From: Arenicellaceae bacterium
Lineage (GTDB): Bacteria > Pseudomonadota > Gammaproteobacteria > Arenicellales > Arenicellaceae
DNA length: 64,000 nucleotides
Assembly: GCA_029246505.1 (NCBI GenBank)
Contig: JAQWNC010000006.1
Coordinates: 62,001 to 126,000, forward strand
Direction: 5' to 3'
Shown here: positions 1 through 64,000 of the stretch, in pieces
Numbering within the stretch: position 1 is the first letter of the stretch
How the letters are laid out: every line of letters begins with the position of its first letter
Notes under the pieces: model-generated
What the model saw: the letters and a program-made list of their open reading frames with translations, nothing else
Told to the model about the DNA's origin: nothing
The model's database searches: none
Made by a program: the position numbers and the translations under genes

Positions 1-1305
1 CTCGAAACCGCCGAAAAATTCATCCGCGTATATCCAGTCACGCCTTGATGGGGCATCAGGGTTCGAAAGCGATGCTAAAAAACTGACCGAATCGTGCCTG
101 ATTTCGTCTGGCACTACTTCGTCGAGATCCATCCCAGCCATCTCCAGGATCGTCGCAAATATATCCGTGGAATTCACTAGAGCCTCCGAAACACCACCGC
201 GCTCGATACCCGGGCCGGTAACGATCAGGGGTACATTGACGCCACCCTCGTAGATGGTCCCTTTCGCGTAGCCGCGGCGGAACGGTGCGCTGACTGTTGG
301 ACCATAGGTGCCGTTATCACCCATGAATATCACGTAGGTATTTTCGCGAACGGTTGGGTCGAGCGTTGCCAGCAGCCGGTCGATCTGCGTATCCATGGCT
401 TCAATCATCGCGGTAAACAATGCCTGCCCGTTTTCTTGAGGCATTTCGCCAGAATCAATGGCCGAGTAATCGGATCGCAAGTATTCTTCCGGCGGTAAAT
501 GCAATGGGGTGTGCCCCAGATTGAAGGCGAACCAAAGAAACCAGGGGCTCTCGCCCTGCGCGCCCAACCAGCGGATAGCATCATCGACCTTATCGGCGGG
601 CGTGTACCCGACCTTACCGATCACCTCACCATTGACAACTTTATTCCAGGCAAAATAGGACTCGGGGCGTCCACCTATCAACCCGGCGAAATGATCGAAG
701 CCCGCTAGATTTGGGTGGTCAATCCAACCGTTACCCTCGCCGGCCAGATGCCACTTGCCGATGGCCGCTGTCGAATATTTAAGATCAGGCTTGGTCTTCA
801 GCGCCCTTGGTAAAGTAAATTCACCTGGCAACAGGAATGGTCGTGGTAGCGCGCGATCCGCAGCGGAGACGCCACCTGGCACAATCGGGGACTCAGCAGG
901 TGCCCAGGCTGGTATTTCCGGCGGGGGCGGCATCCTGCCATCCCCTACCGGGCGACCAATACCAGTCCTGAAACCATATCGGCCTGTCATAAGCGTCGCA
1001 CGGGTCGGCGAACAGACCGGTTGAGCCCAGAAATTTTTAAACCGGACGCCTTGCCTGGCCATTTCGTCGAGTGCATCCGTTTTCGGTGGGTTCTCTCCCA
1101 GGCCATAGGAAGCCAACGTCTCTACGCCCATGTCATCGCCAATAATTAACAGGATATTCGGGGCGGAGTACGCAACACCTGGCAAGCTAGTAGCTGCAAT
1201 AAAACACCCTAGTACGCCTAATCTAGCAAGAATCGCGACAGGCGGTAAGAGGCAGATCTCCTTTATGGTTGTTCTCAAACTGCCTAAGGTAAACTCACCA
1301 ACCAT
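1..1305 (-). CDS. Type I sulfatase, exported, C-terminus beyond window
   Basis: Arylsulfatase-type (alkaline phosphatase fold) hydrolase that cleaves sulfate esters, presumably in the periplasm. The reading frame is open from an ATG at 1305 to the window edge, so the C-terminus is missing (435 codons seen). A hydrophobic stretch at about residues 18-45 acts as a signal peptide. The metal-binding G-D-D-M follows at 56-59. The formylglycine signature C-S-P-T-R starts at Cys98, so activation by a formylglycine-generating enzyme, not seen here, is expected. Further family blocks include G-K-W-H and a G-D-N-G segment. The start lies 12 bp downstream of the dipeptidase stop, so the two are probably co-transcribed. 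The natural substrate cannot be told from the sequence. Confidence 0.93.
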   Translation of the reverse strand, partial: MVGEFTLGSLRTTIKEICLLPPVAILARLGVLGCFIAATSLPGVAYSAPNILLIIGDDMGVETLASYGLGENPPKTDALDEMARQGVRFKNFWAQPVCSPTRATLMTGRYGFRTGIGRPVGDGRMPPPPEIPAWAPAESPIVPGGVSAADRALPRPFLLPGEFTLPRALKTKPDLKYSTAAIGKWHLAGEGNGWIDHPNLAGFDHFAGLIGGRPESYFAWNKVVNGEVIGKVGYTPADKVDDAIRWLGAQGESPWFLWFAFNLGHTPLHLPPEEYLRSDYSAIDSGEMPQENGQALFTAMIEAMDTQIDRLLATLDPTVRENTYVIFMGDNGTYGPTVSAPFRRGYAKGTIYEGGVNVPLIVTGPGIERGGVSEALVNSTDIFATILEMAGMDLDEVVPDEIRHDSVSFLASLSNPDAPSRRDWIYADEFFGGFE

Positions 1306-1317
1306 ATAACGTACCCG

Positions 1318-2556
1318 CTAGCCGGACTCGGCGGAGACCTTCTCGACCTCGCGCCAGACCCGCAGCAAATTACCGCCCCAGAGTTTTGCGATGTCTTCGT
1401 GGCTATAACCGCGACGCACCAGCTCAAATGTGACATTGAATGTCTCGCCAGCGTCCATCCAATCAATAATACCACCGCCGCCGTCGAAGTCTGAGCTCAA
1501 ACCCACGTGATCAATACCAATCAAATCTACAGCGTGATCCACATGATCGATAAAATCACCGACGTCGGGAAAGCCGATTTCACGAAGGCCATCTACAATT
1601 GTGTCGCGTTCATCAATAGATAGCGCCACCACATCACGGAATCGTTCCACCCCAAAACCCGCCAATAGCTCAGAAGTCGCTTTCTGTTGCTCGGGCGTCT
1701 GGGCTTTAACGAATTCAGCAAGCGCTGTAGCCTGCATGACTCCGCCGTTATCCCTGAGCGCCAGTAGTGTCTCGTCGTCCATGTTGCGAAAATGATCCCT
1801 GATTGCCGTTGTATTAGAATGAGAAGCGATAACCGGTGCACTGGAAAGTCTTATAGCATCGAGCGCTGAGGCCTTTGCTATGTGCGAGATATCAACCATA
1901 ATTCCGAGCCGATTCATTTCTGCAATGACTTCCTCTCCAAATACGCTGATACCGTCATGCTCTGACTCTTCATCTCCATACTCTGGGCGAACCCGTGAGG
2001 AATCGGCAATATCATTATGTCCCCCATGAGATAGAGTGATGTAACGGGCACCAAGTGCGTGGTAGCGCTCTAGAAGAGAAAGATCCTTTCCAATAACGTA
2101 TCCATTCTCGATACCTATGGCGGCGACCAGCTTGCCAGAAGCATGGATACGTTCAACGTCGTCAGCGGTGTAAGCCAACTCAATGAGATCCGGATACATC
2201 TCATCCGTCATGCGATGGATTGCATCAAACTTTGTCATGGCATCGACTTTCGCTTGTGCGTAATTCTCCTCCGTCCGTTCGTTCTGTCCCACAAAAACGA
2301 TAAAAAACGCGGTGTTGAGTCCACCTGAACGCATTTTTTCAAGGTTAACCGATCGAATAGCATTCAATGGATCAACGGCCTCGGTAGCAAAATTAAAAGG
2401 AATATCGTCATGAGAGTCGATAGTCAACACTGAGTCATGAATTACCCTGGCGTTAGCGCGAAGTTCGGTCTCCGAAATCTGTGTCGGATCCGTATCCGCG
2501 CACCCGATCATTATCAGAAAGATACTTGTGTAGAATAGTATAGAAAGTGATTTCAT
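1318..2556 (-). CDS. Membrane dipeptidase (peptidase M19), lipoprotein
   Basis: Zinc-dependent dipeptidase of the renal dipeptidase family (412 aa), probably anchored on the periplasmic side. The start at 2556 is preferred over upstream in-frame starts because it has a clear AAAGGAG site 6 nt upstream and opens directly into a lipoprotein signal ending L-I-M-I-G-C, with the lipidated residue at Cys19. Metal-site segments include D-S-H-D-D, L-S-H-G-G-H-N-D, D-I-S-H and S-H-S-N, and a late G-L-S-S-D-F-D-G block. M19 enzymes cleave dipeptides and sometimes beta-lactam-like or D-amino-acid amides. The gene precedes the sulfatase and is divergent from the esterase at 2760. Confidence 0.93.
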   Translation of the reverse strand: MKSLSILFYTSIFLIMIGCADTDPTQISETELRANARVIHDSVLTIDSHDDIPFNFATEAVDPLNAIRSVNLEKMRSGGLNTAFFIVFVGQNERTEENYAQAKVDAMTKFDAIHRMTDEMYPDLIELAYTADDVERIHASGKLVAAIGIENGYVIGKDLSLLERYHALGARYITLSHGGHNDIADSSRVRPEYGDEESEHDGISVFGEEVIAEMNRLGIMVDISHIAKASALDAIRLSSAPVIASHSNTTAIRDHFRNMDDETLLALRDNGGVMQATALAEFVKAQTPEQQKATSELLAGFGVERFRDVVALSIDERDTIVDGLREIGFPDVGDFIDHVDHAVDLIGIDHVGLSSDFDGGGGIIDWMDAGETFNVTFELVRRGYSHEDIAKLWGGNLLRVWREVEKVSAESG

Positions 2557-2759
2557 TTTGACTCCTTTAATTAGTCGAATGCTCATTATATTCTTTTTCG
2601 AAAGCTCCACTATTTTCTCGCAAAATAATCGACAATCAAAGCTTCGAGTATGTAAATCTGATTTACAAGAACGGTGGGTACCCTGAGATTTGATAAATAG
2701 GTATTTAAGAAGCTTCAATGTTAACATATTCTCCTTATATAAATTTAAAGGGAGTTGCA

Positions 2760-3911
2760 ATGACTTATCTGAGACTATTACTTCTCGCATCAACACTATG
2801 GATCGCCGAATCTGCTATCGCGCAACCCTCTAATTCTAATGCTACCAGACTGCTATTTTCAAGTTTGGAGCTCGATCAAACTAATCGTGGCACCATCAAT
2901 ATCAATGGCTATGACCGACATTTTTCGGTTACGTTTCCCACCTCATATAACAATGAGGACGCGTATCCAGTCATTCTTTTTTTTCATGGTTGTATGTGTC
3001 GCCCCGATTTGACCGACGAAGCCATTCTGAATTACCTGGATTGGGCGCCAAGACTGGACTCGTATAAAGAAGATTTCATCGTTGTCAAAATGTCTGCCTT
3101 TTCCGAGAAAAAACCGGAGGTTCCCCAAGATGTTGAGGACGGTGGAGCACGTGGTATGTGGTTCTGGCATGAAGGATTAGAGGCAGAGCGCGACGATTAC
3201 ACATTTGTTAATACCCTGCTCGAGGAGCTAGACTTAGCGCCCGAAATCAGCATCGATCCGGAAAACATATTTGGGTGGGGCCATTCATCCGGAGCAATCT
3301 TTTTGATGTCGTACGTATTAGGCGGCCCAGTCGATCTAACCGATGCGAGCATTAATGACAGCTATAAATTTAAAGCCATTTCTGTAACGGGTGGTTCAAC
3401 GTTACGCAAAGGGATCGTCGATTTCAAAGAAAATACGCCTGCTACATTACCATCTGTCTTACATATCCAGGGCGAGCGCGATCAAGGGCTGTGGTTTAAC
3501 GGTCAAGAAGCCGGCAAGGGTGGTATCAATTTTCTAGAATTCACCACGAGCGCAAATGGGTCAACGATTACTGACGGATTACGAGACACCATTCACGGGC
3601 TTACTTACTCTGCGTGGGACGAAAATACGCCCTCAAATCCAAGTACTCTGGAACGATGGGCCGCACATCATGATCTTAAGTATGCAGGGCACGAGGAGTA
3701 TTCCCAATATTACGTTTATAACTTCGCGCCGGTAACGACGTCAGAGAAAGTGCTCATTGGCATGCGAATCAAAGATTGCGGGCACCGTTTAACGGTGGAT
3801 CAATATCAATCTGATTTCTTCCGAACATTCTCACAGAAAAATGGCGACTTGCGTGCGTACGAGCAGCAGATATCTCTAAATACCGATATGTCGTTTTGTA
3901 CCCCTCCTTAA
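2760..3911 (+). CDS. Secreted LpqC/PHB-depolymerase-like esterase
   Basis: Alpha/beta-hydrolase of the esterase/polyhydroxybutyrate depolymerase (LpqC, feruloyl esterase) group, 383 aa. The start at 2760 follows AAAGGGAG and gives a signal peptide ending near A-I-A-Q (residues 18-22). The oxyanion-hole segment F-F-H-G-C is near residue 76, the nucleophile is Ser176 in G-H-S-S-G, and a late C-G-H-R-L probably carries the catalytic His. Family members cleave short polyester or carboxylate esters, including plant phenolic esters; the substrate here is unknown. It is divergent from the dipeptidase across about 200 bp, so both may be controlled from the shared intergenic region. Confidence 0.8.
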   Translation: MTYLRLLLLASTLWIAESAIAQPSNSNATRLLFSSLELDQTNRGTININGYDRHFSVTFPTSYNNEDAYPVILFFHGCMCRPDLTDEAILNYLDWAPRLDSYKEDFIVVKMSAFSEKKPEVPQDVEDGGARGMWFWHEGLEAERDDYTFVNTLLEELDLAPEISIDPENIFGWGHSSGAIFLMSYVLGGPVDLTDASINDSYKFKAISVTGGSTLRKGIVDFKENTPATLPSVLHIQGERDQGLWFNGQEAGKGGINFLEFTTSANGSTITDGLRDTIHGLTYSAWDENTPSNPSTLERWAAHHDLKYAGHEEYSQYYVYNFAPVTTSEKVLIGMRIKDCGHRLTVDQYQSDFFRTFSQKNGDLRAYEQQISLNTDMSFCTPP

Positions 3912-3972
3912 ACAAATAGGGCAAATCTGATTTCAGACCAAGCTAGTTTAAGACACTTCACTAATGCTAATC

Positions 3973-3997
3973 CCGCATATGGGTAAACCATATGCGG
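3973..3997. terminator. Perfect 10-bp hairpin between convergent genes
   Basis: CCGCATATGG and CCATATGCGG pair perfectly around a GTAAA loop. The element sits between the convergent ends of the esterase (3911) and the arylsulfotransferase-family gene (4026). Neither side carries a clear U-tract, so a bidirectional terminator is plausible but a transcript-end stabilising hairpin is equally possible. Confidence 0.45.
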
Positions 3998-4025
3998 TGT
4001 CCAACCACGGCTTCGCGAGTAGCCT

Positions 4026-5555
4026 CTAATTCTGCGGCGGATGAGGTACCCGGGGTGGCTGCGGGCTCATTTGGCTCAAATCCTTGCCAGCGAGGCCCGG
4101 AAAGCCCGGCGAAATCTTGATCGCACGGAATGCCATGTAAAAGTTCGGTGCGTTATCTTCCATCAGTTTCTCATGAAACGGTAAGTCAGGCTCACCGGCG
4201 TACGGGCTCCAATACTCCCAGACGATCTCGCCTTCTTGCGTGACTTCGAAAAATCTTCCCTGCGCACCCGATGCGATAAAGGTATTACCGCTCGGCAAGC
4301 GGTGTGCGCTCGAAATAAATGGCGAGTGAAAAGATGGTCCATCATTCGCCATATAGATCCAGGCAGGAAAATTAGGCCCAAATTGCTCTCCATCTTCAAT
4401 GACGTAGCGGCCTTGATCGTCCATTGGTGGGGCGAGCTCGACAACAACAGACTGGTTGCCACGCGGGCCGGGGAAATTATTCATGAACAGCGTAATATTA
4501 CCCGCACCCGAGAGTCCTTCTTCAATCCAACGAACGTGATGCTGGTTGTATAGCGACTGCGGCCGGTCGCCGCCACGATCATAATTAGAGGCGCGCCCCC
4601 AGCGATAAAGAATGTCACCCCCCTTCCCTGATCTTCCGCCCGCGCTACTGGACGCTTCTTCAGTCGATGTGCTGTGATCGATAACCCAGAACTCCCCAAA
4701 ACTATTGGAGCTCATAACAATTTGATCCAGTTCTGGGTTGTAGGATATGCTGTTGAAGTGCATAAAGTCGGGCGCAGTGGGATTCTCGTCTGCATCGAGT
4801 TGCGCGATTTCGCTGCTACCACGAAGTTCTTCGAGTCGTGCTCCGGATACGCTCATCGCATCGCTATTGATATTGACCAGCTCGGGGTGTTCGGAAACCA
4901 CGCCATAATTCGCGGCATCCGGGTCAAAGTCCTGGATGAGATGATCCCAGACATGCCATTCCCAAACGACGCGCGCATTGTCATAGCCGAGCGGCTCTAG
5001 CTCGAGAATGGCTTCGGGCCAAAGCCCTGTTTCCGTTAAAACGTCGGGCCGGCGTGCCGCGTCTCGCGCCTGCTCCGCTGACTTGTATTCCCAGACGACA
5101 GCCAGCACGTTGCCGTTCGGCAATAGCGCAATGTCATGATGCTGGTAGTAGTCTTCGTTCGCGAGGCGGTAATCCCAGACGAGTTCACCTTCCCAGGTCC
5201 ACTCCTGAATCTGCCCGCCTTGACCACCTGCATGATGTGGGTGATCCGCAATTCTGCCGGCTCGTACGACATTGCCGTTCTCGCGCATGTAGACACTGTG
5301 ACCGGTGCCGTGGTCGGATTGCCACACATTGATTGCCTGACCGTCATTATCGATCAAATACGTGCGGCCGGAATTCGCAGGGCTAAACAAAACGTAGCCC
5401 GGAGATGCCTGGTCTGAGTTAATGCGAATGCCACGCGCCTCATCGAGTGCTCCAGGAACCTGAGCGTAGATCGGGCCGACGGTGATGATGAAAAACGAGG
5501 ACGAAATCAGAAGCGCTGGCCATCGACGCAGTGGCGTTACCGAGTAGTTGGTCAT
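4026..5555 (-). CDS. Arylsulfotransferase-family (ASST-like) exported protein
   Basis: 509-aa beta-propeller protein resembling the arylsulfotransferase (ASST) family, whose characterised members move sulfate between phenolic donors and acceptors in the periplasm without PAPS. The start at 5555 is chosen because it opens a signal peptide (hydrophobic region about residues 14-33, ending I-Y-A-Q); the ribosome-binding site is weak. Repeated propeller blades carry H-H-D-I-A-L-L-P-N-G-N, N-Q-H-H-V-R and S-A-H-R-L-P-S-G-N motifs plus repeated Trp-Glu/Trp-Asp turns. Assignment to the wider family is safe; actual sulfotransfer is inferred. Its position between sulfatase and oxidoreductase genes supports a role in aryl sulfate or phenol handling. 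Confidence 0.78.
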   Translation of the reverse strand: MTNYSVTPLRRWPALLISSSFFIITVGPIYAQVPGALDEARGIRINSDQASPGYVLFSPANSGRTYLIDNDGQAINVWQSDHGTGHSVYMRENGNVVRAGRIADHPHHAGGQGGQIQEWTWEGELVWDYRLANEDYYQHHDIALLPNGNVLAVVWEYKSAEQARDAARRPDVLTETGLWPEAILELEPLGYDNARVVWEWHVWDHLIQDFDPDAANYGVVSEHPELVNINSDAMSVSGARLEELRGSSEIAQLDADENPTAPDFMHFNSISYNPELDQIVMSSNSFGEFWVIDHSTSTEEASSSAGGRSGKGGDILYRWGRASNYDRGGDRPQSLYNQHHVRWIEEGLSGAGNITLFMNNFPGPRGNQSVVVELAPPMDDQGRYVIEDGEQFGPNFPAWIYMANDGPSFHSPFISSAHRLPSGNTFIASGAQGRFFEVTQEGEIVWEYWSPYAGEPDLPFHEKLMEDNAPNFYMAFRAIKISPGFPGLAGKDLSQMSPQPPRVPHPPQN

Positions 5556-5769
5556 TGGGGATTCTTGGAGCAGCAAGTTATTGTTGTAACTGAGTCTAAC
5601 AATTAGTCGCCGTAAAGTGGTGAATAATTGACAAACCGCGTAAGTGATGACGGTCGGCTTACGCCAGCAGCAATCACCGTTAGCCCGAACGCTCCATGAA
5701 GGCGGGCAATATCGATAAAGAAAGTTCGCTCGCCGTATCAATGGCAAGCCGCGATAGTCATAGTCAGAA

Positions 5770-7443
5770 TCAGATCTCGTTATTGTTCGCTGCAGCGGTA
5801 ATGTGTTCTGCAGCACGGAACGCCAATGCCATGATGGTCATCGTCGGCTGGCCGCGCCCGGACGATACCAGGCTCGAACCGTCGCAGATGAACAGGTTCG
5901 ATACGTCGTGACTTCGGTGATAGCGATCAACGACCGATGTTTCAGGGTCATCACCCATCCGGCAAGTACCAAGTAAATGTCCCCCTCCAGTACCCGATTT
6001 AGCGGGTGAGCTCCATTGTTCGACTGCGCCGGCAGCTTCCATCATCTGTTCCGCAAAGCCCTGCATATAAGCGACATTGGCAATATCATCTTGATGTTCC
6101 CGGTAGGTCATGCGCAAGGAGGGCCGTCCATACTTGTCTTTATGGGTCGGGTCGATCGTGATGTTATTCCGGTCGAGTGGTAGGTTAGTCCCGCTAGCCA
6201 CGACCGCCATCTGGCGGGTGAAATTGTGTGCCAAACGATCTTTGAATTCAGCACCCCATTGCGGTCCATCCGGCCGCTGCCCAGCCAGGGAATACCAAAT
6301 TGGCGTCGCCGACATAAGCGGTCTAGCAGTGAACCCACCGCCCCCGTAGTAGCCACGCGTTGGATCAGACTCATACAAGTGGTCGTGGACTATCTGTGTT
6401 ACTTGAACACCCTTGTAATCGTTCAGTTGATGCTCAAAAACGGCCTGTACATTTGTGTGCGCATTCATCATTAGGTTCTTGCCAACAAAACCACTTGAAT
6501 TAGCAAGGCCATCTGGATACCTAGAACTCTCCGAAAGCAACAGCAACCGTGGAGTCTCAGCGCCGTTCGCTGACAACACGGCAGCGCGTGCTTTCTGGCT
6601 ACGTTGATTGCCATTTGAGTCGAGATACTGAACCTCGCTAATCTTGCCATCAGCGCCAGTTTCAAGTTTATAAACCGCACACCCAGCCCGAATCTCGCAA
6701 TTACCACTGGCTATCGCGTGCGGGATCATAGCCGCTAATGTCGATGATTTGGCCCCGACCTCGCAACCATAGCCCAGACAATAACCGCAATTAATACAAC
6801 CGGGACGACCGTTATGCGGTTGCGACAAAATCGCAAGCGGCGCAGCTTGCGGAGTTAGGCCGATAGCCTCGGCGCCTTTCTTCAGCAACACACCCGAAGA
6901 CTTGATCGGTATTGGTGGCATGGGGAAAGGCTTCGATCGCGGTGAATCGAACGGCCCGGGGGCACCGGACACACCAATATCCCAATCCACTTTGGTATAA
7001 TAAGGTTCTAATTCCCCGTAAGTAATAGGCCAGTCGGCAAAGTTTGTTCCTTCAATAGACCCTACAGCGCTCCGTTCCTTGAAGTCAATTTCACGAAAAC
7101 GCCAGAAATTTGCAGTAAAGTGTACGCTGGCACCACCCACACCTTCGTAGTAACGGGCCGGATTTCGACCTGGCTTTACCTTGGCGACTTTGCTTTCATC
7201 ATCGCGAAATGTCTGAATATTATCGGCCGCCCTACCACCTCCAATCGAATCGTCGACATTGACGTCTAATTCATCGTGGGTGAAGTCTTTGGCTTCGCGA
7301 AACGGGCCTTGCTCCAATACCACAACACTAAAACCGTTGGTCGAGAGTTCTTTGGCAATTATGCCACCGGCGGAACCTGAGCCAATAACAACGAAATCTA
7401 CCGCTTCGTCCAGCGGATATACCACCTTATTCTCAATTGCCAT
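5770..7443 (-). CDS. GMC-family FAD oxidoreductase (gluconate 2-DH type)
   Basis: 557-aa flavoprotein that oxidises an alcohol group, of the GMC family as found in gluconate/sorbitol dehydrogenase large subunits. The FAD-binding G-S-G-S-A-G-G is at residues 21-27. A cysteine-rich segment (C-I-N-C-G-Y-C-L-G-Y-G-C) is typical of the bacterial membrane-dehydrogenase subgroup, and the C-terminal block has G-T-C-R-M-G and G-Q-P-T-M-T-I. The start at 7443 has GGAGGAG 8 nt upstream and overlaps the small-subunit gene by 11 bp, a strong sign of translational coupling. No signal peptide is visible, so export would be by hitchhiking on the Tat signal of the partner. The sugar or alcohol substrate is unknown. 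Confidence 0.92.
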   Translation of the reverse strand: MAIENKVVYPLDEAVDFVVIGSGSAGGIIAKELSTNGFSVVVLEQGPFREAKDFTHDELDVNVDDSIGGGRAADNIQTFRDDESKVAKVKPGRNPARYYEGVGGASVHFTANFWRFREIDFKERSAVGSIEGTNFADWPITYGELEPYYTKVDWDIGVSGAPGPFDSPRSKPFPMPPIPIKSSGVLLKKGAEAIGLTPQAAPLAILSQPHNGRPGCINCGYCLGYGCEVGAKSSTLAAMIPHAIASGNCEIRAGCAVYKLETGADGKISEVQYLDSNGNQRSQKARAAVLSANGAETPRLLLLSESSRYPDGLANSSGFVGKNLMMNAHTNVQAVFEHQLNDYKGVQVTQIVHDHLYESDPTRGYYGGGGFTARPLMSATPIWYSLAGQRPDGPQWGAEFKDRLAHNFTRQMAVVASGTNLPLDRNNITIDPTHKDKYGRPSLRMTYREHQDDIANVAYMQGFAEQMMEAAGAVEQWSSPAKSGTGGGHLLGTCRMGDDPETSVVDRYHRSHDVSNLFICDGSSLVSSGRGQPTMTIMALAFRAAEHITAAANNNEI

Positions 7444-8026
7444 TGCTCTGCTCCTCCATATACTGGGCATCGTAATATCCGAACGGAGGCTGAGCCGCGC
7501 CAGGGCCGTCAAAGTCGATTAAATCCCAGGCCATATTATCTTTATTACCGCCGTAGGAACTCATGGCGAAAAAGCCCCACAATGTAAGGGTCTTAGCAAC
7601 GGAAAAAAACTGCATGGTCTCGTTTACGCCTATCCAGACATCTTGATCGGCTTCGCTCAAATCGGAGAATTTCAACGCGCCTTCAAATCGATCGGCAATG
7701 CCTTCCTGGAATTCTGCGAGACTGCTGCGAACACTTGGCAACATTTCGGAAAACTTCTCACCCAACACATTATCCATAAAATAGATGACACCGGCCTCGC
7801 GAGCCCCTGGGGTATCAGTGGTTGGCAAGATGCGTGCTGCAATCGCTTCGAGCTCAACGGCCTCGGAAGCGGTCAATGTGACGAACGCCGCGTCCTCGTC
7901 CCGTGCCGAACAGGCTGTTTGTGCAGCGGCCAGTATGGCCGGCACGCTCAGCCGCAGCAGGGAGCTACTAGCCAGTATTCCAGACCCTTGCATAAAGTGC
8001 CGCCGATTTAAGGTTTTGCTTTTCAT
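7433..8026 (-). CDS. Gluconate 2-dehydrogenase subunit 3 family protein (Tat)
   Basis: 197-aa small subunit that accompanies GMC-type dehydrogenases. The N-terminus carries a twin-arginine-like motif (N-R-R-H-F-M) followed by a hydrophobic stretch ending in A-A-A, so a folded complex with the downstream GMC flavoprotein is probably exported through Tat. The rest is helical and matches the subunit-3 family in length. The gene overlaps the flavoprotein gene by 11 bp. The third classical subunit, a multihaem cytochrome c that passes electrons to quinone, is not encoded nearby, so the electron acceptor is unclear. Confidence 0.86.
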   Translation of the reverse strand: MKSKTLNRRHFMQGSGILASSSLLRLSVPAILAAAQTACSARDEDAAFVTLTASEAVELEAIAARILPTTDTPGAREAGVIYFMDNVLGEKFSEMLPSVRSSLAEFQEGIADRFEGALKFSDLSEADQDVWIGVNETMQFFSVAKTLTLWGFFAMSSYGGNKDNMAWDLIDFDGPGAAQPPFGYYDAQYMEEQSNGN

Positions 8027-8294
8027 GATTGCCCTACAATTCGTTTAAATTTAAAATTAAGAACCCCGTTAAACTATGCCCCAATAACAGCCGCCATTCT
8101 ACCCTCTTTTTAACTAAATATTTTTGAAAAGGCATCTTGATACAGAACTCTTAAGAATGGATAATTCGGAAGATAGTTTTTTATAATTTCTATCTATAAT
8201 TTTCATATAAACCTCCTGTCTAAAGTTCCTATGCTTTTGCCTAAATCGAAATACATTCTATGAATTGCCAAGAAATTTTTATCGGAGACCTCAA

Positions 8295-9359
8295 ATGACT
8301 TTTATATCGCTACGAATAATTCCCCTCGTTGTCGCCTACCTGGCGATCGTGCCAGCAGTGTCGTTCGCGCATCATTCTGTGGCCGGTTTCTACGACGAGA
8401 CGAAAAAGTCTGAAATCGAGGGGGTCGTCAAGGAAGTACATTGGCGAAATCCACATACCGTGTTCGAAGTCGATGTAACGAATGATGCAGGCAAGACCGT
8501 AACCTGGAGCATTGAGTCGGGTGCACTAGGTGTGCTTCGGACTCGAGGTCTAGCTCAGGAATTCATGCAGCCCGGAGATCAGGTTAAGATAATGGGCGAC
8601 TCGTCGATTCGCTCGGACAATGGAATGTTTGCCCGCCACATACTCCTCCCAAACGGAAAGGAAGTTATTTTAACGGCGGGAGCGGGAGCGGTACCATATT
8701 TTACCGCTGAAAGTGAAGTGGATATCCTCGAAGCTGTTTATGACGAAGATGTTACCGCGGCAGCCAAAGAAAGTGCCGATGGAATTTTTCGAGTCTGGAG
8801 CACAGATATTAATGATCGCACAAGCGACAGACGAAAAATGTTTAATGGAAATTATCCTTTGTTGGCCACTGCTACCGCCGCTCGCGCTGGCTATAATTCT
8901 ACCGATCAAGCGCTTCTCGGATGCACGCAATGGTCTATGCCACGTATTATGTCAAACCCGTTGCCTATGGAGTTCGTGAGAAGCGGTGATAATATCCTGC
9001 AGCGCTTCGAGGAAGACGACAACGTACGCACTATTTATATGAATAGCGACAATTCGGAAGCTTCCATTGAGCCATCTGCACTAGGTTATTCGACAGGTCG
9101 TTGGGCCGATGAGACACTAATTGTTGAAACCTCTCGACTGATCCCAGATCGAATCGACAATCTGGGGACCCCGTTCAGTACCGAAATGCATTTAACTGAG
9201 CATTACAGCTTGAGCGAGAATGGAAATAGGCTTGATTATGTTCTCAAAATGAGCGATCCGAAAACCCTCTCTGAACCGGTCGAAAGGCCTCGTCGCTGGG
9301 ACTGGCGTCCCGAGATTGTCGTCGGTACCTACCAATGTGAACAGGACCAGCAACTATAA
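8295..9359 (+). CDS. DUF6152-type exported protein
   Basis: 354-aa exported protein of unknown function. The start at 8295 is chosen over an upstream TTG because of a CGGAGA site and a clean signal peptide (about residues 1-24, ending S-F-A-H-H). The mature N-terminus begins H-H-S-V-A-G-F-Y and runs into the V-V-K-E-V-H-W-R-N-P-H segment characteristic of DUF6152, an OB-like domain seen near dehydrogenase genes in catabolic clusters. The second half carries Trp-rich segments such as R-R-W-D-W-R-P. It is divergent from the GMC/subunit-3 pair, so joint control from 8027-8294 is likely. A binding or substrate-presenting role is only a guess. Confidence 0.7.
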   Translation: MTFISLRIIPLVVAYLAIVPAVSFAHHSVAGFYDETKKSEIEGVVKEVHWRNPHTVFEVDVTNDAGKTVTWSIESGALGVLRTRGLAQEFMQPGDQVKIMGDSSIRSDNGMFARHILLPNGKEVILTAGAGAVPYFTAESEVDILEAVYDEDVTAAAKESADGIFRVWSTDINDRTSDRRKMFNGNYPLLATATAARAGYNSTDQALLGCTQWSMPRIMSNPLPMEFVRSGDNILQRFEEDDNVRTIYMNSDNSEASIEPSALGYSTGRWADETLIVETSRLIPDRIDNLGTPFSTEMHLTEHYSLSENGNRLDYVLKMSDPKTLSEPVERPRRWDWRPEIVVGTYQCEQDQQL

Positions 9360-9450
9360 TAATAAGATACGAGGTCGAACCGGTTTATTACATTCCAATA
9401 TATCGAACCGCCTCTTATTTGTTAATGACCGAATGGCCGATTATTACCGC

Positions 9451-9555
9451 GATTTCAACTGGTTGAGGCTATTTTCAAAGGAAGTGACGAGGTTTTTGGG
9501 CTGGCTGATACTTATTGATTTAGGAAAATAGAGGTTTATACTTTCTATACTCCGA
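9451..9555 (+). promoter_or_regulatory. 105-bp conserved upstream element, copy 1
   Basis: This non-coding segment matches 18887-18992 on the opposite strand at about 89% identity by hand alignment (about 11 mismatches and one 1-nt indel). Both copies point towards the next gene and end in an identical TATACTCCGA, where TATACT would be a good -10 box (9546-9551). Homology stops right after this, as expected for a control region rather than a gene. Here the downstream gene is the exported metallo-hydrolase (ATG at 9765). The copy also holds a TCAAC-TG-GTTGA palindrome near its 5' end. A short duplicated mobile or relic sequence is the alternative. Confidence 0.6.
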
Positions 9556-9717
9556 TCCTTGAGTTTGAGGATGAGCCAGAGCCACTTGATTAGGCAGTCC
9601 TGGTAAAATATTAGTGTCTGATCGGGCTTCGCATCATAGCCTGCCAGACTCGTCCCATCCTAGCCGCGTAAGCTCACAGGCTCGGGGAGCGCAGATTTTG
9701 GTTCCCGTAGGATCTTG

Positions 9718-9730
9718 ATTAACGGTTAAT
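9718..9730. promoter_or_regulatory. Palindrome ATTAAC-G-GTTAAT upstream of hydrolase
   Basis: A perfect 6-1-6 inverted repeat ends 34 bp before the start codon of the exported hydrolase at 9765. Position and symmetry suit a dimeric regulator site, but no regulator gene lies nearby. The rest of 9360-9764 holds the 105-bp repeat and no convincing gene. Confidence 0.3.
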
Positions 9731-9764
9731 ATATGCAGTCACGGAACGTAAAGAGCCCAAAAGA

Positions 9765-10664
9765 ATGAAGAGACAATTTAACTACGCCTTTGTCATCCTC
9801 AGTTTCATTTCTTCCGCTTCAGCGTGGTCTGCTTGCCTCAACTCGGGTGTCCAAATACAAATTCTCGGTTCCGGCGGGCCTGCCGACTCGGGTGGCCGAG
9901 CTTCTGCTTCGTACATTATCTGGATAAACGGAGTGAGCCGCATCATGCTGGATACTGGTAGCGGTACGAAAGACCAGTTTTATCGATCGGGCGCTAATCT
10001 CGACGACATCGAGTTAGTGGCCCTTAGCCATTTACATCCCGATCACTCGGTTGAACTGCCCGGTATTCTCTGGCCCGCGGGAGGACGCTTTGACATTGCC
10101 GGACCGTCCGGGGCTAACGTCTTTCCATCAATAGGAGAATTCCTAGAGCGATTGTTCGGTCCGCGTGGTGCCTATCATGTCTTGGACGAACGAATTGAAC
10201 TAACCCCAATTACCGTCGACGTTACCAGTCCCGACCCAGTCGAGGTCTGGCGAGCGGCCGACATTGTCATTCAAGGACGCGGCGTGCCCCACGGAGACGT
10301 ACCCACTATTGGCTATCGGCTCAATATCGGTGGCAGCAGCATTGCGTTTGCTAGTGATCAAACTGGATCCGATCCTACTTTTACCGATTTCATCCGAGGC
10401 GTCGATGTGCTCGTTATCCATATGAGTAGCACGGAGGATGCCACGGGGCTCATTTCCGAGTTACACGCCAAACCGAGCGTATGGGGTCAAATGGCAGCGG
10501 ACGCAGACGCGGGTCATCTGGTAGTAAGCCACATCGCGAGTTCATCAGTTGCGAATGCTCCCTTCTCGCCGCAGGTACTAAACCAGAGCTTGGCTTTCTT
10601 AACTAAAAATTACAGTGGGCCAATTACTGTTGGAGAGGACTTACTCTGTATTGAGGTAAATTAA
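9765..10664 (+). CDS. Exported MBL-fold hydrolase, AtsA/RNase Z-like
   Basis: 299-aa metallo-beta-lactamase-fold hydrolase with a signal peptide (about residues 1-23, ending W-S-A-C). The zinc motif H-L-H-P-D-H is at 89-94; further ligands probably lie in V-P-H-G-D, F-A-S-D-Q and V-S-H-I-A. The arrangement matches the RNase Z/arylsulfatase AtsA branch (PF12706 type), in which exported members include an arylsulfatase of a marine Pseudoalteromonas. A sulfatase or phosphodiesterase/lactonase role is therefore possible, but the exact reaction cannot be read from sequence. It stands alone, 214 bp downstream of the predicted -10 of the repeated control element, and convergent with the MFS gene. 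Confidence 0.8.
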   Translation: MKRQFNYAFVILSFISSASAWSACLNSGVQIQILGSGGPADSGGRASASYIIWINGVSRIMLDTGSGTKDQFYRSGANLDDIELVALSHLHPDHSVELPGILWPAGGRFDIAGPSGANVFPSIGEFLERLFGPRGAYHVLDERIELTPITVDVTSPDPVEVWRAADIVIQGRGVPHGDVPTIGYRLNIGGSSIAFASDQTGSDPTFTDFIRGVDVLVIHMSSTEDATGLISELHAKPSVWGQMAADADAGHLVVSHIASSSVANAPFSPQVLNQSLAFLTKNYSGPITVGEDLLCIEVN

Positions 10665-10752
10665 CTCAACCGCTATTTAGCCGCAAGTGTCATACCTTTT
10701 GTACCGATACCTCGTCAGATTTCTCCTGGTAAGGATCCTCCACGCCAGCGTA

Positions 10753-12108
10753 CTAATTCGATAATCTGCCATGATATCTCACCCTGAATATTAAACTCGC
10801 CACACAGGCACAGGCCATGGGAATCGCCGCCAAATAAAACATGGTATCTATAGAAAAATTACCAGCCAACATCGTACCACCGGCCACAGGGCCTAAAATC
10901 GAGGCTGTCCGTGATACACCATGCCCCCAGCTAATACCTGTCGCACGAATATGTGCTGGATAATATATTGAGGCAAGAGCGTTGGCCGAGTTTTGCCCGC
11001 CACCGACAAAGAAACCTGAGAAAAACACAGTGACCGCGACTAGGGCCGTCGTTGATAACAGCATGAATCCACCTGACGTACTGACCAGCCCTATAGAAGC
11101 AATAAACACGGCCGCCATAAAGTATAAGAAGGGTAGGATTCGATGAATACCGATTTTATCCGCAATCAACGCTACAACGATCGTGGCAATCGTAACTGCC
11201 ACTTGCATATTGGCCGTAATCAATGCCGCATTTTCCAGAGATACATTCATCTGGTAAATGATGGTAGGTAACCAAGCCATCAGAAAATAAAGGCTGAAAA
11301 GTCCGCCTGAGAACATAACCCAAAGCATCAGCGTTCCCAGTGAACGTCCACCGGTGAACAAGTTCTTGACCGACTGACCACCGATATCATTTTTGTTAAT
11401 ACAAAAGGCCGCGTCGTCCGAGACTTCTTTACTCGGATCAATCTTGCGCAAAATTGAGCGAATCAAGTTATCGCGGCCCCCACGTGCAACAAGAAACGTT
11501 GGTGATTCTGACAGCAGTGGAATCAAGGCAAAGGCGACCAAGATAGGAACAATCCCTCCCACCCATAGCATGGACTGCCAGCCATAGTCAGCGAGTAACA
11601 TCGCAGCAACCGCACCGCCTATAGCCGACCCCAACCCGAACCCCAAAAACATTAACATAACCAGCATCGCGCGACGACGCTTTGGACTAAATTCTGAGGT
11701 CAGCGCCATCGCATTCGGATAAGCCGCGCCAAGCCCTATGCCGGTCATAAAGCGCCAGAAACCGAGGCCTGTCAGGCTTTCCGCTGTTAATGTTGCAAGG
11801 GTACAAAAAGCAAAGAAAAAGGTTGCGCCAATAATGATTTTTTTTCTTCCGATGCGATCAGCTACCGGCCCGAAAACCAAGGCACCAATCATCATCCCAA
11901 ACAACCCAAGCCCAAAAATGGGCCCCAGGGAACCCGCCGGCAGCTCCCAATCTTCGCTTATTGCTGGGGCGATATAACCCAAAAGCTGTGCATCAAAACC
12001 GTCCAGGGCCACAACCAGAGAACACAGAGCCACAATACGAAGCTGAAACCACCCAATTGGACAGCTATCTATTCTCGTGGATACATTTACACTATTGGTT
12101 TGCGACAT
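10753..12108 (-). CDS. MFS transporter, aromatic acid:H+ symporter (AAHS) family
   Basis: 451-aa inner-membrane proton symporter with 12 predicted helices. TM1 holds D-G-F-D-A-Q-L-L-G-Y, the family hallmark D-G-F-D needed for substrate uptake in PcaK-type carriers. The loop after TM2 has the G-P-V-A-D-R-I-G-R-K-K pattern. Relatives import benzoates, protocatechuate, nicotinate and similar ring acids. The start at 12108 follows GAGGAAAA. It lies downstream of the enamidase-like gene in the same direction (119 bp gap), which suggests an N-heterocyclic or aromatic acid substrate. Confidence 0.9.
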   Translation of the reverse strand: MSQTNSVNVSTRIDSCPIGWFQLRIVALCSLVVALDGFDAQLLGYIAPAISEDWELPAGSLGPIFGLGLFGMMIGALVFGPVADRIGRKKIIIGATFFFAFCTLATLTAESLTGLGFWRFMTGIGLGAAYPNAMALTSEFSPKRRRAMLVMLMFLGFGLGSAIGGAVAAMLLADYGWQSMLWVGGIVPILVAFALIPLLSESPTFLVARGGRDNLIRSILRKIDPSKEVSDDAAFCINKNDIGGQSVKNLFTGGRSLGTLMLWVMFSGGLFSLYFLMAWLPTIIYQMNVSLENAALITANMQVAVTIATIVVALIADKIGIHRILPFLYFMAAVFIASIGLVSTSGGFMLLSTTALVAVTVFFSGFFVGGGQNSANALASIYYPAHIRATGISWGHGVSRTASILGPVAGGTMLAGNFSIDTMFYLAAIPMACACVASLIFRVRYHGRLSN

Positions 12109-12227
12109 TTATTTTCCTCAAAATCTCATTATGTATGTCTAAAAAAGGTGTTCTACAGATAGCTTGCGGTTTCGAATGCTAAGGTATTAGGCAGGCAACC
12201 GAACTATGATCAGTATCAGCTTAATAG

Positions 12228-13412
12228 TTAGTCCCAATTCATAGGCAATGATGTCTCTGCAACACGAATATGCTTACAGGGCGCCGGTGTGTTGCGGCTC
12301 TTGCCTACAAAACGTGGAACACCATCAGTAATTACCGAGCCTACAGAAACAACATCGCCGTTGCGCAAGGCATCCAGTGCATTGTCTTTCGATGAGCCCA
12401 AGCACGCGTCAACAATTAAAACGTCTGCATCACTCCCTACTCGAACGAGCCCCGAGTTCAATCCATAAACACGGGCGTTATTACCCGTAGCAGCCGCAAT
12501 CGCATGCTCAACCGGCATGTCCGTCAACGATGCCAGGTGGCTAATGGTATAGGTCATACCCAGCGGCATAATGCCACTGCCTGTCGGGGTATCTGTGGCA
12601 ATCAGAAAACGGTCAAATTGATCTTTCTCCACCACCATATCCGCGAGCATCAGCAAGGTTCTGAGGTTGCCTGCCGTACACACCTGCAGTGCAACATTGC
12701 TTTCGTTTACGATCCTAGGGAAATCATCATCCGGCATCGCCGCAGGGCCACCATTGACGTGGAAAGACACATGGGGATCCATGGCAATTACATGGTCGGC
12801 CCAGATACCGGCTGACCCTGGTATGGAAGCACCTCCGGTATGAACGGTCGTGATCATACCCGCCTTTTTAGCCATGGCAACGAGTGGGACGTAGTCATAG
12901 GGTGTTTTAACTGCACCAAATCCGGCCTTTGCAAGCCAGACACCTCTGTCGGCAACTTCCTTGAAGTCAGATTCAACCAGACCCGGCTCAAGGATGATGG
13001 ATCCAGCGTGAACCTTCATGCCGCCCGGTCGATAGTCTTTAAAACACTTATGCGCTGCCACGGCCAGTGCCTTAACACCCTCGGGGTCTTTTGGTCGGCC
13101 CGGCACATGAACTTCGGATGCACTTATGGCTGTTGTAGTACCACCATGTAGATAGCTCTCAAGGAAACCAACGGTTTTCTGGCGCGGTGTATAGTCGCCA
13201 AAGGTGTTGTGTATTTGTGAATCTATCAACCCCGGAATGACCGTGGCGCCATCTGCATCAATGATCACATCACAGTTAGATGTATCACTGTTGGAGAGGG
13301 TACCTACGCTAGCAATTAAGCCGTCTTCCATTAACAGACTGTCTGCGTTGGAAGTGGGTGTGCGCCAATCTCCTGTCACGATTTGTCCGATATTAACAAT
13401 TGCAGTTTTCAT
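12228..13412 (-). CDS. Enamidase-like amidohydrolase with altered metal site
   Basis: 394-aa amidohydrolase-superfamily protein. From memory of the family it is strikingly like enamidase of anaerobic nicotinate fermentation (opening of 6-oxo-tetrahydronicotinate): shared blocks include D-Y-T-P-R-Q-K-T, P-G-R-P-K-D, H-T-G-G-A-S-I-P-G-S, N-G-G-P, A-T-G-N-N-A-R-V-Y-G-L-N and K-S-R-N-T-P. The superfamily H-x-H metal motif, however, reads D-S-Q66-I-H68 here, so the first His is Gln, and the bridging acidic residue expected in the G-V-W segment is also absent (A-K-A-G). Later His and Asp ligands remain. It may use one metal ion, act on a different amide, or be non-catalytic. It is divergent from the DUF1185 gene. 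Confidence 0.78.
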   Translation of the reverse strand: MKTAIVNIGQIVTGDWRTPTSNADSLLMEDGLIASVGTLSNSDTSNCDVIIDADGATVIPGLIDSQIHNTFGDYTPRQKTVGFLESYLHGGTTTAISASEVHVPGRPKDPEGVKALAVAAHKCFKDYRPGGMKVHAGSIILEPGLVESDFKEVADRGVWLAKAGFGAVKTPYDYVPLVAMAKKAGMITTVHTGGASIPGSAGIWADHVIAMDPHVSFHVNGGPAAMPDDDFPRIVNESNVALQVCTAGNLRTLLMLADMVVEKDQFDRFLIATDTPTGSGIMPLGMTYTISHLASLTDMPVEHAIAAATGNNARVYGLNSGLVRVGSDADVLIVDACLGSSKDNALDALRNGDVVSVGSVITDGVPRFVGKSRNTPAPCKHIRVAETSLPMNWD

Positions 13413-13655
13413 TTTATATACCTAAAAATAGTTATCTATTCGAAGCAGCTATATTTGAGAATCGATCTACTAATAATTCTGCACTGTCAGCTTCTGCGGC
13501 TAGTGTGAATGGCAAATCGCGAATAAAGGCATGACATCAAAGCCTTCTAGTGGCAACAAGTTACTTCTTGTATCGTCAATGCGCTAATGAAATAATCTTA
13601 TCATTATTTTCAATATTTATTCATTGTCCCAACTCAACATTTTGGAAAGGGCGTT

Positions 13656-14258
13656 ATGTACGAAAATAACCTTTCGGTTTTTCATGTAAGGAAGTGGCAC
13701 AGCTTCGTTGAAGAAACCCTGGCTAATGAAATAGGTGTTTTGGCCGATGGTGAGCCAGTGGTTAAGATTACCGTGGCGGCCACCATAAAGAACCCCTATG
13801 CGGGAAAGTTTGTCGAAGACTTAAGTATGGTGGTTGATGCCTCCCCAGAATTAGGTAATGAGTTTGGCAAGCGTATTATTGAAGCAGCTGCGGGTCGTAC
13901 CATCATGAGTTACGGAAAGGCCTGTATCGTGGGTGATGCTGGTGAGTATGAGCATGGCAATGCGTTCTTGACTAATGACTTTGCTAACCCGATTCGAAAA
14001 GCGATTGGCGGTGGTCAATCCTGGTTCCCATCTACCGGTAAGCGAGGCCCTTCAGGGTGCACTATCGATATACCTCTAGGTCATAAGGATGCTCTCTATG
14101 TGCGAGCTTGTTATGACACGGTGACGGCCTCCTTTGGCGACTCACCTGCCAGTGACGAAGTGGTCATTGCCATTGTCGTGGCAACAAGAGGACGTTTACA
14201 CGCGCGTCTTGGTGGATTGACCCACGAAGAAGCCAAGGGCAATAATGGGCTAACCTAA
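13656..14258 (+). CDS. DUF1185 / 'amino acid synthesis' family protein
   Basis: 200-aa protein of the PF06684 (DUF1185) family, misleadingly named amino acid synthesis. Visible family blocks are N-P-Y-A-G, V-G-D-A-G-E-Y-E-H-G and K-R-G-P-S-G-C-T-I-D-I-P-L. No catalytic activity is firmly established for the family to my knowledge; members are often next to hydantoin-, pyrimidine- or N-heterocycle-related amidohydrolases. ATG at 13656 has a GGAAAGG site. It heads a rightward set with the CMD protein (41 bp later) and the cupin, opposite the enamidase-like gene, with a 243 bp shared upstream region. Confidence 0.85.
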   Translation: MYENNLSVFHVRKWHSFVEETLANEIGVLADGEPVVKITVAATIKNPYAGKFVEDLSMVVDASPELGNEFGKRIIEAAAGRTIMSYGKACIVGDAGEYEHGNAFLTNDFANPIRKAIGGGQSWFPSTGKRGPSGCTIDIPLGHKDALYVRACYDTVTASFGDSPASDEVVIAIVVATRGRLHARLGGLTHEEAKGNNGLT

Positions 14259-14299
14259 AATTGATTGATAGTGGCTTATGGACAAAATTGTGGTGAACC

Positions 14300-14728
14300 A
14301 TGGCGAGTAATGATCATTTTGAGTTAGGTCGTAAAATAAGAACCGATGTTCTTGGTTCAAAGAGAGTTAAAGAGCTTCTTGATAATGCAGATGATTTTAA
14401 TCGCCCGCTGCAAGAGCTCGTGACGGAGTACTGCTGGGGAAAATGTTGGGGTAGTGAAGGTTTGGATCGCAAGCAGAGGAGCTTGTTGAATTTGGGTATG
14501 TTGGCGGTACTTAATCGACCGTCAGAGTTTTCATTGCATTTTGAAGCGGCGATCGGAAACGGTTTAACGCTGAAAGAATTGAGAGACGTTTTGATTCAAA
14601 TCACGATTTACTGTGGTGTGCCCGCGGGTATTGAAGCTCAGCGACTAGCCAACACTGTCATTGCTAACCTGCGCGAAGCTGGAGATCTTCGAGAAGCTGA
14701 TTTCCAAGACTTATCTATAGGTGATTGA
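14300..14728 (+). CDS. Carboxymuconolactone decarboxylase family protein
   Basis: 142-aa protein of the CMD/AhpD superfamily, closest in layout to PcaC-like gamma-carboxymuconolactone decarboxylases: a Y-C-W-G-K-C-W-G segment, then L-N-L-G-M-L-A-V-L, a conserved His in S-L-H-F-E-A-A and the tail motif I-Y-C-G-V-P-A-G. The two cysteines in C-W-G-K-C are an addition relative to PcaC and could be redox-active as in AhpD. The gene lies 41 bp after the DUF1185 gene. In context a decarboxylase or lactone-handling step in ring-acid breakdown is likely, but no dedicated protocatechuate genes are present. Confidence 0.88.
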   Translation: MASNDHFELGRKIRTDVLGSKRVKELLDNADDFNRPLQELVTEYCWGKCWGSEGLDRKQRSLLNLGMLAVLNRPSEFSLHFEAAIGNGLTLKELRDVLIQITIYCGVPAGIEAQRLANTVIANLREAGDLREADFQDLSIGD

Positions 14729-14953
14729 TTATACATATAATTTTCTTGTCGGAGAAACTTTTATCGTTAAAAACCCGAGAGAAGGAGAGTTAACCTTCTG
14801 AAGTAAACACAGAGTAGCTGACATATTTTGAATAGGTTGTATTACGAATAATCATTGGACTTTAATGACCTATTTTTTGTCTTACTTATCGTATTGATTT
14901 GGAAGAAGAAATTTCACTAAAAATACTAAGAATATTTAAGCAAGGTAAAGACT

Positions 14954-15550
14954 ATGTCTAAGAAGAAGACGATTAAAGAATTTGTTACCTACTGGGGCAG
15001 TTCCATCAGTGATTGGACCAGTGGAAGAGAAAAACGATTTGTTATTGAGCGAGATGAAGACCTCCTGAATAACGGTCTTCTCTATGGTGGCAAGAAGATG
15101 GAGAAGGTATCGTTAAACGATATATTTTCTGACGATGTGGTCACGGGTGTGGATATGGAAAATGGCTATCTTCCGTTAGTGCTATATGCCAATGAAGATA
15201 TGATTATTGAAGTGGCGAACTGTGACGATGTACAGGATGGTTGGCATAGGAACATCGGTGCAGATGAGTTTGCTTTCCAGTACAAAGGTAGTCGTACCCT
15301 TCGGAGTGAAACGGGGCCTATTACGATTAACGAAGGTGAAATGACGGTGATTCCTCGAGGGGTTGCGCATCAGAATGTGGGGCATGGGCCGAATATTGAA
15401 ATCACGATTTACGCCCGTAATCCGTTGAAGCGTCTTGCGCCTTTGGATGCGGAAGAAGCGCGTGAGCGAATGAAGATGAAAGATGGCGAGCCAGTGGTTG
15501 AACCGAATGATTTAAGCTCACGCGATTGGGATTGGTCGTCTTCTCAATAA
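14954..15550 (+). CDS. Cupin protein, homogentisate-dioxygenase-like
   Basis: 198-aa single-domain cupin. The metal-binding pattern is complete and resembles ring-cleaving cupin dioxygenases: W-H98-R-N-I-G-A-D-E105 and later G-V-A-H139-Q-N. The W-H-R-N...D-E...F-Q-Y-K-G string is the same style as in homogentisate 1,2-dioxygenase and its short relatives. The start at 14954 follows AAGG. It is separated from the CMD gene by 225 bp that contains a small AGAAGG/CCTTCT hairpin (14780-14799), so it may have its own promoter. A ring-cleavage or oxygenase role is inferred; the C-terminus is rich in acidic residues. Confidence 0.78.
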   Translation: MSKKKTIKEFVTYWGSSISDWTSGREKRFVIERDEDLLNNGLLYGGKKMEKVSLNDIFSDDVVTGVDMENGYLPLVLYANEDMIIEVANCDDVQDGWHRNIGADEFAFQYKGSRTLRSETGPITINEGEMTVIPRGVAHQNVGHGPNIEITIYARNPLKRLAPLDAEEARERMKMKDGEPVVEPNDLSSRDWDWSSSQ

Positions 15551-15620
15551 GTCATTAGGGTGTAGTCGCGAACCGACTAGTGCTGCTCGGTGAACGGATG
15601 TTGGAATGGGGCCACGCAGC

Positions 15621-16619
15621 TTAACGCTCCAGAGGCCGAATCCACGCTTTGGTCTTACCGCTAAATCGAGATATTCCGTCGAACATCCCCCACTCTGCGA
15701 TTGACGTAGGGGACGGCGGAATATCTCTGGGAGACCAGGTTTCGTCTGCGAAATCGTTATCTGCGAAATACTCGATATTACCGCCGCAGGGATTCTGAAA
15801 ATACCAAAAATACGCGCAGGACGTTGCGTGGCGGCCGGGGCCAAACTGAGTTTGCCAGCCTTTATCTTTGATATACAAACCACCGCCGAAAACCTCGTGA
15901 ATGTCGCACACTTCGAACGCCGCATGCTCGAAGTGAGGCTCTGTGACGTTCGTTCGAAAAAAAGCAATGTTGTGGTGATCGCTTCGGGCAGCGCAGCGTA
16001 AGAATGCCGCCTTTCCTGGGTACCGGTCCGTGAGCCAAAAGCCCAGTCTGTCTCGATAAAACTTTTCAGCGGCTTCGACGAACGGCGTCTGGAAGACGAC
16101 GTGACCTAAGCGCAACGGCGTCGCGCGTTTACAATTAGTGCCGGGCTCTCCGACACGCTCTCGTCGGCCGGGTGAGTTCACTGGTTGCGGCTGGCTTTGG
16201 ATTTCTTTAGGAGTGAAGGCTGAAAAACCAACGCCGAAGCCGTTTGGGTCTTTCGTGTGAATAGTTCCATCGCTATCGAGAGATAATTCGAGATCTTTAC
16301 CAAGATCTTCCGCTATCTCGCCAAGCGCTGCTAAGTCACCTACGCCCCAGATAATCTCCTGCAGTCCTGGTACACCGCTATCTCCATCATACTGCCTAAG
16401 AAATATCTTTTGACCGATGGGCGTCTCCCAGATCGACCCTCGCGAGTTACTTTCGGTTTCGATCACTCCCCAGTCGGAGAGAAAACGATGACACAGCGGT
16501 AAGTCTTCTACCGCGTAGACAAGCGTCGCGATACCGGTGAAACGATCCGGGTTCGCGATGGCTAACTCTGTCTGTTGATCTAGCGAACCGTTGCCAACCA
16601 ACTCTTCCTCTTCTATCAC
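15621..16619 (-). CDS. VOC-family extradiol-dioxygenase-like protein
   Basis: 332-aa protein with two vicinal-oxygen-chelate domains. The N-terminal half (to about residue 135) lacks ligands, as in type I extradiol dioxygenases. The C-terminal domain has the full facial triad pattern: His173 (L-G-H-V-V-F), His232 (F-E-H-A-A-F) and Glu283 (N-I-E-Y-F). Such enzymes cleave catechol-type rings next to the hydroxyls. The start codon overlaps the stop of the alpha/beta hydrolase gene by 4 bp (ATGA), so they are translationally coupled. The ring substrate is unknown; a glyoxalase-like isomerase remains possible. Confidence 0.82.
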   Translation of the reverse strand: MIEEEELVGNGSLDQQTELAIANPDRFTGIATLVYAVEDLPLCHRFLSDWGVIETESNSRGSIWETPIGQKIFLRQYDGDSGVPGLQEIIWGVGDLAALGEIAEDLGKDLELSLDSDGTIHTKDPNGFGVGFSAFTPKEIQSQPQPVNSPGRRERVGEPGTNCKRATPLRLGHVVFQTPFVEAAEKFYRDRLGFWLTDRYPGKAAFLRCAARSDHHNIAFFRTNVTEPHFEHAAFEVCDIHEVFGGGLYIKDKGWQTQFGPGRHATSCAYFWYFQNPCGGNIEYFADNDFADETWSPRDIPPSPTSIAEWGMFDGISRFSGKTKAWIRPLER

Positions 16620-17428
16620 TGGTCGTCTACCTCCTTCAGAAACTCAAGAATATGTCTGTTAAATTCCGCCGGATTATCCAGATTAGAAAAATGGCTCGCA
16701 TCTGGAATCGTTACGAATTTGCCATGTGGGATTTTCTCAACCGTCGCTTCCACTGCTTTCATGACGGGATCACCGGTACCCGCCATGATAAGGGTGGGTA
16801 CTTTTATTTCATTCAGTCTGTCGGCGACTGGGTCGGCGCTAATAAGTGACCAAACACTGTGAGCGTAGCCATTGGCGTCACAATCTAGGTACATCTGCCT
16901 GACAATTTCCTGCTGCTCCCAACCTTGCTTTGTATAACTGATCATATTCAAATTCGAGCGGTGTGCCTCATCGGCGACCGCTTCCATACCGTGTTCTAAG
17001 GCAAGCTTAATCGTCCTGTGGCGCATCTCCAGCATACCGGGAGGTTGTGGTAGACCGGAGGCTGAAGCAGATGCAATCAGTAGAAGACTAGCTACCATAT
17101 CCGGGTGGTTAAGACAAAGTCTCACGGCGGAGCCTGCACCTAGCGATTGCCCGCCAATGTGTGCCTTTTCAATTTCTAGGTGATCAAGCAGGTTTTTGAG
17201 GTCTATTGCGAACGTCTGTAATCCGTAAGCGTCCTGATTTGCGGGCTTGTCGGATTTTCCGTGGCCGCGGTGATCCCAAAGTATCAGCTGGTACCGGGAT
17301 GCGAGGTCGTCAATATTGGGGCCCCAGTATTTGGTGCTACCACCCAATCCATAGGTCAATGCGAGGGGGAAGCCTTCCCCATGTATCTCGTAATAAATTG
17401 TGACATCGTCAGATTGAAAAGTTGGCAT
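16616..17428 (-). CDS. Alpha/beta hydrolase (enol-lactonase / C-C hydrolase type)
   Basis: 270-aa cytosolic alpha/beta hydrolase. Nucleophile Ser95 sits in G-G-Q-S-L-G; the acid is probably in M-A-G-T-G-D, and the His in D-A-S-H-F. The W-D-H-R-G-H-G-K-S-D segment before the nucleophile is typical of 3-oxoadipate enol-lactonases and meta-cleavage C-C hydrolases. It follows the MFS gene by 35 bp and overlaps the VOC gene by 4 bp, giving an operon MFS - hydrolase - extradiol enzyme. That order suits import of a ring acid, ring opening, then hydrolysis of the product. The exact bond cleaved is inferred. Confidence 0.87.
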   Translation of the reverse strand: MPTFQSDDVTIYYEIHGEGFPLALTYGLGGSTKYWGPNIDDLASRYQLILWDHRGHGKSDKPANQDAYGLQTFAIDLKNLLDHLEIEKAHIGGQSLGAGSAVRLCLNHPDMVASLLLIASASASGLPQPPGMLEMRHRTIKLALEHGMEAVADEAHRSNLNMISYTKQGWEQQEIVRQMYLDCDANGYAHSVWSLISADPVADRLNEIKVPTLIMAGTGDPVMKAVEATVEKIPHGKFVTIPDASHFSNLDNPAEFNRHILEFLKEVDDQ

Positions 17429-17463
17429 TTAAGTCTCTCAATATGGAGCAATAGATCATAGGT

Positions 17464-18822
17464 TTATCCTAGTGATGCGGGTCCTGTTTTCCCAGACCGC
17501 GTAACGCGTTCCATATAATACATTATAATGGCCGCCACCAGCGCAGGGGTAGCAATCACATAAAACAGTTCCTTAACATCGAGGCCTACCTTCAGCAGCA
17601 TCCCTGCATAGAGGGGACCGCAAATCGCACCAAAGCGGCCCCAACCCACGACAGCCGCGACACCAGTTGAACGGATGGCGACTGGGTAAAAGTTTGACGA
17701 TAGGGGGTTGGACATCGCTTGCCCAGCCGTCACACAGTAGCCCGCACCAAACACAACTACCGCGCCAAGAATCAGGTTTTGAGTTGACAGACCAATAAGT
17801 GCGGTGAATGCCGCCGCGCCCACATAATTTGTGGCGATGATGCGTAGCGGGCGCGTACTTTTATCTGAAAAGTATCCGGTCGAAACCGCACCGATCATGC
17901 TACCCGCGTTAAAGACGACGGAAGAAGCTATAGCGATGCGTAGGCTATGGCCGGCCTGGGTGAGTAGGGTAGGCAGCCATACACTGATAAAATAGATTAT
18001 CAGCAAATTGATATAGGATATAAGCCAAAGCGCCAGGGTTCCTTGTGTCCGACGGGCCGCAAACAGGTGCCTAAGGGCGACTCCCTGTGCATTGTGTTCT
18101 GTCTTCGGTAAAACGAACTCGTCGTTCGCGGAGAGCTTCTCGGCCGACGCGATTCGGTTCAGGTAGGCGGCAATCTTTGCGTTACTCTCCTTTCCCTTCG
18201 TAATAAGAAAGGGGATCGATTCTGGCAAGTACCTCATCAAGAATATTGACAGCAGGATTGGCAAAACGCCGCCGAACGCGAAGACCGAGCGCCAGCCGAA
18301 AAAAGTGATGAGCTCCGCGCTAATGAGGCCGCCAAGAACACCACCGAGCGGGAAACCCGCAAACATCACGACGACCATGAGGTACTTGCGCCGTTTCGGT
18401 GAGTACTCGGTGGTCAGGGCGACGATGTTTGGCATTGCGCCGCCTAATCCCAGGCCGGTGAGAAATCGTAATATCATGAGCTGATCAACGGTTTGGGAGA
18501 ACGCCGTTAGCAACGAGAACAAACCAAAAATGAATGTCGAGGCGACAATTACAGTCTTTCGACCGTAGCGGTCGCCGAGTGCGCCGATTAGCGTGGCGCC
18601 GACGAGCAAGCCGATTAGCGCAGCGGAAAATACCGGTCCGAGATCAGGCATTGCGATGCCGAATTCGAGGCTGAGCGCAGGGCCGACAAATCCAATCGCA
18701 AAAGTATCGAAGCCGTCGAGCAGTGCAACGGCGCTACAGGATGCGACGATCACAATCTGGAACCGACTCAGCGGCTCGCTGTTGATTACGTCTGCCGGGC
18801 GGACTTGTCGAGCATCAGCCAT
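17464..18822 (-). CDS. MFS transporter, AAHS family (second copy)
   Basis: 452-aa 12-helix carrier of the aromatic acid:H+ symporter family, with D-G-F-D-T-F-A-I-G-F-V in TM1 and G-D-R-Y-G-R-K-T in the loop after TM2. It is clearly related to, but distinct from, the carrier at 10753. It is the first gene of the operon with the alpha/beta hydrolase and VOC enzyme. The duplicated 105-bp control element ends 64 bp upstream of its start, with the conserved TATACT box 69-74 bp from the ATG. Two different AAHS carriers in one locus suggest two ring-acid substrates or a substrate/intermediate pair. Confidence 0.9.
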   Translation of the reverse strand: MADARQVRPADVINSEPLSRFQIVIVASCSAVALLDGFDTFAIGFVGPALSLEFGIAMPDLGPVFSAALIGLLVGATLIGALGDRYGRKTVIVASTFIFGLFSLLTAFSQTVDQLMILRFLTGLGLGGAMPNIVALTTEYSPKRRKYLMVVVMFAGFPLGGVLGGLISAELITFFGWRSVFAFGGVLPILLSIFLMRYLPESIPFLITKGKESNAKIAAYLNRIASAEKLSANDEFVLPKTEHNAQGVALRHLFAARRTQGTLALWLISYINLLIIYFISVWLPTLLTQAGHSLRIAIASSVVFNAGSMIGAVSTGYFSDKSTRPLRIIATNYVGAAAFTALIGLSTQNLILGAVVVFGAGYCVTAGQAMSNPLSSNFYPVAIRSTGVAAVVGWGRFGAICGPLYAGMLLKVGLDVKELFYVIATPALVAAIIMYYMERVTRSGKTGPASLG

Positions 18823-18886
18823 TTAATTTCTCATTCGTCTGTCAGGCTGCCCCAAGTGCCATGGCAAATCGCTGGCGTTCTCGAAG

Positions 18887-18992
18887 TCGGAGTATAGGAA
18901 GCATAAACCCCCTGTTTCCCTAAATCAATAAATATAAGCCAGCCCAAAAACGCCGTCACTTCCTTTGAAAATAGCCTCAACCAGGCGAAATC
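18887..18992 (-). promoter_or_regulatory. 105-bp conserved upstream element, copy 2
   Basis: Opposite-strand copy of the element at 9451-9555. The longest unbroken identical block, from TGGTTGAGG through GGAAGTGACG, is 30 nt; the downstream end has the conserved TATACT (18891-18896). Both copies lie upstream of, and point towards, the next gene; here the MFS - hydrolase - VOC operon. Weak -35 similarity suggests an activator-dependent promoter. The remaining intergenic sequence to 19116 shows no gene. Confidence 0.6.
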
Positions 18993-19116
18993 TACCTACC
19001 TCTACGAGTAGTAAACATGGCATACCGGCACATTATCTCTAGCATTACGAATAACCGCTTTGAGTTGCGATTTCAACCGGTCATTCGAGTCAAATCGAGT
19101 TTTACACGCGATAGGG

Positions 19117-20907
19117 TTAGATAGCTAATACCTGTAACGGCCAAAAATAGAGAATAGCGGGTACTGACACCGCCACCACCAATATTTCCAGTGGCAGACC
19201 CATACGCCAGTAATCACCAAAACGATAACCTCCTGGCCCCATGATAATTGTATTGTTCTTGTGCCCGATCGGGGTTAAGAACGCACAAGAGGCGGCGACC
19301 GAAACACCCATCAAAAATGGATCGGGCGCAACGCCGATAGCGTTTGCAACATCGACGCCAATCGGCGCGGCTATCAGTACAGTTGCGACATTGTTGAGAA
19401 AATCAGACAGCGTCATGGTGACCATGACTAATACGGTAAGGATCGCCCAGTGTGGCCAGCCTTTTGTTTGCGACACGATCAGCTGGGCTATAAGTTGAGT
19501 ACCGCCAGAATTTTCCAGTGCAATTCCCAGTGGAATTAACGAAGCCAATAGCACTATTACCTTCCACTCCACGCTTTCGTATACCTCAAGTCCAGAAACA
19601 ATACCCATTAGCACAAATACAATCACACATCCCGCAAGCGCTATCGGTAGGTACACCAGACCGCTGGCTGATAAAGCAATAGCACCGGAGAAAAGACCGA
19701 TCGCTAAACTCGCTTTTTTGCGCTGAATAACAGCATATTTCCGATCTTCCAGTGGTAGCACGCCGAGCCAGTCAATCACTTCTTCAAGACGTTCCGGGCC
19801 GCCAAGCAATAACAGCACATCACCTGGCTTGATGATGAGCTTGCGCACACGATCACGAAACCGTCTGCCCTGCCTGGACACACCCAATAACGTTATGCCA
19901 TGCCGCGTAAGTAAACGCAGATCGTGGCTACAGCGTCCGGTGATTCTAGAACTCTCGGCTACTATCGTCTCGGTTAGGACTAACGACGGGCTGGTCAGTC
20001 CTATCTGGTATTTTTCCTCACCGGCAAAACTCAATTCAGCAGACCCAAAAAAAGCTTCGACAGATTTTGGATTACCTTCGACAACTAAATGGTCGCTTTT
20101 GCTAATCTCTTCATAGCGCGCGAATCCAGGCAATCGCTTTCCTTGACGAACCAGCCCGAGGACCAAAACATCATGCTCCTTTGCCAACGGCGATAAATCG
20201 GTCACACGCAGGCCGATAGATTTAGAACCTTCACTCATTTGCGCTTCGACAACAAAATTTTCGATATCGTCGCTAGTTCTAATACGTTTGGCTCGCTCGT
20301 GTGCTGGAATTAAGCGCCAACCAATCAAAGCAACAAAAATAATACCAGCCAATGCAACACACAAACCAACAGGAGCAAAATCAAACATACTGAAGCTTTC
20401 ACCCAAGGCCCGTTCTCGATATTGGGCGATAACAATATTCGGTGGCGTGCCTATCAAAGTAATCATACCCCCGAGAATAGTAGCGAAGGAAAGCGGCATT
20501 AAACTCAGGGATGCCGAACGCTTTGCCTTTTCTGCAGCCTCCATATCCAACGACATCAGCAACGCCAATGCGGCAACATTATTAATCACCGCCGATAATG
20601 CAGCACCAATAATCGACATGATGCCAATGTGCATAGGTAAGGGCCGAGTTGATGAAAGCACCACACCGGCAATCATTTCGACAGCACCAGCGTTTAAGAG
20701 TCCCCGCGAGAGAACTAGAACCAGGGCGATAATAACAACCGCCGGATGACCAAATCCTGAAAAGGCCTCGTCTGGGGTAATAAATCCACTAATAGCGGCG
20801 ATTACCAACGCACTGAAAGCCACCAGGTCGTAGCGAATCCTGCCCCAGATCAACAGTACAAAAACTGAGCCGAACAAGGTGAAAAGAAAGATTTGGTCGC
20901 TAGTCAT
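19117..20907 (-). CDS. SLC13-family permease with two RCK_C domains
   Basis: 596-aa inner-membrane carrier of the divalent anion:sodium symporter (SLC13/CitT-like) group. Helices occupy about residues 1-200 and 395-596; the soluble middle (about 205-385) holds two TrkA-C/RCK_C domains, the second ending near P-G-D-V-L-L-L-L-G-G. N-N-V-A occurs in both helical halves (V-I-N-N-V-A-A and F-L-N-N-V-A-T), the repeated SLC13 signature, and T-P-I-G-H-K-N-N-T precedes the last helices. Relatives transport sulfate, dicarboxylates or other anions, and RCK_C domains usually sense small ligands. Sulfate would fit the sulfatase genes upstream, but this is context only. Confidence 0.9.
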   Translation of the reverse strand: MTSDQIFLFTLFGSVFVLLIWGRIRYDLVAFSALVIAAISGFITPDEAFSGFGHPAVVIIALVLVLSRGLLNAGAVEMIAGVVLSSTRPLPMHIGIMSIIGAALSAVINNVAALALLMSLDMEAAEKAKRSASLSLMPLSFATILGGMITLIGTPPNIVIAQYRERALGESFSMFDFAPVGLCVALAGIIFVALIGWRLIPAHERAKRIRTSDDIENFVVEAQMSEGSKSIGLRVTDLSPLAKEHDVLVLGLVRQGKRLPGFARYEEISKSDHLVVEGNPKSVEAFFGSAELSFAGEEKYQIGLTSPSLVLTETIVAESSRITGRCSHDLRLLTRHGITLLGVSRQGRRFRDRVRKLIIKPGDVLLLLGGPERLEEVIDWLGVLPLEDRKYAVIQRKKASLAIGLFSGAIALSASGLVYLPIALAGCVIVFVLMGIVSGLEVYESVEWKVIVLLASLIPLGIALENSGGTQLIAQLIVSQTKGWPHWAILTVLVMVTMTLSDFLNNVATVLIAAPIGVDVANAIGVAPDPFLMGVSVAASCAFLTPIGHKNNTIIMGPGGYRFGDYWRMGLPLEILVVAVSVPAILYFWPLQVLAI

Positions 20908-21138
20908 TGATTCTTAAAACCGACTTCTAGCAAGCTTCTATAAAATCAGATTTAACAAGAACCTGATAATGAAAATTATTCTGCTTCATAATTATTAATG
21001 CTCTACCGATGACTAATGCTATGTTCTATATTTCTTTTCACTCGTTTACGGCCTTGTCAGAAGAAAACAACGCCAGCTTGAACATCCTAGGCTCTAATCA
21101 TATTTCTAAGATTTTTGTATATCAGTCATTCTGGAGTT
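20908..21138. other. Intergenic region, no gene seen
   Basis: Upstream region of the SLC13 permease gene. It is AT-rich with no open frame that resembles a protein. It should contain the permease promoter, but I cannot single out a convincing box. Beyond it lie a repeat (21139-21184) and a coding remnant (21220-21348). Confidence 0.4.
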
Positions 21139-21184
21139 GCAAGCGCATATTGGTTCATTGAGCATAGCCTGAATGGATTAAGCG
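21139..21184 (+). repeat. 46-nt direct repeat, copy A
   Basis: Matches 22337-22382 in the same orientation with 8 mismatches in 46 nt, mostly transitions. This copy is also part of a long-armed inverted repeat: TGGTTCATTGAGC pairs with GCTTAATGAACCA (21151-21195). Together with copy B it brackets the secreted cupin gene. It may be a decayed repetitive hairpin element or flanks of an old insertion. Confidence 0.45.
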
Positions 21185-21219
21185 CTTAATGAACCAGTAC
21201 AGATAATAAAATAAAACTT

Positions 21220-21348
21220 TTAGCGAGCATCATCCCCGTACTCCTTGGCAATTATTTGTTCGAATCTCCCGGCCAAAGGTTTATAAAGCGCTCGTATGAG
21301 CTGGCACGAGTCCCTGAACGTATCGAAATCAAGCAATTGGGAGCCTAT
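21220..21348 (-). pseudogene. Possible C-terminal coding remnant
   Basis: On the minus strand a frame opens after a stop at 21349-21351 and runs 42 codons to a TAA at 21220. The residues look protein-like (L-L-D-F-D-T-F-R-D-S-C-Q-L-I-R, then K-E-Y-G-D-D-A-R) but there is no start codon or ribosome-binding site, and the family is not recognised. It reads as the tail of a lost gene just downstream of the cupin. Confidence 0.3.
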
Positions 21349-21374
21349 TCACGGATACGCTCCTGACACATTAT

Positions 21375-21845
21375 TCACTCGACCAAATGAAAGTCTGACA
21401 TGACCGGGGGGTTAGTAAAAAATTCAATGTACCGAAACCCTTCCTGAGAACGATTGATGGTCTGATGCTTTGTTTGGGGTGGAACAATAATGATATTACC
21501 AGCTGTAAAAAGAAATTCTTCTCCCTCCATAACTTGAATAGCTTCACCGGATATTGCCATTATCACCGACTCTCTTGCCTCGTGATAATGGTAAGGAACC
21601 TTGCTATCTGCAGGCAAAATTGCAAATAGCCCACCGAGGTCATTTATGCCTAGTTCGTCTGTTAATATATCGGCTCGGTGAAATTCGCCCGGCGTTGGGT
21701 TTTCCTTGTTTACATACTCATCAACATTGAATGACATCAAAGTAAATTCAGCTGACCACACGTCAAGCGGTAAAAGCGCAACACAGACATATAGTGCGAT
21801 CGATCGGGAAATTTTTTCGTAGTTTAGGTTTTTATTAATCAGCAT
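21375..21845 (-). CDS. Secreted single-domain cupin
   Basis: 156-aa protein with a signal peptide (about residues 10-31, ending V-W-S-A-E) and one cupin domain. The start at 21845 is preferred over a longer in-frame ORF because CGGAGC lies 7 nt upstream and the signal peptide follows. Cupin ligands are intact: Y-H-Y-H-E-A-R-E in motif 1 and Q-T-K-H-Q in motif 2. Periplasmic cupins of this size may bind metal or small ligands; no reaction can be assigned. It is a lone gene between two direct repeats, with a long upstream region. Confidence 0.82.
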   Translation of the reverse strand: MLINKNLNYEKISRSIALYVCVALLPLDVWSAEFTLMSFNVDEYVNKENPTPGEFHRADILTDELGINDLGGLFAILPADSKVPYHYHEARESVIMAISGEAIQVMEGEEFLFTAGNIIIVPPQTKHQTINRSQEGFRYIEFFTNPPVMSDFHLVE

Positions 21846-22336
21846 AAATAGCTCCGGATATCCTAGTAACTTTATAAACAGTAGTTTGGCTAATTTAAAG
21901 TGCACTGTATACGATTTTTTTCCTAACCGTACTCTGCGGGTAGTCTGCTCAAGCCGAAAGAACGAATAGGTAGGGATGGAGCGGCAGTTAGAGCAGCTGT
22001 CTGTGCTGGAAACTTTCACATCCGGTATCACAAGCATACTTCCCAAGAACGAATAGTATTAGCCGCTAGTAGGGATTGGATCATCTGCTATTTATTCTAT
22101 CTTCACTGTTTATTGCAGGCACAAAATAGCGAATTTTACTGCCATTACAGGGTTCACATTTGCACATACACGCACTCCGGCCCTTATCTGTTTATTATCG
22201 ACTTTGAAATAAGTCAGATAATATTTATCGTGATCGTACTTTTGGTGAACTATATTTTACGAGGGTAATTGGTTTTCTCCTAGTGACTTACACTGAAACC
22301 GTACCCAAAGTAGTCGTTGTATAAGCGATAGGAATA
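21846..22336. other. Long intergenic region upstream of cupin
   Basis: This stretch holds the promoter side of the secreted cupin gene. An open minus-strand frame extends the cupin ORF upstream to 22046, but it has no ribosome-binding site and would bury the signal peptide. I see no other gene-like frame, RNA gene or strong hairpin. Confidence 0.4.
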
Positions 22337-22382
22337 GCAAGCGCTTACTGCTTCATCGAGCGCAGCTTGAATGGGTTAAGCG
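22337..22382 (+). repeat. 46-nt direct repeat, copy B
   Basis: Partner of 21139-21184, same orientation, 1,198 bp away. Starts GCAAGCGC and ends GGTTAAGCG. The inner CGCTTA and TAAGCG can pair. No flanking target duplication or transposase was found. Confidence 0.45.
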
Positions 22383-22527
22383 TATGATCACGCTGAATGG
22401 GCAATACAATTAGATCTTTAATAAGTATCACACACCCTGCCCTTCGAGAAATTTTGGCTCGGATACTCCTCTAGAATGCTATGAGTACCGAATGCTAATG
22501 ATATTCCTATTATAAAAATCAGCTCCA

Positions 22528-22562
22528 ACAAAAAACGGCGTGCACTGTTAGTACATGCCGTT
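22528..22562 (-). terminator. Rho-independent terminator after MFS gene
   Basis: On the minus strand, AACGGCATGTACT pairs with AGTGCACGCCGTT (13 bp, two G-U wobbles) around a 3-nt loop and is followed by TTTTTTG. It starts 21 bp after the stop of the MFS gene that ends at 22584 and should terminate that transcript. Confidence 0.8.
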
Positions 22563-22583
22563 AATTATTACAGAAGTATCGCT

Positions 22584-23825
22584 TTACTTAGACATGTCTT
22601 CCGTTCTAAGGCCTAAAGCGAGAAAAGCAACAATCATAGAAAGCAGTGAGATTTGAACTTGACCTGCAAATTCCCAGCTCCAGTTGTCGACCAGCAAACC
22701 CATCGAGTACCCACCTAATGCGGCACCGCCATAGACGCTGGTGACAAACATGCCAGAACCTTTACCAGTGAGGCTGCGTTTAAGTGACTTAACGTGACCG
22801 CCCGCGAGATTAGTGTAGACGATTGCAGCGCCGAAAACACCGACAAGGGTTGCCAATACTTTATAGATTAATACGCTAAGATCTGTCTTAAAAAGAAATA
22901 AGGTCACTATCGCAAGCGCAAGCGCACAGATAAAGATAACTGATTTCTGCGAGTATTTATCACCCAGCTTGCCGCCATAGTAGGAAGTCAGCCCGCCAAC
23001 GCCAAACCACAACATTACCCCGCCCACATCTGCAGCTGATAACTCCAGCACCTCACGCATGTAAGAAGGATAAGTGCCTAGAAATCCATAAACTACCATC
23101 CCGTATAAAGCGCTCATGATCGATAGAAGGATCGAGTTGTGATTCTTCAGCGTATCCGCTCCACCACTGTCAACCACATGCTTGGCAGCAGGCTTAACCT
23201 CACTGAACCACGGGCGCACCATAATCGCTATGAGAATCGCAAAACCAATACCAATAAAGCCGAAGATCAGCATCGGCGCTTCCCAACTGCCTAAAGCAGT
23301 TCGTAACTCACCGATGATCCAATGACCAAACAATGAACCTAGTCCAAAGCTAAGGTTGACGAGACCCAATGCTGCAACTCGATTCGCGGAAAAATAGCTG
23401 GTTGACAGCGCGAACATACTAGTCGCTGTAAAAGACATACCTACACCTTGCAGGACAATAAACACAAACATAGTCCAGAAACCGGTGGCTTCTGTGAAGG
23501 CTAAGGTTGCAACTGAGAGCAATATCAGGCCTGTAAGCAGAACCGCCTTTCTTGAATATCGCTGAATAAGTGCGGCGGCCGGTAATCCCCCAATACCAAG
23601 ACCAAGGGTAAACATGGTGGTAAGCGCAAACATATTAGGTATCGAGAGATTAAGTGCTCCTCGAATATCGGTAGCGAGCATACTGACGAGGAAGCGATCT
23701 CCCACCGCCACTACATAAGTTATAAGCAGCAGGCCAAACATGGCGTATGCGATTTTCTGCGACCCTGACCCAGGGTTAGCTGCGTCTCTTTCGGCTCGTT
23801 CTGTCATTTGTTTTGGTCCGCTCAT
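22584..23825 (-). CDS. MFS transporter, hexuronate/organic-acid-like
   Basis: 413-aa major facilitator with 12 predicted helices, starting after a cytosolic charged tail (about 25 residues). TM1 has Y-V-V-A-V-G-D-R-F-L, and the first long loop R-Y-S-R-K-A. The D-R in TM1 and overall pattern resemble ACS/spinster-type organic anion carriers, not the AAHS group. It is downstream of and co-oriented with the M24 and MocA-like genes (281 bp gap), so it may import the substrate they process. Strong terminator follows at 22528-22562. Confidence 0.88.
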   Translation of the reverse strand: MSGPKQMTERAERDAANPGSGSQKIAYAMFGLLLITYVVAVGDRFLVSMLATDIRGALNLSIPNMFALTTMFTLGLGIGGLPAAALIQRYSRKAVLLTGLILLSVATLAFTEATGFWTMFVFIVLQGVGMSFTATSMFALSTSYFSANRVAALGLVNLSFGLGSLFGHWIIGELRTALGSWEAPMLIFGFIGIGFAILIAIMVRPWFSEVKPAAKHVVDSGGADTLKNHNSILLSIMSALYGMVVYGFLGTYPSYMREVLELSAADVGGVMLWFGVGGLTSYYGGKLGDKYSQKSVIFICALALAIVTLFLFKTDLSVLIYKVLATLVGVFGAAIVYTNLAGGHVKSLKRSLTGKGSGMFVTSVYGGAALGGYSMGLLVDNWSWEFAGQVQISLLSMIVAFLALGLRTEDMSK

Positions 23826-24106
23826 TTTAATATTTCTCCTCTCTATTGAGATTTGTTCAAATAATTATTACACCGCATGTACCTTATTAACTTACATTTA
23901 TCTAAATACCCATGCACAACATCAATTTTATCGATCATCATAATGCTTTTTACTTCCCAGCACATCAATCTTTAGCCCAAAAAATCCTTTATAAGAATGG
24001 GCCGTGAGACAAAAAAGCACCCAAGTTTCAGGTAACAAAACCCGGCAGCCTATATTATTAAATTCCGCTCTTTAATAGGGATAACCTTGAATCTATAGCT
24101 AATCTC

Positions 24107-25357
24107 TTACATATAAGGCATTCCGCAACCGATAATTCTATCAGTAGGGAACTTAGTGATTATTTCAATACCAGTATCAGTTACAACAACTTCGTCTTCT
24201 AGACGGACACCATCGTGACCATCTTCAGACCCGGCATAAGTTTCCAAGGCGAATACCATACCTGGCTCAATTTCGACCGGGTGTGCAATACTATAAGCGC
24301 GGGAAATAATTGGGAACTCCCACAAGCCTACGCCGATGCCATGACCATACTGCAGCCCAAAAATCTCGTGCTCGTTTAGCGCACCCATTTGGCGGTAATC
24401 AGGCCATCTGGTGACTACGTCTGCTGTCGTAGCACCCGGCTTAACAGCTTCAATACCACCGAGTTGAATTTCAAGACAGCGCGCATGCACTTCCTTCTGT
24501 TGCTTGGTGGGTTCACCACAAGTAAAGCAACGATACACACAGGTGTGGTAGCCGTTATACAAACACACAACATCCATAAATATCACATCACCCGGTTGGA
24601 TCAATCGATCTGAACTCAAGTGGGGATGAGGATTGGTACGATTACCTGATGTTACTTGAACATTATGAATCCATTGGGCTCCGAGACGATGCATTTCATG
24701 AGAAGCAACAGCTTGTAGATCATTCTCTTTTGCACCTGGACGAATTTCCATAGCAATTCGATGAAAAGCTGCGTCAACAATTGCTGCCGCGTGTTTTAGA
24801 ATCATGATTTCATCTTCGTTTTTGATCGAACGAGCATGCTGCATAACGCCCTGACCATCAGCTAGGGTATAACCACCGGCCTGCATCGCAAGAATGATTT
24901 GTGACTCCACTACGTCAACGCCGATTTTGATTTTCTTCTTATCTAGACCGTAATTATCTAACACCATATCGAGGTCTTTTAAGAATGCTTGGTGACATTC
25001 CCAATCCATTGGCAAAGCACCAAACATGGTGCCATGCGCTGGAAAGGTATAATCAGCAATCCACGGGCAATGAATCTTTTCATTAGCCACTTCTGAACCA
25101 AAACCAAAAATATGCGGTGGTCCGTTACGAGGAATAATCGCGTAACGGCCCATATTATCAATTTCCGGTGAGCACACCGCAGTAGACGTTGAATAGCGTT
25201 TATTACCTGTATCAAACAACAACAAACATTCAATATCAAATACGTCCATATACTTCTTAATACGATCTACTCGATACTCACGCATACGATTCATATCTAT
25301 GCGTTGTTCATAGTCGACCTGCATCATGCCTTGCGTGCCGCGTCTTACATTTACCAT
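24107..25357 (-). CDS. M24 peptidase-fold (creatinase/prolidase) protein, Cys in metal site
   Basis: 416-aa protein with a creatinase-like N-terminal domain (to about 170) and a pita-bread M24 domain. Expected ligand positions are Asp262 (F-M-D-V-V), residue 273, His339 (Y-G-H-G-I-G), Glu372 (A-L-E-T) and Glu388 (R-L-E-D-E). Residue 273, normally Asp and 11 residues after the first, is Cys (H-T-C-V-Y-R). M24 members include aminopeptidases, creatinase, ectoine hydrolase and the DMSP lyase DddP; sequence around S-G-N-R-T-N-P-H is reminiscent of the non-peptidase branch. Metal-free or altered activity is possible. AGGAG precedes the start; it follows the Gfo/Idh/MocA gene by 41 bp. Confidence 0.85.
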   Translation of the reverse strand: MVNVRRGTQGMMQVDYEQRIDMNRMREYRVDRIKKYMDVFDIECLLLFDTGNKRYSTSTAVCSPEIDNMGRYAIIPRNGPPHIFGFGSEVANEKIHCPWIADYTFPAHGTMFGALPMDWECHQAFLKDLDMVLDNYGLDKKKIKIGVDVVESQIILAMQAGGYTLADGQGVMQHARSIKNEDEIMILKHAAAIVDAAFHRIAMEIRPGAKENDLQAVASHEMHRLGAQWIHNVQVTSGNRTNPHPHLSSDRLIQPGDVIFMDVVCLYNGYHTCVYRCFTCGEPTKQQKEVHARCLEIQLGGIEAVKPGATTADVVTRWPDYRQMGALNEHEIFGLQYGHGIGVGLWEFPIISRAYSIAHPVEIEPGMVFALETYAGSEDGHDGVRLEDEVVVTDTGIEIITKFPTDRIIGCGMPYM

Positions 25358-25398
25358 TATTTTTTTACTCCTAAATACAGATTACTAGAATTCGTTAA

Positions 25399-26418
25399 TT
25401 AAACTTTTACTACTTGATGCGCTGCCGCTGACTTAACAATTGCTTCCGTCACCGCAGACCCATGTACCATTTCGGCTGGCGTTATGAGATATGGATTCCC
25501 GCCTTCGGCAGCATCTGCAAAAGCTTCTAAAGCTGCTTCAACAACATCAAACTTCGCCGCCGACCATACTTCAGCAGGCCCTTTGACCGGTTTGAAAGTA
25601 CAGTTACTAAATAACTTCATGCGCCTCTCTTCTGATGGTGCACCGGCAATATGCGTCATACCCTCAAGCTTAATAAAGCCCTTGGAACCATATACCTGAA
25701 AATTAAAACCACCACCGGTAGCCGTCATGGTGCCAAGATAACCAGAACATCCTTCCTTCATGCGAAACAGAATAGAAGTCGTATCGTCTGCTTCAACCTC
25801 AATCGCTCGACGGAAACTTTGACAATACACTTCATCTATTTCGCCAACCATATCAATCATGCCATCAATCGCATGAACCCCCATTGGCGTTAATCCACCA
25901 CATGGAGTCTCCGATGTATCAGCTCGCCACGCTCCAGGCTTAAGATATAGCGCATTCGGGAATGTCATGGTTGCTTCAATGTGCATAATATTGCCCAAAT
26001 CACCATTATTAACCTTTTCTTTAAGGGCGGCCATTTCGGGATGGAATCTTCGGCTATAACCAACGCCTAAAATCAACCCGGCAGCTGCTGCAGCATCGAC
26101 GGCCGCCTGCGCTCCAGCGCCATCAAGAGAAAAAGGCTTCTCACAAAAAACATGCTTACCAGCTTTAATGGCAGCTAATGTTTGTGGGACATGCTGGGAG
26201 TTTGGAGTTACCAGAACCACCGCATCTATTTTAGGGTCGTCAAGAATTGCTTCGTAGCTTGGCTTGAGCTCCATATCGTACTGTTTTGCAAAGGCAACGG
26301 CATCATCCGAGAGAGATCGCGTTGTACAAGCAACAAACTTTATTTTGTCACTACCCAGAACAGCCTCAACTTGTGTTTGACCCCACCATCCGAGGCCGAC
26401 AACTGCTGCATTTATCAT
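25399..26418 (-). CDS. Gfo/Idh/MocA-family NAD(P)-dependent oxidoreductase
   Basis: 339-aa Rossmann-fold dehydrogenase. The nucleotide-binding segment G-L-G-W-W-G is at residues 8-13, and the family lysine motif C-E-K-P-F near residue 93 is present. The C-terminal substrate domain has G-V-H-A-I-D-G. Such enzymes oxidise hydroxyl groups on inositols, sugars or related cyclic and amino compounds. The gene is first in the set MocA-like - M24 (41 bp gap) - MFS, pointing to a small import-and-degradation module for a polar compound. Substrate unknown. Confidence 0.92.
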   Translation of the reverse strand: MINAAVVGLGWWGQTQVEAVLGSDKIKFVACTTRSLSDDAVAFAKQYDMELKPSYEAILDDPKIDAVVLVTPNSQHVPQTLAAIKAGKHVFCEKPFSLDGAGAQAAVDAAAAAGLILGVGYSRRFHPEMAALKEKVNNGDLGNIMHIEATMTFPNALYLKPGAWRADTSETPCGGLTPMGVHAIDGMIDMVGEIDEVYCQSFRRAIEVEADDTTSILFRMKEGCSGYLGTMTATGGGFNFQVYGSKGFIKLEGMTHIAGAPSEERRMKLFSNCTFKPVKGPAEVWSAAKFDVVEAALEAFADAAEGGNPYLITPAEMVHGSAVTEAIVKSAAAHQVVKV

Positions 26419-26737
26419 CTTATTTGGACTCTTTGTTATCTATTCGTTGATTACGTAACTGCTAATTAGACAAGGCGACAAAATAATTACTGTCTCCATT
26501 TATTTCGTCAAAACTCTACAATTAGGAAGAATTTCGATCTTATCATCAAATGCAAGTTGCTCGCGAACTATTCTTGTATATTGCCCATAGCTACCCCAAA
26601 AATACCAAACGAATATCAAGAGGGTCGACAAAAGGGATATGCTAATACCCGTCAATTTAACTACAAGTGTGCTTTATACCGTGTCTGTGGTGGTAGTTTT
26701 TCCAAATCGTTCAGAGAAGCGATCAGTTTTCGTGGCG
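26419..26737. other. Intergenic region, no gene seen
   Basis: Lies upstream of the Gfo/Idh/MocA gene and downstream of the hydroxylase gene. A 65-codon plus-strand frame at 26557-26754 lacks a ribosome-binding site and overlaps the end of the hydroxylase gene; I do not consider it real. Presumably holds the promoter of the MocA-like - M24 pair. Confidence 0.4.
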
Positions 26738-27703
26738 CTAAATTAACCAGCTAACAAACTGAATCGACAACCATACCAAACCAGCAACTGCCAAAAGAAG
26801 TGTTGTGTTGACCATATATTTAAGAATCTTGTATGCAACTAGATTAGTCTCTTTCAACCGCTTGCTATTTTCTAGCGCAGGCACCAGCCAGCTGAACACG
26901 CGATTGGCAAAGCCGCGTTTATCTTCGTCTGTATTGGGTACCACGGTGGCGCGCATTAACAGTTTATAAAACCAGTTAAGCATTCGCCCTATCCACGGCA
27001 TAGGTCGTTCAATATCGCACATCAAAATCAGTCGCGACATATCCGCATCGTTATGTGCAAAGTGCAAAAACGTTACGTCGAAAAGTAGTGGTTCACCATC
27101 GCGCCAGGAGTATTTTTGATTGTCGATACTGATATAGCAGTCGTCATGATTGGGCGTCTTCAAGCCCAGGTGATAACGCAGCGAGCAGGCCACCGGATCC
27201 AGATGGCGCGTAAGCTGACCAGTTGGCGGCAGTATCGAAAACATAGCACCATTAATCGAAGGTATTTTACTCAGAAACTCTACCGTTTTAGGGCAGCTGA
27301 GAAGAGCTGACTTGTGGGTATAGCCGTACCAGTTCAGGTAATACTTGGTCCAACCATATTTATAAAAAGTACGGAACCCAATGTCGTAGTAAGAAGCTGA
27401 ATCAGGGTCGCTTATAGCATCGAAGCCTCCTTCAGCCATCAGTGCCATGGCTTCGTCACGAATCATTTCCCAATTTTCGTGTAACTCATGCAACTCAGGA
27501 AAGTCTGCGATATCCGTAATCGGTGGACGTGCCTTTTTTGCAGTGAACAAATACAGTAAACAGTTAAAAGGTGTGAAGATCGGCCAGCCCTTGCGAATAT
27601 ATTCGCCCACACTTTCGTAGCGCGCATTACCCCGAATCACATAGACATACGCCAAAGAGCCAAAGCAAAACGTAATGACTCCGAGCATAAAAAGTGTGGT
27701 CAT
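26738..27703 (-). CDS. LpxO/AspH-like beta-hydroxylase, membrane-anchored
   Basis: 321-aa Fe(II)/2-oxoglutarate-dependent aspartyl/asparaginyl beta-hydroxylase-family protein, the family that includes LpxO, which hydroxylates lipid A acyl chains. A TM segment lies at about residues 3-23 and another at the extreme C-terminus. The catalytic core shows L-T-R-H-L-D-P (first His), L-R-Y-H-L-G-L, and F-A-H-N-D-A-D-M-S-R-L-I-L (second His and the 2-oxoglutarate Arg). ATG at 27703 is chosen over a TTG at 27730. Location beside acyltransferase genes favours lipid rather than protein hydroxylation. Confidence 0.87.
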   Translation of the reverse strand: MTTLFMLGVITFCFGSLAYVYVIRGNARYESVGEYIRKGWPIFTPFNCLLYLFTAKKARPPITDIADFPELHELHENWEMIRDEAMALMAEGGFDAISDPDSASYYDIGFRTFYKYGWTKYYLNWYGYTHKSALLSCPKTVEFLSKIPSINGAMFSILPPTGQLTRHLDPVACSLRYHLGLKTPNHDDCYISIDNQKYSWRDGEPLLFDVTFLHFAHNDADMSRLILMCDIERPMPWIGRMLNWFYKLLMRATVVPNTDEDKRGFANRVFSWLVPALENSKRLKETNLVAYKILKYMVNTTLLLAVAGLVWLSIQFVSWLI

Positions 27704-27864
27704 GGCGTATATTTTCCCGAAAAACAGCAAAAGTAGATTTCACACTGAAATATAGCCTAAATCGGTATTCTACCCCAGCAGAATGCTTCGATTATCGCTG
27801 AAACTAAACCTTCACAATCAGCCCTTTATTGGGCAAGCACGCAGCGGTGGACTCTTGTCAGGCG

Positions 27865-28530
27865 CTACACAGTAAGCCCTCTGCCAGAGGCGGTCTGCAT
27901 AGCGTAGACATTGTCCATCATTGCCCCACGTACAATTTTCACCGCATCATCAGGATTGTTCCGCATCATTTCACGCGACACAATGGTTGGTCGACCCAAG
28001 CCGATATGCATCGTGGAAAACGGTTTGGGGAATAAGTGGCCATCCCAACTGTCTAACACCCATTGTCTGCTTGATTCAATATGCAGTGGCAGAATCGGCA
28101 CTCCGGCGGTGGCAGCAAACCACAATATGCCGCTTTGCACCTGATAGCATGGGCCGCGCGGGCCGTCCGGAGTAATGGCTATTGGTTTATTTTCGCGTAG
28201 CAACATCAATGCATCTTTGATCGCCTTTTGCCCCCTCCTGGAACTGGAACCACGCACCGTATTATTGCCAAATAGTTTAACCAAGCGAGCAGCATATTCG
28301 CCATCATTACTATCACTCACCATTACCGAAATGCTACTATCGCGCATTGCCCAAGCACTGATAGTTGAGCAATTGTGCCACACACCGATCACATAGGCTT
28401 GGCCAGATTGCTGCAACTCATCCCATGCATGGCGATTGTGCCAACGCACGCGACAGGTCATCATGATTAACCACATCAGCAGCTTTATCAGGTAGGGAAT
28501 CACAATAAATTTCAATTGCTTGCGAGCCAT
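27865..28530 (-). CDS. DUF374-type lysophospholipid acyltransferase family protein
   Basis: 221-aa membrane-associated acyltransferase-like protein. An N-terminal hydrophobic segment (about 8-26) is followed by V-I-G-V-W-H-N (acyl-transfer His region), S-S-S-R-R-G-Q-K and T-P-D-G-P-R-G-P, which are hallmarks of the DUF374 family (PF04028). Its role in the Gram-negative envelope is not firmly assigned; acyl transfer to a lipid A or phospholipid acceptor is likely. The gene is 161 bp upstream of the hydroxylase gene and co-directional, and opposite to the cfa pseudogene. Confidence 0.85.
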   Translation of the reverse strand: MARKQLKFIVIPYLIKLLMWLIMMTCRVRWHNRHAWDELQQSGQAYVIGVWHNCSTISAWAMRDSSISVMVSDSNDGEYAARLVKLFGNNTVRGSSSRRGQKAIKDALMLLRENKPIAITPDGPRGPCYQVQSGILWFAATAGVPILPLHIESSRQWVLDSWDGHLFPKPFSTMHIGLGRPTIVSREMMRNNPDDAVKIVRGAMMDNVYAMQTASGRGLTV

Positions 28531-28902
28531 TAAATTAAACGCTGACGGGTAGCGGCCTCAAAATTGTTAGATCGGCTTGAACGTTAGGAAAATAACAGAA
28601 TTTACAGCCTTTTCGGAAATTTTTTAGCCTTGCAGTCGATAACCCGAGGTCAAGTTACTAGGTCAATTTTTGCTTTGCAAATTAATGGATAGACCAAGAA
28701 CTACAGAACGTATAAAACACATGTTTCATTGACCCGCCCAAACCTGAGTTTTAAATAGGAAGATTCGGTCAGCTTAATAGCTACCATTGAGGCCTTATTG
28801 AACGCGTAGTGGTTAACTGGATTCGCTTGATAAGAGAATCTATGCGCGAAATTGGTAGCGATACCAGTGGCGCAAAATCACTAGCCTATTACGGAATTTA
28901 AA
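28531..28902. other. Intergenic region with a coding-like tail
   Basis: Between the divergent DUF374 gene and the cfa pseudogene. At 28791-28901 a plus-strand frame opens after a stop and reads 36 protein-like codons (including V-V-V-N-W-I-R-L-I-R-E-S-M-R-E-I-G) to a TAA just before the pseudogene start. It could be the tail of a lost upstream gene. No other features seen. Confidence 0.3.
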
Positions 28903-29795
28903 ATGAGCAACGAGATACCGGAAAAATACGGCGCGTCCGCCGACGCGATTGAGTTTCACTATGATACAGGCAGTGATTATTTTCCCCTATGGCCGGGTGA
29001 AGCCATGACAGATTCCTACGTATTGTGGGATGACGACAATGAGAATCAAAGCCTGGACGATGTGCAACTAGAGAAGATACGCCATCATATCGAGCAATCG
29101 CGTGCTCCAGACAAGGAGAATGTGCTGGATATAGGCTGCGGTTGGGCAGAATTTTATTACCGCTGGCAGATATTTTTGATGTGAAAAATATAGTGGGGTT
29201 AACGCTAAGCGAAAGCCAAGCAAAATGGATTAATAATCTTAGTAACCCTCGTATCGAAGCGCGGCTGGAAAGTTGGAAGGACCATGATCCGCAATCTCAG
29301 TACGACTCGATTATATCAATTGGTGCTTTCGAGTTTTTTGCCAAATTGGGATTATCGGCGGAAGAAAAAATAAAATCTATCGGGAGTTTTTCACCCGGTG
29401 TCACGGTTCGCTCGGGTAGCAAGGCTACCTACACATTGCAAACGGTAGTGGATGCGAACTCACTGACAGAAGACTTTCATAGCCTTATCACCAAACAAAT
29501 TTTTCCGGAAACAGATTCTCCACAATTACTCGAAATTGCCAAGTCCTGTGTGCAAATATTTGAGCCAGTTCTGATACCCAATGGCCGTGATGACTATAGT
29601 CGTACCTTGCATGCATGGCAGACAAAGCTGAATGAAAATCGCGACCGTTGTGCATAACTCTAAGGTGAAGAGGAAGTTGCTCGCTTCGAGCAATATGTCC
29701 GCCTGATTACCTATATCCTTGAAGTTAGCGGGCTGAATTTATATCGTCTAACTTTTCGAAAGATTGACAAGCCTAAGGCCAAAGGATTTAGCTAG
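28903..29795 (+). pseudogene. cfa: Cyclopropane-fatty-acyl-phospholipid synthase, decayed
   Basis: Remnant of a SAM-dependent cyclopropane fatty acid synthase. The first frame has D-I-G-C-G-W (SAM motif) but breaks at about 29144-29147, where one base is missing from a G run. The second frame continues with D-V-K-N-I-V-G-L-T-L-S-E-S-Q-A and S-I-G-A-F-E-F-F-A-K-L-G. Further frame changes occur near 29366-29376 and 29414-29445: the expected R-E-F-F-T-R-C-H lies in another frame. In-frame TAA codons follow at 29655 and 29661, after which the frame still reads G-E-E-E-V-A-R-F-E-Q-Y-V-R to a natural end at 29795. Three shifts plus two nonsense codons make a functional product very unlikely. Confidence 0.9.
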
Positions 29796-29825
29796 AGCCT
29801 TCCGCCCGTACAAAAAAGCCTTTGG

Positions 29826-30743
29826 CTAATAAAAAACACTCTCCCCGGGCGGTCGAGTCTTAAAGCGCTTATGCACCCATAGATATTGCTGCGGACATTC
29901 CCGGACCATCTCCTCAATTGCGTAATTCATTGCCGCTGTGTCAGCCAACTCATCTCCACTGGCCAGCTGAGTAATTGGTTCTCCCAATATGATTTCATAG
30001 CCCTGGCCCCACGGCAGCATACGACTTCGACATGGAATAACGACGGATTTCGTGATCTGGACAAATTTACCCAGTGCCGGTGTGGTGGAAGCCAACGGAT
30101 GAAAAAATGGCACGAACACTCCCTTACGCATCGCGTCCTGATCTGGTGAATAGACCAACGGTAAGCCCTTCATTAAAATTTTTAATAGGGTTCGTAACGG
30201 TTGTTTGCGTTCAAACATAACGCCATCTGGGCAAAAGCGTTGGCGGCCTCTCAACGCCATGTTGTTCAATACCGGATTCTTCATATATTGATACATACCG
30301 ACCATCGCCCGTTCGCGCTGCAAGGCGAGGCCAGCGACCTCCATCGGAATAAAATGCGGCGACAACAAAATTACTTTCTTACCATCTGCTAATACTCGCT
30401 CGTAATTTTCCCTGCCACGGATTGTTACCAACCGATCAAATCGAGCGGAGCTAATCCACCAATTCATACAAGCGGTCACAATCGACTGGCCGAGATAACA
30501 AAAATGCCAGCGGTTGATACTTTTTTGTTCAGCTAGGCTGAGTTCAGGAAAGCAAGCTTGTATATTTTTAAAGGCTATTTTACGCCGACTAAAATGCAAA
30601 AAATAGAATACTAGGCCCAGGCTATAGCCTGTAACTGCCAATAATGGCAGAGGTAAAACTGTCATTACTCGCAAAAACCCTAAACCAATCCAGGTTGGCC
30701 AGTAACGGGGACTCCAATACTGCTTTAACAGATCAAAAGGCAC
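29826..30743 (-). CDS. LpxL/HtrB-family late acyltransferase
   Basis: 305-aa inner-membrane acyltransferase of the lipid A late-acylation family. An N-terminal hydrophobic region (about 20-50) is followed by the catalytic S-P-H-F-I-P-M-E (His-x4-Glu) and Y-S-P-D-Q-D, and the usual basic end. Characterised relatives add a secondary acyl chain from acyl-ACP to Kdo2-lipid A. It starts 6 bp after the acyl-AMP ligase gene and is third in an operon with ACP and the ligase, which suggests it takes acyl chains from that dedicated ACP. It may therefore acylate something other than canonical lipid A. Confidence 0.9.
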   Translation of the reverse strand: MPFDLLKQYWSPRYWPTWIGLGFLRVMTVLPLPLLAVTGYSLGLVFYFLHFSRRKIAFKNIQACFPELSLAEQKSINRWHFCYLGQSIVTACMNWWISSARFDRLVTIRGRENYERVLADGKKVILLSPHFIPMEVAGLALQRERAMVGMYQYMKNPVLNNMALRGRQRFCPDGVMFERKQPLRTLLKILMKGLPLVYSPDQDAMRKGVFVPFFHPLASTTPALGKFVQITKSVVIPCRSRMLPWGQGYEIILGEPITQLASGDELADTAAMNYAIEEMVRECPQQYLWVHKRFKTRPPGESVFY

Positions 30744-30749
30744 GATTAT

Positions 30750-32543
30750 TTACACATTATCCGATATCGCCCGCATGGCGACCATGATGCGCTGCGGACT
30801 AACTTCGATTTCCTGTTGAAATTTAATATCATTTTTTTGATACAACTTACGACAATAAAAATGTCGTTTCTTTCCACTGGTTGTTCGCGGTATCTCGCGC
30901 GATTTGCACAGTAAAATCCTATTAATCGGGAAAGCTTCTTTAGGCATCGCAACTAACAACTGATCTATTGCTTCATCGTCAATCGGAGAATGCCGCTCCA
31001 CCAGTAGCACTATATCGCTGGTCGGATCATGAATGTTCGATTCAAACACCGCGATATGTTCATGCGATACCGCCAGTAAATTCGCCCATTGTTCTTCAAG
31101 CGCACTGACCAGAAAGTTTTCACCATTGCGGATTACTATATTTTTGATCCGCTCAAGAATATATAGCTCGCGGTCCAATATAACCCCGATATCTCCAGTG
31201 CGTAATCGGCCTTGGGGAAAGCGATCGATCAACTCATCTGACTCAGACACATAACCCAATGCTACCGAAGTTCCGGTCAAGGCAATTTCCCCTGCCACCC
31301 CCTCTTGTTCAATTGTTTCTCCATTTTTATCTACAATCTCAATCAACATATCGTCAATGGCGGTACCGGCTGCACAGACAGCGACACTCTTGCTGGCATC
31401 ATGCTTCGACAAACGTGGGTCATCGAATTCTAGTTTATCCAGAACCTTGACTGGCTGGTTAATCCCAATTGAATCTGCATCCAGACAGACAAAATGCGAT
31501 ATCTGTTGAGGGTCGGTCATGCTGGTGATTATGGTCGACTCTGCCAGGCCATAGGCAGGCCGAATCACCTGTGGCCTAATTCCACTAGCCGAAAATTTTT
31601 GCAAAAAGGAGTCGATGGTAGAAATACGGATGGGTTCTGCACCAATAAATAAATGTTTTACATGTGAGAGGTCCATCTCGGCAGCGTCTTTGTCCGAAAC
31701 TAGCCGGGAGCAATAGTCAAAGCCAAAGTTAGGTGCTGTGGCAATAGTACACTTATGTTCGTGCATACATTTCAGCCACAGCATTGGCCGCTTAACAAAT
31801 TGGGTTGGGGTCATAATGAATAATGGATAGTCATTGTAAAAACTAAACAAGACGGTGCCCACCAGCCCCATATCATGAAATAAAGGCAGCCAGGTTGCCA
31901 TGCGTTCATCCGCAGACATGTTCTGCGCCTTTCTAATTCCGGTCACATTTACCAGTATATTGCGATGAGATATAGCCACTGCCTTATGGTCACCAGTAGA
32001 AGAACTGGTGGTCTGAAAAAAGGCCACATCGTCCGGCAGAGGATCGTGCTCAATAGACGGTTTTAATAGTACGTCCCAATGACCTTGCGGATCATCACTG
32101 ATTCGCATTTGCTGAATTTCAGCGGGAATATAATCATGAAATTTTTCACTTAAGTTCTCTTCTAGCACCAGCAGTGCCGGCAACTTAAATGCGAAACCCC
32201 AGTGCCGGATACGTTCGGTAAGGGCTTCATGACTGCCAAGAGACAGTGGCATCGGAAAAATCATCGGTATTGCGCCTACCGATATTGCACCGTAAAACGC
32301 AAGCAGTGTGGCATAAGGGGAATGGCAAGTAATCATTACGATACGGCCTGTAGAGCCATTAGCAGCGCCTGTTATCTTTAGTATGTCCGCACCAAAAGCA
32401 AAGGCTCGCTGGCTCAGCTCGCCATAGCTAACCGGAAGGTGTTTCTTTTCTGAGCCATCCCAACAATGTAATTCAGACTGCGACTTTGTCGACGTTGGCT
32501 GCGCATGCCGCTTCATAACATCTAACAGGTTGGAGGACGACAT
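30750..32543 (-). CDS. Fatty-acyl-AMP-ligase-like AMP-binding protein
   Basis: 597-aa adenylate-forming enzyme. The P-loop-like Q-T-T-S-S-S-T-G-D-H-K is near residue 180; downstream come R-P-A-Y-G-L-A-E-S-T, R-T-G-D-I-G and E-R-I-K-N-I-V-I-R-N-G-E-N. The arrangement resembles FAALs, which activate a free fatty acid as acyl-AMP and load it on an ACP rather than CoA. The gene lies between an ACP gene (26 bp) and an LpxL-type gene (6 bp), which supports ACP as acceptor. Acyl-CoA synthetase activity cannot be excluded. Confidence 0.88.
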   Translation of the reverse strand: MSSSNLLDVMKRHAQPTSTKSQSELHCWDGSEKKHLPVSYGELSQRAFAFGADILKITGAANGSTGRIVMITCHSPYATLLAFYGAISVGAIPMIFPMPLSLGSHEALTERIRHWGFAFKLPALLVLEENLSEKFHDYIPAEIQQMRISDDPQGHWDVLLKPSIEHDPLPDDVAFFQTTSSSTGDHKAVAISHRNILVNVTGIRKAQNMSADERMATWLPLFHDMGLVGTVLFSFYNDYPLFIMTPTQFVKRPMLWLKCMHEHKCTIATAPNFGFDYCSRLVSDKDAAEMDLSHVKHLFIGAEPIRISTIDSFLQKFSASGIRPQVIRPAYGLAESTIITSMTDPQQISHFVCLDADSIGINQPVKVLDKLEFDDPRLSKHDASKSVAVCAAGTAIDDMLIEIVDKNGETIEQEGVAGEIALTGTSVALGYVSESDELIDRFPQGRLRTGDIGVILDRELYILERIKNIVIRNGENFLVSALEEQWANLLAVSHEHIAVFESNIHDPTSDIVLLVERHSPIDDEAIDQLLVAMPKEAFPINRILLCKSREIPRTTSGKKRHFYCRKLYQKNDIKFQQEIEVSPQRIMVAMRAISDNV

Positions 32544-32569
32544 ACTGGTAGTTCCTGAGATAAGCAGAT

Positions 32570-32815
32570 CTAAATCGCTGTTTTATCCGCAATCAAATTA
32601 ACGATATCATCAATCGTTGCCACATTAGCTGATTCGCTGTCAGAAAACTCGATATCAAACGCTTCTTCAATCACCAAGATCAATTCAATTCTGGCAAAAG
32701 AATCCAAACCGCTGGCCTCGAGATTTAAATCAGGTTTAATACCATTTACGCTCAACTTAGTTTTCTCGGCAATGATTTCAGTCAGACGATGCAATATGGT
32801 TTTGTTGTCAGTCAC
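32570..32815 (-). CDS. Dedicated acyl carrier protein
   Basis: 81-aa acyl carrier protein with the phosphopantetheine serine Ser39 in G-L-D-S-F. It differs from the housekeeping ACP motif D-S-L and is followed by A-R-I-E-L-I-L-V-I-E-E-A-F-D-I-E-F. Acidic helix composition is typical. First intact gene of the ACP - ligase - LpxL operon, so it probably carries chains activated by the ligase to the acyltransferase. Confidence 0.93.
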   Translation of the reverse strand: MTDNKTILHRLTEIIAEKTKLSVNGIKPDLNLEASGLDSFARIELILVIEEAFDIEFSDSESANVATIDDIVNLIADKTAI

Positions 32816-32830
32816 AGGAAACTCCCATTA

Positions 32831-33199
32831 TTATTTGTGATGATTTTGCTGGCGGAGGGCTATCAGCTGTACCCGCGTGGAGTGGGATAGATTATCGCAA
32901 TGTTTTCGTCGCATTAACACCTCAGCAACTTCTCTAGCCAAACCGCACCATTTAGGTAGTGAATCAATGCAAAAACAAAAATGGAGAGCTCTGGGAAAGC
33001 CAAAGAAAGCATGAATAATACAATGGAGGGATTCGCTATCCATCTCTTTTATCTGCTCGATCAGGTTCTCCATTTTTTTCTGATCAGGCTGGCGACGCTG
33101 TTGAATAAATCCTGCCCTAAGCAACTCAACAACATCGAATTTAGCTTTTCCCTCTTGTTCCAATATAACCTCTCCGAGTAGGTCTGGAAGAATGGTTTT
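32831..33199 (-). pseudogene. Probable N-terminal remnant of phosphoenolpyruvate carboxylase
   Basis: A minus-strand frame open from 33199 (after a TAG at 33200-33202) to 32831 begins L-L-G-E-V-I-L-E-Q-E-G, then F-D-V-V-E-L-L-R, and later I-H-A-F-F-G-F. This order and spacing match the start of PEP carboxylase (L-L-G-x-x-I-x-E-Q, E-x-I-R, A-F-x-x-F), but only about the first 60-80 of some 900 residues are recognisable. The rest diverges and ends 15 bp before the ACP gene. A TTG at 33163 with GGAGAGG could start a 110-aa product, so a real small protein cannot be ruled out. The match is from memory of the family. Confidence 0.5.
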
Positions 33200-33426
33200 C
33201 TACGAAGTGGTTAAATCCGATTCGATTTGCATAGATATGAGTGTCAGGAATTAATCTAAAAATAGAGGGCATAATAATATCGGTTCATACTGCCAAAAAT
33301 CGGGAGTTAACGATACTTATCCACCTCTAATTATGATAAAACGTTTAGTTAAACTAGTGCTTTGCCATGCAGTGCCGGCATCAGACCTGACACAACAATT
33401 GCTCTAACAAGACAGGAGAATGAGAT

Positions 33427-34206
33427 ATGGACCGACGTTCCTTTTTAAACAATATGAGCGCGGCCACCGTGGCCTCAATAACTGGAGCCGCAACCCTATC
33501 CGAAAAGGCCGATGCCCTGGAAGAAGCCATGGCAGTCGAACTCGATAAGCGTATAGCGACGCCTTATTTTTGCCATCTTGATACCACACCGGAAGTTATC
33601 GCCGGTGATACGTACTATATGCATGATGATCCGCGGCTGCCGAAGATGCCCGAAGCACCGACCCTGATCGACTTCTTTAAGCTGAGGTTTGCCCCTGCGA
33701 ACCACGTACTTCAGAGTGCCCAGCTAGCAAAAATTAAAGGCTACGATGAGAAGGTCGTCTTGGCCTGTCTTCTGCATGACATCTGTGTAACGAACCTGAT
33801 CCGTACCGATCACGGCTATTGGTGTGCACAAATGATCAAACCCTACGTAGATGAAGAAATAAGCTGGGCTATCCAATATCACCAGGCCCTACGTTTCTTT
33901 CCAGACACCTCGGTCGACTATGAGTATCCAGAACAATATATTCGCTTCTTCGGGGCTGACTACAAGCCCGAGCCCTATATCGTTCAGGCTCACAAAGAAG
34001 CGAAGAAGCATCGCTGGTATATGACGTCCAGACTAATCACCCTAAACGACCTCTACTCATTCGAGGAAGGAGTGGTCGTGGATATAGATGATTTTACCGA
34101 CATCATCGGGCGCCACTTTAAGCAGCCCAAGGAAGGCCTGGGATTCGATGGCAGTCCAGTCGCGCATATGTGGCGCAGTATGATCTGGCCAAATAATTTC
34201 TTGTAA
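33427..34206 (+). CDS. Tat-like HD-domain protein, mixed-valent diiron oxygenase type
   Basis: 259-aa HD-superfamily protein. The N-terminus M-D-R-R-S-F-L-N-N-M resembles a twin-arginine signal, although the hydrophobic region (about 11-23) is short. Ligand positions His93, His117-Asp118, His129, His152 and Asp160 follow the H...HD...H...H...D pattern of mixed-valent diiron oxygenases such as PhnZ and myo-inositol oxygenase. That pattern, rather than a phosphohydrolase one, suggests oxidative C-H or C-P cleavage. AGGAG precedes the start. It stands alone, convergent with fdhD; a reaction releasing formate would fit but is speculation. Confidence 0.75.
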   Translation: MDRRSFLNNMSAATVASITGAATLSEKADALEEAMAVELDKRIATPYFCHLDTTPEVIAGDTYYMHDDPRLPKMPEAPTLIDFFKLRFAPANHVLQSAQLAKIKGYDEKVVLACLLHDICVTNLIRTDHGYWCAQMIKPYVDEEISWAIQYHQALRFFPDTSVDYEYPEQYIRFFGADYKPEPYIVQAHKEAKKHRWYMTSRLITLNDLYSFEEGVVVDIDDFTDIIGRHFKQPKEGLGFDGSPVAHMWRSMIWPNNFL

Positions 34207-34358
34207 GAGGTAGCTTTGATAGGGCTAGGCCAACTCAAGCGTAGTGAGTACTGCGCAGATATTCTTGTGTGATACCTAATCTGTCATGAGTATAGATACA
34301 AACCCTGAGTAGGTTCTTATCTGGATCTCTCTCAGGGAGGTAAGGCGGTTTAGGTAAA

Positions 34359-35243
34359 CTATTCCGAGGCCGGAGCTGCCGAGTAGACCACCTGACGTGA
34401 TCCCCTGATAAAACCAAGCAGGTTTAGGTTTATCTCATTGGCGACCTCGATCGCCAATGTGGTTGCAGCCGATATCGTAACAAGCGTTCCAATTCTAGCA
34501 ATCGCAACCTTGGCAATCAGTTCATGGCTGGCACGGCTGGACATTAGTACAAAATAATCTGGCTCAGTGTTGTCTAGTTGCGCGCCAATGAGTTTATCTA
34601 GCGCATTATGCCTACCAACGTCCTCGCGGATTGCCAGCAACTTTCCTGTCCTATCGAACATTCCGGCACAGTGCACACCACCGCAACTATTTTGTATGAG
34701 CTGATTTTTTTGCAGGATTTCTACCGCCTGGTTTATTGTTCGGTGGCCAGGTAATTTAGTTTGAATCATCGGTTCCAGATTTGGTACCGCAGCTTCCAGA
34801 TCAATGATGCCGCAGATACCACAGCCGGAGCGACCGCTCATTTGTCGGCGCTGGCGTTCGAGTCTTTCCATCAGATGTTGTTTGATTTTCAGCTGTATGG
34901 TGACGCCTTTCCTTGCATTGCGGATATCGACATCCAGGATGTCGTCAGCCGAGTCGACTATTCTTTCAGTGATGCTGAAGCCGATGGCAAAGTCGTGCAG
35001 ATCGATCGGGCTCGCCATCATTACTGCGTGGCTTTGTCCATTGTAGGCAAAAGCAACTGCGACTTCGTCGGCTATTAGGTCCTGCTTTATCTTCAGGTTT
35101 TGACCGGAACAGCGCTCGAAAACGGTTCGCTCGACAATACCTGACCGGTCGTTTACTTTTATTACTTCACGCTTCGATCTATCAGTCTCTGGAAGCGATT
35201 TAAGAGAATGGACCAGCGTCTGTTTAGACTGTTTGCTCATCAT
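34359..35243 (-). CDS. fdhD: Formate dehydrogenase accessory sulfurtransferase FdhD
   Basis: 294-aa cytosolic FdhD/FdsC-type protein that transfers sulfur from a cysteine desulfurase to the molybdenum cofactor of formate dehydrogenase. The redox pair Cys141 and Cys144 lies in G-R-S-G-C-G-I-C-G. The first half contains the family block A-I-G-F-S-I-T-E, and later G-G-V-H-C-A-G and E-D-V-G-R-H-N-A-L-D. It overlaps the end of the alpha subunit gene by 20 bp, the last gene of the fds operon. No small FdsD gene follows. Confidence 0.95.
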   Translation of the reverse strand: MMSKQSKQTLVHSLKSLPETDRSKREVIKVNDRSGIVERTVFERCSGQNLKIKQDLIADEVAVAFAYNGQSHAVMMASPIDLHDFAIGFSITERIVDSADDILDVDIRNARKGVTIQLKIKQHLMERLERQRRQMSGRSGCGICGIIDLEAAVPNLEPMIQTKLPGHRTINQAVEILQKNQLIQNSCGGVHCAGMFDRTGKLLAIREDVGRHNALDKLIGAQLDNTEPDYFVLMSSRASHELIAKVAIARIGTLVTISAATTLAIEVANEINLNLLGFIRGSRQVVYSAAPASE

Positions 35244-38163
35244 TGAGGCCTGCCAGTTCTAACTGCTGCTTATTGAAGTCTTCGAACTGGCGTTGCCAAT
35301 CTGAATCTTTTTCCTCAGCTATTACCTTGCCGATCTGTACTGCGGTTACCTTATACTCGGGGCAATTTGTGGCCCAGTCGGAGTTGTCCGTGGTAATGAT
35401 GTTGGCGCCGCTTTTCGGGTGATGGAAGGTGGTGTATACCACACCGGGTGACACTCGTTCGGTAATTTTAGCGGTTAGGTGGGTGTCGCCTGATCTGCTC
35501 TGGATTTTAACCCGGTCGCCGTTTTCGATGCCCCTGTCTGTAGCATCACTCTGGTGAATTTCTAGTAGGTCCTGGTGGTGCCACATAATATTGTCTGTGC
35601 GTCTTGTTTGTGCACCGACATTGTATTGCGACAATATCCTGCCGGTTGTCAGTATTAACGGGAAACGGCGTGTTACTTTTTCATCGCTAGGTATAAATTC
35701 AGTGATCTTAAATAGGCCTTTGCCTCTGACAAACTCATCTATATGCATAGTTGGTGTGCCGTCTGGTGTTTCATCAGTACACGGCCATTGTACCGAGCCA
35801 TCTTTCTTAATTCGCTCGTAGGTAACGTTTTTAAAAGTTGGCGTTAGGCGTGCGATCTCCTGCATAATCTCTCTAGGATGCGTGTAGTTCATCTCGTAAC
35901 CCAGAGCATTGCATAGACCTTGGGTAACTTCCCAGTCTTCCAATCCCGCCAACGGTTTTATGACTTTTCTAACCGGTGAGATTCGTCGTTCGGCGTTGGT
36001 AAAAGTGCCGTTCTTTTCCAGGAAGCTGGAACCCGGCAAAAACACGGTCGCGAACTTGGCAGTTTCATTGAGGAACAAGTCCTGCACGATCAGGCATTCT
36101 AGGTTTTTTAGCGCGGCTTCAACATGGTGGGTGTTGGGGTCAGACTGGGCCACGTCTTCGCCCTGTATGTACAAGCCTTTGTAAATGCCCTCGACCGCGG
36201 CATCAAACATATTGTTGATACGAAAACCCGGTTCCCCATCCAGGCTGATATCCCAGTCTTTCTCGAAATCAGCTCGTACAGTATCGTCGGAGACTGGGCG
36301 GTAGCCGGGCAGCTCATGTGGGAAAGAACCCATATCGCAAGAACCCTGAACATTATTCTGACCTCGTAATGGGTTTACACCCACGCCGGGCCGGCCGATA
36401 TTGCCGGTTAACATGGCCAAGTTCGCAATGCCCATCACGGTGGTAGATCCCTGGCTATGTTCGGTAACACCCAGGCCATAATAGATTGCGCCGTTACCGG
36501 CTGTTGCGTAGAGGCGTGCGGCAGCAATTAGATCTTTGGCCGAAATGGCGGTGATGGCTTCGGTATTCTCCGGCGCGTGCTTTGCATCTTTGATAAATTC
36601 CAGCCATTCGTCGAAAGCATCACTTTCACAACGGTTCCTTACAAAGTCTTCATCGTGCAGGTTTTCGCGCACGATGACGTGGGCGATAGTATTTATAAAC
36701 GCGACATTGGTGCCGGGCAGTAATTTTAAGTGGTAATTTGCCTTAACGTGAGGACCGTCGACCAGGTCTATCCTGCGCGGGTCGATGACAATTAATTTTG
36801 CGCCCTCCTTTAAGCGCGCCTTCATACGCGAAGCAAACACCGGGTGTGCATCGGTGGGATTGGCACCCATCACCATCATCACGTCGGTGGCGGCCACCGA
36901 ATCGAAATTCTGGGTGCCGGCAGATTCGCCCAGGGTCTGTTTCAAGCCATAGCCGGTAGGTGAATGGCAGACCCGCGCACAAGTGTCGATATTATTGTTA
37001 CCGAAGCCGGCGCGCACCATTTTTTGTACCAGCCAGACTTCTTCGTTGGTGCAGCGTGATGATGAAATGCCACCGATGGACTTAACGCCGTATTTTTTCT
37101 GGATAGCCTTCAATTTGCCGGCAGCGAAGCTGAAAGCTTCTTCCCAGGATACCGGATTCCACTCATCATCGATCGAATCACGGATCATCGGGGTGGTAAT
37201 GCGTTCTTTATGGGTGGCGTAGCCGAATGCAAAACGACCTTTCACGCAAGAGTGGCCACGGTTAGCCTGGCCGCCTTTGTAAGGCGTCATACGCACAACT
37301 TCTTCGCCCTTCATCTCAGCCTTGAATGAGCAGCCGACACCGCAATACCCGCAGGTAGTTATTTTAGAATGTTCCGGCTGACCGGCCTCAATGATTGATT
37401 TCTCGGTCAGTGTGGCGGTCGGACAGGCCTGCACGCACGCACCACAGGAGACGCATTCGGAATCGATAAAGTCTTGATTTTGACTGGCGCTGACTTTAGA
37501 TTCAAAGCCGCGACCCTCAATCGTCAGTGCATAGGTGCCTTGCGTTTCTTCACAGGCACGCACGCAGCGCGAGCAGGCAATACACTTGCTGGGATCGAAT
37601 GTGAAATAGGGGTTTGATTCGTCTTTTTCCGCATCCAAGTGGTTGGCTCCATCATAACCATAACGCACATCGCGCAAACCAACGGCACCGGCCATATCCT
37701 GCAATTCACAGTCCCCGTTCGTCGGGCAGGTCAGGCAATCCAGTGGATGGTCTGAGATATAGAGCTCCATCACATTGCGCCGCAGCTCGGCAATGGCTTT
37801 ATTCTGGGTAGCCACCACCATGTCGGCTTCAAATGGGGTGGTGCAAGAGGCCGGGAAGCCCTTACGGCCTTCAATCGCGACCACGCACAAACGGCAGGAG
37901 CCAAATGCCTTAAGACTGTCGGTGGCGCAGAGTTTCGGGATATTTACGTCCATCGTTGCGGCTGCGCGCATTACCGAGGTGCCGACGGGCACGGTGACTA
38001 TCTGCCCGTCAATGGTACCGGTCACCATTTCAAGCGTTTTATCGCCACTTCGGATTGCTTCCTTATCAATGTATGAAATGGGCGAAGGTGTTCCGTAGTC
38101 TTTGTCCAGATTGCTCGGTTCGACCATATCTTTCAGTAGCGGCATGTCCTTAAGTTGATTCAT
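35224..38163 (-). CDS. fdsA: NAD-dependent formate dehydrogenase alpha subunit
   Basis: 979-aa catalytic subunit oxidising formate to CO2 in the cytosol. The N-terminus carries a NuoG-like 2Fe-2S domain (C...C-R-L-C...C), a His/Cys 4Fe-4S region (C-L-T-C-P-T-N-G-D-C), two ferredoxin-like 4Fe-4S clusters (C-I-A-C-S-R-C, C-V-S-C-G-A-C) and then C-G-Y-C-G-V-G-C before the molybdopterin domain. The active-site segment reads A-R-V-C-H-S-P-T, so it is a cysteine, not selenocysteine, enzyme. The order G-B-A-fdhD with gaps of -4, 15 and -20 bp shows one operon. Confidence 0.97.
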   Translation of the reverse strand: MNQLKDMPLLKDMVEPSNLDKDYGTPSPISYIDKEAIRSGDKTLEMVTGTIDGQIVTVPVGTSVMRAAATMDVNIPKLCATDSLKAFGSCRLCVVAIEGRKGFPASCTTPFEADMVVATQNKAIAELRRNVMELYISDHPLDCLTCPTNGDCELQDMAGAVGLRDVRYGYDGANHLDAEKDESNPYFTFDPSKCIACSRCVRACEETQGTYALTIEGRGFESKVSASQNQDFIDSECVSCGACVQACPTATLTEKSIIEAGQPEHSKITTCGYCGVGCSFKAEMKGEEVVRMTPYKGGQANRGHSCVKGRFAFGYATHKERITTPMIRDSIDDEWNPVSWEEAFSFAAGKLKAIQKKYGVKSIGGISSSRCTNEEVWLVQKMVRAGFGNNNIDTCARVCHSPTGYGLKQTLGESAGTQNFDSVAATDVMMVMGANPTDAHPVFASRMKARLKEGAKLIVIDPRRIDLVDGPHVKANYHLKLLPGTNVAFINTIAHVIVRENLHDEDFVRNRCESDAFDEWLEFIKDAKHAPENTEAITAISAKDLIAAARLYATAGNGAIYYGLGVTEHSQGSTTVMGIANLAMLTGNIGRPGVGVNPLRGQNNVQGSCDMGSFPHELPGYRPVSDDTVRADFEKDWDISLDGEPGFRINNMFDAAVEGIYKGLYIQGEDVAQSDPNTHHVEAALKNLECLIVQDLFLNETAKFATVFLPGSSFLEKNGTFTNAERRISPVRKVIKPLAGLEDWEVTQGLCNALGYEMNYTHPREIMQEIARLTPTFKNVTYERIKKDGSVQWPCTDETPDGTPTMHIDEFVRGKGLFKITEFIPSDEKVTRRFPLILTTGRILSQYNVGAQTRRTDNIMWHHQDLLEIHQSDATDRGIENGDRVKIQSRSGDTHLTAKITERVSPGVVYTTFHHPKSGANIITTDNSDWATNCPEYKVTAVQIGKVIAEEKDSDWQRQFEDFNKQQLELAGLNDEQTV

Positions 38164-38178
38164 AACTATAACCTTACT

Positions 38179-39723
38179 CTATTTAAAGTCATCACTAAAA
38201 TGTTCCAGCGCACTTCTTATCGGAAATGGTGTCATGCCGCCCATGGCACATAATGAACCATTTTCCATTGTGTCGCACAAACTGTTCAGTAAGTCGAGGT
38301 TAGAGTCTCGATCTTCGTTGGAGCAGATTTTATCAATCACTTCGACGCCACGAACCGAGCCGATGCGGCAAGGCGTGCATTTGCCACATGATTCAACCGC
38401 ACAGAACTCCATGGAAAATCGTGCCTGTTGCGACATATCCACCGTATCGTCAAACGCCACCAGGCCGCCGTGACCGAGTACGCCCTTTATGGCTGCCAGT
38501 TGCTCATAATCCATTTCGACCTGCCATTGCGATTCCGGCAGATAGGTACCCAGCGGGCCTCCCACCTGCACTACCCGCAGCGGCCGGCCAGATGCGCTAC
38601 CGCCACCGTAATCGTATAGCAGTGAATGCAGGGTTACCCCGAAACCTAGCTCGACCAGCCCGGGCTGCTTTAAATTGCCAGCGAGCTGAAATGGCATGGT
38701 GCCACGAGATCTACCCATACCGAAATCCTTATAGTAGTCGGCACCTTCGGCGAAAATAATGGGTATGCTGGACAGGGAGATTACGTTATTAACCACCGTC
38801 GGTTTACCAAACAGCCCTTCCAGCGCTGGCAGGGGTGGTTTGGCACGAACTTCACCGCGTTTACCTTCCAGGCTTTCGAGCATCGAGGTCTCTTCACCAC
38901 AGATATAAGCTTTAGCCCCAAGCCTTACTTGGATATTGAAATTTTTACCGCTGCCAAGAATATCCTTGCCGAGAAAATTGTGTTCGGTGGCAATGGCGAT
39001 TGCCTGTTCAAGGATCGCATGTGCATGCGGGTACTCTTCACGCAGGTAGATATAGCCCATATCAGCGCCAACTGCGATTCCTGCGATGGTCATACCTTCG
39101 ATCAGGGCAAATGGGTCAGCCTCCATTTGTAGGCGGTCGGCGAACGTCCCGGAATCGCCTTCGTCAGCGTTACAGGTAATATATTTTTGCCCGGCTGCGG
39201 CTCCCGCATCGAGTACGGTTTGCCACTTAATACCGGTCGGGAAAGCAGCACCCCCGCGGCCTCGTAAGCCGGATTTCTTAACTTCATCCACGCATGCCTG
39301 GCAACTCATGGTAATTACGCGCTTCAAGCCTTTAAAGCCATCGTGTGCCTGGTAATCCCGAATGCTGAGCGGATCAATTAACCCGATGCGTTTAAAGGTG
39401 AGTCTTTGCTGATTTTTTAAGTATGGAATCTCTTCGGTTAGGCCCTGGCTGAGCGGGTGTGCCTGTGCACCTTCAAGCAATCCCTGCTCTATCAAACTGT
39501 CTACATCATCGGCGCCCACCGGACCATAAGCTACCCGGCCTGCATCAGTTTCAACTTCAATCATTGGCTCAAGCCAGAAAAGACCACGCGAACCGTTGCG
39601 AACAAATTCAACCTCTTTATTACCCAGACTTGCTACCAGCCGTTCGGCTAGCCGGTCAGCAACTGTATCCGCACCGACTGAAATGGCGCTGGAGTCTTGC
39701 GGTATGTAAATACGAGGCGTCAT
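38179..39723 (-). CDS. fdsB: Formate dehydrogenase beta subunit (NuoF-like)
   Basis: 514-aa NADH-generating subunit. A thioredoxin-like N-terminal region is followed by the NuoF-like FMN/NAD domain (R-G-R-G-G-A-A-F-P-T-G; C-N-A-D-E-G-D-S-G) and the 4Fe-4S motif E-S-C-G-K-C-T-P-C-R near the C-terminus. It passes electrons from the alpha subunit to NAD+. The start overlaps the gamma subunit stop by 4 bp (ATGA). Confidence 0.96.
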   Translation of the reverse strand: MTPRIYIPQDSSAISVGADTVADRLAERLVASLGNKEVEFVRNGSRGLFWLEPMIEVETDAGRVAYGPVGADDVDSLIEQGLLEGAQAHPLSQGLTEEIPYLKNQQRLTFKRIGLIDPLSIRDYQAHDGFKGLKRVITMSCQACVDEVKKSGLRGRGGAAFPTGIKWQTVLDAGAAAGQKYITCNADEGDSGTFADRLQMEADPFALIEGMTIAGIAVGADMGYIYLREEYPHAHAILEQAIAIATEHNFLGKDILGSGKNFNIQVRLGAKAYICGEETSMLESLEGKRGEVRAKPPLPALEGLFGKPTVVNNVISLSSIPIIFAEGADYYKDFGMGRSRGTMPFQLAGNLKQPGLVELGFGVTLHSLLYDYGGGSASGRPLRVVQVGGPLGTYLPESQWQVEMDYEQLAAIKGVLGHGGLVAFDDTVDMSQQARFSMEFCAVESCGKCTPCRIGSVRGVEVIDKICSNEDRDSNLDLLNSLCDTMENGSLCAMGGMTPFPIRSALEHFSDDFK

Positions 39724-40202
39724 TTTTGGTCGCCTGCTTGTCTAAGATTCTCAATCAGGCTCACGACACTGTGGCTGGTGACCCGTCCGTAAATTTGCGA
39801 GTTGATTTTTACCGTCGGGGAACAAGCGCAATTACCAAGGCAGTACACCGGCTCTAGAGTAAATTTGCCACATTCGGTAGTCTCTTCAAAGTTGACCCCC
39901 AATGCACTTTTAACAGTGGCTTCAATTTTACGGCCGCCCATGGCCTGGCAAGATTCCGCACGGCAGACTTCGATCACGTTCGTGCCCTGTGGCGAGGTAG
40001 TGAAGCTAGGGTAGAAACTGATCACTCCATGCACTTCGGCTCGCGACAAATTCAGTGCCTTAGCGATGATACCCACCTGGTCAGCGGGAATATGCCCCAG
40101 GTTGTTCTGTACCTGGTGCAGAATGGGCAGCAATGCACCTTCTAAATGATGATTGGCGTCGATGGCCGTATTAACGGCACCGGTATTTTTGCTATCACTC
40201 AT
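39720..40202 (-). CDS. fdsG: Formate dehydrogenase gamma subunit (NuoE-like)
   Basis: 160-aa 2Fe-2S subunit with the thioredoxin-like ferredoxin motif C-R-A-E-S-C-Q-A ... C-L-G-N-C-A-C-S-P. ATG at 40202 is preferred over an upstream TTG (40223); neither has a strong ribosome-binding site. First gene of the fds operon; the promoter should be within 40203-40517. Confidence 0.95.
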   Translation of the reverse strand: MSDSKNTGAVNTAIDANHHLEGALLPILHQVQNNLGHIPADQVGIIAKALNLSRAEVHGVISFYPSFTTSPQGTNVIEVCRAESCQAMGGRKIEATVKSALGVNFEETTECGKFTLEPVYCLGNCACSPTVKINSQIYGRVTSHSVVSLIENLRQAGDQK

Positions 40203-40272
40203 TGGATTCTGGCTGCATAACAATTTGATAGTAATTGCTTTAATATGAAATTCAAAACATATTAAAATGGCT

Positions 40273-40287
40273 ATAACGTTAAGTTAT
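40273..40287. promoter_or_regulatory. Inverted repeat ATAAC-N5-GTTAT upstream of fds operon
   Basis: Perfect 5-bp arms with a 5-nt spacer, about 70 bp upstream of fdsG. Its T-N11-A-like shape is what LysR-type regulators bind, and fds operons in other bacteria are controlled by FdsR of that family. No such regulator is in the window. A second imperfect palindrome (ACAA-CTTAAG-TATTGT) lies about 20 bp further upstream. Confidence 0.3.
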
Positions 40288-40517
40288 TATGGGTTTAAGC
40301 AATGACAACTTAAGTATTGTACTAAAACATGTAAGCATATATTTTAATTAGATTAGGTTTATACCGCAATAAGCTACAAGCCTAACAATAATTTGATTAC
40401 GCCGTTTCCTAAGATTGGTAGGATAGTGTCGAATAAGCTGAAGGGCGCTACTAGCAAAGGAGTAAGCGGCGATTTAGGGCAGCCTAAGGCTATTGAAACT
40501 AGCAGAGAGCGATCAAA

Positions 40518-41234
40518 TCAATCGGTCTTACTCGCCAGATAGTCATCACACATTTTCTGAATCACCTGCTGGTCGTACTCCCTTAATCCACTTAATACCA
40601 GTTTCTTAATTCCGGCCCCAATCGAGCAGCCTTTGCTATTAAGTGAAAAATACAACTTGGCATCACCGCGCCTACCGTTTACTTCCAATGTTGTTTTTTC
40701 CAGCGAAATATCCAGAGCATTAAAATTAAGATGATCAAATTTAAACGACATGCTCTGATAGATCACCAGTGGTCGCTTGGGATTGATCATCACCTGGTGC
40801 TCTCGCATTAACGGCACCAGAATGTGCGGAAAATTCTGGCCGGAAAAGGACACATAGTTTTTTAAGAATTGCTCAATTTGATCAGGCTGGTAGGTTACGC
40901 CACCGGTGTACTCGACGCCTAGTACCGGCTTGCCATAATCATTAACCACCTGCAGTTGTGTCTCGCTCTGCGCTGCTGGTTGCTTAGGATAGTCTAATAT
41001 TATATCTGCACTAACAATATCCAGAAATTGGAAGGTCATATACTGATGTAGGCTGTATTCATTTAAGGCTATAGCGAACAACAAGTCCCCAGGAACACAG
41101 AACCGCTTCGAAGCCGCATGATGAATCGGATTAAAGTCGCCCGCCACCGTCTTAGCAAAAGCACTGCCTTGATCCGCGCTAATGCTGAATTTAAGTTCGC
41201 TTATGCGCGAGTAAAATGGTTTTAGGAAGTTCAT
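40518..41234 (-). CDS. DUF3581 family protein
   Basis: 238-aa cytosolic protein of a conserved gammaproteobacterial family of unknown function. Recognisable blocks are S-A-D-Q-G-S-A-F-A-K, V-A-G-D-F-N-P-I-H-H and R-F-C-V-P-G-D-L-L-F-A. The F-N-P-I-H motif resembles the hydratase/hot-dog active-site segment (D-x-N-P-x-H), so a hot-dog fold is plausible. It stands alone between the fds and TRAP operons. Confidence 0.88.
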   Translation of the reverse strand: MNFLKPFYSRISELKFSISADQGSAFAKTVAGDFNPIHHAASKRFCVPGDLLFAIALNEYSLHQYMTFQFLDIVSADIILDYPKQPAAQSETQLQVVNDYGKPVLGVEYTGGVTYQPDQIEQFLKNYVSFSGQNFPHILVPLMREHQVMINPKRPLVIYQSMSFKFDHLNFNALDISLEKTTLEVNGRRGDAKLYFSLNSKGCSIGAGIKKLVLSGLREYDQQVIQKMCDDYLASKTD

Positions 41235-41378
41235 TTATTTTCAGGGCTTATTGACCAACAGAAATAGAGAGCAATCAAATAAAGAAAGATAGGCGAAGCA
41301 GAGTTTATATTATCTAGCTAGCACCTGCCCGAACTCATCATTGGGGAGCGCAGCGTAGAGTATCTATAATAAATCGAA

Positions 41379-42701
41379 TTACAACAATACCAAGCTGATT
41401 CCCGGAAAAGCAATCAGAAGAATAAGCACCATAAGTATAATTACTGCAAACGGAAATGCCCCTGCAAAAATATCGAATAAAGAAATACTCTGGTCGTCCA
41501 AGGTTGTCTTAATCACATAACATGAGATACCCAATGGAGGCGTGAGCAAACCAATTTCAGCACCGAAAACAGTGATAATACCGAACCAAACTAAATTGAT
41601 GTCGTAAGGCGCCATTGCAGGTAAAAAGAGCGGCACCATAATCAAAATAATGGATGTGGTATCCAGGATAGTACCCATGATTATCAAAATAATTACGTAG
41701 ATCGTCAGAATACTTACCAAACTCATATCGGCGTTTGCAATCCATTCGCCAAGCTCGGCTGGCAGACCAGATATCGCTAACATTCGGCTATACATTGTTG
41801 CAGCGACGATCAGCAGCAATATTGACGCGACGATATGACCGGTCTCACTTAGTACTTCCCAAAGTACGCTGCGACTGAGCTTACGTTTGATAAGCGAGAT
41901 AATTAATGCACCCATTGCGCCAACCGCACCGGCTTCTGTTGGGGTAAACAGGCCACCGTATATACCACCCAACACCAAAATAATTAGCGTAACGAAAGGC
42001 GCTACTTTTGTAAAAATCTGACCTAATGACAACGCTTTCTGAGAATTCGCAAAAGCTTTGGACTTTGCGTCTTGCCCACCGATGTAGTTCGGAAAAAACA
42101 CTGCCATCGATACAATCGCGATTACGTAGGCTACCGCAAGAATTAGACCGGGAATAATTGCTGCCTTAAACATATCGGCAACCGAAAGCTCGGTAATAAT
42201 AGCGTAAACAATCAGTATTACGCTCGGTGGTATAAGCATTCCCAGCACCGAACTGCCCGCCACTACACCAACCGAAAATCTCGGCTTATACCCGAACCGA
42301 AGCATTTCTGGTACGGAAACTCGGGTAAAAACTGATGCAGACGCGATGCTAACTCCCGTGATGGATGCAAATGCGGTGTTAGCGGCAACGGTCGCCACCC
42401 CCAACCCCCCTTTCACGCGACGTAACAGATAATTAAATACCCCATAGATATCCCGACCAAGCTCACATCGGCTTACTAGTAACCCCATCAGAACAAATAA
42501 TGGAATTACCCCATAAATATAATTCTCCAAGCCACTGGATGCCGCTATGGTCAACAGATAGACCGGTGCTTCAAGACCATCACGCAAATACCATACGCTG
42601 ACAAACGAAACCAGACCCAGAGCTACCGGCACGTGCATGCCCGAGTAAATTAAAATAAGAATAAGCAGGACAGACAGTAACCCAATCTGCATACCCGTCA
42701 T
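41379..42701 (-). CDS. TRAP transporter large permease (DctM)
   Basis: 440-aa inner-membrane protein with about 12-13 hydrophobic segments and the DctM signatures G-V-I-P-L-F-V-L-M-G, G-M-L-I-P-P-S and L-T-P-P-L-G. It forms the sodium-driven channel part of a tripartite transporter for an organic acid. It overlaps dctQ by 4 bp (ATGA) and is last in the DctP-Q-M operon. Confidence 0.96.
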   Translation of the reverse strand: MTGMQIGLLSVLLILILIYSGMHVPVALGLVSFVSVWYLRDGLEAPVYLLTIAASSGLENYIYGVIPLFVLMGLLVSRCELGRDIYGVFNYLLRRVKGGLGVATVAANTAFASITGVSIASASVFTRVSVPEMLRFGYKPRFSVGVVAGSSVLGMLIPPSVILIVYAIITELSVADMFKAAIIPGLILAVAYVIAIVSMAVFFPNYIGGQDAKSKAFANSQKALSLGQIFTKVAPFVTLIILVLGGIYGGLFTPTEAGAVGAMGALIISLIKRKLSRSVLWEVLSETGHIVASILLLIVAATMYSRMLAISGLPAELGEWIANADMSLVSILTIYVIILIIMGTILDTTSIILIMVPLFLPAMAPYDINLVWFGIITVFGAEIGLLTPPLGISCYVIKTTLDDQSISLFDIFAGAFPFAVIILMVLILLIAFPGISLVLL

Positions 42702-43252
42702 AACGTAGTTCCTTTAGTTTTAGTTACTGCTGCTGTACCTAATGCTGATAAATGCTGTCCAACAAACATTAAAAATACCACGACCACGGTAACGCAACTA
42801 ATACAAAGTATCAGTCGAATGGGCCATATGGGGATAGTAAAGATACCTTCATTACCGGCATAGTAGTTACGGTCGTAAGCCTCAATTAAGGTTGGAACCG
42901 CACCAAACAAAATGGCGACAAAAAACGCTGCACCACATAAAGCATAAAATGCACCCAAAACATGGCCAAGCCTTGGCCGACTTGCCACAATTTTATTGTA
43001 GAGTCCATCAGAACGAGTGAGGCGGCCGGCACGAACGGCATCGCCTAATTGCAAAAATACAATTCCTGCAATAGAGAGCTCAACAAGCTCTGTAACGCCA
43101 TCAATGGGCGCGGTAAAAAGAAACCTCATTAAAATATCCACGTTCATCAGCAACATGATTAAGAATATCCATAAGGTTCCAATGCCGTTTAAACCACCGA
43201 CCCACGCACCAAAAATTCGCTCCACAGGCCCATTACCTAGCATAAACGTCAC
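42698..43252 (-). CDS. TRAP transporter small permease (DctQ)
   Basis: 184-aa membrane protein with four predicted helices and the DctQ-type pattern N-V-D-I-L-M-R-F-L-F and T-E-L-V-E-L-S. Works with the large permease. Both ends overlap neighbours by 4 bp, so the three genes are translationally coupled. Confidence 0.92.
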   Translation of the reverse strand: MTFMLGNGPVERIFGAWVGGLNGIGTLWIFLIMLLMNVDILMRFLFTAPIDGVTELVELSIAGIVFLQLGDAVRAGRLTRSDGLYNKIVASRPRLGHVLGAFYALCGAAFFVAILFGAVPTLIEAYDRNYYAGNEGIFTIPIWPIRLILCISCVTVVVVFLMFVGQHLSALGTAAVTKTKGTTL

Positions 43253-44328
43253 TGTTCACCCCATTGACGTATGATCGGCTGGCGATTTTCACGCATAATT
43301 TCCATATAGTCGCTAAGAATCTCCTGCCCTGGCAGGCCCTTCTCGTCCATCGCTGCAACCCATGCTTCGGTAAGATCTGGTAACTTGGACACCCACTCCA
43401 AACGCTGCTCAGGAGTGACACTAATAATTGTGCCGCCTTGTGCAACAAACTCTTCTCGCGAGCGGGCCGAGATGCGGTCGGTTTCACGGGCAAGCTCGTC
43501 ACGATAATCTTCTGCGGTCGTCTGTAGCACTTGCCTAACCTCTTCAGGCAGACGGTCCCAGGTTCGCTTATTCACCACGATAGCTTTTGAGGTAGCTCCA
43601 CCAAACTGAATGTCCAATATATAGGGAGCCACCTCGTATAATTTATATGCGACGACCGCTTCAGACCAACCGATAATACCATCCAATAAACCGGTGGCCA
43701 TATTGTTATACCAGTCGATCAAGTCACTGGTGACTCCTGTAGAACCAGAGCCTTTAAGAAACAGCATGTTTGACCCAACCCCTCCGATTTTTCTACCACG
43801 CAAATCGTCAAAGGCTACAATCGGATCAGTCACTATCAGATTGTAGGTATCAATCGAACCAGCGGTAGTCAGATAATGTATGCCGTAATCTTCCCAGGTC
43901 TTTTTGATAATGGAATACTTGTCGGCGAGCCCGCTCATTGTTCTGGCTATTAGGCCAACATCATTACTTACAAACGGAGTAGCGTATGGAAGATTGTAAA
44001 ATGGAACCTTATCGGCATGATAAGGGGTGGTAATAATTCCTATATCAGCAAGATCATGTTGTAAGGAATTCAGCACGCCTTTGGTTTTAGCAATCGTACC
44101 GCCAAATGCTGGATTCCAATCGATATCGTAATTGTCACTTTCTGCAAGGCGCCGGTCAACCTCAGGCATAAAGTATTCTGTAAACACCTTGACCCACAAA
44201 GCAGACGTCGAAGAAGAATCCACCGCAATCATCCGAATTGATTCGCTTGCGCTGGTAGCTGGGCCCAAGATAGACAAACTCAAACCCAGCAGGGTAATGC
44301 CCACAAGTTCTTTGGGGCGTCTTTTCAA
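43249..44328 (-). CDS. TRAP substrate-binding protein (DctP)
   Basis: 359-aa periplasmic binding protein. No ATG gives a sensible signal peptide; the TTG at 44328 with AAAGG upstream yields a signal (about residues 8-27, ending A-T-S-A-S). A longer frame to a TTG at 44400 is less likely. Typical DctP features are the G-G-T-I-A-K-T region, R-G-R-K-I-G-G and the conserved long helix. TRAP binders of this type select carboxylates via an arginine; the ligand cannot be named. First gene of the operon, divergent from the GntR regulator. Confidence 0.85.
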   Translation of the reverse strand: MKRRPKELVGITLLGLSLSILGPATSASESIRMIAVDSSSTSALWVKVFTEYFMPEVDRRLAESDNYDIDWNPAFGGTIAKTKGVLNSLQHDLADIGIITTPYHADKVPFYNLPYATPFVSNDVGLIARTMSGLADKYSIIKKTWEDYGIHYLTTAGSIDTYNLIVTDPIVAFDDLRGRKIGGVGSNMLFLKGSGSTGVTSDLIDWYNNMATGLLDGIIGWSEAVVAYKLYEVAPYILDIQFGGATSKAIVVNKRTWDRLPEEVRQVLQTTAEDYRDELARETDRISARSREEFVAQGGTIISVTPEQRLEWVSKLPDLTEAWVAAMDEKGLPGQEILSDYMEIMRENRQPIIRQWGEQ

Positions 44329-44552
44329 AACAGGTATACCTTTTGATATTTTTTCGATATTTCTTATTATATATATAATTTGGCGATATTTTGTGGACAA
44401 TTACAGCAAGTTTTTCTATTCTCACTAAATACGTAAGCAATGTGATGATTTTCACTGTTTATCAAATCAATACTGCATCTTGGGTGTAATAATCGATTTA
44501 ACCGCAAAAACGCATACTGTATTAACGTAAATCGTAAACATAAGGTAATAGT

Positions 44553-45290
44553 ATGGCTGACAAAATTACGGAAAATGGCGTTGCCACTAGTTCTTCTCAA
44601 ATCGAAACTCTTGCCTCGTCGGTTTACCATGCGTTGCTGGAAGATATTCTTGCGGGCAAGCTCATACCAGGCCATAAACTTCGATTACAGGTATTAAAGA
44701 ATGATTATAACGTTGGCAATAGCCCGTTACGAGAAGCGCTTAATCGATTGTCTACTAACGGGATGGTGGTCAGAGAAGAGAATAAGGGATTCAGAGTTTC
44801 GCCAACCAGCATTACGGAACTACAAGAACTAATTAGGACTCGTTGCTGGCTTGAAGAAATCGCCCTTCGTGAATCTATTAAGAATGCTAATGATCAATAT
44901 GATGAGCGTATCGTTTTAGCTTTTCATAGAGTATCAAAACTTGCACCGAGCATCGCTTCCTCTTACTCTCCTCCAGAACAAGAGAATAAACATCGGGAAT
45001 TTCATCAATCGCTGATATCTGCTTGCAACTCTAAAATCCTGTTGAAGTATTGTGAACAATTACACGAACAGACGCTACGGTATAGAAACCTTGCTGCTGT
45101 TGTTGAGTACCGTGAAGGGCATGAAGGCGAGGAACATCGGGCTATACGCGATGCAGTACTTGAAAGAAATGCTGACCTCGCTGTCAAATTGCTAACTTCA
45201 CACTACGAGATCACTGCCAAAATAGTCATCTCAAGCGGCAGCCTTAGCCAAACTTCATCTCAAAACACATCAATTAAAACCATAACATAG
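44553..45290 (+). CDS. GntR-family (FCD-type) transcriptional regulator
   Basis: 245-aa regulator with an N-terminal winged helix (S-P-L-R-E-A-L-N-R-L-S-x-x-G recognition region, about residues 55-72) and a C-terminal FCD effector domain (His residues in F-H-Q-S-L and H-Y-E). Such regulators sense carboxylic acid metabolites. It is divergent from the TRAP operon and 13 bp upstream of the dehydrogenase gene, so it probably controls both sides. Confidence 0.94.
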   Translation: MADKITENGVATSSSQIETLASSVYHALLEDILAGKLIPGHKLRLQVLKNDYNVGNSPLREALNRLSTNGMVVREENKGFRVSPTSITELQELIRTRCWLEEIALRESIKNANDQYDERIVLAFHRVSKLAPSIASSYSPPEQENKHREFHQSLISACNSKILLKYCEQLHEQTLRYRNLAAVVEYREGHEGEEHRAIRDAVLERNADLAVKLLTSHYEITAKIVISSGSLSQTSSQNTSIKTIT

Positions 45291-45303
45291 GCTTGAATAA
45301 CAT

Positions 45304-46194
45304 ATGAAAATTGCATTTCTCGGTCTTGGGCGCATGGGCCAGGGTATGGCGCATTTACTAATTAAGGCGGGTCACGATCTTAATGTATTCGATTTATATC
45401 CGGAGCAAGCGAAATCTCTCATTAATGCCGGTGCCTCGTTGTCAGAATCCGTTGCTGACGCGGTGATTGGCCGTGAAGTCGTCATTACCATGCTCCCAAG
45501 CGATGGAGCTCTCAATAGCTTAGTTACCTCAAAAAGTGGACTGCTTGAATCTATGCAAGAAGGCATGATCCATATGGTTATGGGAACTCACGGGATACAA
45601 GTCATTCGCACACTGACTTTGTTACATGCAGACCAAAATCAAATTTTTATTGCTGCACACGTATTAGGCCGACCCGACCTTGCAGCAACCGGTCAGCTAA
45701 CTATTGTGCCGGCCGGCCCCAGCGATTCAGTTAGCAAAATGCAGCCTATTTTTGACGTGCTCGGCAAACAAACCTTTGTCGCTGGTACTGACCCACAATC
45801 AGCCTCGGCGGTAAAAATTGCTAATAATTTCGTGCTTGGCTGTGCGATTGAAGTCATAGGGGAAGCGATGTCTTTAGTGCGCAAGCTAGGTGTTGATCCA
45901 GCAATGTTCCATAAAGTTTTAACTGATGGATTATTTGGTGCACCCGCCTATGAGGTATATGGGAAAATGATTGTCGATGAAGCCTACGACAGCATCGGCG
46001 CTACCGCAATTATTGGGTTAAAGGACATGAATCTTGCCCTTGAAGCATCTGAAGCCGCACAAGCTCCACTACCCAGTGCCAGCATATTTCGCGACCGACT
46101 GATAGGTGCCATTGCCCGTGGAGAAGGCGGACTAGACTGGGCAGTTGCTGCCAAAGAACAAGCTCGGGCCAGTGGCATAGAAGTGAAAGACTAG
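45304..46194 (+). CDS. Beta-hydroxyacid-type NAD(P) dehydrogenase
   Basis: 296-aa cytosolic oxidoreductase of the 3-hydroxyisobutyrate/6-phosphogluconate dehydrogenase family. G-L-G-R-M-G-Q-G binds the cofactor; the catalytic lysine is in A-V-K-I-A-N-N-F. The usual substrate motif D-x-S-T is replaced by M-V-M-G-T-H, and A-P-V-S-G by A-A-H-V-L-G-R-P, so the substrate differs from standard members. In an operon with the GntR gene and near TRAP and SSS carriers, it likely oxidises or reduces the imported acid. Confidence 0.88.
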   Translation: MKIAFLGLGRMGQGMAHLLIKAGHDLNVFDLYPEQAKSLINAGASLSESVADAVIGREVVITMLPSDGALNSLVTSKSGLLESMQEGMIHMVMGTHGIQVIRTLTLLHADQNQIFIAAHVLGRPDLAATGQLTIVPAGPSDSVSKMQPIFDVLGKQTFVAGTDPQSASAVKIANNFVLGCAIEVIGEAMSLVRKLGVDPAMFHKVLTDGLFGAPAYEVYGKMIVDEAYDSIGATAIIGLKDMNLALEASEAAQAPLPSASIFRDRLIGAIARGEGGLDWAVAAKEQARASGIEVKD

Positions 46195-46259
46195 CCTGTA
46201 GCAAAAGCCGACGTGAGTCCGCTAACTTATTTGTCAGCACCACCGGAGGATCCCACCAG

Positions 46260-47810
46260 ATGAGTCTTTATACTTGGTCTTGGATTTTTATGGTTGTTTA
46301 TATCGGCGCGATGCTAATTTTTGGCGTTGTAGCCAGTCGGCGCGTGCAAGGTGCCGATGATTTTGCTACCGCTCGTAACAGCTATGGTCCAACGCTGCTT
46401 GCGCTGGCATTCGCCTCTACCGCTGCCAGCGGCGCAACATTTCTCGGTGTACCTGGACTTACCTATACTTATGGGGTTTCGATACTTTGGATCGCTTTTT
46501 TATACCCAATCGGTATTTATATTGGCGTCCTCATTTGCCAACGAAGCATAGGTCGTTATGGCAATGCATCTGGTGCCCGCTCAATTCCAGAGTATCTGGG
46601 AGAACGCTACCAATCTGAAGCGCTGAGAATATGCGCAGCTATACTGTCATTGCTTTTACTATTTTACCTGGCCGGTCAACTGGTCGCCGGCTTAGTAATG
46701 TTTGAAATGATGCTCGGCCTATCAAAAGAATGGGCTCTAGGAATTACTGCCGTAGTGTTAATCGGCTATGTAACCATGGGCGGTGCACATGCCGATATTT
46801 TAACTGATGGGGCACAGGGATTCCTAATGGTTCTGCTGGCTATCGCCATAGGAGTATTTTTCTTTATTGGCTTTGGCGCAGGTGGGTTTGAAAATTTACT
46901 CGATAGCCTACGACGACAAGACCCTCAGTTACTCGAAAATTTTAACCCCTCCAACGCAATTACTGCCTCCACATGGTCTTATATTTCGGTAGTAATTGCC
47001 CATATCCCCCTGGGCTTGTTACCACACATAGGAAATAAACTTTGGGCGCTTAAAGACGAACGAAGCCGCACTAGGTTTCTGATTCTGGCGTTTATTTTTG
47101 GCATGATATTACCGGCAATGGCACTTGGTGGCGCGCTTGCTCGAGCCGTGTTAGACGATCAAATATTAGTCGGCGGCGCTAACACTGCCCTACCGGCACT
47201 ATTTATTGAATTATTCCCTTCCTGGCTCGCGGCCTTACTAGGCGTCGGTGTCCTCGCCGCTGTTATGTCCACAGCAGATGGGTTACTAATATCAACTTCG
47301 CAAGTATTTGCCAACGATATTTACCGGCGCAGTATTGTCCCGCGCATTCATCAACATCTCAGTGAATCGCAACTGGATCAAAACGTTCTGGTAATTAGCA
47401 GAACGGTTACTGTATTAACCCTGATCGGATCAATTCTGCTCGGCTGGTCCGTCATGCACATGAACGTCACCATGCTTGTTTGGGCTGGTGTTGGTGGCTT
47501 CACAGCAGCCTTAATGGGTCCACTAGTATTCGGCTCCCTATGGACAGGCGTTACCCGGGCCGGAGCGCTTGTCGGTTTTCTCGGCGGTGCTATCAGTTTC
47601 ATCCTTATCCATGCACAAATTATTTCTGGCCATTGGCTCAAAGGAACTGCACTGGAAGAAGCTGGACAATGGTTTGCCTTCTACGCACAAAGCCCCTACT
47701 CCGCAGCTGCAATTGGTGGCTTGATTTCAATTGCACTTTGCTACTTTGTCTCAATACGAACAATGCCTCTGCCAGTGGAGCACCTGCGACGTATGACAAG
47801 TGCAAAATAG
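46260..47810 (+). CDS. Sodium:solute symporter (SSS family)
   Basis: 516-aa inner-membrane carrier with about 13 helices. Residues include F-A-S-T-A-A-S-G-A-T-F in the TM2-3 region and M-S-T-A-D-G-L-L in TM9, both typical of SSS carriers for organic acids, amino acids or vitamins. GGAGG precedes the ATG. It follows the dehydrogenase by 65 bp, so the same regulator may control a second uptake route for the same class of compound. Confidence 0.92.
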   Translation: MSLYTWSWIFMVVYIGAMLIFGVVASRRVQGADDFATARNSYGPTLLALAFASTAASGATFLGVPGLTYTYGVSILWIAFLYPIGIYIGVLICQRSIGRYGNASGARSIPEYLGERYQSEALRICAAILSLLLLFYLAGQLVAGLVMFEMMLGLSKEWALGITAVVLIGYVTMGGAHADILTDGAQGFLMVLLAIAIGVFFFIGFGAGGFENLLDSLRRQDPQLLENFNPSNAITASTWSYISVVIAHIPLGLLPHIGNKLWALKDERSRTRFLILAFIFGMILPAMALGGALARAVLDDQILVGGANTALPALFIELFPSWLAALLGVGVLAAVMSTADGLLISTSQVFANDIYRRSIVPRIHQHLSESQLDQNVLVISRTVTVLTLIGSILLGWSVMHMNVTMLVWAGVGGFTAALMGPLVFGSLWTGVTRAGALVGFLGGAISFILIHAQIISGHWLKGTALEEAGQWFAFYAQSPYSAAAIGGLISIALCYFVSIRTMPLPVEHLRRMTSAK

Positions 47811-48103
47811 CGTATCTCTTCTCGTTCGAACGCGCACCACCCAATAGCCAGATTCGTTTACAACTCAATTTCTACGAAGAGTGAGTTGGTAATCTGGCAT
47901 TAGAAATACCCATCTATATTGGCCAGAAGCAACGCATTGATCTCTGCGTCAATACACGGGCACACTAAAACTTTTACCAAAGTTTGAAACTTACAAAATA
48001 GCCTTTCAAGCAAACTTTGATTTTTTCAGTTAAAACGTGCAAAGTGCGCCACCGAATCGGGATATCGACTCGTATTTGCAACTAAATCCAACAGGAGCTA
48101 ATC

Positions 48104-48385
48104 ATGGCAAAAGCCAGTGCACGACACATCTTAGTGTCATCAGAAGAAACATGTAATGAACTAAAAACTCAGATTGAAGCTGGCGCTGAATTTGGCGATA
48201 TCGCGAAACAGCACTCTTCTTGTCCTTCAAGCGCTAAAGGCGGTGATCTGGGTGAATTCTCCCCGGGCATGATGGTGCCAGAGTTTGACACGGTCGTATT
48301 CAGTGCTGACGTAGGTACCGTGCAAGGGCCCGTGAAAACACAGTTCGGTTATCACCTATTGGAAGTCACCACTAGAACCGATTAG
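48104..48385 (+). CDS. ppiC: Parvulin-type peptidyl-prolyl isomerase
   Basis: 93-aa single-domain parvulin, the same length as Escherichia coli PpiC, catalysing cis/trans isomerisation of prolyl bonds in the cytosol. Motifs A-R-H-I-L-V, C-P-S-S-A-K-G-G-D-L-G-E-F and T-Q-F-G-Y-H are all present. AGGAG lies 7 nt before the ATG. Not obviously functionally linked to neighbours. Confidence 0.96.
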   Translation: MAKASARHILVSSEETCNELKTQIEAGAEFGDIAKQHSSCPSSAKGGDLGEFSPGMMVPEFDTVVFSADVGTVQGPVKTQFGYHLLEVTTRTD

Positions 48386-48467
48386 CATCGTATTAATATC
48401 TATTGCAACCGAGCATATTTAAACTCGCTGGGTTGGGCAATTCTTTCTAAAACTGTGCATTTTCGAA

Positions 48468-49388
48468 ATGTCGATAATTTCAATAAAACAACTCAGCAAG
48501 ACTTACGCTTCAGGATTTAAAGCCCTCAAAAATATAAATCTCGAGATTCGGGCGGGTGAGATATTTGCTTTACTCGGTCCGAATGGCGCAGGAAAAACCA
48601 CGCTGATTAGTATTATTTGCGGGATTGTCTCACCGAGTTCAGGTGAAGTGCTAGCGGGCGGGCACAATATAATAAGCGAATATCGCGCTGCCCGCTCAAA
48701 AATAGGTCTGGTGCCACAAGAACTAACCACAGACGCTTTCGAATCTGTTTGGTCTACCGTCAATTTTAGCCGTGGATTGTTTGGTAAGCCAAAAGATCAC
48801 GCCCACGTAGAAAAGGTGCTTAGACAACTATCTTTATGGGATAAAAAAGATACTAGATTACGGGCTCTATCTGGCGGAATGAAACGCCGGGTACTGATTG
48901 CAAAGGCTCTGTCACACGAACCTGAAATACTGTTTTTGGATGAGCCATCAGCGGGCGTAGATGTGGAATTACGCCGGGATATGTGGAATATGGTGCGTGA
49001 ACTTCGAGAAAGTGGCGTCACCATTATATTAACCACTCACTACATCGAAGAGGCCGAAGAGATAGCTGATCGTATCGGTGTAATTAATGGTGGCGAAATT
49101 ATTATTGTGGAAGAAAAAACCGAGCTTATGCAAAAACTTGGCAAGAAGGAGCTAAGACTTCAATTAAAAACTGCGATGACGAAGGTTCCGGATGATTTAT
49201 TTGACTACAATCTCAATTTAGAAGCCGATGGCACAGAGCTAGTATACAGTTTTGATGCAAAACAAGAGCACACGGGAATTGCCGAGCTGCTAAGAAAGCT
49301 CTATAAAAAAGATATAGATTTTAAAGATCTGAACTCCAGCAAAAGTTCTTTAGAAGAAATATTCGTAGAACTGGTTAAAGAACAATAA
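48468..49388 (+). CDS. yadG: ABC transporter ATPase, YadG-like
   Basis: 306-aa nucleotide-binding protein. Walker [10 protein letters not shown], signature L-S-G-G-M-K-R-R and Walker B F-L-D-E-P are intact. The pattern [16 protein letters not shown] is shared with YadG and drug/lipid exporters of the ABC-2 group. Start and stop (TAATG) overlap with the permease, showing coupling. Export cargo is unknown. Confidence 0.93.
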
Positions 49389-50149
49389 TGAATTTCAACT
49401 CTATTAGTGCGATTTACAGTTTCGAAGTGGCACGCGCTTGGCGTACCATTGGACAAACTATAGCCGCACCAGTTGTTTCCACCTGCTTGTATTTTATTGT
49501 ATTTGGGACTGCAATCGGATCGCGCATGGGAAGTATTGAGGGTGTTAGTTATGCGGCATTTATTATTCCAGGGCTAGTAATGATGTCACTACTGACCCAA
49601 AGCATTTCCAACGCGTCATTTGGTATATTTTTTCCACGTTTTTCCGGAACTATCTTTGAAGTACTTTCAGCCCCGATCTCTTACTTTGAAATACTCCTTG
49701 GCTATGTCGGTGCTGCGGCCAGCAAGTCTCTGATTGTTGGGCTTTTAATCCTGATTACTGCAAGGCTTTTTGTAGACTACAATATTCAACATCCATTCTG
49801 GATGATCACTTTTCTAATCCTAACCGCAGTTACCTTTAGTTTATTTGGATTTATTCTGGGCATAGTCGCCAACGGATTCGACCAGTTACAGGTGGTACCC
49901 CTAATGATCATCACACCGCTAGCCTTCCTTGGTGGAACATTCTATTCGATAGATATGTTACCGCCATTTTGGCAAACGGTTACCTTATTTAATCCGGTGG
50001 TCTATCTAGTAAGCGGCTTCCGCTGGAGTTTTTATGGTATTTCTGACGTCAGTATTTTAACCAGCGTAAGTATGATTAGTCTGTTTTTAGTCGGCTGCGT
50101 ACTCATAGTTTGGCAAATCTTTGCTACCGGTTATCGGCTGAAAGACTAG
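49388..50149 (+). CDS. yadH: ABC-2 type permease, YadH-like
   Basis: 253-aa membrane component with six hydrophobic segments and the ABC-2 motif F-L-G-G-T-F-Y before L-P-P-F-W. It partners the preceding ATPase; together they probably export a lipid-like or other hydrophobic compound. No accessory periplasmic gene nearby. Confidence 0.93.
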
Positions 50150-50233
50150 CTTATGGGGCAGCATTATTTTAACTACAATAGAGAGCATTCGCCTTCCAGT
50201 AATTTTATGCTTGACCCGAGGAATATCCGTAAG

Positions 50234-51010
50234 TTAAACGATTTCGTCACGTAAGAAAATCAACTGGCCGTCACTCGAGTCGCGATTTGAATATTTATAG
50301 CCGGCCAGATCAAACTGACTTAAGTTTGCCGGATCTGTGACCCGATTGGTAATCAGCCAGGCTGCCATTAATCCACGCGCCTTTTTGGCGTAAAAACTAA
50401 TAATTTTGTATTTACCATTCTTATAGTCTTTAAAGACAGGGGTAACTACTTTGGCATCAAGATTATGTGTATCAACAGATTTAAAATATTCGTTTGAAGC
50501 TAGGTTAACCAATGTATCACCGCCAGATTCCCTCAACTGTCGATTCAACGATTCCGAAATTGAACTACCCCAAAATTGGTATAAGTTCGAACCCTGCTCG
50601 TTCGCCAATTTGATCCCCATTTCCAATCGATAAGGTTGGATCAAATCCAATGGCCGTAAAATGCCGTAAAGTCCGGACAATATTCTCAGGTGCTGTTGAG
50701 CAAACTCAAAGTCCCCGGAATCAAACGCATAGGCATTTAAACCGACATACACGTCACCTTTAAAGGCCAATAGAGATTGTCGGGAATTTTCTTTGGTAAA
50801 TTTCTCACTCCAATCTGCATAACGCCCAAAATTCAAATGCGCGATGTTATCCGATACTCCCATTAAGCTCGCAATATCCTGCGGAGACTTTTTACGCATA
50901 ATATTTATCAGCTCACTACTTCTCGCTACATATTCTGGCATCGTAGAACCCGGAACCGTAACTGGAGTCTCGTAGTCGAGCGTTTTTGCAGGAGAAATTA
51001 TTGCGATCAT
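50234..51010 (-). CDS. yaaA: Peroxide stress protein YaaA
   Basis: 258-aa cytosolic protein of the YaaA/DUF328 family, which limits intracellular iron and oxidative DNA damage during peroxide stress. The start at 51010 gives the classical N-terminus I-I-S-P-A-K-T-L-D. Other blocks are F-K-G-D-V-Y-V-G-L and Y-G-I-L-R-P-L-D-L-I-Q-P-Y-R-L-E-M-G. No clear ribosome-binding site. Convergent with the ABC permease gene. Confidence 0.95.
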   Translation of the reverse strand: MIAIISPAKTLDYETPVTVPGSTMPEYVARSSELINIMRKKSPQDIASLMGVSDNIAHLNFGRYADWSEKFTKENSRQSLLAFKGDVYVGLNAYAFDSGDFEFAQQHLRILSGLYGILRPLDLIQPYRLEMGIKLANEQGSNLYQFWGSSISESLNRQLRESGGDTLVNLASNEYFKSVDTHNLDAKVVTPVFKDYKNGKYKIISFYAKKARGLMAAWLITNRVTDPANLSQFDLAGYKYSNRDSSDGQLIFLRDEIV

Positions 51011-51096
51011 ATTAGTACTAAAAATTAAACAAATAAGATGGCGACCCATGCCAACTTACATAAAATGTGTAAGGCTTGATCCAGAGGGAATCCAAA

Positions 51097-51270
51097 CTAA
51101 CCTTCCCCTTTAGATAAATTGATCAACCAATGCGCGGTTAACTCGACTAGGCCGAGTGCAATACTTCCGATTGCGAATGCCACCGCTCCTGCGTGAATGG
51201 ACGCGTGTGCAGTCAGCGGAATAGTCCAATTAATTCTTTGTAGTGCAGGCAAATGCTCGTTGTTCTTCAT
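51097..51270 (-). CDS. Small DUF3307-like membrane protein
   Basis: 57-aa protein with one or two hydrophobic stretches (about 18-50) and the pattern H-A-S-I-H-A-G-A-V ... E-L-T-A-H-W-L-I-N-L-S-K, resembling the second half of DUF3307 proteins. The usual family is about twice as long, and the N-terminal half is not found upstream, so it may be truncated. Ribosome-binding site is weak; a GTG at 51288 is an alternative start. A better site (GGAG) precedes an ATG at 51323 but opens only 13 codons. Confidence 0.5.
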   Translation of the reverse strand: MKNNEHLPALQRINWTIPLTAHASIHAGAVAFAIGSIALGLVELTAHWLINLSKGEG

Positions 51271-51593
51271 CTGGTAGGGACTTACCACCCAAATATGGAC
51301 TTTAATAAAGAAAAGCTTTTCATGAATCTTCGCTCCACAGTTTCATCAAGGTGTATGAATCAATTCTATAGTTATTAATTCTATCGATCTTATTTACGAA
51401 AGTATACGCTGGGCAGCCCTGTTAGTTTTGACAAATATCTCATGATTAGTCGAAACAGAAATTATTTACCAGGTTCCGCCAGCTGCCTCGATTTTTTATC
51501 AACGGTACATTATTTAGGATCAATCAGAGGCTTGGATTAAGTAATCAACTACAGAGATATTAATTTACAAATCATAAGGTGAGTATTTTTTAA

Positions 51594-51798
51594 ATCAACT
51601 TTTACAAGCCATATTTGGCATCTCTTATAAATAAAGAAATAGTAAATGATTTATTCAGAGCATTGGAAGACCGAAAAGATCAAATACTAAAAAAACCCGT
51701 TGATTACTCAAGTTTCGGCCAGCTTATAGTTTTTTAGAATCGTACTGGGACAGAGACCGTGTTCTAATAAAACCACTACAACATTTACTCGAGATTGT
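51594..51798 (+). pseudogene. Frameshifted coding remnant, unknown family
   Basis: A plus-strand frame from 51594 reads protein-like residues (A-S-L-I-N-K-E-I-V-N-D-L-F-R-A-L-E-D) to a TAG at 51735. At the preceding run of six T, a one-base shift continues smoothly as L-E-S-Y-W-D-R-D-R-V-L-I-K-P-L-Q-H-L-L-E. The second frame runs into the DUF2797 gene. No ATG; TTG at 51615 is the only start. The rest of 51289-51593 holds no feature I can support. Confidence 0.35.
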
Positions 51799-52611
51799 AT
51801 GCAAGGCACACTTAGAAAAATGCAGACAGGCCACAATGATGTGGTGGACTATTCACTACCACTTGGTGAGGCATTACTACCATTAAACCCCTACCTCGGA
51901 AATCGCATTGAATTGCATTTTACCGGCAATATTTTTTGTACTTCATGTGGGCGAAAAACAAAAAAGAGCTTCGCCCAAGGCCATTGTTTCCCCTGTATGA
52001 AACGACTCGCTGCATGCGATATGTGCATCATGAAGCCCGAAACTTGCCACTACTATGAAGGTACCTGCCGCGAACCACAGTGGGGTGAGGCTAACTGTAT
52101 GGCTCCACACATCGTGTATTTAGCGAATACTTCTGGCCTAAAGGTTGGAATAACTCGAGGAACCCAAACACCAACTCGCTGGATGGATCAGGGTGCGACC
52201 CAGGCGCTACCAATTTACCAAGTCAGCACCCGACTGATCTCCGGCTTAATAGAAACCACCCTCACCGATCATGTCGATGATAAAACCAACTGGCGCGCAC
52301 TGCTTAAAGGAAATAACGAGCCGTTAGATTTACCCGCATTTCGCGATAAGCTTAAGCCTCAAATATCTGCTCAGGTGCAAGAAATCAACCAGAAATGGCC
52401 CTCTGAGACTATCGATGAGATAGATGCCGAAGTGCTCACCTTCAGCTATCCGGTAAATGAGTTCCCAGAAAAAATTAGTTCTCACAATTTCGATAAGAAC
52501 CCATCGGTAAGCGGAATCCTCAACGGTATTAAAGGACAGTATTTGTTGCTTGATACCGGGGTAATCAATATTCGGAAATTTACCGGCTACGAGGTATCTG
52601 TTAAAGATTAA
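51799..52611 (+). CDS. DUF2797 family protein
   Basis: 270-aa conserved gammaproteobacterial protein of unknown function. A cysteine-rich zinc-finger-like region spans about residues 47-103 (C-T-S-C-G-R-K-T-K-K-S-F, C-F-P-C, C-D-M-C, C-H-Y-Y-E-G-T-C-R-E-P) and is followed by the core Y-L-A-N-T-S-G-L-K-V-G-I-T-R. The N-terminal G-T-L-R-K-M matches the family start. The latter part resembles a GIY-YIG-like substrate domain only loosely. Confidence 0.92.
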   Translation: MQGTLRKMQTGHNDVVDYSLPLGEALLPLNPYLGNRIELHFTGNIFCTSCGRKTKKSFAQGHCFPCMKRLAACDMCIMKPETCHYYEGTCREPQWGEANCMAPHIVYLANTSGLKVGITRGTQTPTRWMDQGATQALPIYQVSTRLISGLIETTLTDHVDDKTNWRALLKGNNEPLDLPAFRDKLKPQISAQVQEINQKWPSETIDEIDAEVLTFSYPVNEFPEKISSHNFDKNPSVSGILNGIKGQYLLLDTGVINIRKFTGYEVSVKD

Positions 52612-52704
52612 CGCTGCCCTGCCCTATAACGGCCTAGTTAAGAAGCCACAGGCTCAAAGAGCCCGATGAAGGAGACCCTTGAGAGCACAGCCGTCGGTAT
52701 AGGC

Positions 52705-55700
52705 TTACTGTGCTGCCACCGAGGGAGCCAAAACTTTCGAGCAGGTTTGTCGGACAAACCGACCCATAACCATCGGCACCACAAGCATTACCGGCGTCAC
52801 TAAAAGTGTAAGAATTGTCGAAAATGCCAACCCATTAACAATAGATGCTGCCATTGGCGCCCAAAACGATGCCGTTTGGCTACCGAATTGAATTTCACGA
52901 CCAATTAAATCTATGCTCACACCGTTCGCCAACGGCAATAAACCTATAATCGTCGTTACAGTAGTTAACAATACAGGACGAAATCTTAGTCGGGCGGCAT
53001 TGTAGGCTGCATCACGCACGGATTCCTCCGGGTGATCCAGGCGGTACTTATTAAAAGTATCAATCAAAACAATATTATTGTTCACCACGACACCCGCTAA
53101 TGCTACTAGTCCGACCCCTGTCAAAATAACACTAAATGAATTTCCGCCCAGCAGTAGGCCTAATAAAACTCCTGCGGTTGACATTACCACTGCCGACAAA
53201 ATCAATATCGCCTGATAAAAACTATTGAACTGCGCCACCAATATAATCATCATTAACAACAGCGCCATACCCGCGGCATAGCCTAAAAATCCGATAGCTT
53301 CATCAGCCTCTTCTGCACCACCTCGAAACTTAGTAGTCACCCCGTTTCCGAAATCCTGAATATCCAGCCACGCCTGAACTTCCGCAACCTTATCACTGGC
53401 CAGAATGCCTTGATTCGTATTCGCGGTCACCTGTGTAAACTCAACACTATCCATGCGTTGAATCACCGCGACCCGCGGCATGGGGCTAATATCTACAAAA
53501 CTCGAAATTGGTACCGGTCCCTGTGAGGTTGCAATGCGCAAACTCTTAAGGCGCTCAATCGAACGATCTCCTTCTGGGTAGCGCAAACGCAACTCAACTT
53601 CTGCATCCGCATCATCCGGGCGATATTCGCCCAAATACATACCGTCAGTCACTAATTGAATCATCCCGCCAAGCTGTGCGATATCTACTCCGTGCATCGC
53701 CGCCTGATTTCTATCAACTTCAAAACTCCAGTCGATTCCTGGAAGTGATAATGTGTCTTCTACCTCAATAACATCGGTCAGTTCTTCATCAAAATATCTT
53801 CGGACTTTTTGGGTCACTTCGTACAACAAGTCTCGGCTGCTGCTAGTAATCTCTATTTGAAGATCTTTACCGACCGGCGGTCCACTTTCAATTTTTTTAA
53901 CTTGCACAATAATTCCGGGGAAACTGTTTGTTAGCCCACGAATTTTCTCCAAACTTTCAGCGGAACTTAGATCGCGTTGCTTTATGTGAACCAACTCAAG
54001 CAGTATTCCAGCTACCTCGTCCTTACTGCTTGCGCCTCCCCCACCGAACCCACCACTACTCACGTAATAGCTTTTAACCTCGGGAATAGTCGCAAGGGCC
54101 TCCTCGGTGGAGACTATAAGACTCGCCTTTTCTTCAACGGTCAAATTTCCCTGTGCCCGAATACTAACCGTAGTAAATACGTCTTCATTTTCCTCGTTCA
54201 CCAAGACAGTGCCCCGGCCCCAAGTACCGTAACTAAAAAATATCGCATAAAGCAGTAATATCATAACCATCAATGACGCCAGGGGCTTATCAAGCACCCT
54301 CCCCAGCACACCAAGATAGGCATTTTGAATCAAACTAAACTCAACGTCTTTGCGTTGTTTAATCGGGCCAAATCCATCGCCCTTTTCTCCAGAAAAATTT
54401 ACTCCAAGTACAGGTACTACTATTAATGAAAACACCAGCGACCAAATCAGTACCGCAAAAACGGTCACCGGCAAATACCCCATAAATTTACCCATCATAC
54501 CTGGCCAAAACATAAGCGGCAGGAACGCTGCCAAGGTGGTCAGAGTCGAGGCAAAAACTGGCATACCCATTCTTCTAAAAGCTTGCAAATACGCTTCCAT
54601 TGCGGATACACCCTCTCCACGCAACCTAACTGTATATTCGACAATTACAATAGCGCCATCGATAAGCATACCCATGGCAAGCAGCAGGCCAAACATAATC
54701 ATGAAATTGAATGAATACCCCATCTGATGGACGATAATCAATGAACCCAATAATGAAAATGGTATTCCAAACCCAACCAACAATCCTGAGCGTAGACCTA
54801 ATACTGCAACCACAACGACCATTACAAGCGCCATTGCGAATATAATATTACCGGTCAGTTCGCTAACCATGTCTTGTGCAAAAAAAGCAATGTCGTAAAC
54901 GTAATCAACATTAATGGACGATGGAAACCTACCTCGCTGTCCGTCTACCAAGTCACGCACAACTTGCGAAGTATCCGCCGTATTTGCCTTCAACCGCTTA
55001 ACCACCTCCAAAGTGATCGCCGGACGCCCATAAACTCTGGCAAAGCCTGATGCATCTTTAAACGTCCTTTTGATATCTGCAACCTGACCCAAGCGGACAA
55101 CGCCATTTGTAGACGAACGCACAGGAATATTTTTAATATCATCTGTGTTCTCAATGAGAGCAGGAACCTTTACGCCAAAATTCCCACTCGCCGAATCCAG
55201 ATCACCAGCCGGCACCAACAGGTTATTGCGAGCGACCGCCCTGAGAAGCTCATTCGTGGATACATTGTAGAAATCCATTTTCGCCGGATTTACTAATATT
55301 TCTGCCACTTCTTCACGTGCACCCTTCATAGTTACTTCCAGAACTTGTGGCAAAGCTTCTACTTGGTGCTTTAAATCTTCGGCCAAATCAAACACATCGC
55401 GTTCTGAGGCGATCGCACTGGAGAGGGCGACTACGATTACAAGCGCTTGCTCCGCAAAAATCTCACTAACTATTGGCTCTTCGGTATTATCAGGAAATTC
55501 AGCTCGGGCAATATCAACCGCCTCTCTTACATCGCTGACAGCAACATCAATATCTTTATCGAGGTCAAACTCGATCACTGTATACACCAAGTTCTCACGC
55601 GCGGTAGAGCGAACTTCAACGATGCCGTCAAGTGTTTCCAACTCTTGCTCTATCGGTCTCGCAATCAAACGCGCACCGTCTTCAGGTGAAATCCCGAGAT

Positions 55701-55851
55701 GAACTACCTGGGTCAGCACAAATGGAACAGGGATATTTGGAAATGTCTCAATGGTCATCTGAGTGCGAGCAATTACACCAGCTAATAAAATAAGTGCAAC
55801 AATCGCCACACTTGCGCGGTTACGCTCAATTAGTTTTATTAAAAAGCCCAT
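52705..55851 (-). CDS. RND efflux permease
   Basis: 1048-aa inner-membrane pump of the resistance-nodulation-division superfamily, 12 helices and two large periplasmic loops. The TM4 relay motif, D-D in AcrB, reads L-I-D-G-A-I-V-I-V-E, and the TM10 lysine region reads V-N-N-N-I-V-L-I-D, a variant common in uncharacterised bacterial pumps. It follows the adaptor by 18 bp. No outer-membrane channel is encoded nearby, so it must borrow a TolC-type partner. Export of hydrophobic compounds is likely; substrate unknown. Confidence 0.95.
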   Translation of the reverse strand: MGFLIKLIERNRASVAIVALILLAGVIARTQMTIETFPNIPVPFVLTQVVHLGISPEDGARLIARPIEQELETLDGIVEVRSTARENLVYTVIEFDLDKDIDVAVSDVREAVDIARAEFPDNTEEPIVSEIFAEQALVIVVALSSAIASERDVFDLAEDLKHQVEALPQVLEVTMKGAREEVAEILVNPAKMDFYNVSTNELLRAVARNNLLVPAGDLDSASGNFGVKVPALIENTDDIKNIPVRSSTNGVVRLGQVADIKRTFKDASGFARVYGRPAITLEVVKRLKANTADTSQVVRDLVDGQRGRFPSSINVDYVYDIAFFAQDMVSELTGNIIFAMALVMVVVVAVLGLRSGLLVGFGIPFSLLGSLIIVHQMGYSFNFMIMFGLLLAMGMLIDGAIVIVEYTVRLRGEGVSAMEAYLQAFRRMGMPVFASTLTTLAAFLPLMFWPGMMGKFMGYLPVTVFAVLIWSLVFSLIVVPVLGVNFSGEKGDGFGPIKQRKDVEFSLIQNAYLGVLGRVLDKPLASLMVMILLLYAIFFSYGTWGRGTVLVNEENEDVFTTVSIRAQGNLTVEEKASLIVSTEEALATIPEVKSYYVSSGGFGGGGASSKDEVAGILLELVHIKQRDLSSAESLEKIRGLTNSFPGIIVQVKKIESGPPVGKDLQIEITSSSRDLLYEVTQKVRRYFDEELTDVIEVEDTLSLPGIDWSFEVDRNQAAMHGVDIAQLGGMIQLVTDGMYLGEYRPDDADAEVELRLRYPEGDRSIERLKSLRIATSQGPVPISSFVDISPMPRVAVIQRMDSVEFTQVTANTNQGILASDKVAEVQAWLDIQDFGNGVTTKFRGGAEEADEAIGFLGYAAGMALLLMMIILVAQFNSFYQAILILSAVVMSTAGVLLGLLLGGNSFSVILTGVGLVALAGVVVNNNIVLIDTFNKYRLDHPEESVRDAAYNAARLRFRPVLLTTVTTIIGLLPLANGVSIDLIGREIQFGSQTASFWAPMAASIVNGLAFSTILTLLVTPVMLVVPMVMGRFVRQTCSKVLAPSVAAQ

Positions 55852-55869
55852 GCCTAGATCTCTGTCACT

Positions 55870-56946
55870 CTATCCAGAATTATCTTTAGAGCCAACGATC
55901 GGGTCGACTTTTTCCTCAACAGTAACGTATTCCTGCCCGACATCTATAATTCTTACCGTCTCGGGTAAACCTGAAACCCACAAGCTTGAACGATCGTCAT
56001 GTAATATAGTTACTTCAGAGGCACGCACAACATCACCTTCATCCACCCACTTAACTTGCAAATTACCTGCAGAATTCAGCGATATGATAGAAGCGGGAAT
56101 TCGGTGTGCTTTGGTCGGTGCGCGCGGAACCATTAAGTTGCCTGTCAGGTCTGCAAATATTTTGTTATCAGGGTTTTCAAAAAATGCTTCTATCCTAAAT
56201 GCACGGGTCGCCGTATCCGCCTTTGCACTCACATATCTCAACTCACCTAGAAGCGCGTCTCCGTTACTTAGCTCCAATTCAACCAACGCACCTTTTTCCA
56301 GATCTAGAACCTCGTCTCCTGAAACCAACGCAACTGCCTTTATCGGATCCAACTGGAGTAGTTCAGCAAAGGTCTGTCCAGGTTGCAAATAGGATCCAAC
56401 TTCAAGTTTTCGCTCATTTAGCACCGCATCAAAAGGGGCGAGAAGCCGAGTTCTGGATAATTCCACGTTACGAAATTCCAGATTGGCTTTAGCCGCGTCA
56501 ACACTAGCCTTCGCTCTTGCTACTTGAATTTCACTAACTAATTCCTTCTCGAAAAGCGTTATTGTTCCCTGATAATCTAGTGTTGCCTGATCCAAGCCAG
56601 CCTGCGCCTCTTGTACACGAAAACTACGATCATCAATGCGTAAACGAGCCAGTTCATCGCCAGCTTTAACAAACTCACCTTCAGCTATTGGTATTACCTC
56701 AATTTGACCACTAGTCTCTGCCTTGATTTCAACAACCCGAAAGGCCTCTGTACGAGCACTTATATTGAGCCTGGGGACAAATGATTCCTCGACGATATCG
56801 CTAACCTGCACCCGAATAAGTTTTATAGCTTGATCGCTTTTCGACAAATTCTCGTCCGTACCGTCGCTGTTAATAATGAGGCCGGAAAATAACCACACCA
56901 GCACAAGTACCAGAATAATTAGTGCGTAGCGTAAATTTTTTGTCAT
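55870..56946 (-). CDS. RND efflux periplasmic adaptor subunit
   Basis: 358-aa membrane fusion protein with an N-terminal anchor helix (about residues 5-23), lipoyl/barrel-sandwich halves (around G-Q-I-E-V-I and L-L-A-P-F-D-A-V-L) and a coiled-coil hairpin between. Start at 56946 has AGGAAAG 5 nt upstream. It heads the adaptor - pump operon. Confidence 0.94.
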   Translation of the reverse strand: MTKNLRYALIILVLVLVWLFSGLIINSDGTDENLSKSDQAIKLIRVQVSDIVEESFVPRLNISARTEAFRVVEIKAETSGQIEVIPIAEGEFVKAGDELARLRIDDRSFRVQEAQAGLDQATLDYQGTITLFEKELVSEIQVARAKASVDAAKANLEFRNVELSRTRLLAPFDAVLNERKLEVGSYLQPGQTFAELLQLDPIKAVALVSGDEVLDLEKGALVELELSNGDALLGELRYVSAKADTATRAFRIEAFFENPDNKIFADLTGNLMVPRAPTKAHRIPASIISLNSAGNLQVKWVDEGDVVRASEVTILHDDRSSLWVSGLPETVRIIDVGQEYVTVEEKVDPIVGSKDNSG

Positions 56947-57046
56947 TAAAACTTTCCTAAAAAACGAGGATCCCAATAACCTACATTTTAGGCTTATTCG
57001 AACGACAGTGACCTTAAATTTCTGTCACCGATAAGATAAAAAGTCT

Positions 57047-57059
57047 ATCACGCCGTGAT
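57047..57059. promoter_or_regulatory. Palindrome ATCACG-C-CGTGAT upstream of RND operon
   Basis: Perfect 6-1-6 palindrome about 100 bp upstream of the adaptor gene and 277 bp upstream of the divergent membrane gene. A weaker GTGAC...GTCAC pair (57008-57028) lies beside it. Such sites suit a TetR- or MarR-type efflux regulator, but none is encoded in this window. Confidence 0.35.
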
Positions 57060-57232
57060 CGGAACGAAATTTATCTAGTTATTCAGTTGGCTCAAGATGC
57101 CCTGATCTGGCACGAAACAGTTTACAGACTAAAATACATGCTGCACACAACGGGCCTGAGTGCGATATCACGAGCAATAGAAAGACTGTAAAAGCAATGG
57201 ATAAAAGGCTCTTTAAGATAAACAAATTTATT

Positions 57233-57261
57233 TTGCTTCATGGAAAAAACAATAGTATATT
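57233..57261 (+). promoter_or_regulatory. Sigma-70-like promoter for membrane-protein operon
   Basis: TTGCTT, a 17-nt spacer and TATATT, ending 74 bp before the start codon at 57336. Good spacing and fair boxes make it the best promoter candidate for the 57336-58901 set. Confidence 0.45.
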
Positions 57262-57335
57262 CCGCAGCTCTCACAAGAAATCCAATTAAAATTATAACAA
57301 TTTGTAGTGGACGATCTGTTTTCCCGGAGTAATTG

Positions 57336-58280
57336 ATGGAATATATTTTTACTAACGTGCCTCACTGGCACATACTTTTGAATCACTTTCCGTCTATCGG
57401 GTTTGTGATAGTAATCGGCTTATACCTGACGTCGCTCTATTTAAAAAGCGAAGATTTGAATCGAGCAAGCCTGATATTGTTTGTCGTGCTTGGCTTACTT
57501 GCGATACCCACATATCTCACCGGTCTTGCAACGAATTGGGTGGTTCTGAACACTACCGAAATTTCTGCTGATCTAATTACAGTGCACCAAGATGCAGCAC
57601 TAATAACGTTTATCGGCCTTAGTACTACAAGTTTTTTGTCTTGGCTAGCCTTGTGGCAATACAGACGCTTTTCTCAACCAACAGCGTTGATCAAATGGGG
57701 CGTCTTGGTCGTAGCTGTAATATCAATTGTCACACTGCTCGAAACAGGATCTAGAGGCGGCGACATATACCCAGTTATTCCAATTGACGCTGGCGTAGAT
57801 ATTGCCGCACAAGCTTCATCCGGTGCTACAGAATCACTCAAGGCTTATATCTTCAATTCACCTTGGATATGGCCAGCAATGGAAGCGACTCATTTTATCG
57901 GTATGGCACTCTTATTCGGAGTGGTGCTATTCGTAGCATTACGAGTTCTAGGGGTTGCAAAAATCATACCATTTCAGGCGGTACATAGGTTGCTACCTCT
58001 CGGTGTTCTTGGATTGGTGGTGAATGTTGTTACTGGCATGGCCTTTCTAATTGCGGACTCACAACGCTATACAGCGATACCAGCATTTTATTGGAAGTTG
58101 GCACTAATCACTATTGGTGGTATTGCGGCTTTATACTTTACAATCTTCAGTCATCCTTGGTCATTAAAGGCCGGAGACAACGCATCGCCAATTGCCAAAG
58201 TTATGGCCGCGGTAACAATACTAGGATGGGCAGCGGTTCTGTTACTAGGCCGTATGCTTCCATATCTCGAAGGGGTATAA
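57336..58280 (+). CDS. Multi-helix membrane protein (DUF2231/DUF6644-like)
   Basis: 314-aa inner-membrane protein with about 9 hydrophobic helices. The N-terminal third resembles DUF2231-like domains (H-W-H-I-L-L-N-H-F-P, paired histidines that could bind haem). The C-terminal part resembles DUF6644 (A-T-H-F-I-G-M-A-L-L-F-G, N-V-V-T-G-M). The start at 57336 has CCGGAG upstream. It leads a small operon with a 30-residue ORF and a second DUF6644-like gene. A haem- or quinone-linked redox role is possible but not shown. Confidence 0.65.
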   Translation: MEYIFTNVPHWHILLNHFPSIGFVIVIGLYLTSLYLKSEDLNRASLILFVVLGLLAIPTYLTGLATNWVVLNTTEISADLITVHQDAALITFIGLSTTSFLSWLALWQYRRFSQPTALIKWGVLVVAVISIVTLLETGSRGGDIYPVIPIDAGVDIAAQASSGATESLKAYIFNSPWIWPAMEATHFIGMALLFGVVLFVALRVLGVAKIIPFQAVHRLLPLGVLGLVVNVVTGMAFLIADSQRYTAIPAFYWKLALITIGGIAALYFTIFSHPWSLKAGDNASPIAKVMAAVTILGWAAVLLLGRMLPYLEGV

Positions 58281-58285
58281 CAACA

Positions 58286-58378
58286 ATGATGATATTAGCT
58301 ACTGCCGCCGTTGTATTTCCAATCCTTATTTTAGTTGCAGCTCTCTGTATCTTAATTGATAGGAACTCCGACGCATGA
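58286..58378 (+). CDS. Predicted 30-residue membrane micro-protein
   Basis: Short ORF of 30 residues, beginning M-M-I-L-A-T-A-A-V-V and almost entirely hydrophobic (one helix) with a charged tail D-R-N-S-D-A. It starts 5 bp after the preceding stop, with AAGGGG about 10 nt upstream. It could be a small subunit of the membrane complex. Coding is inferred from composition and position only. Confidence 0.4.
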   Translation: MMILATAAVVFPILILVAALCILIDRNSDA

Positions 58379-58427
58379 ATTTACAAACAATAATTAGAAT
58401 TTATTTATACTTTACAAAGGTGAAATT

Positions 58428-58901
58428 ATGGGATTTCTAGGATGGCTAGAGGGCACAAGTTATGCTGGCTGGGTCGCAGCTTCACTGTGGGGTTGGGCAA
58501 TTATGTTGTCCTTACATGCGATCGGAATAGCAGCCATTGTAGGCATTGTATTTGTAGTCAGTTTTCGTTTGCTTGGATTATATAAAACAATCCCATGTGT
58601 ATCGCTTAGCAAATACCTAGAAATCGCTTGGTTTGGTGTTGCATTGAACGTATTCACAGGCCTCTCGATTTTTACTACGCAAGCAACTTACTACACCACG
58701 AGCGTTCCGTTTTTGCTAAAAATTACATTTATTATCTTTGGTTGCTTCAATATAGCGTACCTACAAAAAGTCTTAAAACGTGATGCCGGCAATTGGGATA
58801 CCGCGAAAGCGGTTCCATCGTTTGGGCTAATTCTTGCGGGGGGTTCAATGCTGTTTTGGACGATGGCGGTTATCACTGGTCGACTCATAGCCTACATGTA
58901 A
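58428..58901 (+). CDS. DUF6644-like membrane protein
   Basis: 157-aa protein with four predicted helices; blocks S-L-H-A-I-G, F-R-L-L-G-L and L-N-V-F-T-G-L match the C-terminal domain of the 57336 protein, so the two are paralogous parts. Conserved His in helix 1-2 may bind haem. AAGGTG precedes the start. Probably functions with the upstream gene. Confidence 0.65.
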   Translation: MGFLGWLEGTSYAGWVAASLWGWAIMLSLHAIGIAAIVGIVFVVSFRLLGLYKTIPCVSLSKYLEIAWFGVALNVFTGLSIFTTQATYYTTSVPFLLKITFIIFGCFNIAYLQKVLKRDAGNWDTAKAVPSFGLILAGGSMLFWTMAVITGRLIAYM

Positions 58902-59094
58902 TAAAGGGTCAAGTTTACACAAGCCATCTTAAGTAACGTTGAGATTTCACCCTATAGAGAAAAAGTGTTTGGGATAAAACGCTTTCTCAACTCTCCGACA
59001 AACCACCCGAATGGTTCACGTTGTGTTTCCCATCTCACCGGTGGCTGGGCTCTTACGACGTACACTTGGTGGCATCCAACATCCTGTTAGATCG

Positions 59095-60414
59095 CTACCC
59101 CAAACGTTTCTCCTCAAATCGAACCGTTTCTGTGTGCATTTGATACTCTAATCGACTTTCATATGCACCTAAATCGCGTGAAAATACTTTACCCAAAGCT
59201 AAACCAACTACAGCCCATATTATTGCAATACACCCGCCGATCATCGCAACTGGGCCAAGACCCAAACCAAAACCGTGCGTTAGTCCGGTAAAAGCCCAAC
59301 CGCTCAACATGTCACCGCCACGATAAACCAGAATATCGATCACTGGCTTAGCCTTAAAACGCGACTCTCGATCTACTACGGTAAACAAAACTTCACGAGC
59401 TGGCCGGGTTATCGCATAGTTTCCAGCGCGACGAACTACCTGTAGTGCAACTACGATCCAGGTTAAAGGTAGAATTGCCAATGCAAACAATCCTCCTGAA
59501 ACAATAACCGGAACCATCGCCAAAGTAACACCTAACCCAAATCGTACCGTCAATCGACTAGTTGCCAACATTGCTGTCAAGATCGCGAGCGCATTCACCG
59601 CTAGATCGATACCTGCCCAAATTTTTAGTCGCTGCGATATATCATAACCAGCTAGTAGGTTTTTAAGTTCAAAATATACAAACGAACCAATGGATGCATA
59701 CAAAATGATAAATACCGCAATAGCAATTAAATACTGACTCCCAATGAATGTTCGAAATCCCTGCAAAGGACTCCCGCCAATAGTTTGTCCACGAGAAATA
59801 TCCTGTCTTAATACACCCATGCCGAGTCTTCCAGATTTGATATTCTCTAACGCAAGAATAAGTGGAATTGGAATGAGTAACATCACTGATGCTAGTAGCA
59901 TTAGATTATTCATACCCAGCTTATTGGCAAACAGCAGAGGAATTAATGGACCGACCAACGCTCCAATGCTGCTGCCAGCAGCTATATAACCAAACAATCT
60001 CGGCGCCTGCTCTCGGTCGAATAACTCCGACATAAAACTCCAAAAAACTGACACGTGAAAAAGGTTAAATACACTCAACCATATATAGAATGCCTTATCG
60101 GCTAAAACTGGATTTATTGGTAGATAGTTAGCACCGTAAAAACACAAAAAAGTTAGCGCAAAAAATCCGTACAGGCTGGGAACTAGTAAGCGAAAAGCGA
60201 TACGCGAAACAACCCATCCATAGATTGAAACGGCAAAAAAACTAACCAGCATTGTGCCAGTCCAAAGCCAGCTTAGCTCGACATCGCTCCAATCACTGGA
60301 CATCCCATCCCGAATCGGCCGCATTATGTAGTACGCCGCCATTAGCGCAAATACGAACAAGAAAGAAAACGCAGTTGCCTTAATTTCTCGTTTTTCTACC
60401 GCGGCTAAATTCAT
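59095..60414 (-). CDS. Nucleotide translocase-like / MFS transporter
   Basis: 439-aa inner-membrane protein, about 12 helices. Y-Y-I-M-R-P-I-R-D at residues 28-36 is typical of the NTP/NDP-exchange (Tlc/Npt-like) group that is related to MFS. Free-living bacteria often carry such proteins with unknown substrates. Its downstream neighbour (convergent) is the DUF6644-like gene; the aldolase and PNP genes lie upstream, same direction, so transport of a nucleoside-derived compound is conceivable. Confidence 0.8.
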   Translation of the reverse strand: MNLAAVEKREIKATAFSFLFVFALMAAYYIMRPIRDGMSSDWSDVELSWLWTGTMLVSFFAVSIYGWVVSRIAFRLLVPSLYGFFALTFLCFYGANYLPINPVLADKAFYIWLSVFNLFHVSVFWSFMSELFDREQAPRLFGYIAAGSSIGALVGPLIPLLFANKLGMNNLMLLASVMLLIPIPLILALENIKSGRLGMGVLRQDISRGQTIGGSPLQGFRTFIGSQYLIAIAVFIILYASIGSFVYFELKNLLAGYDISQRLKIWAGIDLAVNALAILTAMLATSRLTVRFGLGVTLAMVPVIVSGGLFALAILPLTWIVVALQVVRRAGNYAITRPAREVLFTVVDRESRFKAKPVIDILVYRGGDMLSGWAFTGLTHGFGLGLGPVAMIGGCIAIIWAVVGLALGKVFSRDLGAYESRLEYQMHTETVRFEEKRLG

Positions 60415-60558
60415 ACGTATTTTGAGATCTTTTTATTGTAGGCGAGACTAACATAAGCTTTTTTAAAATGTTAAGGAAAGGCAACTATTCGATCGGTAAA
60501 CTAACTAGGGGCAACTACGCGTCAGCTCACCTTACTCGACTTCACAAAACCAAGATTA

Positions 60559-60578
60559 TAACGATCTGATTATCGTTA
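60559..60578. other. 7-bp inverted repeat TAACGAT...ATCGTTA
   Basis: Perfect arms with a 6-nt loop between the end of the aldolase/SDR gene (60616) and the start of the transporter gene (60414). No U-tract, so operator or weak hairpin; function unclear. Confidence 0.25.
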
Positions 60579-60615
60579 ACGCTTATAGAAAAATGTTTTA
60601 ACTGTGCATTCAAAC

Positions 60616-62670
60616 CTAACGCAAAGCCGCGGCAATATTACCCCCATCAACGGTAGTTACATTCGCAGTTGTTTTCATCATTACTACTTGTTGCAAAAAT
60701 GCCTGTGCCACATCTGCTGCTTCAATTTCCAACCCCAGTAAATTCCCCGCCAAATACTGGCCCTCAGTCACGCCGCGAGCACTTGATCTAGCACTAACCA
60801 TTTCATCCGTTAACAACCCACTACGAATACGATCAGCGTTAACAGCGTTTGACCTTATGCCATAGCGGCCGTTCTCGAGCGCGTACTGCCGTGATAAAAA
60901 TAACGTTGCGGCTTTTGGCAAACCATAAGCACAAAAATTTTCACCAGGATTCACCGCTTGCTTAGATGCGTTAAATAACAGTACTCCGCCAGTACCTTGC
61001 GCCCTCATCACTCGAACCGCATGCTGCGCCATGCGCTGATGCGAAAAAAAATTTAATTCGAAACTTTCACGTAGTACTGTCTCATCCAAATCTGCCGCAG
61101 CACCTTGCCAGGACTCAGGTGCACCACCAGCATTCGACACTAAAATATCCAGCCCTCCAAAAGTTCGGCAAATCTGATCGAACGCCTGCTGGATCTGTTC
61201 AGCATTATTGACATCACAAGCCAACCCTAGAACACCAGCACCTATATCGAGCGCTACTCGCTCAGCAGCTGAGCCGTCTAAATCAAGTAATACTACATCG
61301 GCGCCCTGCTCAGCAAATAATTGTCCAGTAGCTCGCCCGATAGTTCCTACTCCACCGGTAATCACCGCAACTTGTCCGGCTAGCAGCTTCGGCTTGCTTT
61401 TACCTAACTTCGCTTGCTCCAATGACCAATACTCCATATCAAAAAGATCAGAATCTGGGAGAGCCTCATAGCGACTGATTCGTTCTGTACCAGCTATGCA
61501 ACCGATAGAAACTTCCACTAGGTCCGCAGCAATAGAAGCAGCCTTTTTTGATTTTCCTAGTGCAAACATGCCAACACCGGGAACCAAAACAACTCTTGGG
61601 TAAGAATCTAATTTAGTTTTAGGAGGATTTGAACTTTCATTGTTAGCTTTAAAGTACTCGTCGTATTCATCGACATATTTGGCAACGGCTTCATCAACCT
61701 CGCTAGAAAATGCGTCTAAACGGTCAGCGATTGGCAATGGGCAAATTAAAGGTCTATTTTTTGTACGGATTATGTGGTCCGGGGTAATCACACCTCGCAC
61801 CGCATAATCAGCAATATCTTTGCCATTAACCCATTGCTGAATTTGCTCAGAATCACGGAATTCTGTAATCAGACGATGTTTTTCGGTTCGACCTGCGCAA
61901 GCGCCACGAATAATTGGTGCTACTGCCGAGCTGGATGCGATATTGTTTGGTAATCCGCGTGCAGTAAATACCTTTGGTTTATATTTGGCGATCTGCTGCT
62001 CGGCTCGATCAACCAAATCGATCATCCTTTCATAAGACTCTTCAGCCGACTCACCAAAAGTAAAAATGCCGTGTTTGTAAAGCACTATGCCAAGCACATC
62101 AGGCCTTGCATCCCAAATGTCGGCAACGACTTTCGACAATTCGAAGCCAGGCATCACGAACGGAGCCACCGACACATCATCACCATAAAGGTCTTCACAA
62201 TACGCGATGCCATTGGCTTGGTTTGTTAGCGACAACACCGCACAAGCATGCGTATGATCAACAAACTTATGCGGTAAATAAGCGTGTAATAAAGTTTCTA
62301 CCGAAGGATTGGGGGACGTTGGGTCTAATAAATTTTGACGCTGAAAACTCACCATCTCTTCGTCGCTCAAATGCTCACGTTCGCGCATACGTAATAGGGG
62401 TTTAAGTCTAACCGCCGGCAGACCTGCTGGCTCAATGGTATCAAGATCCCAGCCGCTACCCTTTACGCAAAGCACTTCGGTTGAATCACCGATAAAATCA
62501 TCAACGATAGTTTTAACCGAAGTATTGCCACCGCCATGGATAACCAATTGGGGGTCCTTGCCTAATAGCCTGGAGGTATAGACTCGTAATGCGATGTCTT
62601 CACTAACTTGCTGATCCGCATATTCATCCACGAACTTTCGGGCAGTTTTGCTATCCCAACTACTCTTCAT
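60616..62670 (-). CDS. Bifunctional class II aldolase / short-chain dehydrogenase
   Basis: 684-aa fusion like RhaD-type aldolase/alcohol dehydrogenase. N-terminal class II aldolase: G-G-G-N-T-S at about 42-47, metal histidines in D-H-T-H-A-C, and L-Y-K-H-G. C-terminal SDR: nucleotide site G-G-V-G-T-I-G-R and catalytic Tyr in A-Y-G-L-P-K-A-A. It would split a keto-sugar (phosphate) and process the aldehyde. It lies 29 bp downstream of the PNP gene in the same operon, which hints at use of a nucleoside-derived pentose. Substrate unproven. Confidence 0.9.
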   Translation of the reverse strand: MKSSWDSKTARKFVDEYADQQVSEDIALRVYTSRLLGKDPQLVIHGGGNTSVKTIVDDFIGDSTEVLCVKGSGWDLDTIEPAGLPAVRLKPLLRMREREHLSDEEMVSFQRQNLLDPTSPNPSVETLLHAYLPHKFVDHTHACAVLSLTNQANGIAYCEDLYGDDVSVAPFVMPGFELSKVVADIWDARPDVLGIVLYKHGIFTFGESAEESYERMIDLVDRAEQQIAKYKPKVFTARGLPNNIASSSAVAPIIRGACAGRTEKHRLITEFRDSEQIQQWVNGKDIADYAVRGVITPDHIIRTKNRPLICPLPIADRLDAFSSEVDEAVAKYVDEYDEYFKANNESSNPPKTKLDSYPRVVLVPGVGMFALGKSKKAASIAADLVEVSIGCIAGTERISRYEALPDSDLFDMEYWSLEQAKLGKSKPKLLAGQVAVITGGVGTIGRATGQLFAEQGADVVLLDLDGSAAERVALDIGAGVLGLACDVNNAEQIQQAFDQICRTFGGLDILVSNAGGAPESWQGAAADLDETVLRESFELNFFSHQRMAQHAVRVMRAQGTGGVLLFNASKQAVNPGENFCAYGLPKAATLFLSRQYALENGRYGIRSNAVNADRIRSGLLTDEMVSARSSARGVTEGQYLAGNLLGLEIEAADVAQAFLQQVVMMKTTANVTTVDGGNIAAALR

Positions 62671-62699
62671 TTTAATTCTCCGGAAAACCGCTCATAACC

Positions 62700-63536
62700 C
62701 TAACTTTGTGTAAGCAACGAGCCAATTAATTTAGAAATTCTAGCGCCTGCAATAGCGGCATTAGCCCACACCTCTTCAATCGTATCTGGCTGTTGATTTG
62801 GGCCACCAGTAGCGGCATTACTAATTGCAGATAACCCTAAAACCTCCAAACCACAATGATTTGCTGCTATCACTTCCAACACCGTTGACATGCCAACAGC
62901 ATCTGCCCCAATCGATCGCAAATACCTCCGCTCAGCTGATGTTTCCAGAGAAGGGCCACGCACACCAACATACACACCCTGTCGAACCTCTGTGTTAATT
63001 GACTGACTTAATTTCACGATAAATTCTCGAAGCTCAGGAGAATAAGCACGTGACAAATCGGGAAAGCGAGGTCCCACTGCATCGTCATTAGGACCAATCA
63101 GGGGGTTCATACCAGTCAGATTTATATGGTCGGTAATTAGCATTACGTCGCCAGGCTGATAATCGGAATTTAAGCCACCAGACGCGTTAGTAACTATCAA
63201 CGTTTTTACTCCTAAAAGAGCCATTAGATAAACTGGCCGAACTACGTCCCTTGCTGACCATCCCTCGTAAGGATGAAGACGCCCATTAGCAATGATTACT
63301 CGCTTTTCATCATGGCTACCGAAAATTAATTCGCCAGCATGTCCAGGCGCACTGCTCTGCACGAATCCGGGAAGTACTCCGTAGGCAATACGCTCTTTTA
63401 CGTCAACCTGTTCACTTAATTCTCCTAATCCGCTACCAAGAATAATGCCAGTATCAGCCACATCGCCTGACCCTACATTCAACAGATTCTCTACACTGTG
63501 TGCGGCAGTCTCGATTTGAGTATGATATTCAGACAT
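62700..63536 (-). CDS. Purine nucleoside phosphorylase
   Basis: 278-aa phosphorylase of the trimeric PNP-I/MTAP family, releasing purine base and pentose-1-phosphate. Phosphate loop G-S-G-L-G, G-R-L-H-P-Y-E-G-W, T-N-A-S-G-G-L-N and G-M-S-T-V are visible. Base-recognition residues (Glu in G-P-S-L-E-T and Asn in A-I-S-N-A) favour 6-oxopurines over methylthioadenosine. Operon with the aldolase/SDR gene; divergent from the cupin gene over 74 bp. Confidence 0.92.
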   Translation of the reverse strand: MSEYHTQIETAAHSVENLLNVGSGDVADTGIILGSGLGELSEQVDVKERIAYGVLPGFVQSSAPGHAGELIFGSHDEKRVIIANGRLHPYEGWSARDVVRPVYLMALLGVKTLIVTNASGGLNSDYQPGDVMLITDHINLTGMNPLIGPNDDAVGPRFPDLSRAYSPELREFIVKLSQSINTEVRQGVYVGVRGPSLETSAERRYLRSIGADAVGMSTVLEVIAANHCGLEVLGLSAISNAATGGPNQQPDTIEEVWANAAIAGARISKLIGSLLTQS

Positions 63537-63610
63537 TTAAAAGCCCTTAGTAGAATGACGCGCGTATAATAGCGATTTTATCACGCGACAAAAAGGCACA
63601 TTGGATCAAG

Positions 63611-63997
63611 ATGAGTGAAATACCTTTTGGCCTACTCACCCAATCAAGCCAAGATAACCCGCATTGGATTGAAGAAGGCTACTTTATACACGAATTATTA
63701 AATCATCCTCTAGCAGAATCATCAATCGCCAGAGCTCGGGTACCTATTGGAGACAAAACTCGATGGCATACCGTTAGCGTACATGAGTGGTATATAGTGG
63801 AATCGGGAAAAGGACAAGTAGAACTCGATTTTCAAGATGGCTTTGAGGTCCTAACGGGAATGAACATATCAATCCCACCAAACACTCCACAACGAATTCT
63901 CAATACAGGTGAACAAGAGTTAATCTTTATGTGTCTCTACACCCCACGTTTTACCCCTAAATACTACACACCCTTAGAAAAGTCTGATGAAAGTTAA
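63611..63997 (+). CDS. Small cupin-domain protein
   Basis: 128-aa single cupin. Motif 1 is partly altered (W-H-T-V-S-V-H-E-W-Y) but keeps two His and a Glu; motif 2 is weak (P-P-N-T-P-Q-R) and lacks the final His, so metal binding is uncertain. Divergent from PNP. An ATG at 63987 in another frame may begin a further overlapping gene that runs out of the window. Confidence 0.75.
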   Translation: MSEIPFGLLTQSSQDNPHWIEEGYFIHELLNHPLAESSIARARVPIGDKTRWHTVSVHEWYIVESGKGQVELDFQDGFEVLTGMNISIPPNTPQRILNTGEQELIFMCLYTPRFTPKYYTPLEKSDES

Positions 63998-64000
63998 CGG

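Follow-up and report, generated by a model that had tools for sequence, protein, structure and literature searches.

Genes of the locus

The locus described here lies at positions 10753 to 18822 of a window of 64,000 nt, the whole stretch of DNA that was analysed (Arenicellaceae bacterium, assembly GCA_029246505.1, contig JAQWNC010000006.1, positions 62,001-126,000). It holds eight uninterrupted ORFs, all at the positions given in the initial annotation, and an ORF check together with Pfam and NCBIfam searches bore out the existence, intactness and placement of the eight genes. By their layout the genes fall into three transcription units. Two of these, MFS1-enamidase and MFS2-hydrolase-VOC, are read from the minus strand, and DUF1185-CMD-cupin lies between them on the plus strand. 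The cupin gene converges with the VOC gene (15550/15621), and each half of the locus has its own transporter. The enamidase and DUF1185 genes are divergent, and judging from the layout and a reading of the sequence, the intergenic region between them (13413..13655) probably holds the promoters of both. Promoter and terminator scans of the region gave counts no higher than in shuffles, and a repeat scan returned nothing notable.

The two transporters are MFS1 (10753..12108, minus strand, 451 aa; PF07690 155 bits), whose gene follows that of the enamidase on the same strand, and MFS2 (17464..18822, minus strand, 452 aa; PF07690 169 bits), whose gene is the first of its unit. Both had been described as AAHS importers. 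The AAHS model TIGR00895 is the best or nearly the best NCBIfam match of each (349 bits for MFS1 and 365 bits for MFS2, which also scores 372 bits with the PcaK model), yet the curated cut-off of 418.55 bits is reached by neither, and AAHS importer is therefore the nearest label rather than an assignment.

The enamidase-family amidohydrolase (12228..13412, minus strand, 394 aa; Amidohydro_1) aligns end to end with the Eubacterium barkeri enamidase 2VUN (345 bits, residues 2-380 on 3-380), and its relatives are 44-77% identical to it. The divergent gene encodes a DUF1185/AA_synth protein (13656..14258, plus strand, 200 aa), which is present as one copy only in the genome. Its profile score (PF06684 211 bits, cut-off 27) and its predicted fold (pLDDT 94; Z 27.0 and rmsd 1.5 to 3BYQ) both place it in PF06684. 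Crystal structures of DUF1185 proteins have been available since 2010, and both DUF1185 and RidA have been compared with the chorismate mutase fold of Bacillus. To our knowledge no reaction has been assigned to DUF1185. A role like that of the RidA enamine deaminase was considered but not adopted; the confident Foldseek matches of the model are DUF1185 entries only, and its VIA-align scores against Rid (Z 5.5) and BCM (Z 5.0) are level with those of unrelated folds.

The CMD-family gene (14300..14728, plus strand, 142 aa; PF02627 56 bits) begins 41 bp after the DUF1185 gene. Its product scores 110 bits with the PcaC model TIGR02425, under the cut-off of 155.7. Of 109 genomes of the order, 77 carry CMD as a single-copy gene, and it adjoins DUF1185 in only two other genomes examined (L133 and L134), with a looser arrangement in L099; in the other sampled genomes the two genes are apart. 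The placing of CMD in the conserved set is not supported, and its functional link to the cluster is weak.

The last gene of this unit encodes an orphan cupin (14954..15550, plus strand, 198 aa). It had been called a homogentisate-type cupin, and its WHRNxxxDEF...H motif (H98, E105, H139) does resemble homogentisate dioxygenase, but it reaches no family model. No Pfam family was matched, and the best NCBIfam model, that of 3-hydroxyanthranilate dioxygenase, gave 19.6 bits (cut-off 220). In the genomes searched, close relatives (73-75% identity) occur in only two. On one contig (L045) a cupin 73% identical is found with a LysR gene, an FAD monooxygenase, an SDR and an enamidase 75% identical to that of the window. 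H98, E105 and H139 are kept in this relative; the predicted model, built on a two-sequence alignment, has a pLDDT of 30. In Pigmentiphaga kullae the gene of a cupin 75% identical precedes genes for an HpaB-type monooxygenase and flavin reductases, and a search of 268 genomes of this organism's family found a relative in one, P. kullae itself. That this cupin is encoded beside monooxygenases, and on contig L045 also beside an enamidase, is a new detail. A cupin encoded in a Novosphingobium VOC cluster proved to be unrelated to it.

The VOC-fold extradiol-type dioxygenase (15621..16619, minus strand, 332 aa) matches 3B59, 1MPY and 1F1R. Its gene and the hydrolase gene share 4 bp. H172, H231 and E283 align with the ligands of catechol 2,3-dioxygenase and the second-sphere His positions are present, so the earlier description of an enzyme with intact ligands holds. 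HpaD and catechol 2,3-dioxygenase have the same 2-His-1-Glu ligands and second-sphere His, but the window enzyme falls far below every named equivalog cut-off (HpaD, C23O, BphC), with 67 bits to TIGR02295 against 321 for HpaD. The alpha/beta hydrolase (16616..17428, minus strand, 270 aa; PF00561 110 bits) is PcaD/esterase-like. It carries Ser-His-Asp motifs, its structure matches are esterases and enol-lactonases, and its TIGR02427 score of 144 bits is below the cut-off of 255.85. No relatives of the hydrolase were found on plasmids at E 1e-30.

The enamidase-DUF1185 pair

A comparison of gene neighbourhoods around the enamidase, DUF1185 and CMD genes had been proposed, and for the enamidase and DUF1185 its outcome is strongly positive. 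A DUF1185 gene lies within 5 kb of an enamidase-family gene in 66 of 80 loci, and in 51 of the 59 loci with full flanks; in 52 loci the two genes are directly adjacent and co-directional. Gene calls in the GC-rich comparison loci are comparative calls, ORF length alone being unreliable there. As a baseline, only 18 of 100 relatives have a DUF1185 gene at any position. The pair is spread from Betaproteobacteria to Chloroflexi and anaerobic Bacillota, and this partnership in very different bacteria has apparently never before been described as such. The conserved neighbourhood is this two-gene core, kept across phyla; the whole eight-gene set was found at no other locus in the neighbourhood comparisons made.

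The genes found near the pair include molybdenum hydroxylase genes (19 loci), an HpaB-type monooxygenase (22 loci), an FAD monooxygenase related to PnpA and HspB (17 loci) and SSADH (20 loci, a few of them comparison loci with DUF1185 alone or VOC alone). A 4Fe-4S protein is found in nine loci with anaerobe-type, Glu-bridged enamidases, and it is interpreted as hydroxynicotinate reductase; anaerobic members of the family thus adjoin both this probable reductase and DUF1185. These partners fit heteroaromatic substrates. They support the proposed ring-acid function, and the suggestion that the acid is an N-heterocycle is supported moderately. Since DUF1185 stands consistently beside an enzyme with a known reaction, in aerobes and anaerobes alike, the search for its substrate has a definite starting point.

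DUF1185 proteins are also known from other catabolic clusters. TgnF of the trigonelline pathway is a DUF1185 protein, and another, HcdD, is induced by 7-hydroxycoumarin (PMC7913881). In both the tgn and hcd clusters, as in the window, DUF1185 is encoded beside ring-catabolism genes, and the hcd cluster likewise has a cupin nearby. However, the window cluster is without the luciferase-like oxygenase, alcohol dehydrogenase and SSADH of those systems and has an enamidase instead.

The metal site of the enamidase differs from that of 2VUN, which hydrolyses 6-oxo-1,4,5,6-tetrahydronicotinate. The two proteins are homologous over their full length and share the His/His/Asp at H191, H218 and D274 (invariant in 87 of 87). 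However, the window protein has Lys for Glu at position 162, and its HxH motif reads Q66-I-H68 (SQIHN), the first His being replaced by Gln. The binuclear metal set (HxH, K/E, H, H, D) is therefore incomplete, although K162, H191, H218 and D274 are retained, and the protein is a family member by descent rather than a proven binuclear enamidase. Gln is found in 20 of 20 members of its clade (SH-aLRT 97), which makes this a trait of the whole clade and a new detail. It occurs at this position in 31 of 88 sequences overall, the tree forcing at least four changes. A base-call error or decay was rejected as the cause, as 30 other sequences carry Gln there. For the question of how enzymes of the amidohydrolase superfamily use metals, the Gln clade amounts to a natural experiment. 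The missing His was absent from the earlier description of this protein. The window enamidase also differs from the E. barkeri system in its neighbours; no 6-hydroxynicotinate reductase, as in the ndh-hnr-ena fermentation of nicotinate, is found among the cluster genes.

Possible pathways

No textbook set is complete at the locus, as had been noted, and the evidence supports a role of the locus in the catabolism of a ring acid. The reading that we prefer, to which we give slightly less than an even chance, is that the locus works as an accessory catabolic island and handles one imported acid, aromatic or heteroaromatic, or two related ones. We infer a single pathway for the three units, with the following order of steps. 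The acid would be imported by the AAHS-type porters and its ring opened by an oxygenase, the VOC enzyme and/or the orphan cupin, and the alpha/beta hydrolase would then cut the ring-opened product. The enamide (C=C-N-C=O) arising from an opened N-ring would be hydrolysed by the enamidase-family enzyme with release of nitrogen. DUF1185 may act on the same intermediate or on its aldehyde product, and the aldehyde would be oxidised by a succinate-semialdehyde-type dehydrogenase. Against a single island stand the uniqueness of the full gene set, the VOC relatives found elsewhere, the order-wide distribution of CMD, the lost metal ligand and the absence of HpaB and Rieske oxygenases from the genome.

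Taken together with the wider neighbourhoods, the locus suggests a more general, tentative reading, possible rather than probable. The enamidase-family hydrolase and DUF1185 would form a general module, shared across phyla, for taking nitrogen out of N-heterocycles that have been opened or reduced, and DUF1185 would be an unrecognised enzyme that acts directly after the enamidase. Within the family, a large aerobic clade would have shifted to a Gln-bearing, probably mononuclear site, and the window would add an unclassified cupin dioxygenase. If the window locus does serve an N-heterocycle, it adds an uncharacterised route for ring nitrogen.

The strongest alternative, a serious one that we nevertheless hold to be somewhat improbable, is that two unrelated loci happen to be neighbours. 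MFS2-hydrolase-VOC would then handle a catechol-type acid by ordinary meta-cleavage, and MFS1-enamidase/DUF1185-CMD-cupin would serve another ring compound. Relatives of the VOC enzyme (about 41-43% identity) are found in Burkholderia, Caballeronia, Novosphingobium and Acinetobacter clusters that carry a Rieske oxygenase, an alpha/beta hydrolase, aspartate dehydrogenase and an MFS transporter, with no enamidase and no DUF1185, and the VOC unit may thus serve a separate meta-cleavage pathway. The convergent cupin and VOC genes and the separate transporter for each half point the same way. However, three units and two similar porters are tightly packed in a genome of 2.64 Mb, and other clusters do join ring-hydroxylating oxygenases, a VOC protein and DUF1185.

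It is unlikely that the Gln-type homologue is a mononuclear enzyme of another activity rather than an enamide hydrolase. The model for such a change is KpiC, an amidohydrolase-family extradiol dioxygenase of 4-hydroxypyridine catabolism that cleaves 3,4-dihydroxypyridine (PMC7356986) and is 28% identical to enamidase. The fixation of Gln throughout the clade and its repeated origin are consistent with a new activity. The kpi cluster of Arthrobacter sp. IN13 opens an N-heterocycle and, like the window cluster, encodes an amidohydrolase-family protein and an alpha/beta hydrolase, but KpiC is an oxygenase and the kpi FAD monooxygenase and FAA hydrolase are absent from the window cluster. Q-type and H-type enamidases have the same gene neighbours, and a monooxygenase is already present in many Q-type loci. 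Gln need not alter the reaction, since the QxN motif of NagA belongs to a working mononuclear deacetylase (PMC6016474).

A trigonelline-type route, in which DUF1185 and the alpha/beta hydrolase would act in a tgn-like pathway to succinic semialdehyde, is suggested by TgnF and by operons of the same order (L133, L135, L137) with DUF1185, an alpha/beta hydrolase, flavin reductase, luciferase-like monooxygenase and aldehyde dehydrogenase, but is very improbable, as none of the last three, nor SSADH, is encoded within 10753-18822 and the window DUF1185 is closer to other copies (up to 63% identity) than to those of the three operons (about 37-40%).

Elsewhere in the genome, the full-length matches to FAD hydroxylases are only ubiquinone-type-looking enzymes, a further point against the single island. 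In favour of the island, about nine molybdenum-hydroxylase-type genes are present, and an SSADH homologue (42%) is encoded elsewhere on the same contig.

Composition of the locus

The initial annotation described the region at 10753-18822 as a candidate undescribed cluster for the degradation of a ring acid, possibly an N-heterocycle. All eight of its genes are intact open reading frames lying where they had been placed, and their superfamily memberships agree with the Pfam and NCBIfam profiles. Several narrower labels had to be softened. The two transporters, MFS1 and MFS2, score below the AAHS cut-off, the carboxymuconolactone-decarboxylase-family (CMD) protein scores below the PcaC cut-off, and the cupin has no Pfam family match. 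The VOC protein belongs to its superfamily but scores far under the HpaD, C23O and BphC cut-offs; it retains the three metal ligands, as had been noted, and also the acid-base His residues typical of extradiol enzymes. The gene layout gives three transcription units. One, on the minus strand, holds the enamidase homologue followed by MFS1; the plus-strand unit holds DUF1185, CMD and cupin; a second minus-strand unit runs from MFS2 through the hydrolase to VOC, and its hydrolase and VOC genes share 4 bp. At the thresholds applied, a genus-mate genome has no match to the enamidase, DUF1185, cupin, CMD or VOC proteins. The locus is real, intact, accessory and catabolic. Beside it, at 4026-8026 on the minus strand, is a tight run of genes for an arylsulfotransferase-like protein, a GMC oxidoreductase and a gluconate-2-dehydrogenase-subunit-3-like protein.

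The enamidase-DUF1185 pair and the Gln clade

Of most interest is a finding from outside the window: a conserved enamidase-DUF1185 pair, together with a clade of enamidases in which Gln replaces the first His of the HxH motif. The enamidase homologue can be aligned from end to end with the enamidase of Eubacterium barkeri (345 bits), and 80 relatives with 44-77% identity were retrieved in a single scan covering 84,980 species genomes. A neighbourhood comparison, as the initial annotation had proposed, found the enamidase-like and DUF1185 genes conserved together, with DUF1185 within 5 kb of the enamidase in 66 of 80 loci. The two genes directly adjoin on the same strand in 52 of the 80, and where both 5-kb flanks are present the proportion within 5 kb is 51/59. 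DUF1185 occurs anywhere in the genome in 18 of 100 sampled relatives of the window's genome, and we estimate the probability of chance proximity at well under 1%, assuming about one DUF1185 copy per 3 Mb. No description of the pair was found in the literature searched, which lay mostly outside subscription journals.

The paired loci differ in their neighbours. Anaerobe-type loci (L102-L104, L106-L108, L110, L112 and L116) combine Glu-bridged enamidases with molybdenum hydroxylases and a 4Fe-4S protein, which matched no curated model and is a putative hydroxynicotinate reductase, an enzyme known from the nicotinate pathway. Neighbours in the aerobic loci are an HpaB-type monooxygenase (22), an FAD monooxygenase nearest to PnpA/HspB (17), succinate-semialdehyde dehydrogenase (SSADH; 20), UbiD (9 loci) and a Rieske oxygenase (7 loci), as counted over all 91 comparison loci, including a few plasmid loci chosen for DUF1185 or VOC alone. 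At L136 (1362-2497) a tandem pair of DUF1185 genes, one broken by TAA, lies beside an enamidase and a reductase-like gene.

In an alignment of 88 enamidase homologues H191, H218 and D274 are invariant; of the 87 sequences besides the window's, 75 have Lys as the bridging residue and 12 have Glu. Gln replaces the first His in 31 homologues, including the window's, where the codon for Gln66 reads CAA in the DNA. In a tree built with the motif columns left out, the window protein falls inside a 20-member all-Gln set (SH-aLRT 97), and the His/Gln state has changed at least four times. Among NagA deacetylases the equivalent position distinguishes enzymes that are binuclear (HxH) from others that are mononuclear yet active (QxN) (PMC6016474), and by this analogy a Gln-type enamidase would more likely be a functional mononuclear enzyme than a dead one.

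Possible links among the three units

Close relatives of the cupin were found in only two other genomes among 30 searched (the window's own, a second from its genus and 28 that encode relatives of the enamidase). One of the two is that of P. kullae, which was also the only carrier among 268 genomes of Pigmentiphaga's family. At locus L045 the gene order is LysR, cupin (73%), FAD monooxygenase, SDR, a short metallo-beta-lactamase-like ORF and enamidase (75%). In P. kullae a divergent LysR gene comes before the cupin (75%), and after it come a flavin-reductase-like ORF, genes for transporters and a monooxygenase of the HpaB type. A regulator and a monooxygenase are thus partners common to cupin and enamidase, which L045 joins directly. 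No other evidence speaks as strongly for the enamidase and the DUF1185-CMD-cupin unit of the window belonging together. L045 is titled a Klebsiella pneumoniae MAG, but its genes look like those of environmental bacteria (Betaproteobacteria, for instance), and the label is probably wrong. A putatively exported metallo-beta-lactamase-fold hydrolase is also encoded near the window's locus, at 9765-10664.

The VOC-hydrolase-MFS2 unit may belong to this pathway or be independent of it. Within the order, just three other genomes have VOC relatives (E 1e-35). Plasmid relatives lie in a conserved cluster (Rieske/SDR/cupin/hydrolase/aspartate-dehydrogenase/MFS) that lacks enamidase and DUF1185 genes and the cupin of which is unrelated to the window's in the one example compared. 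CMD is assigned to the pathway by its position only. Of 109 genomes from the order, 77 contain homologues, nearly always as a single copy and with identity up to 67%; most of these lie apart from DUF1185, but the gene adjoins it in two relatives, L133 and L134.

Possible pathway and the wider occurrence of DUF1185

Beyond the gene content, conserved associations and residue states observed, we infer every reaction of a possible pathway from protein families. A ring acid would be imported, its ring opened oxygenolytically by the cupin or the VOC protein, and the product hydrolysed by the alpha/beta hydrolase. If the ring contains nitrogen, the enamidase homologue would hydrolyse an enamide, and DUF1185 with a dehydrogenase would convert the aldehydo-acid product. 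The contig that carries the window also encodes an SSADH homologue, some 20 kb outside the window's limits.

Genome-wide profile searches of the window's genome (2.64 Mb, 30 contigs, 97.5% complete) found no HpaB and no Rieske alpha subunit. Two full-length FAD_binding_3 matches (111 and 95 bits) are proteins that we take to be ubiquinone-type hydroxylases. The molybdenum-hydroxylase domain has ten matches in about nine genes of the xanthine-dehydrogenase type. Should the pathway require a ring hydroxylase, the best candidate would be a molybdenum hydroxylase, which would be a further pointer to an N-heterocycle. NAD-linked formate dehydrogenase is a common gene set; the one at 34359-40223 (FdhD, molybdopterin alpha subunit, FMN/4Fe-4S beta subunit and a small ORF) could consume formate from deformylation. 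A TRAP transporter is encoded upstream of it on the same strand (41379-44400).

DUF1185 proteins are known from the 7-hydroxycoumarin operon (HcdD) and from trigonelline catabolism, where TgnF is reported to stimulate SSA dehydrogenase (PMC7913881). Genomes of the window's order contain trigonelline-like operons at L133 (1733-6703), L135 (7392-12436) and L137 (9131-13971), each with DUF1185, an alpha/beta hydrolase, a flavin reductase, a luciferase-like monooxygenase and an aldehyde dehydrogenase. At position 152 the window's DUF1185 protein (13656-14258) carries Cys; the residue is His in 72 of 76 sequences, and its closest relatives retain that His. Another uncharacterised catabolic set is the conserved DUF1185 cluster of L033-L036 (Burkholderia, Variovorax and Novosphingobium), with a TPP enzyme, an SDR, a sialidase-like protein, a small VOC protein, an alpha/beta hydrolase and SSADH, and in Burkholderia and Variovorax an MhpA-like hydroxylase too.
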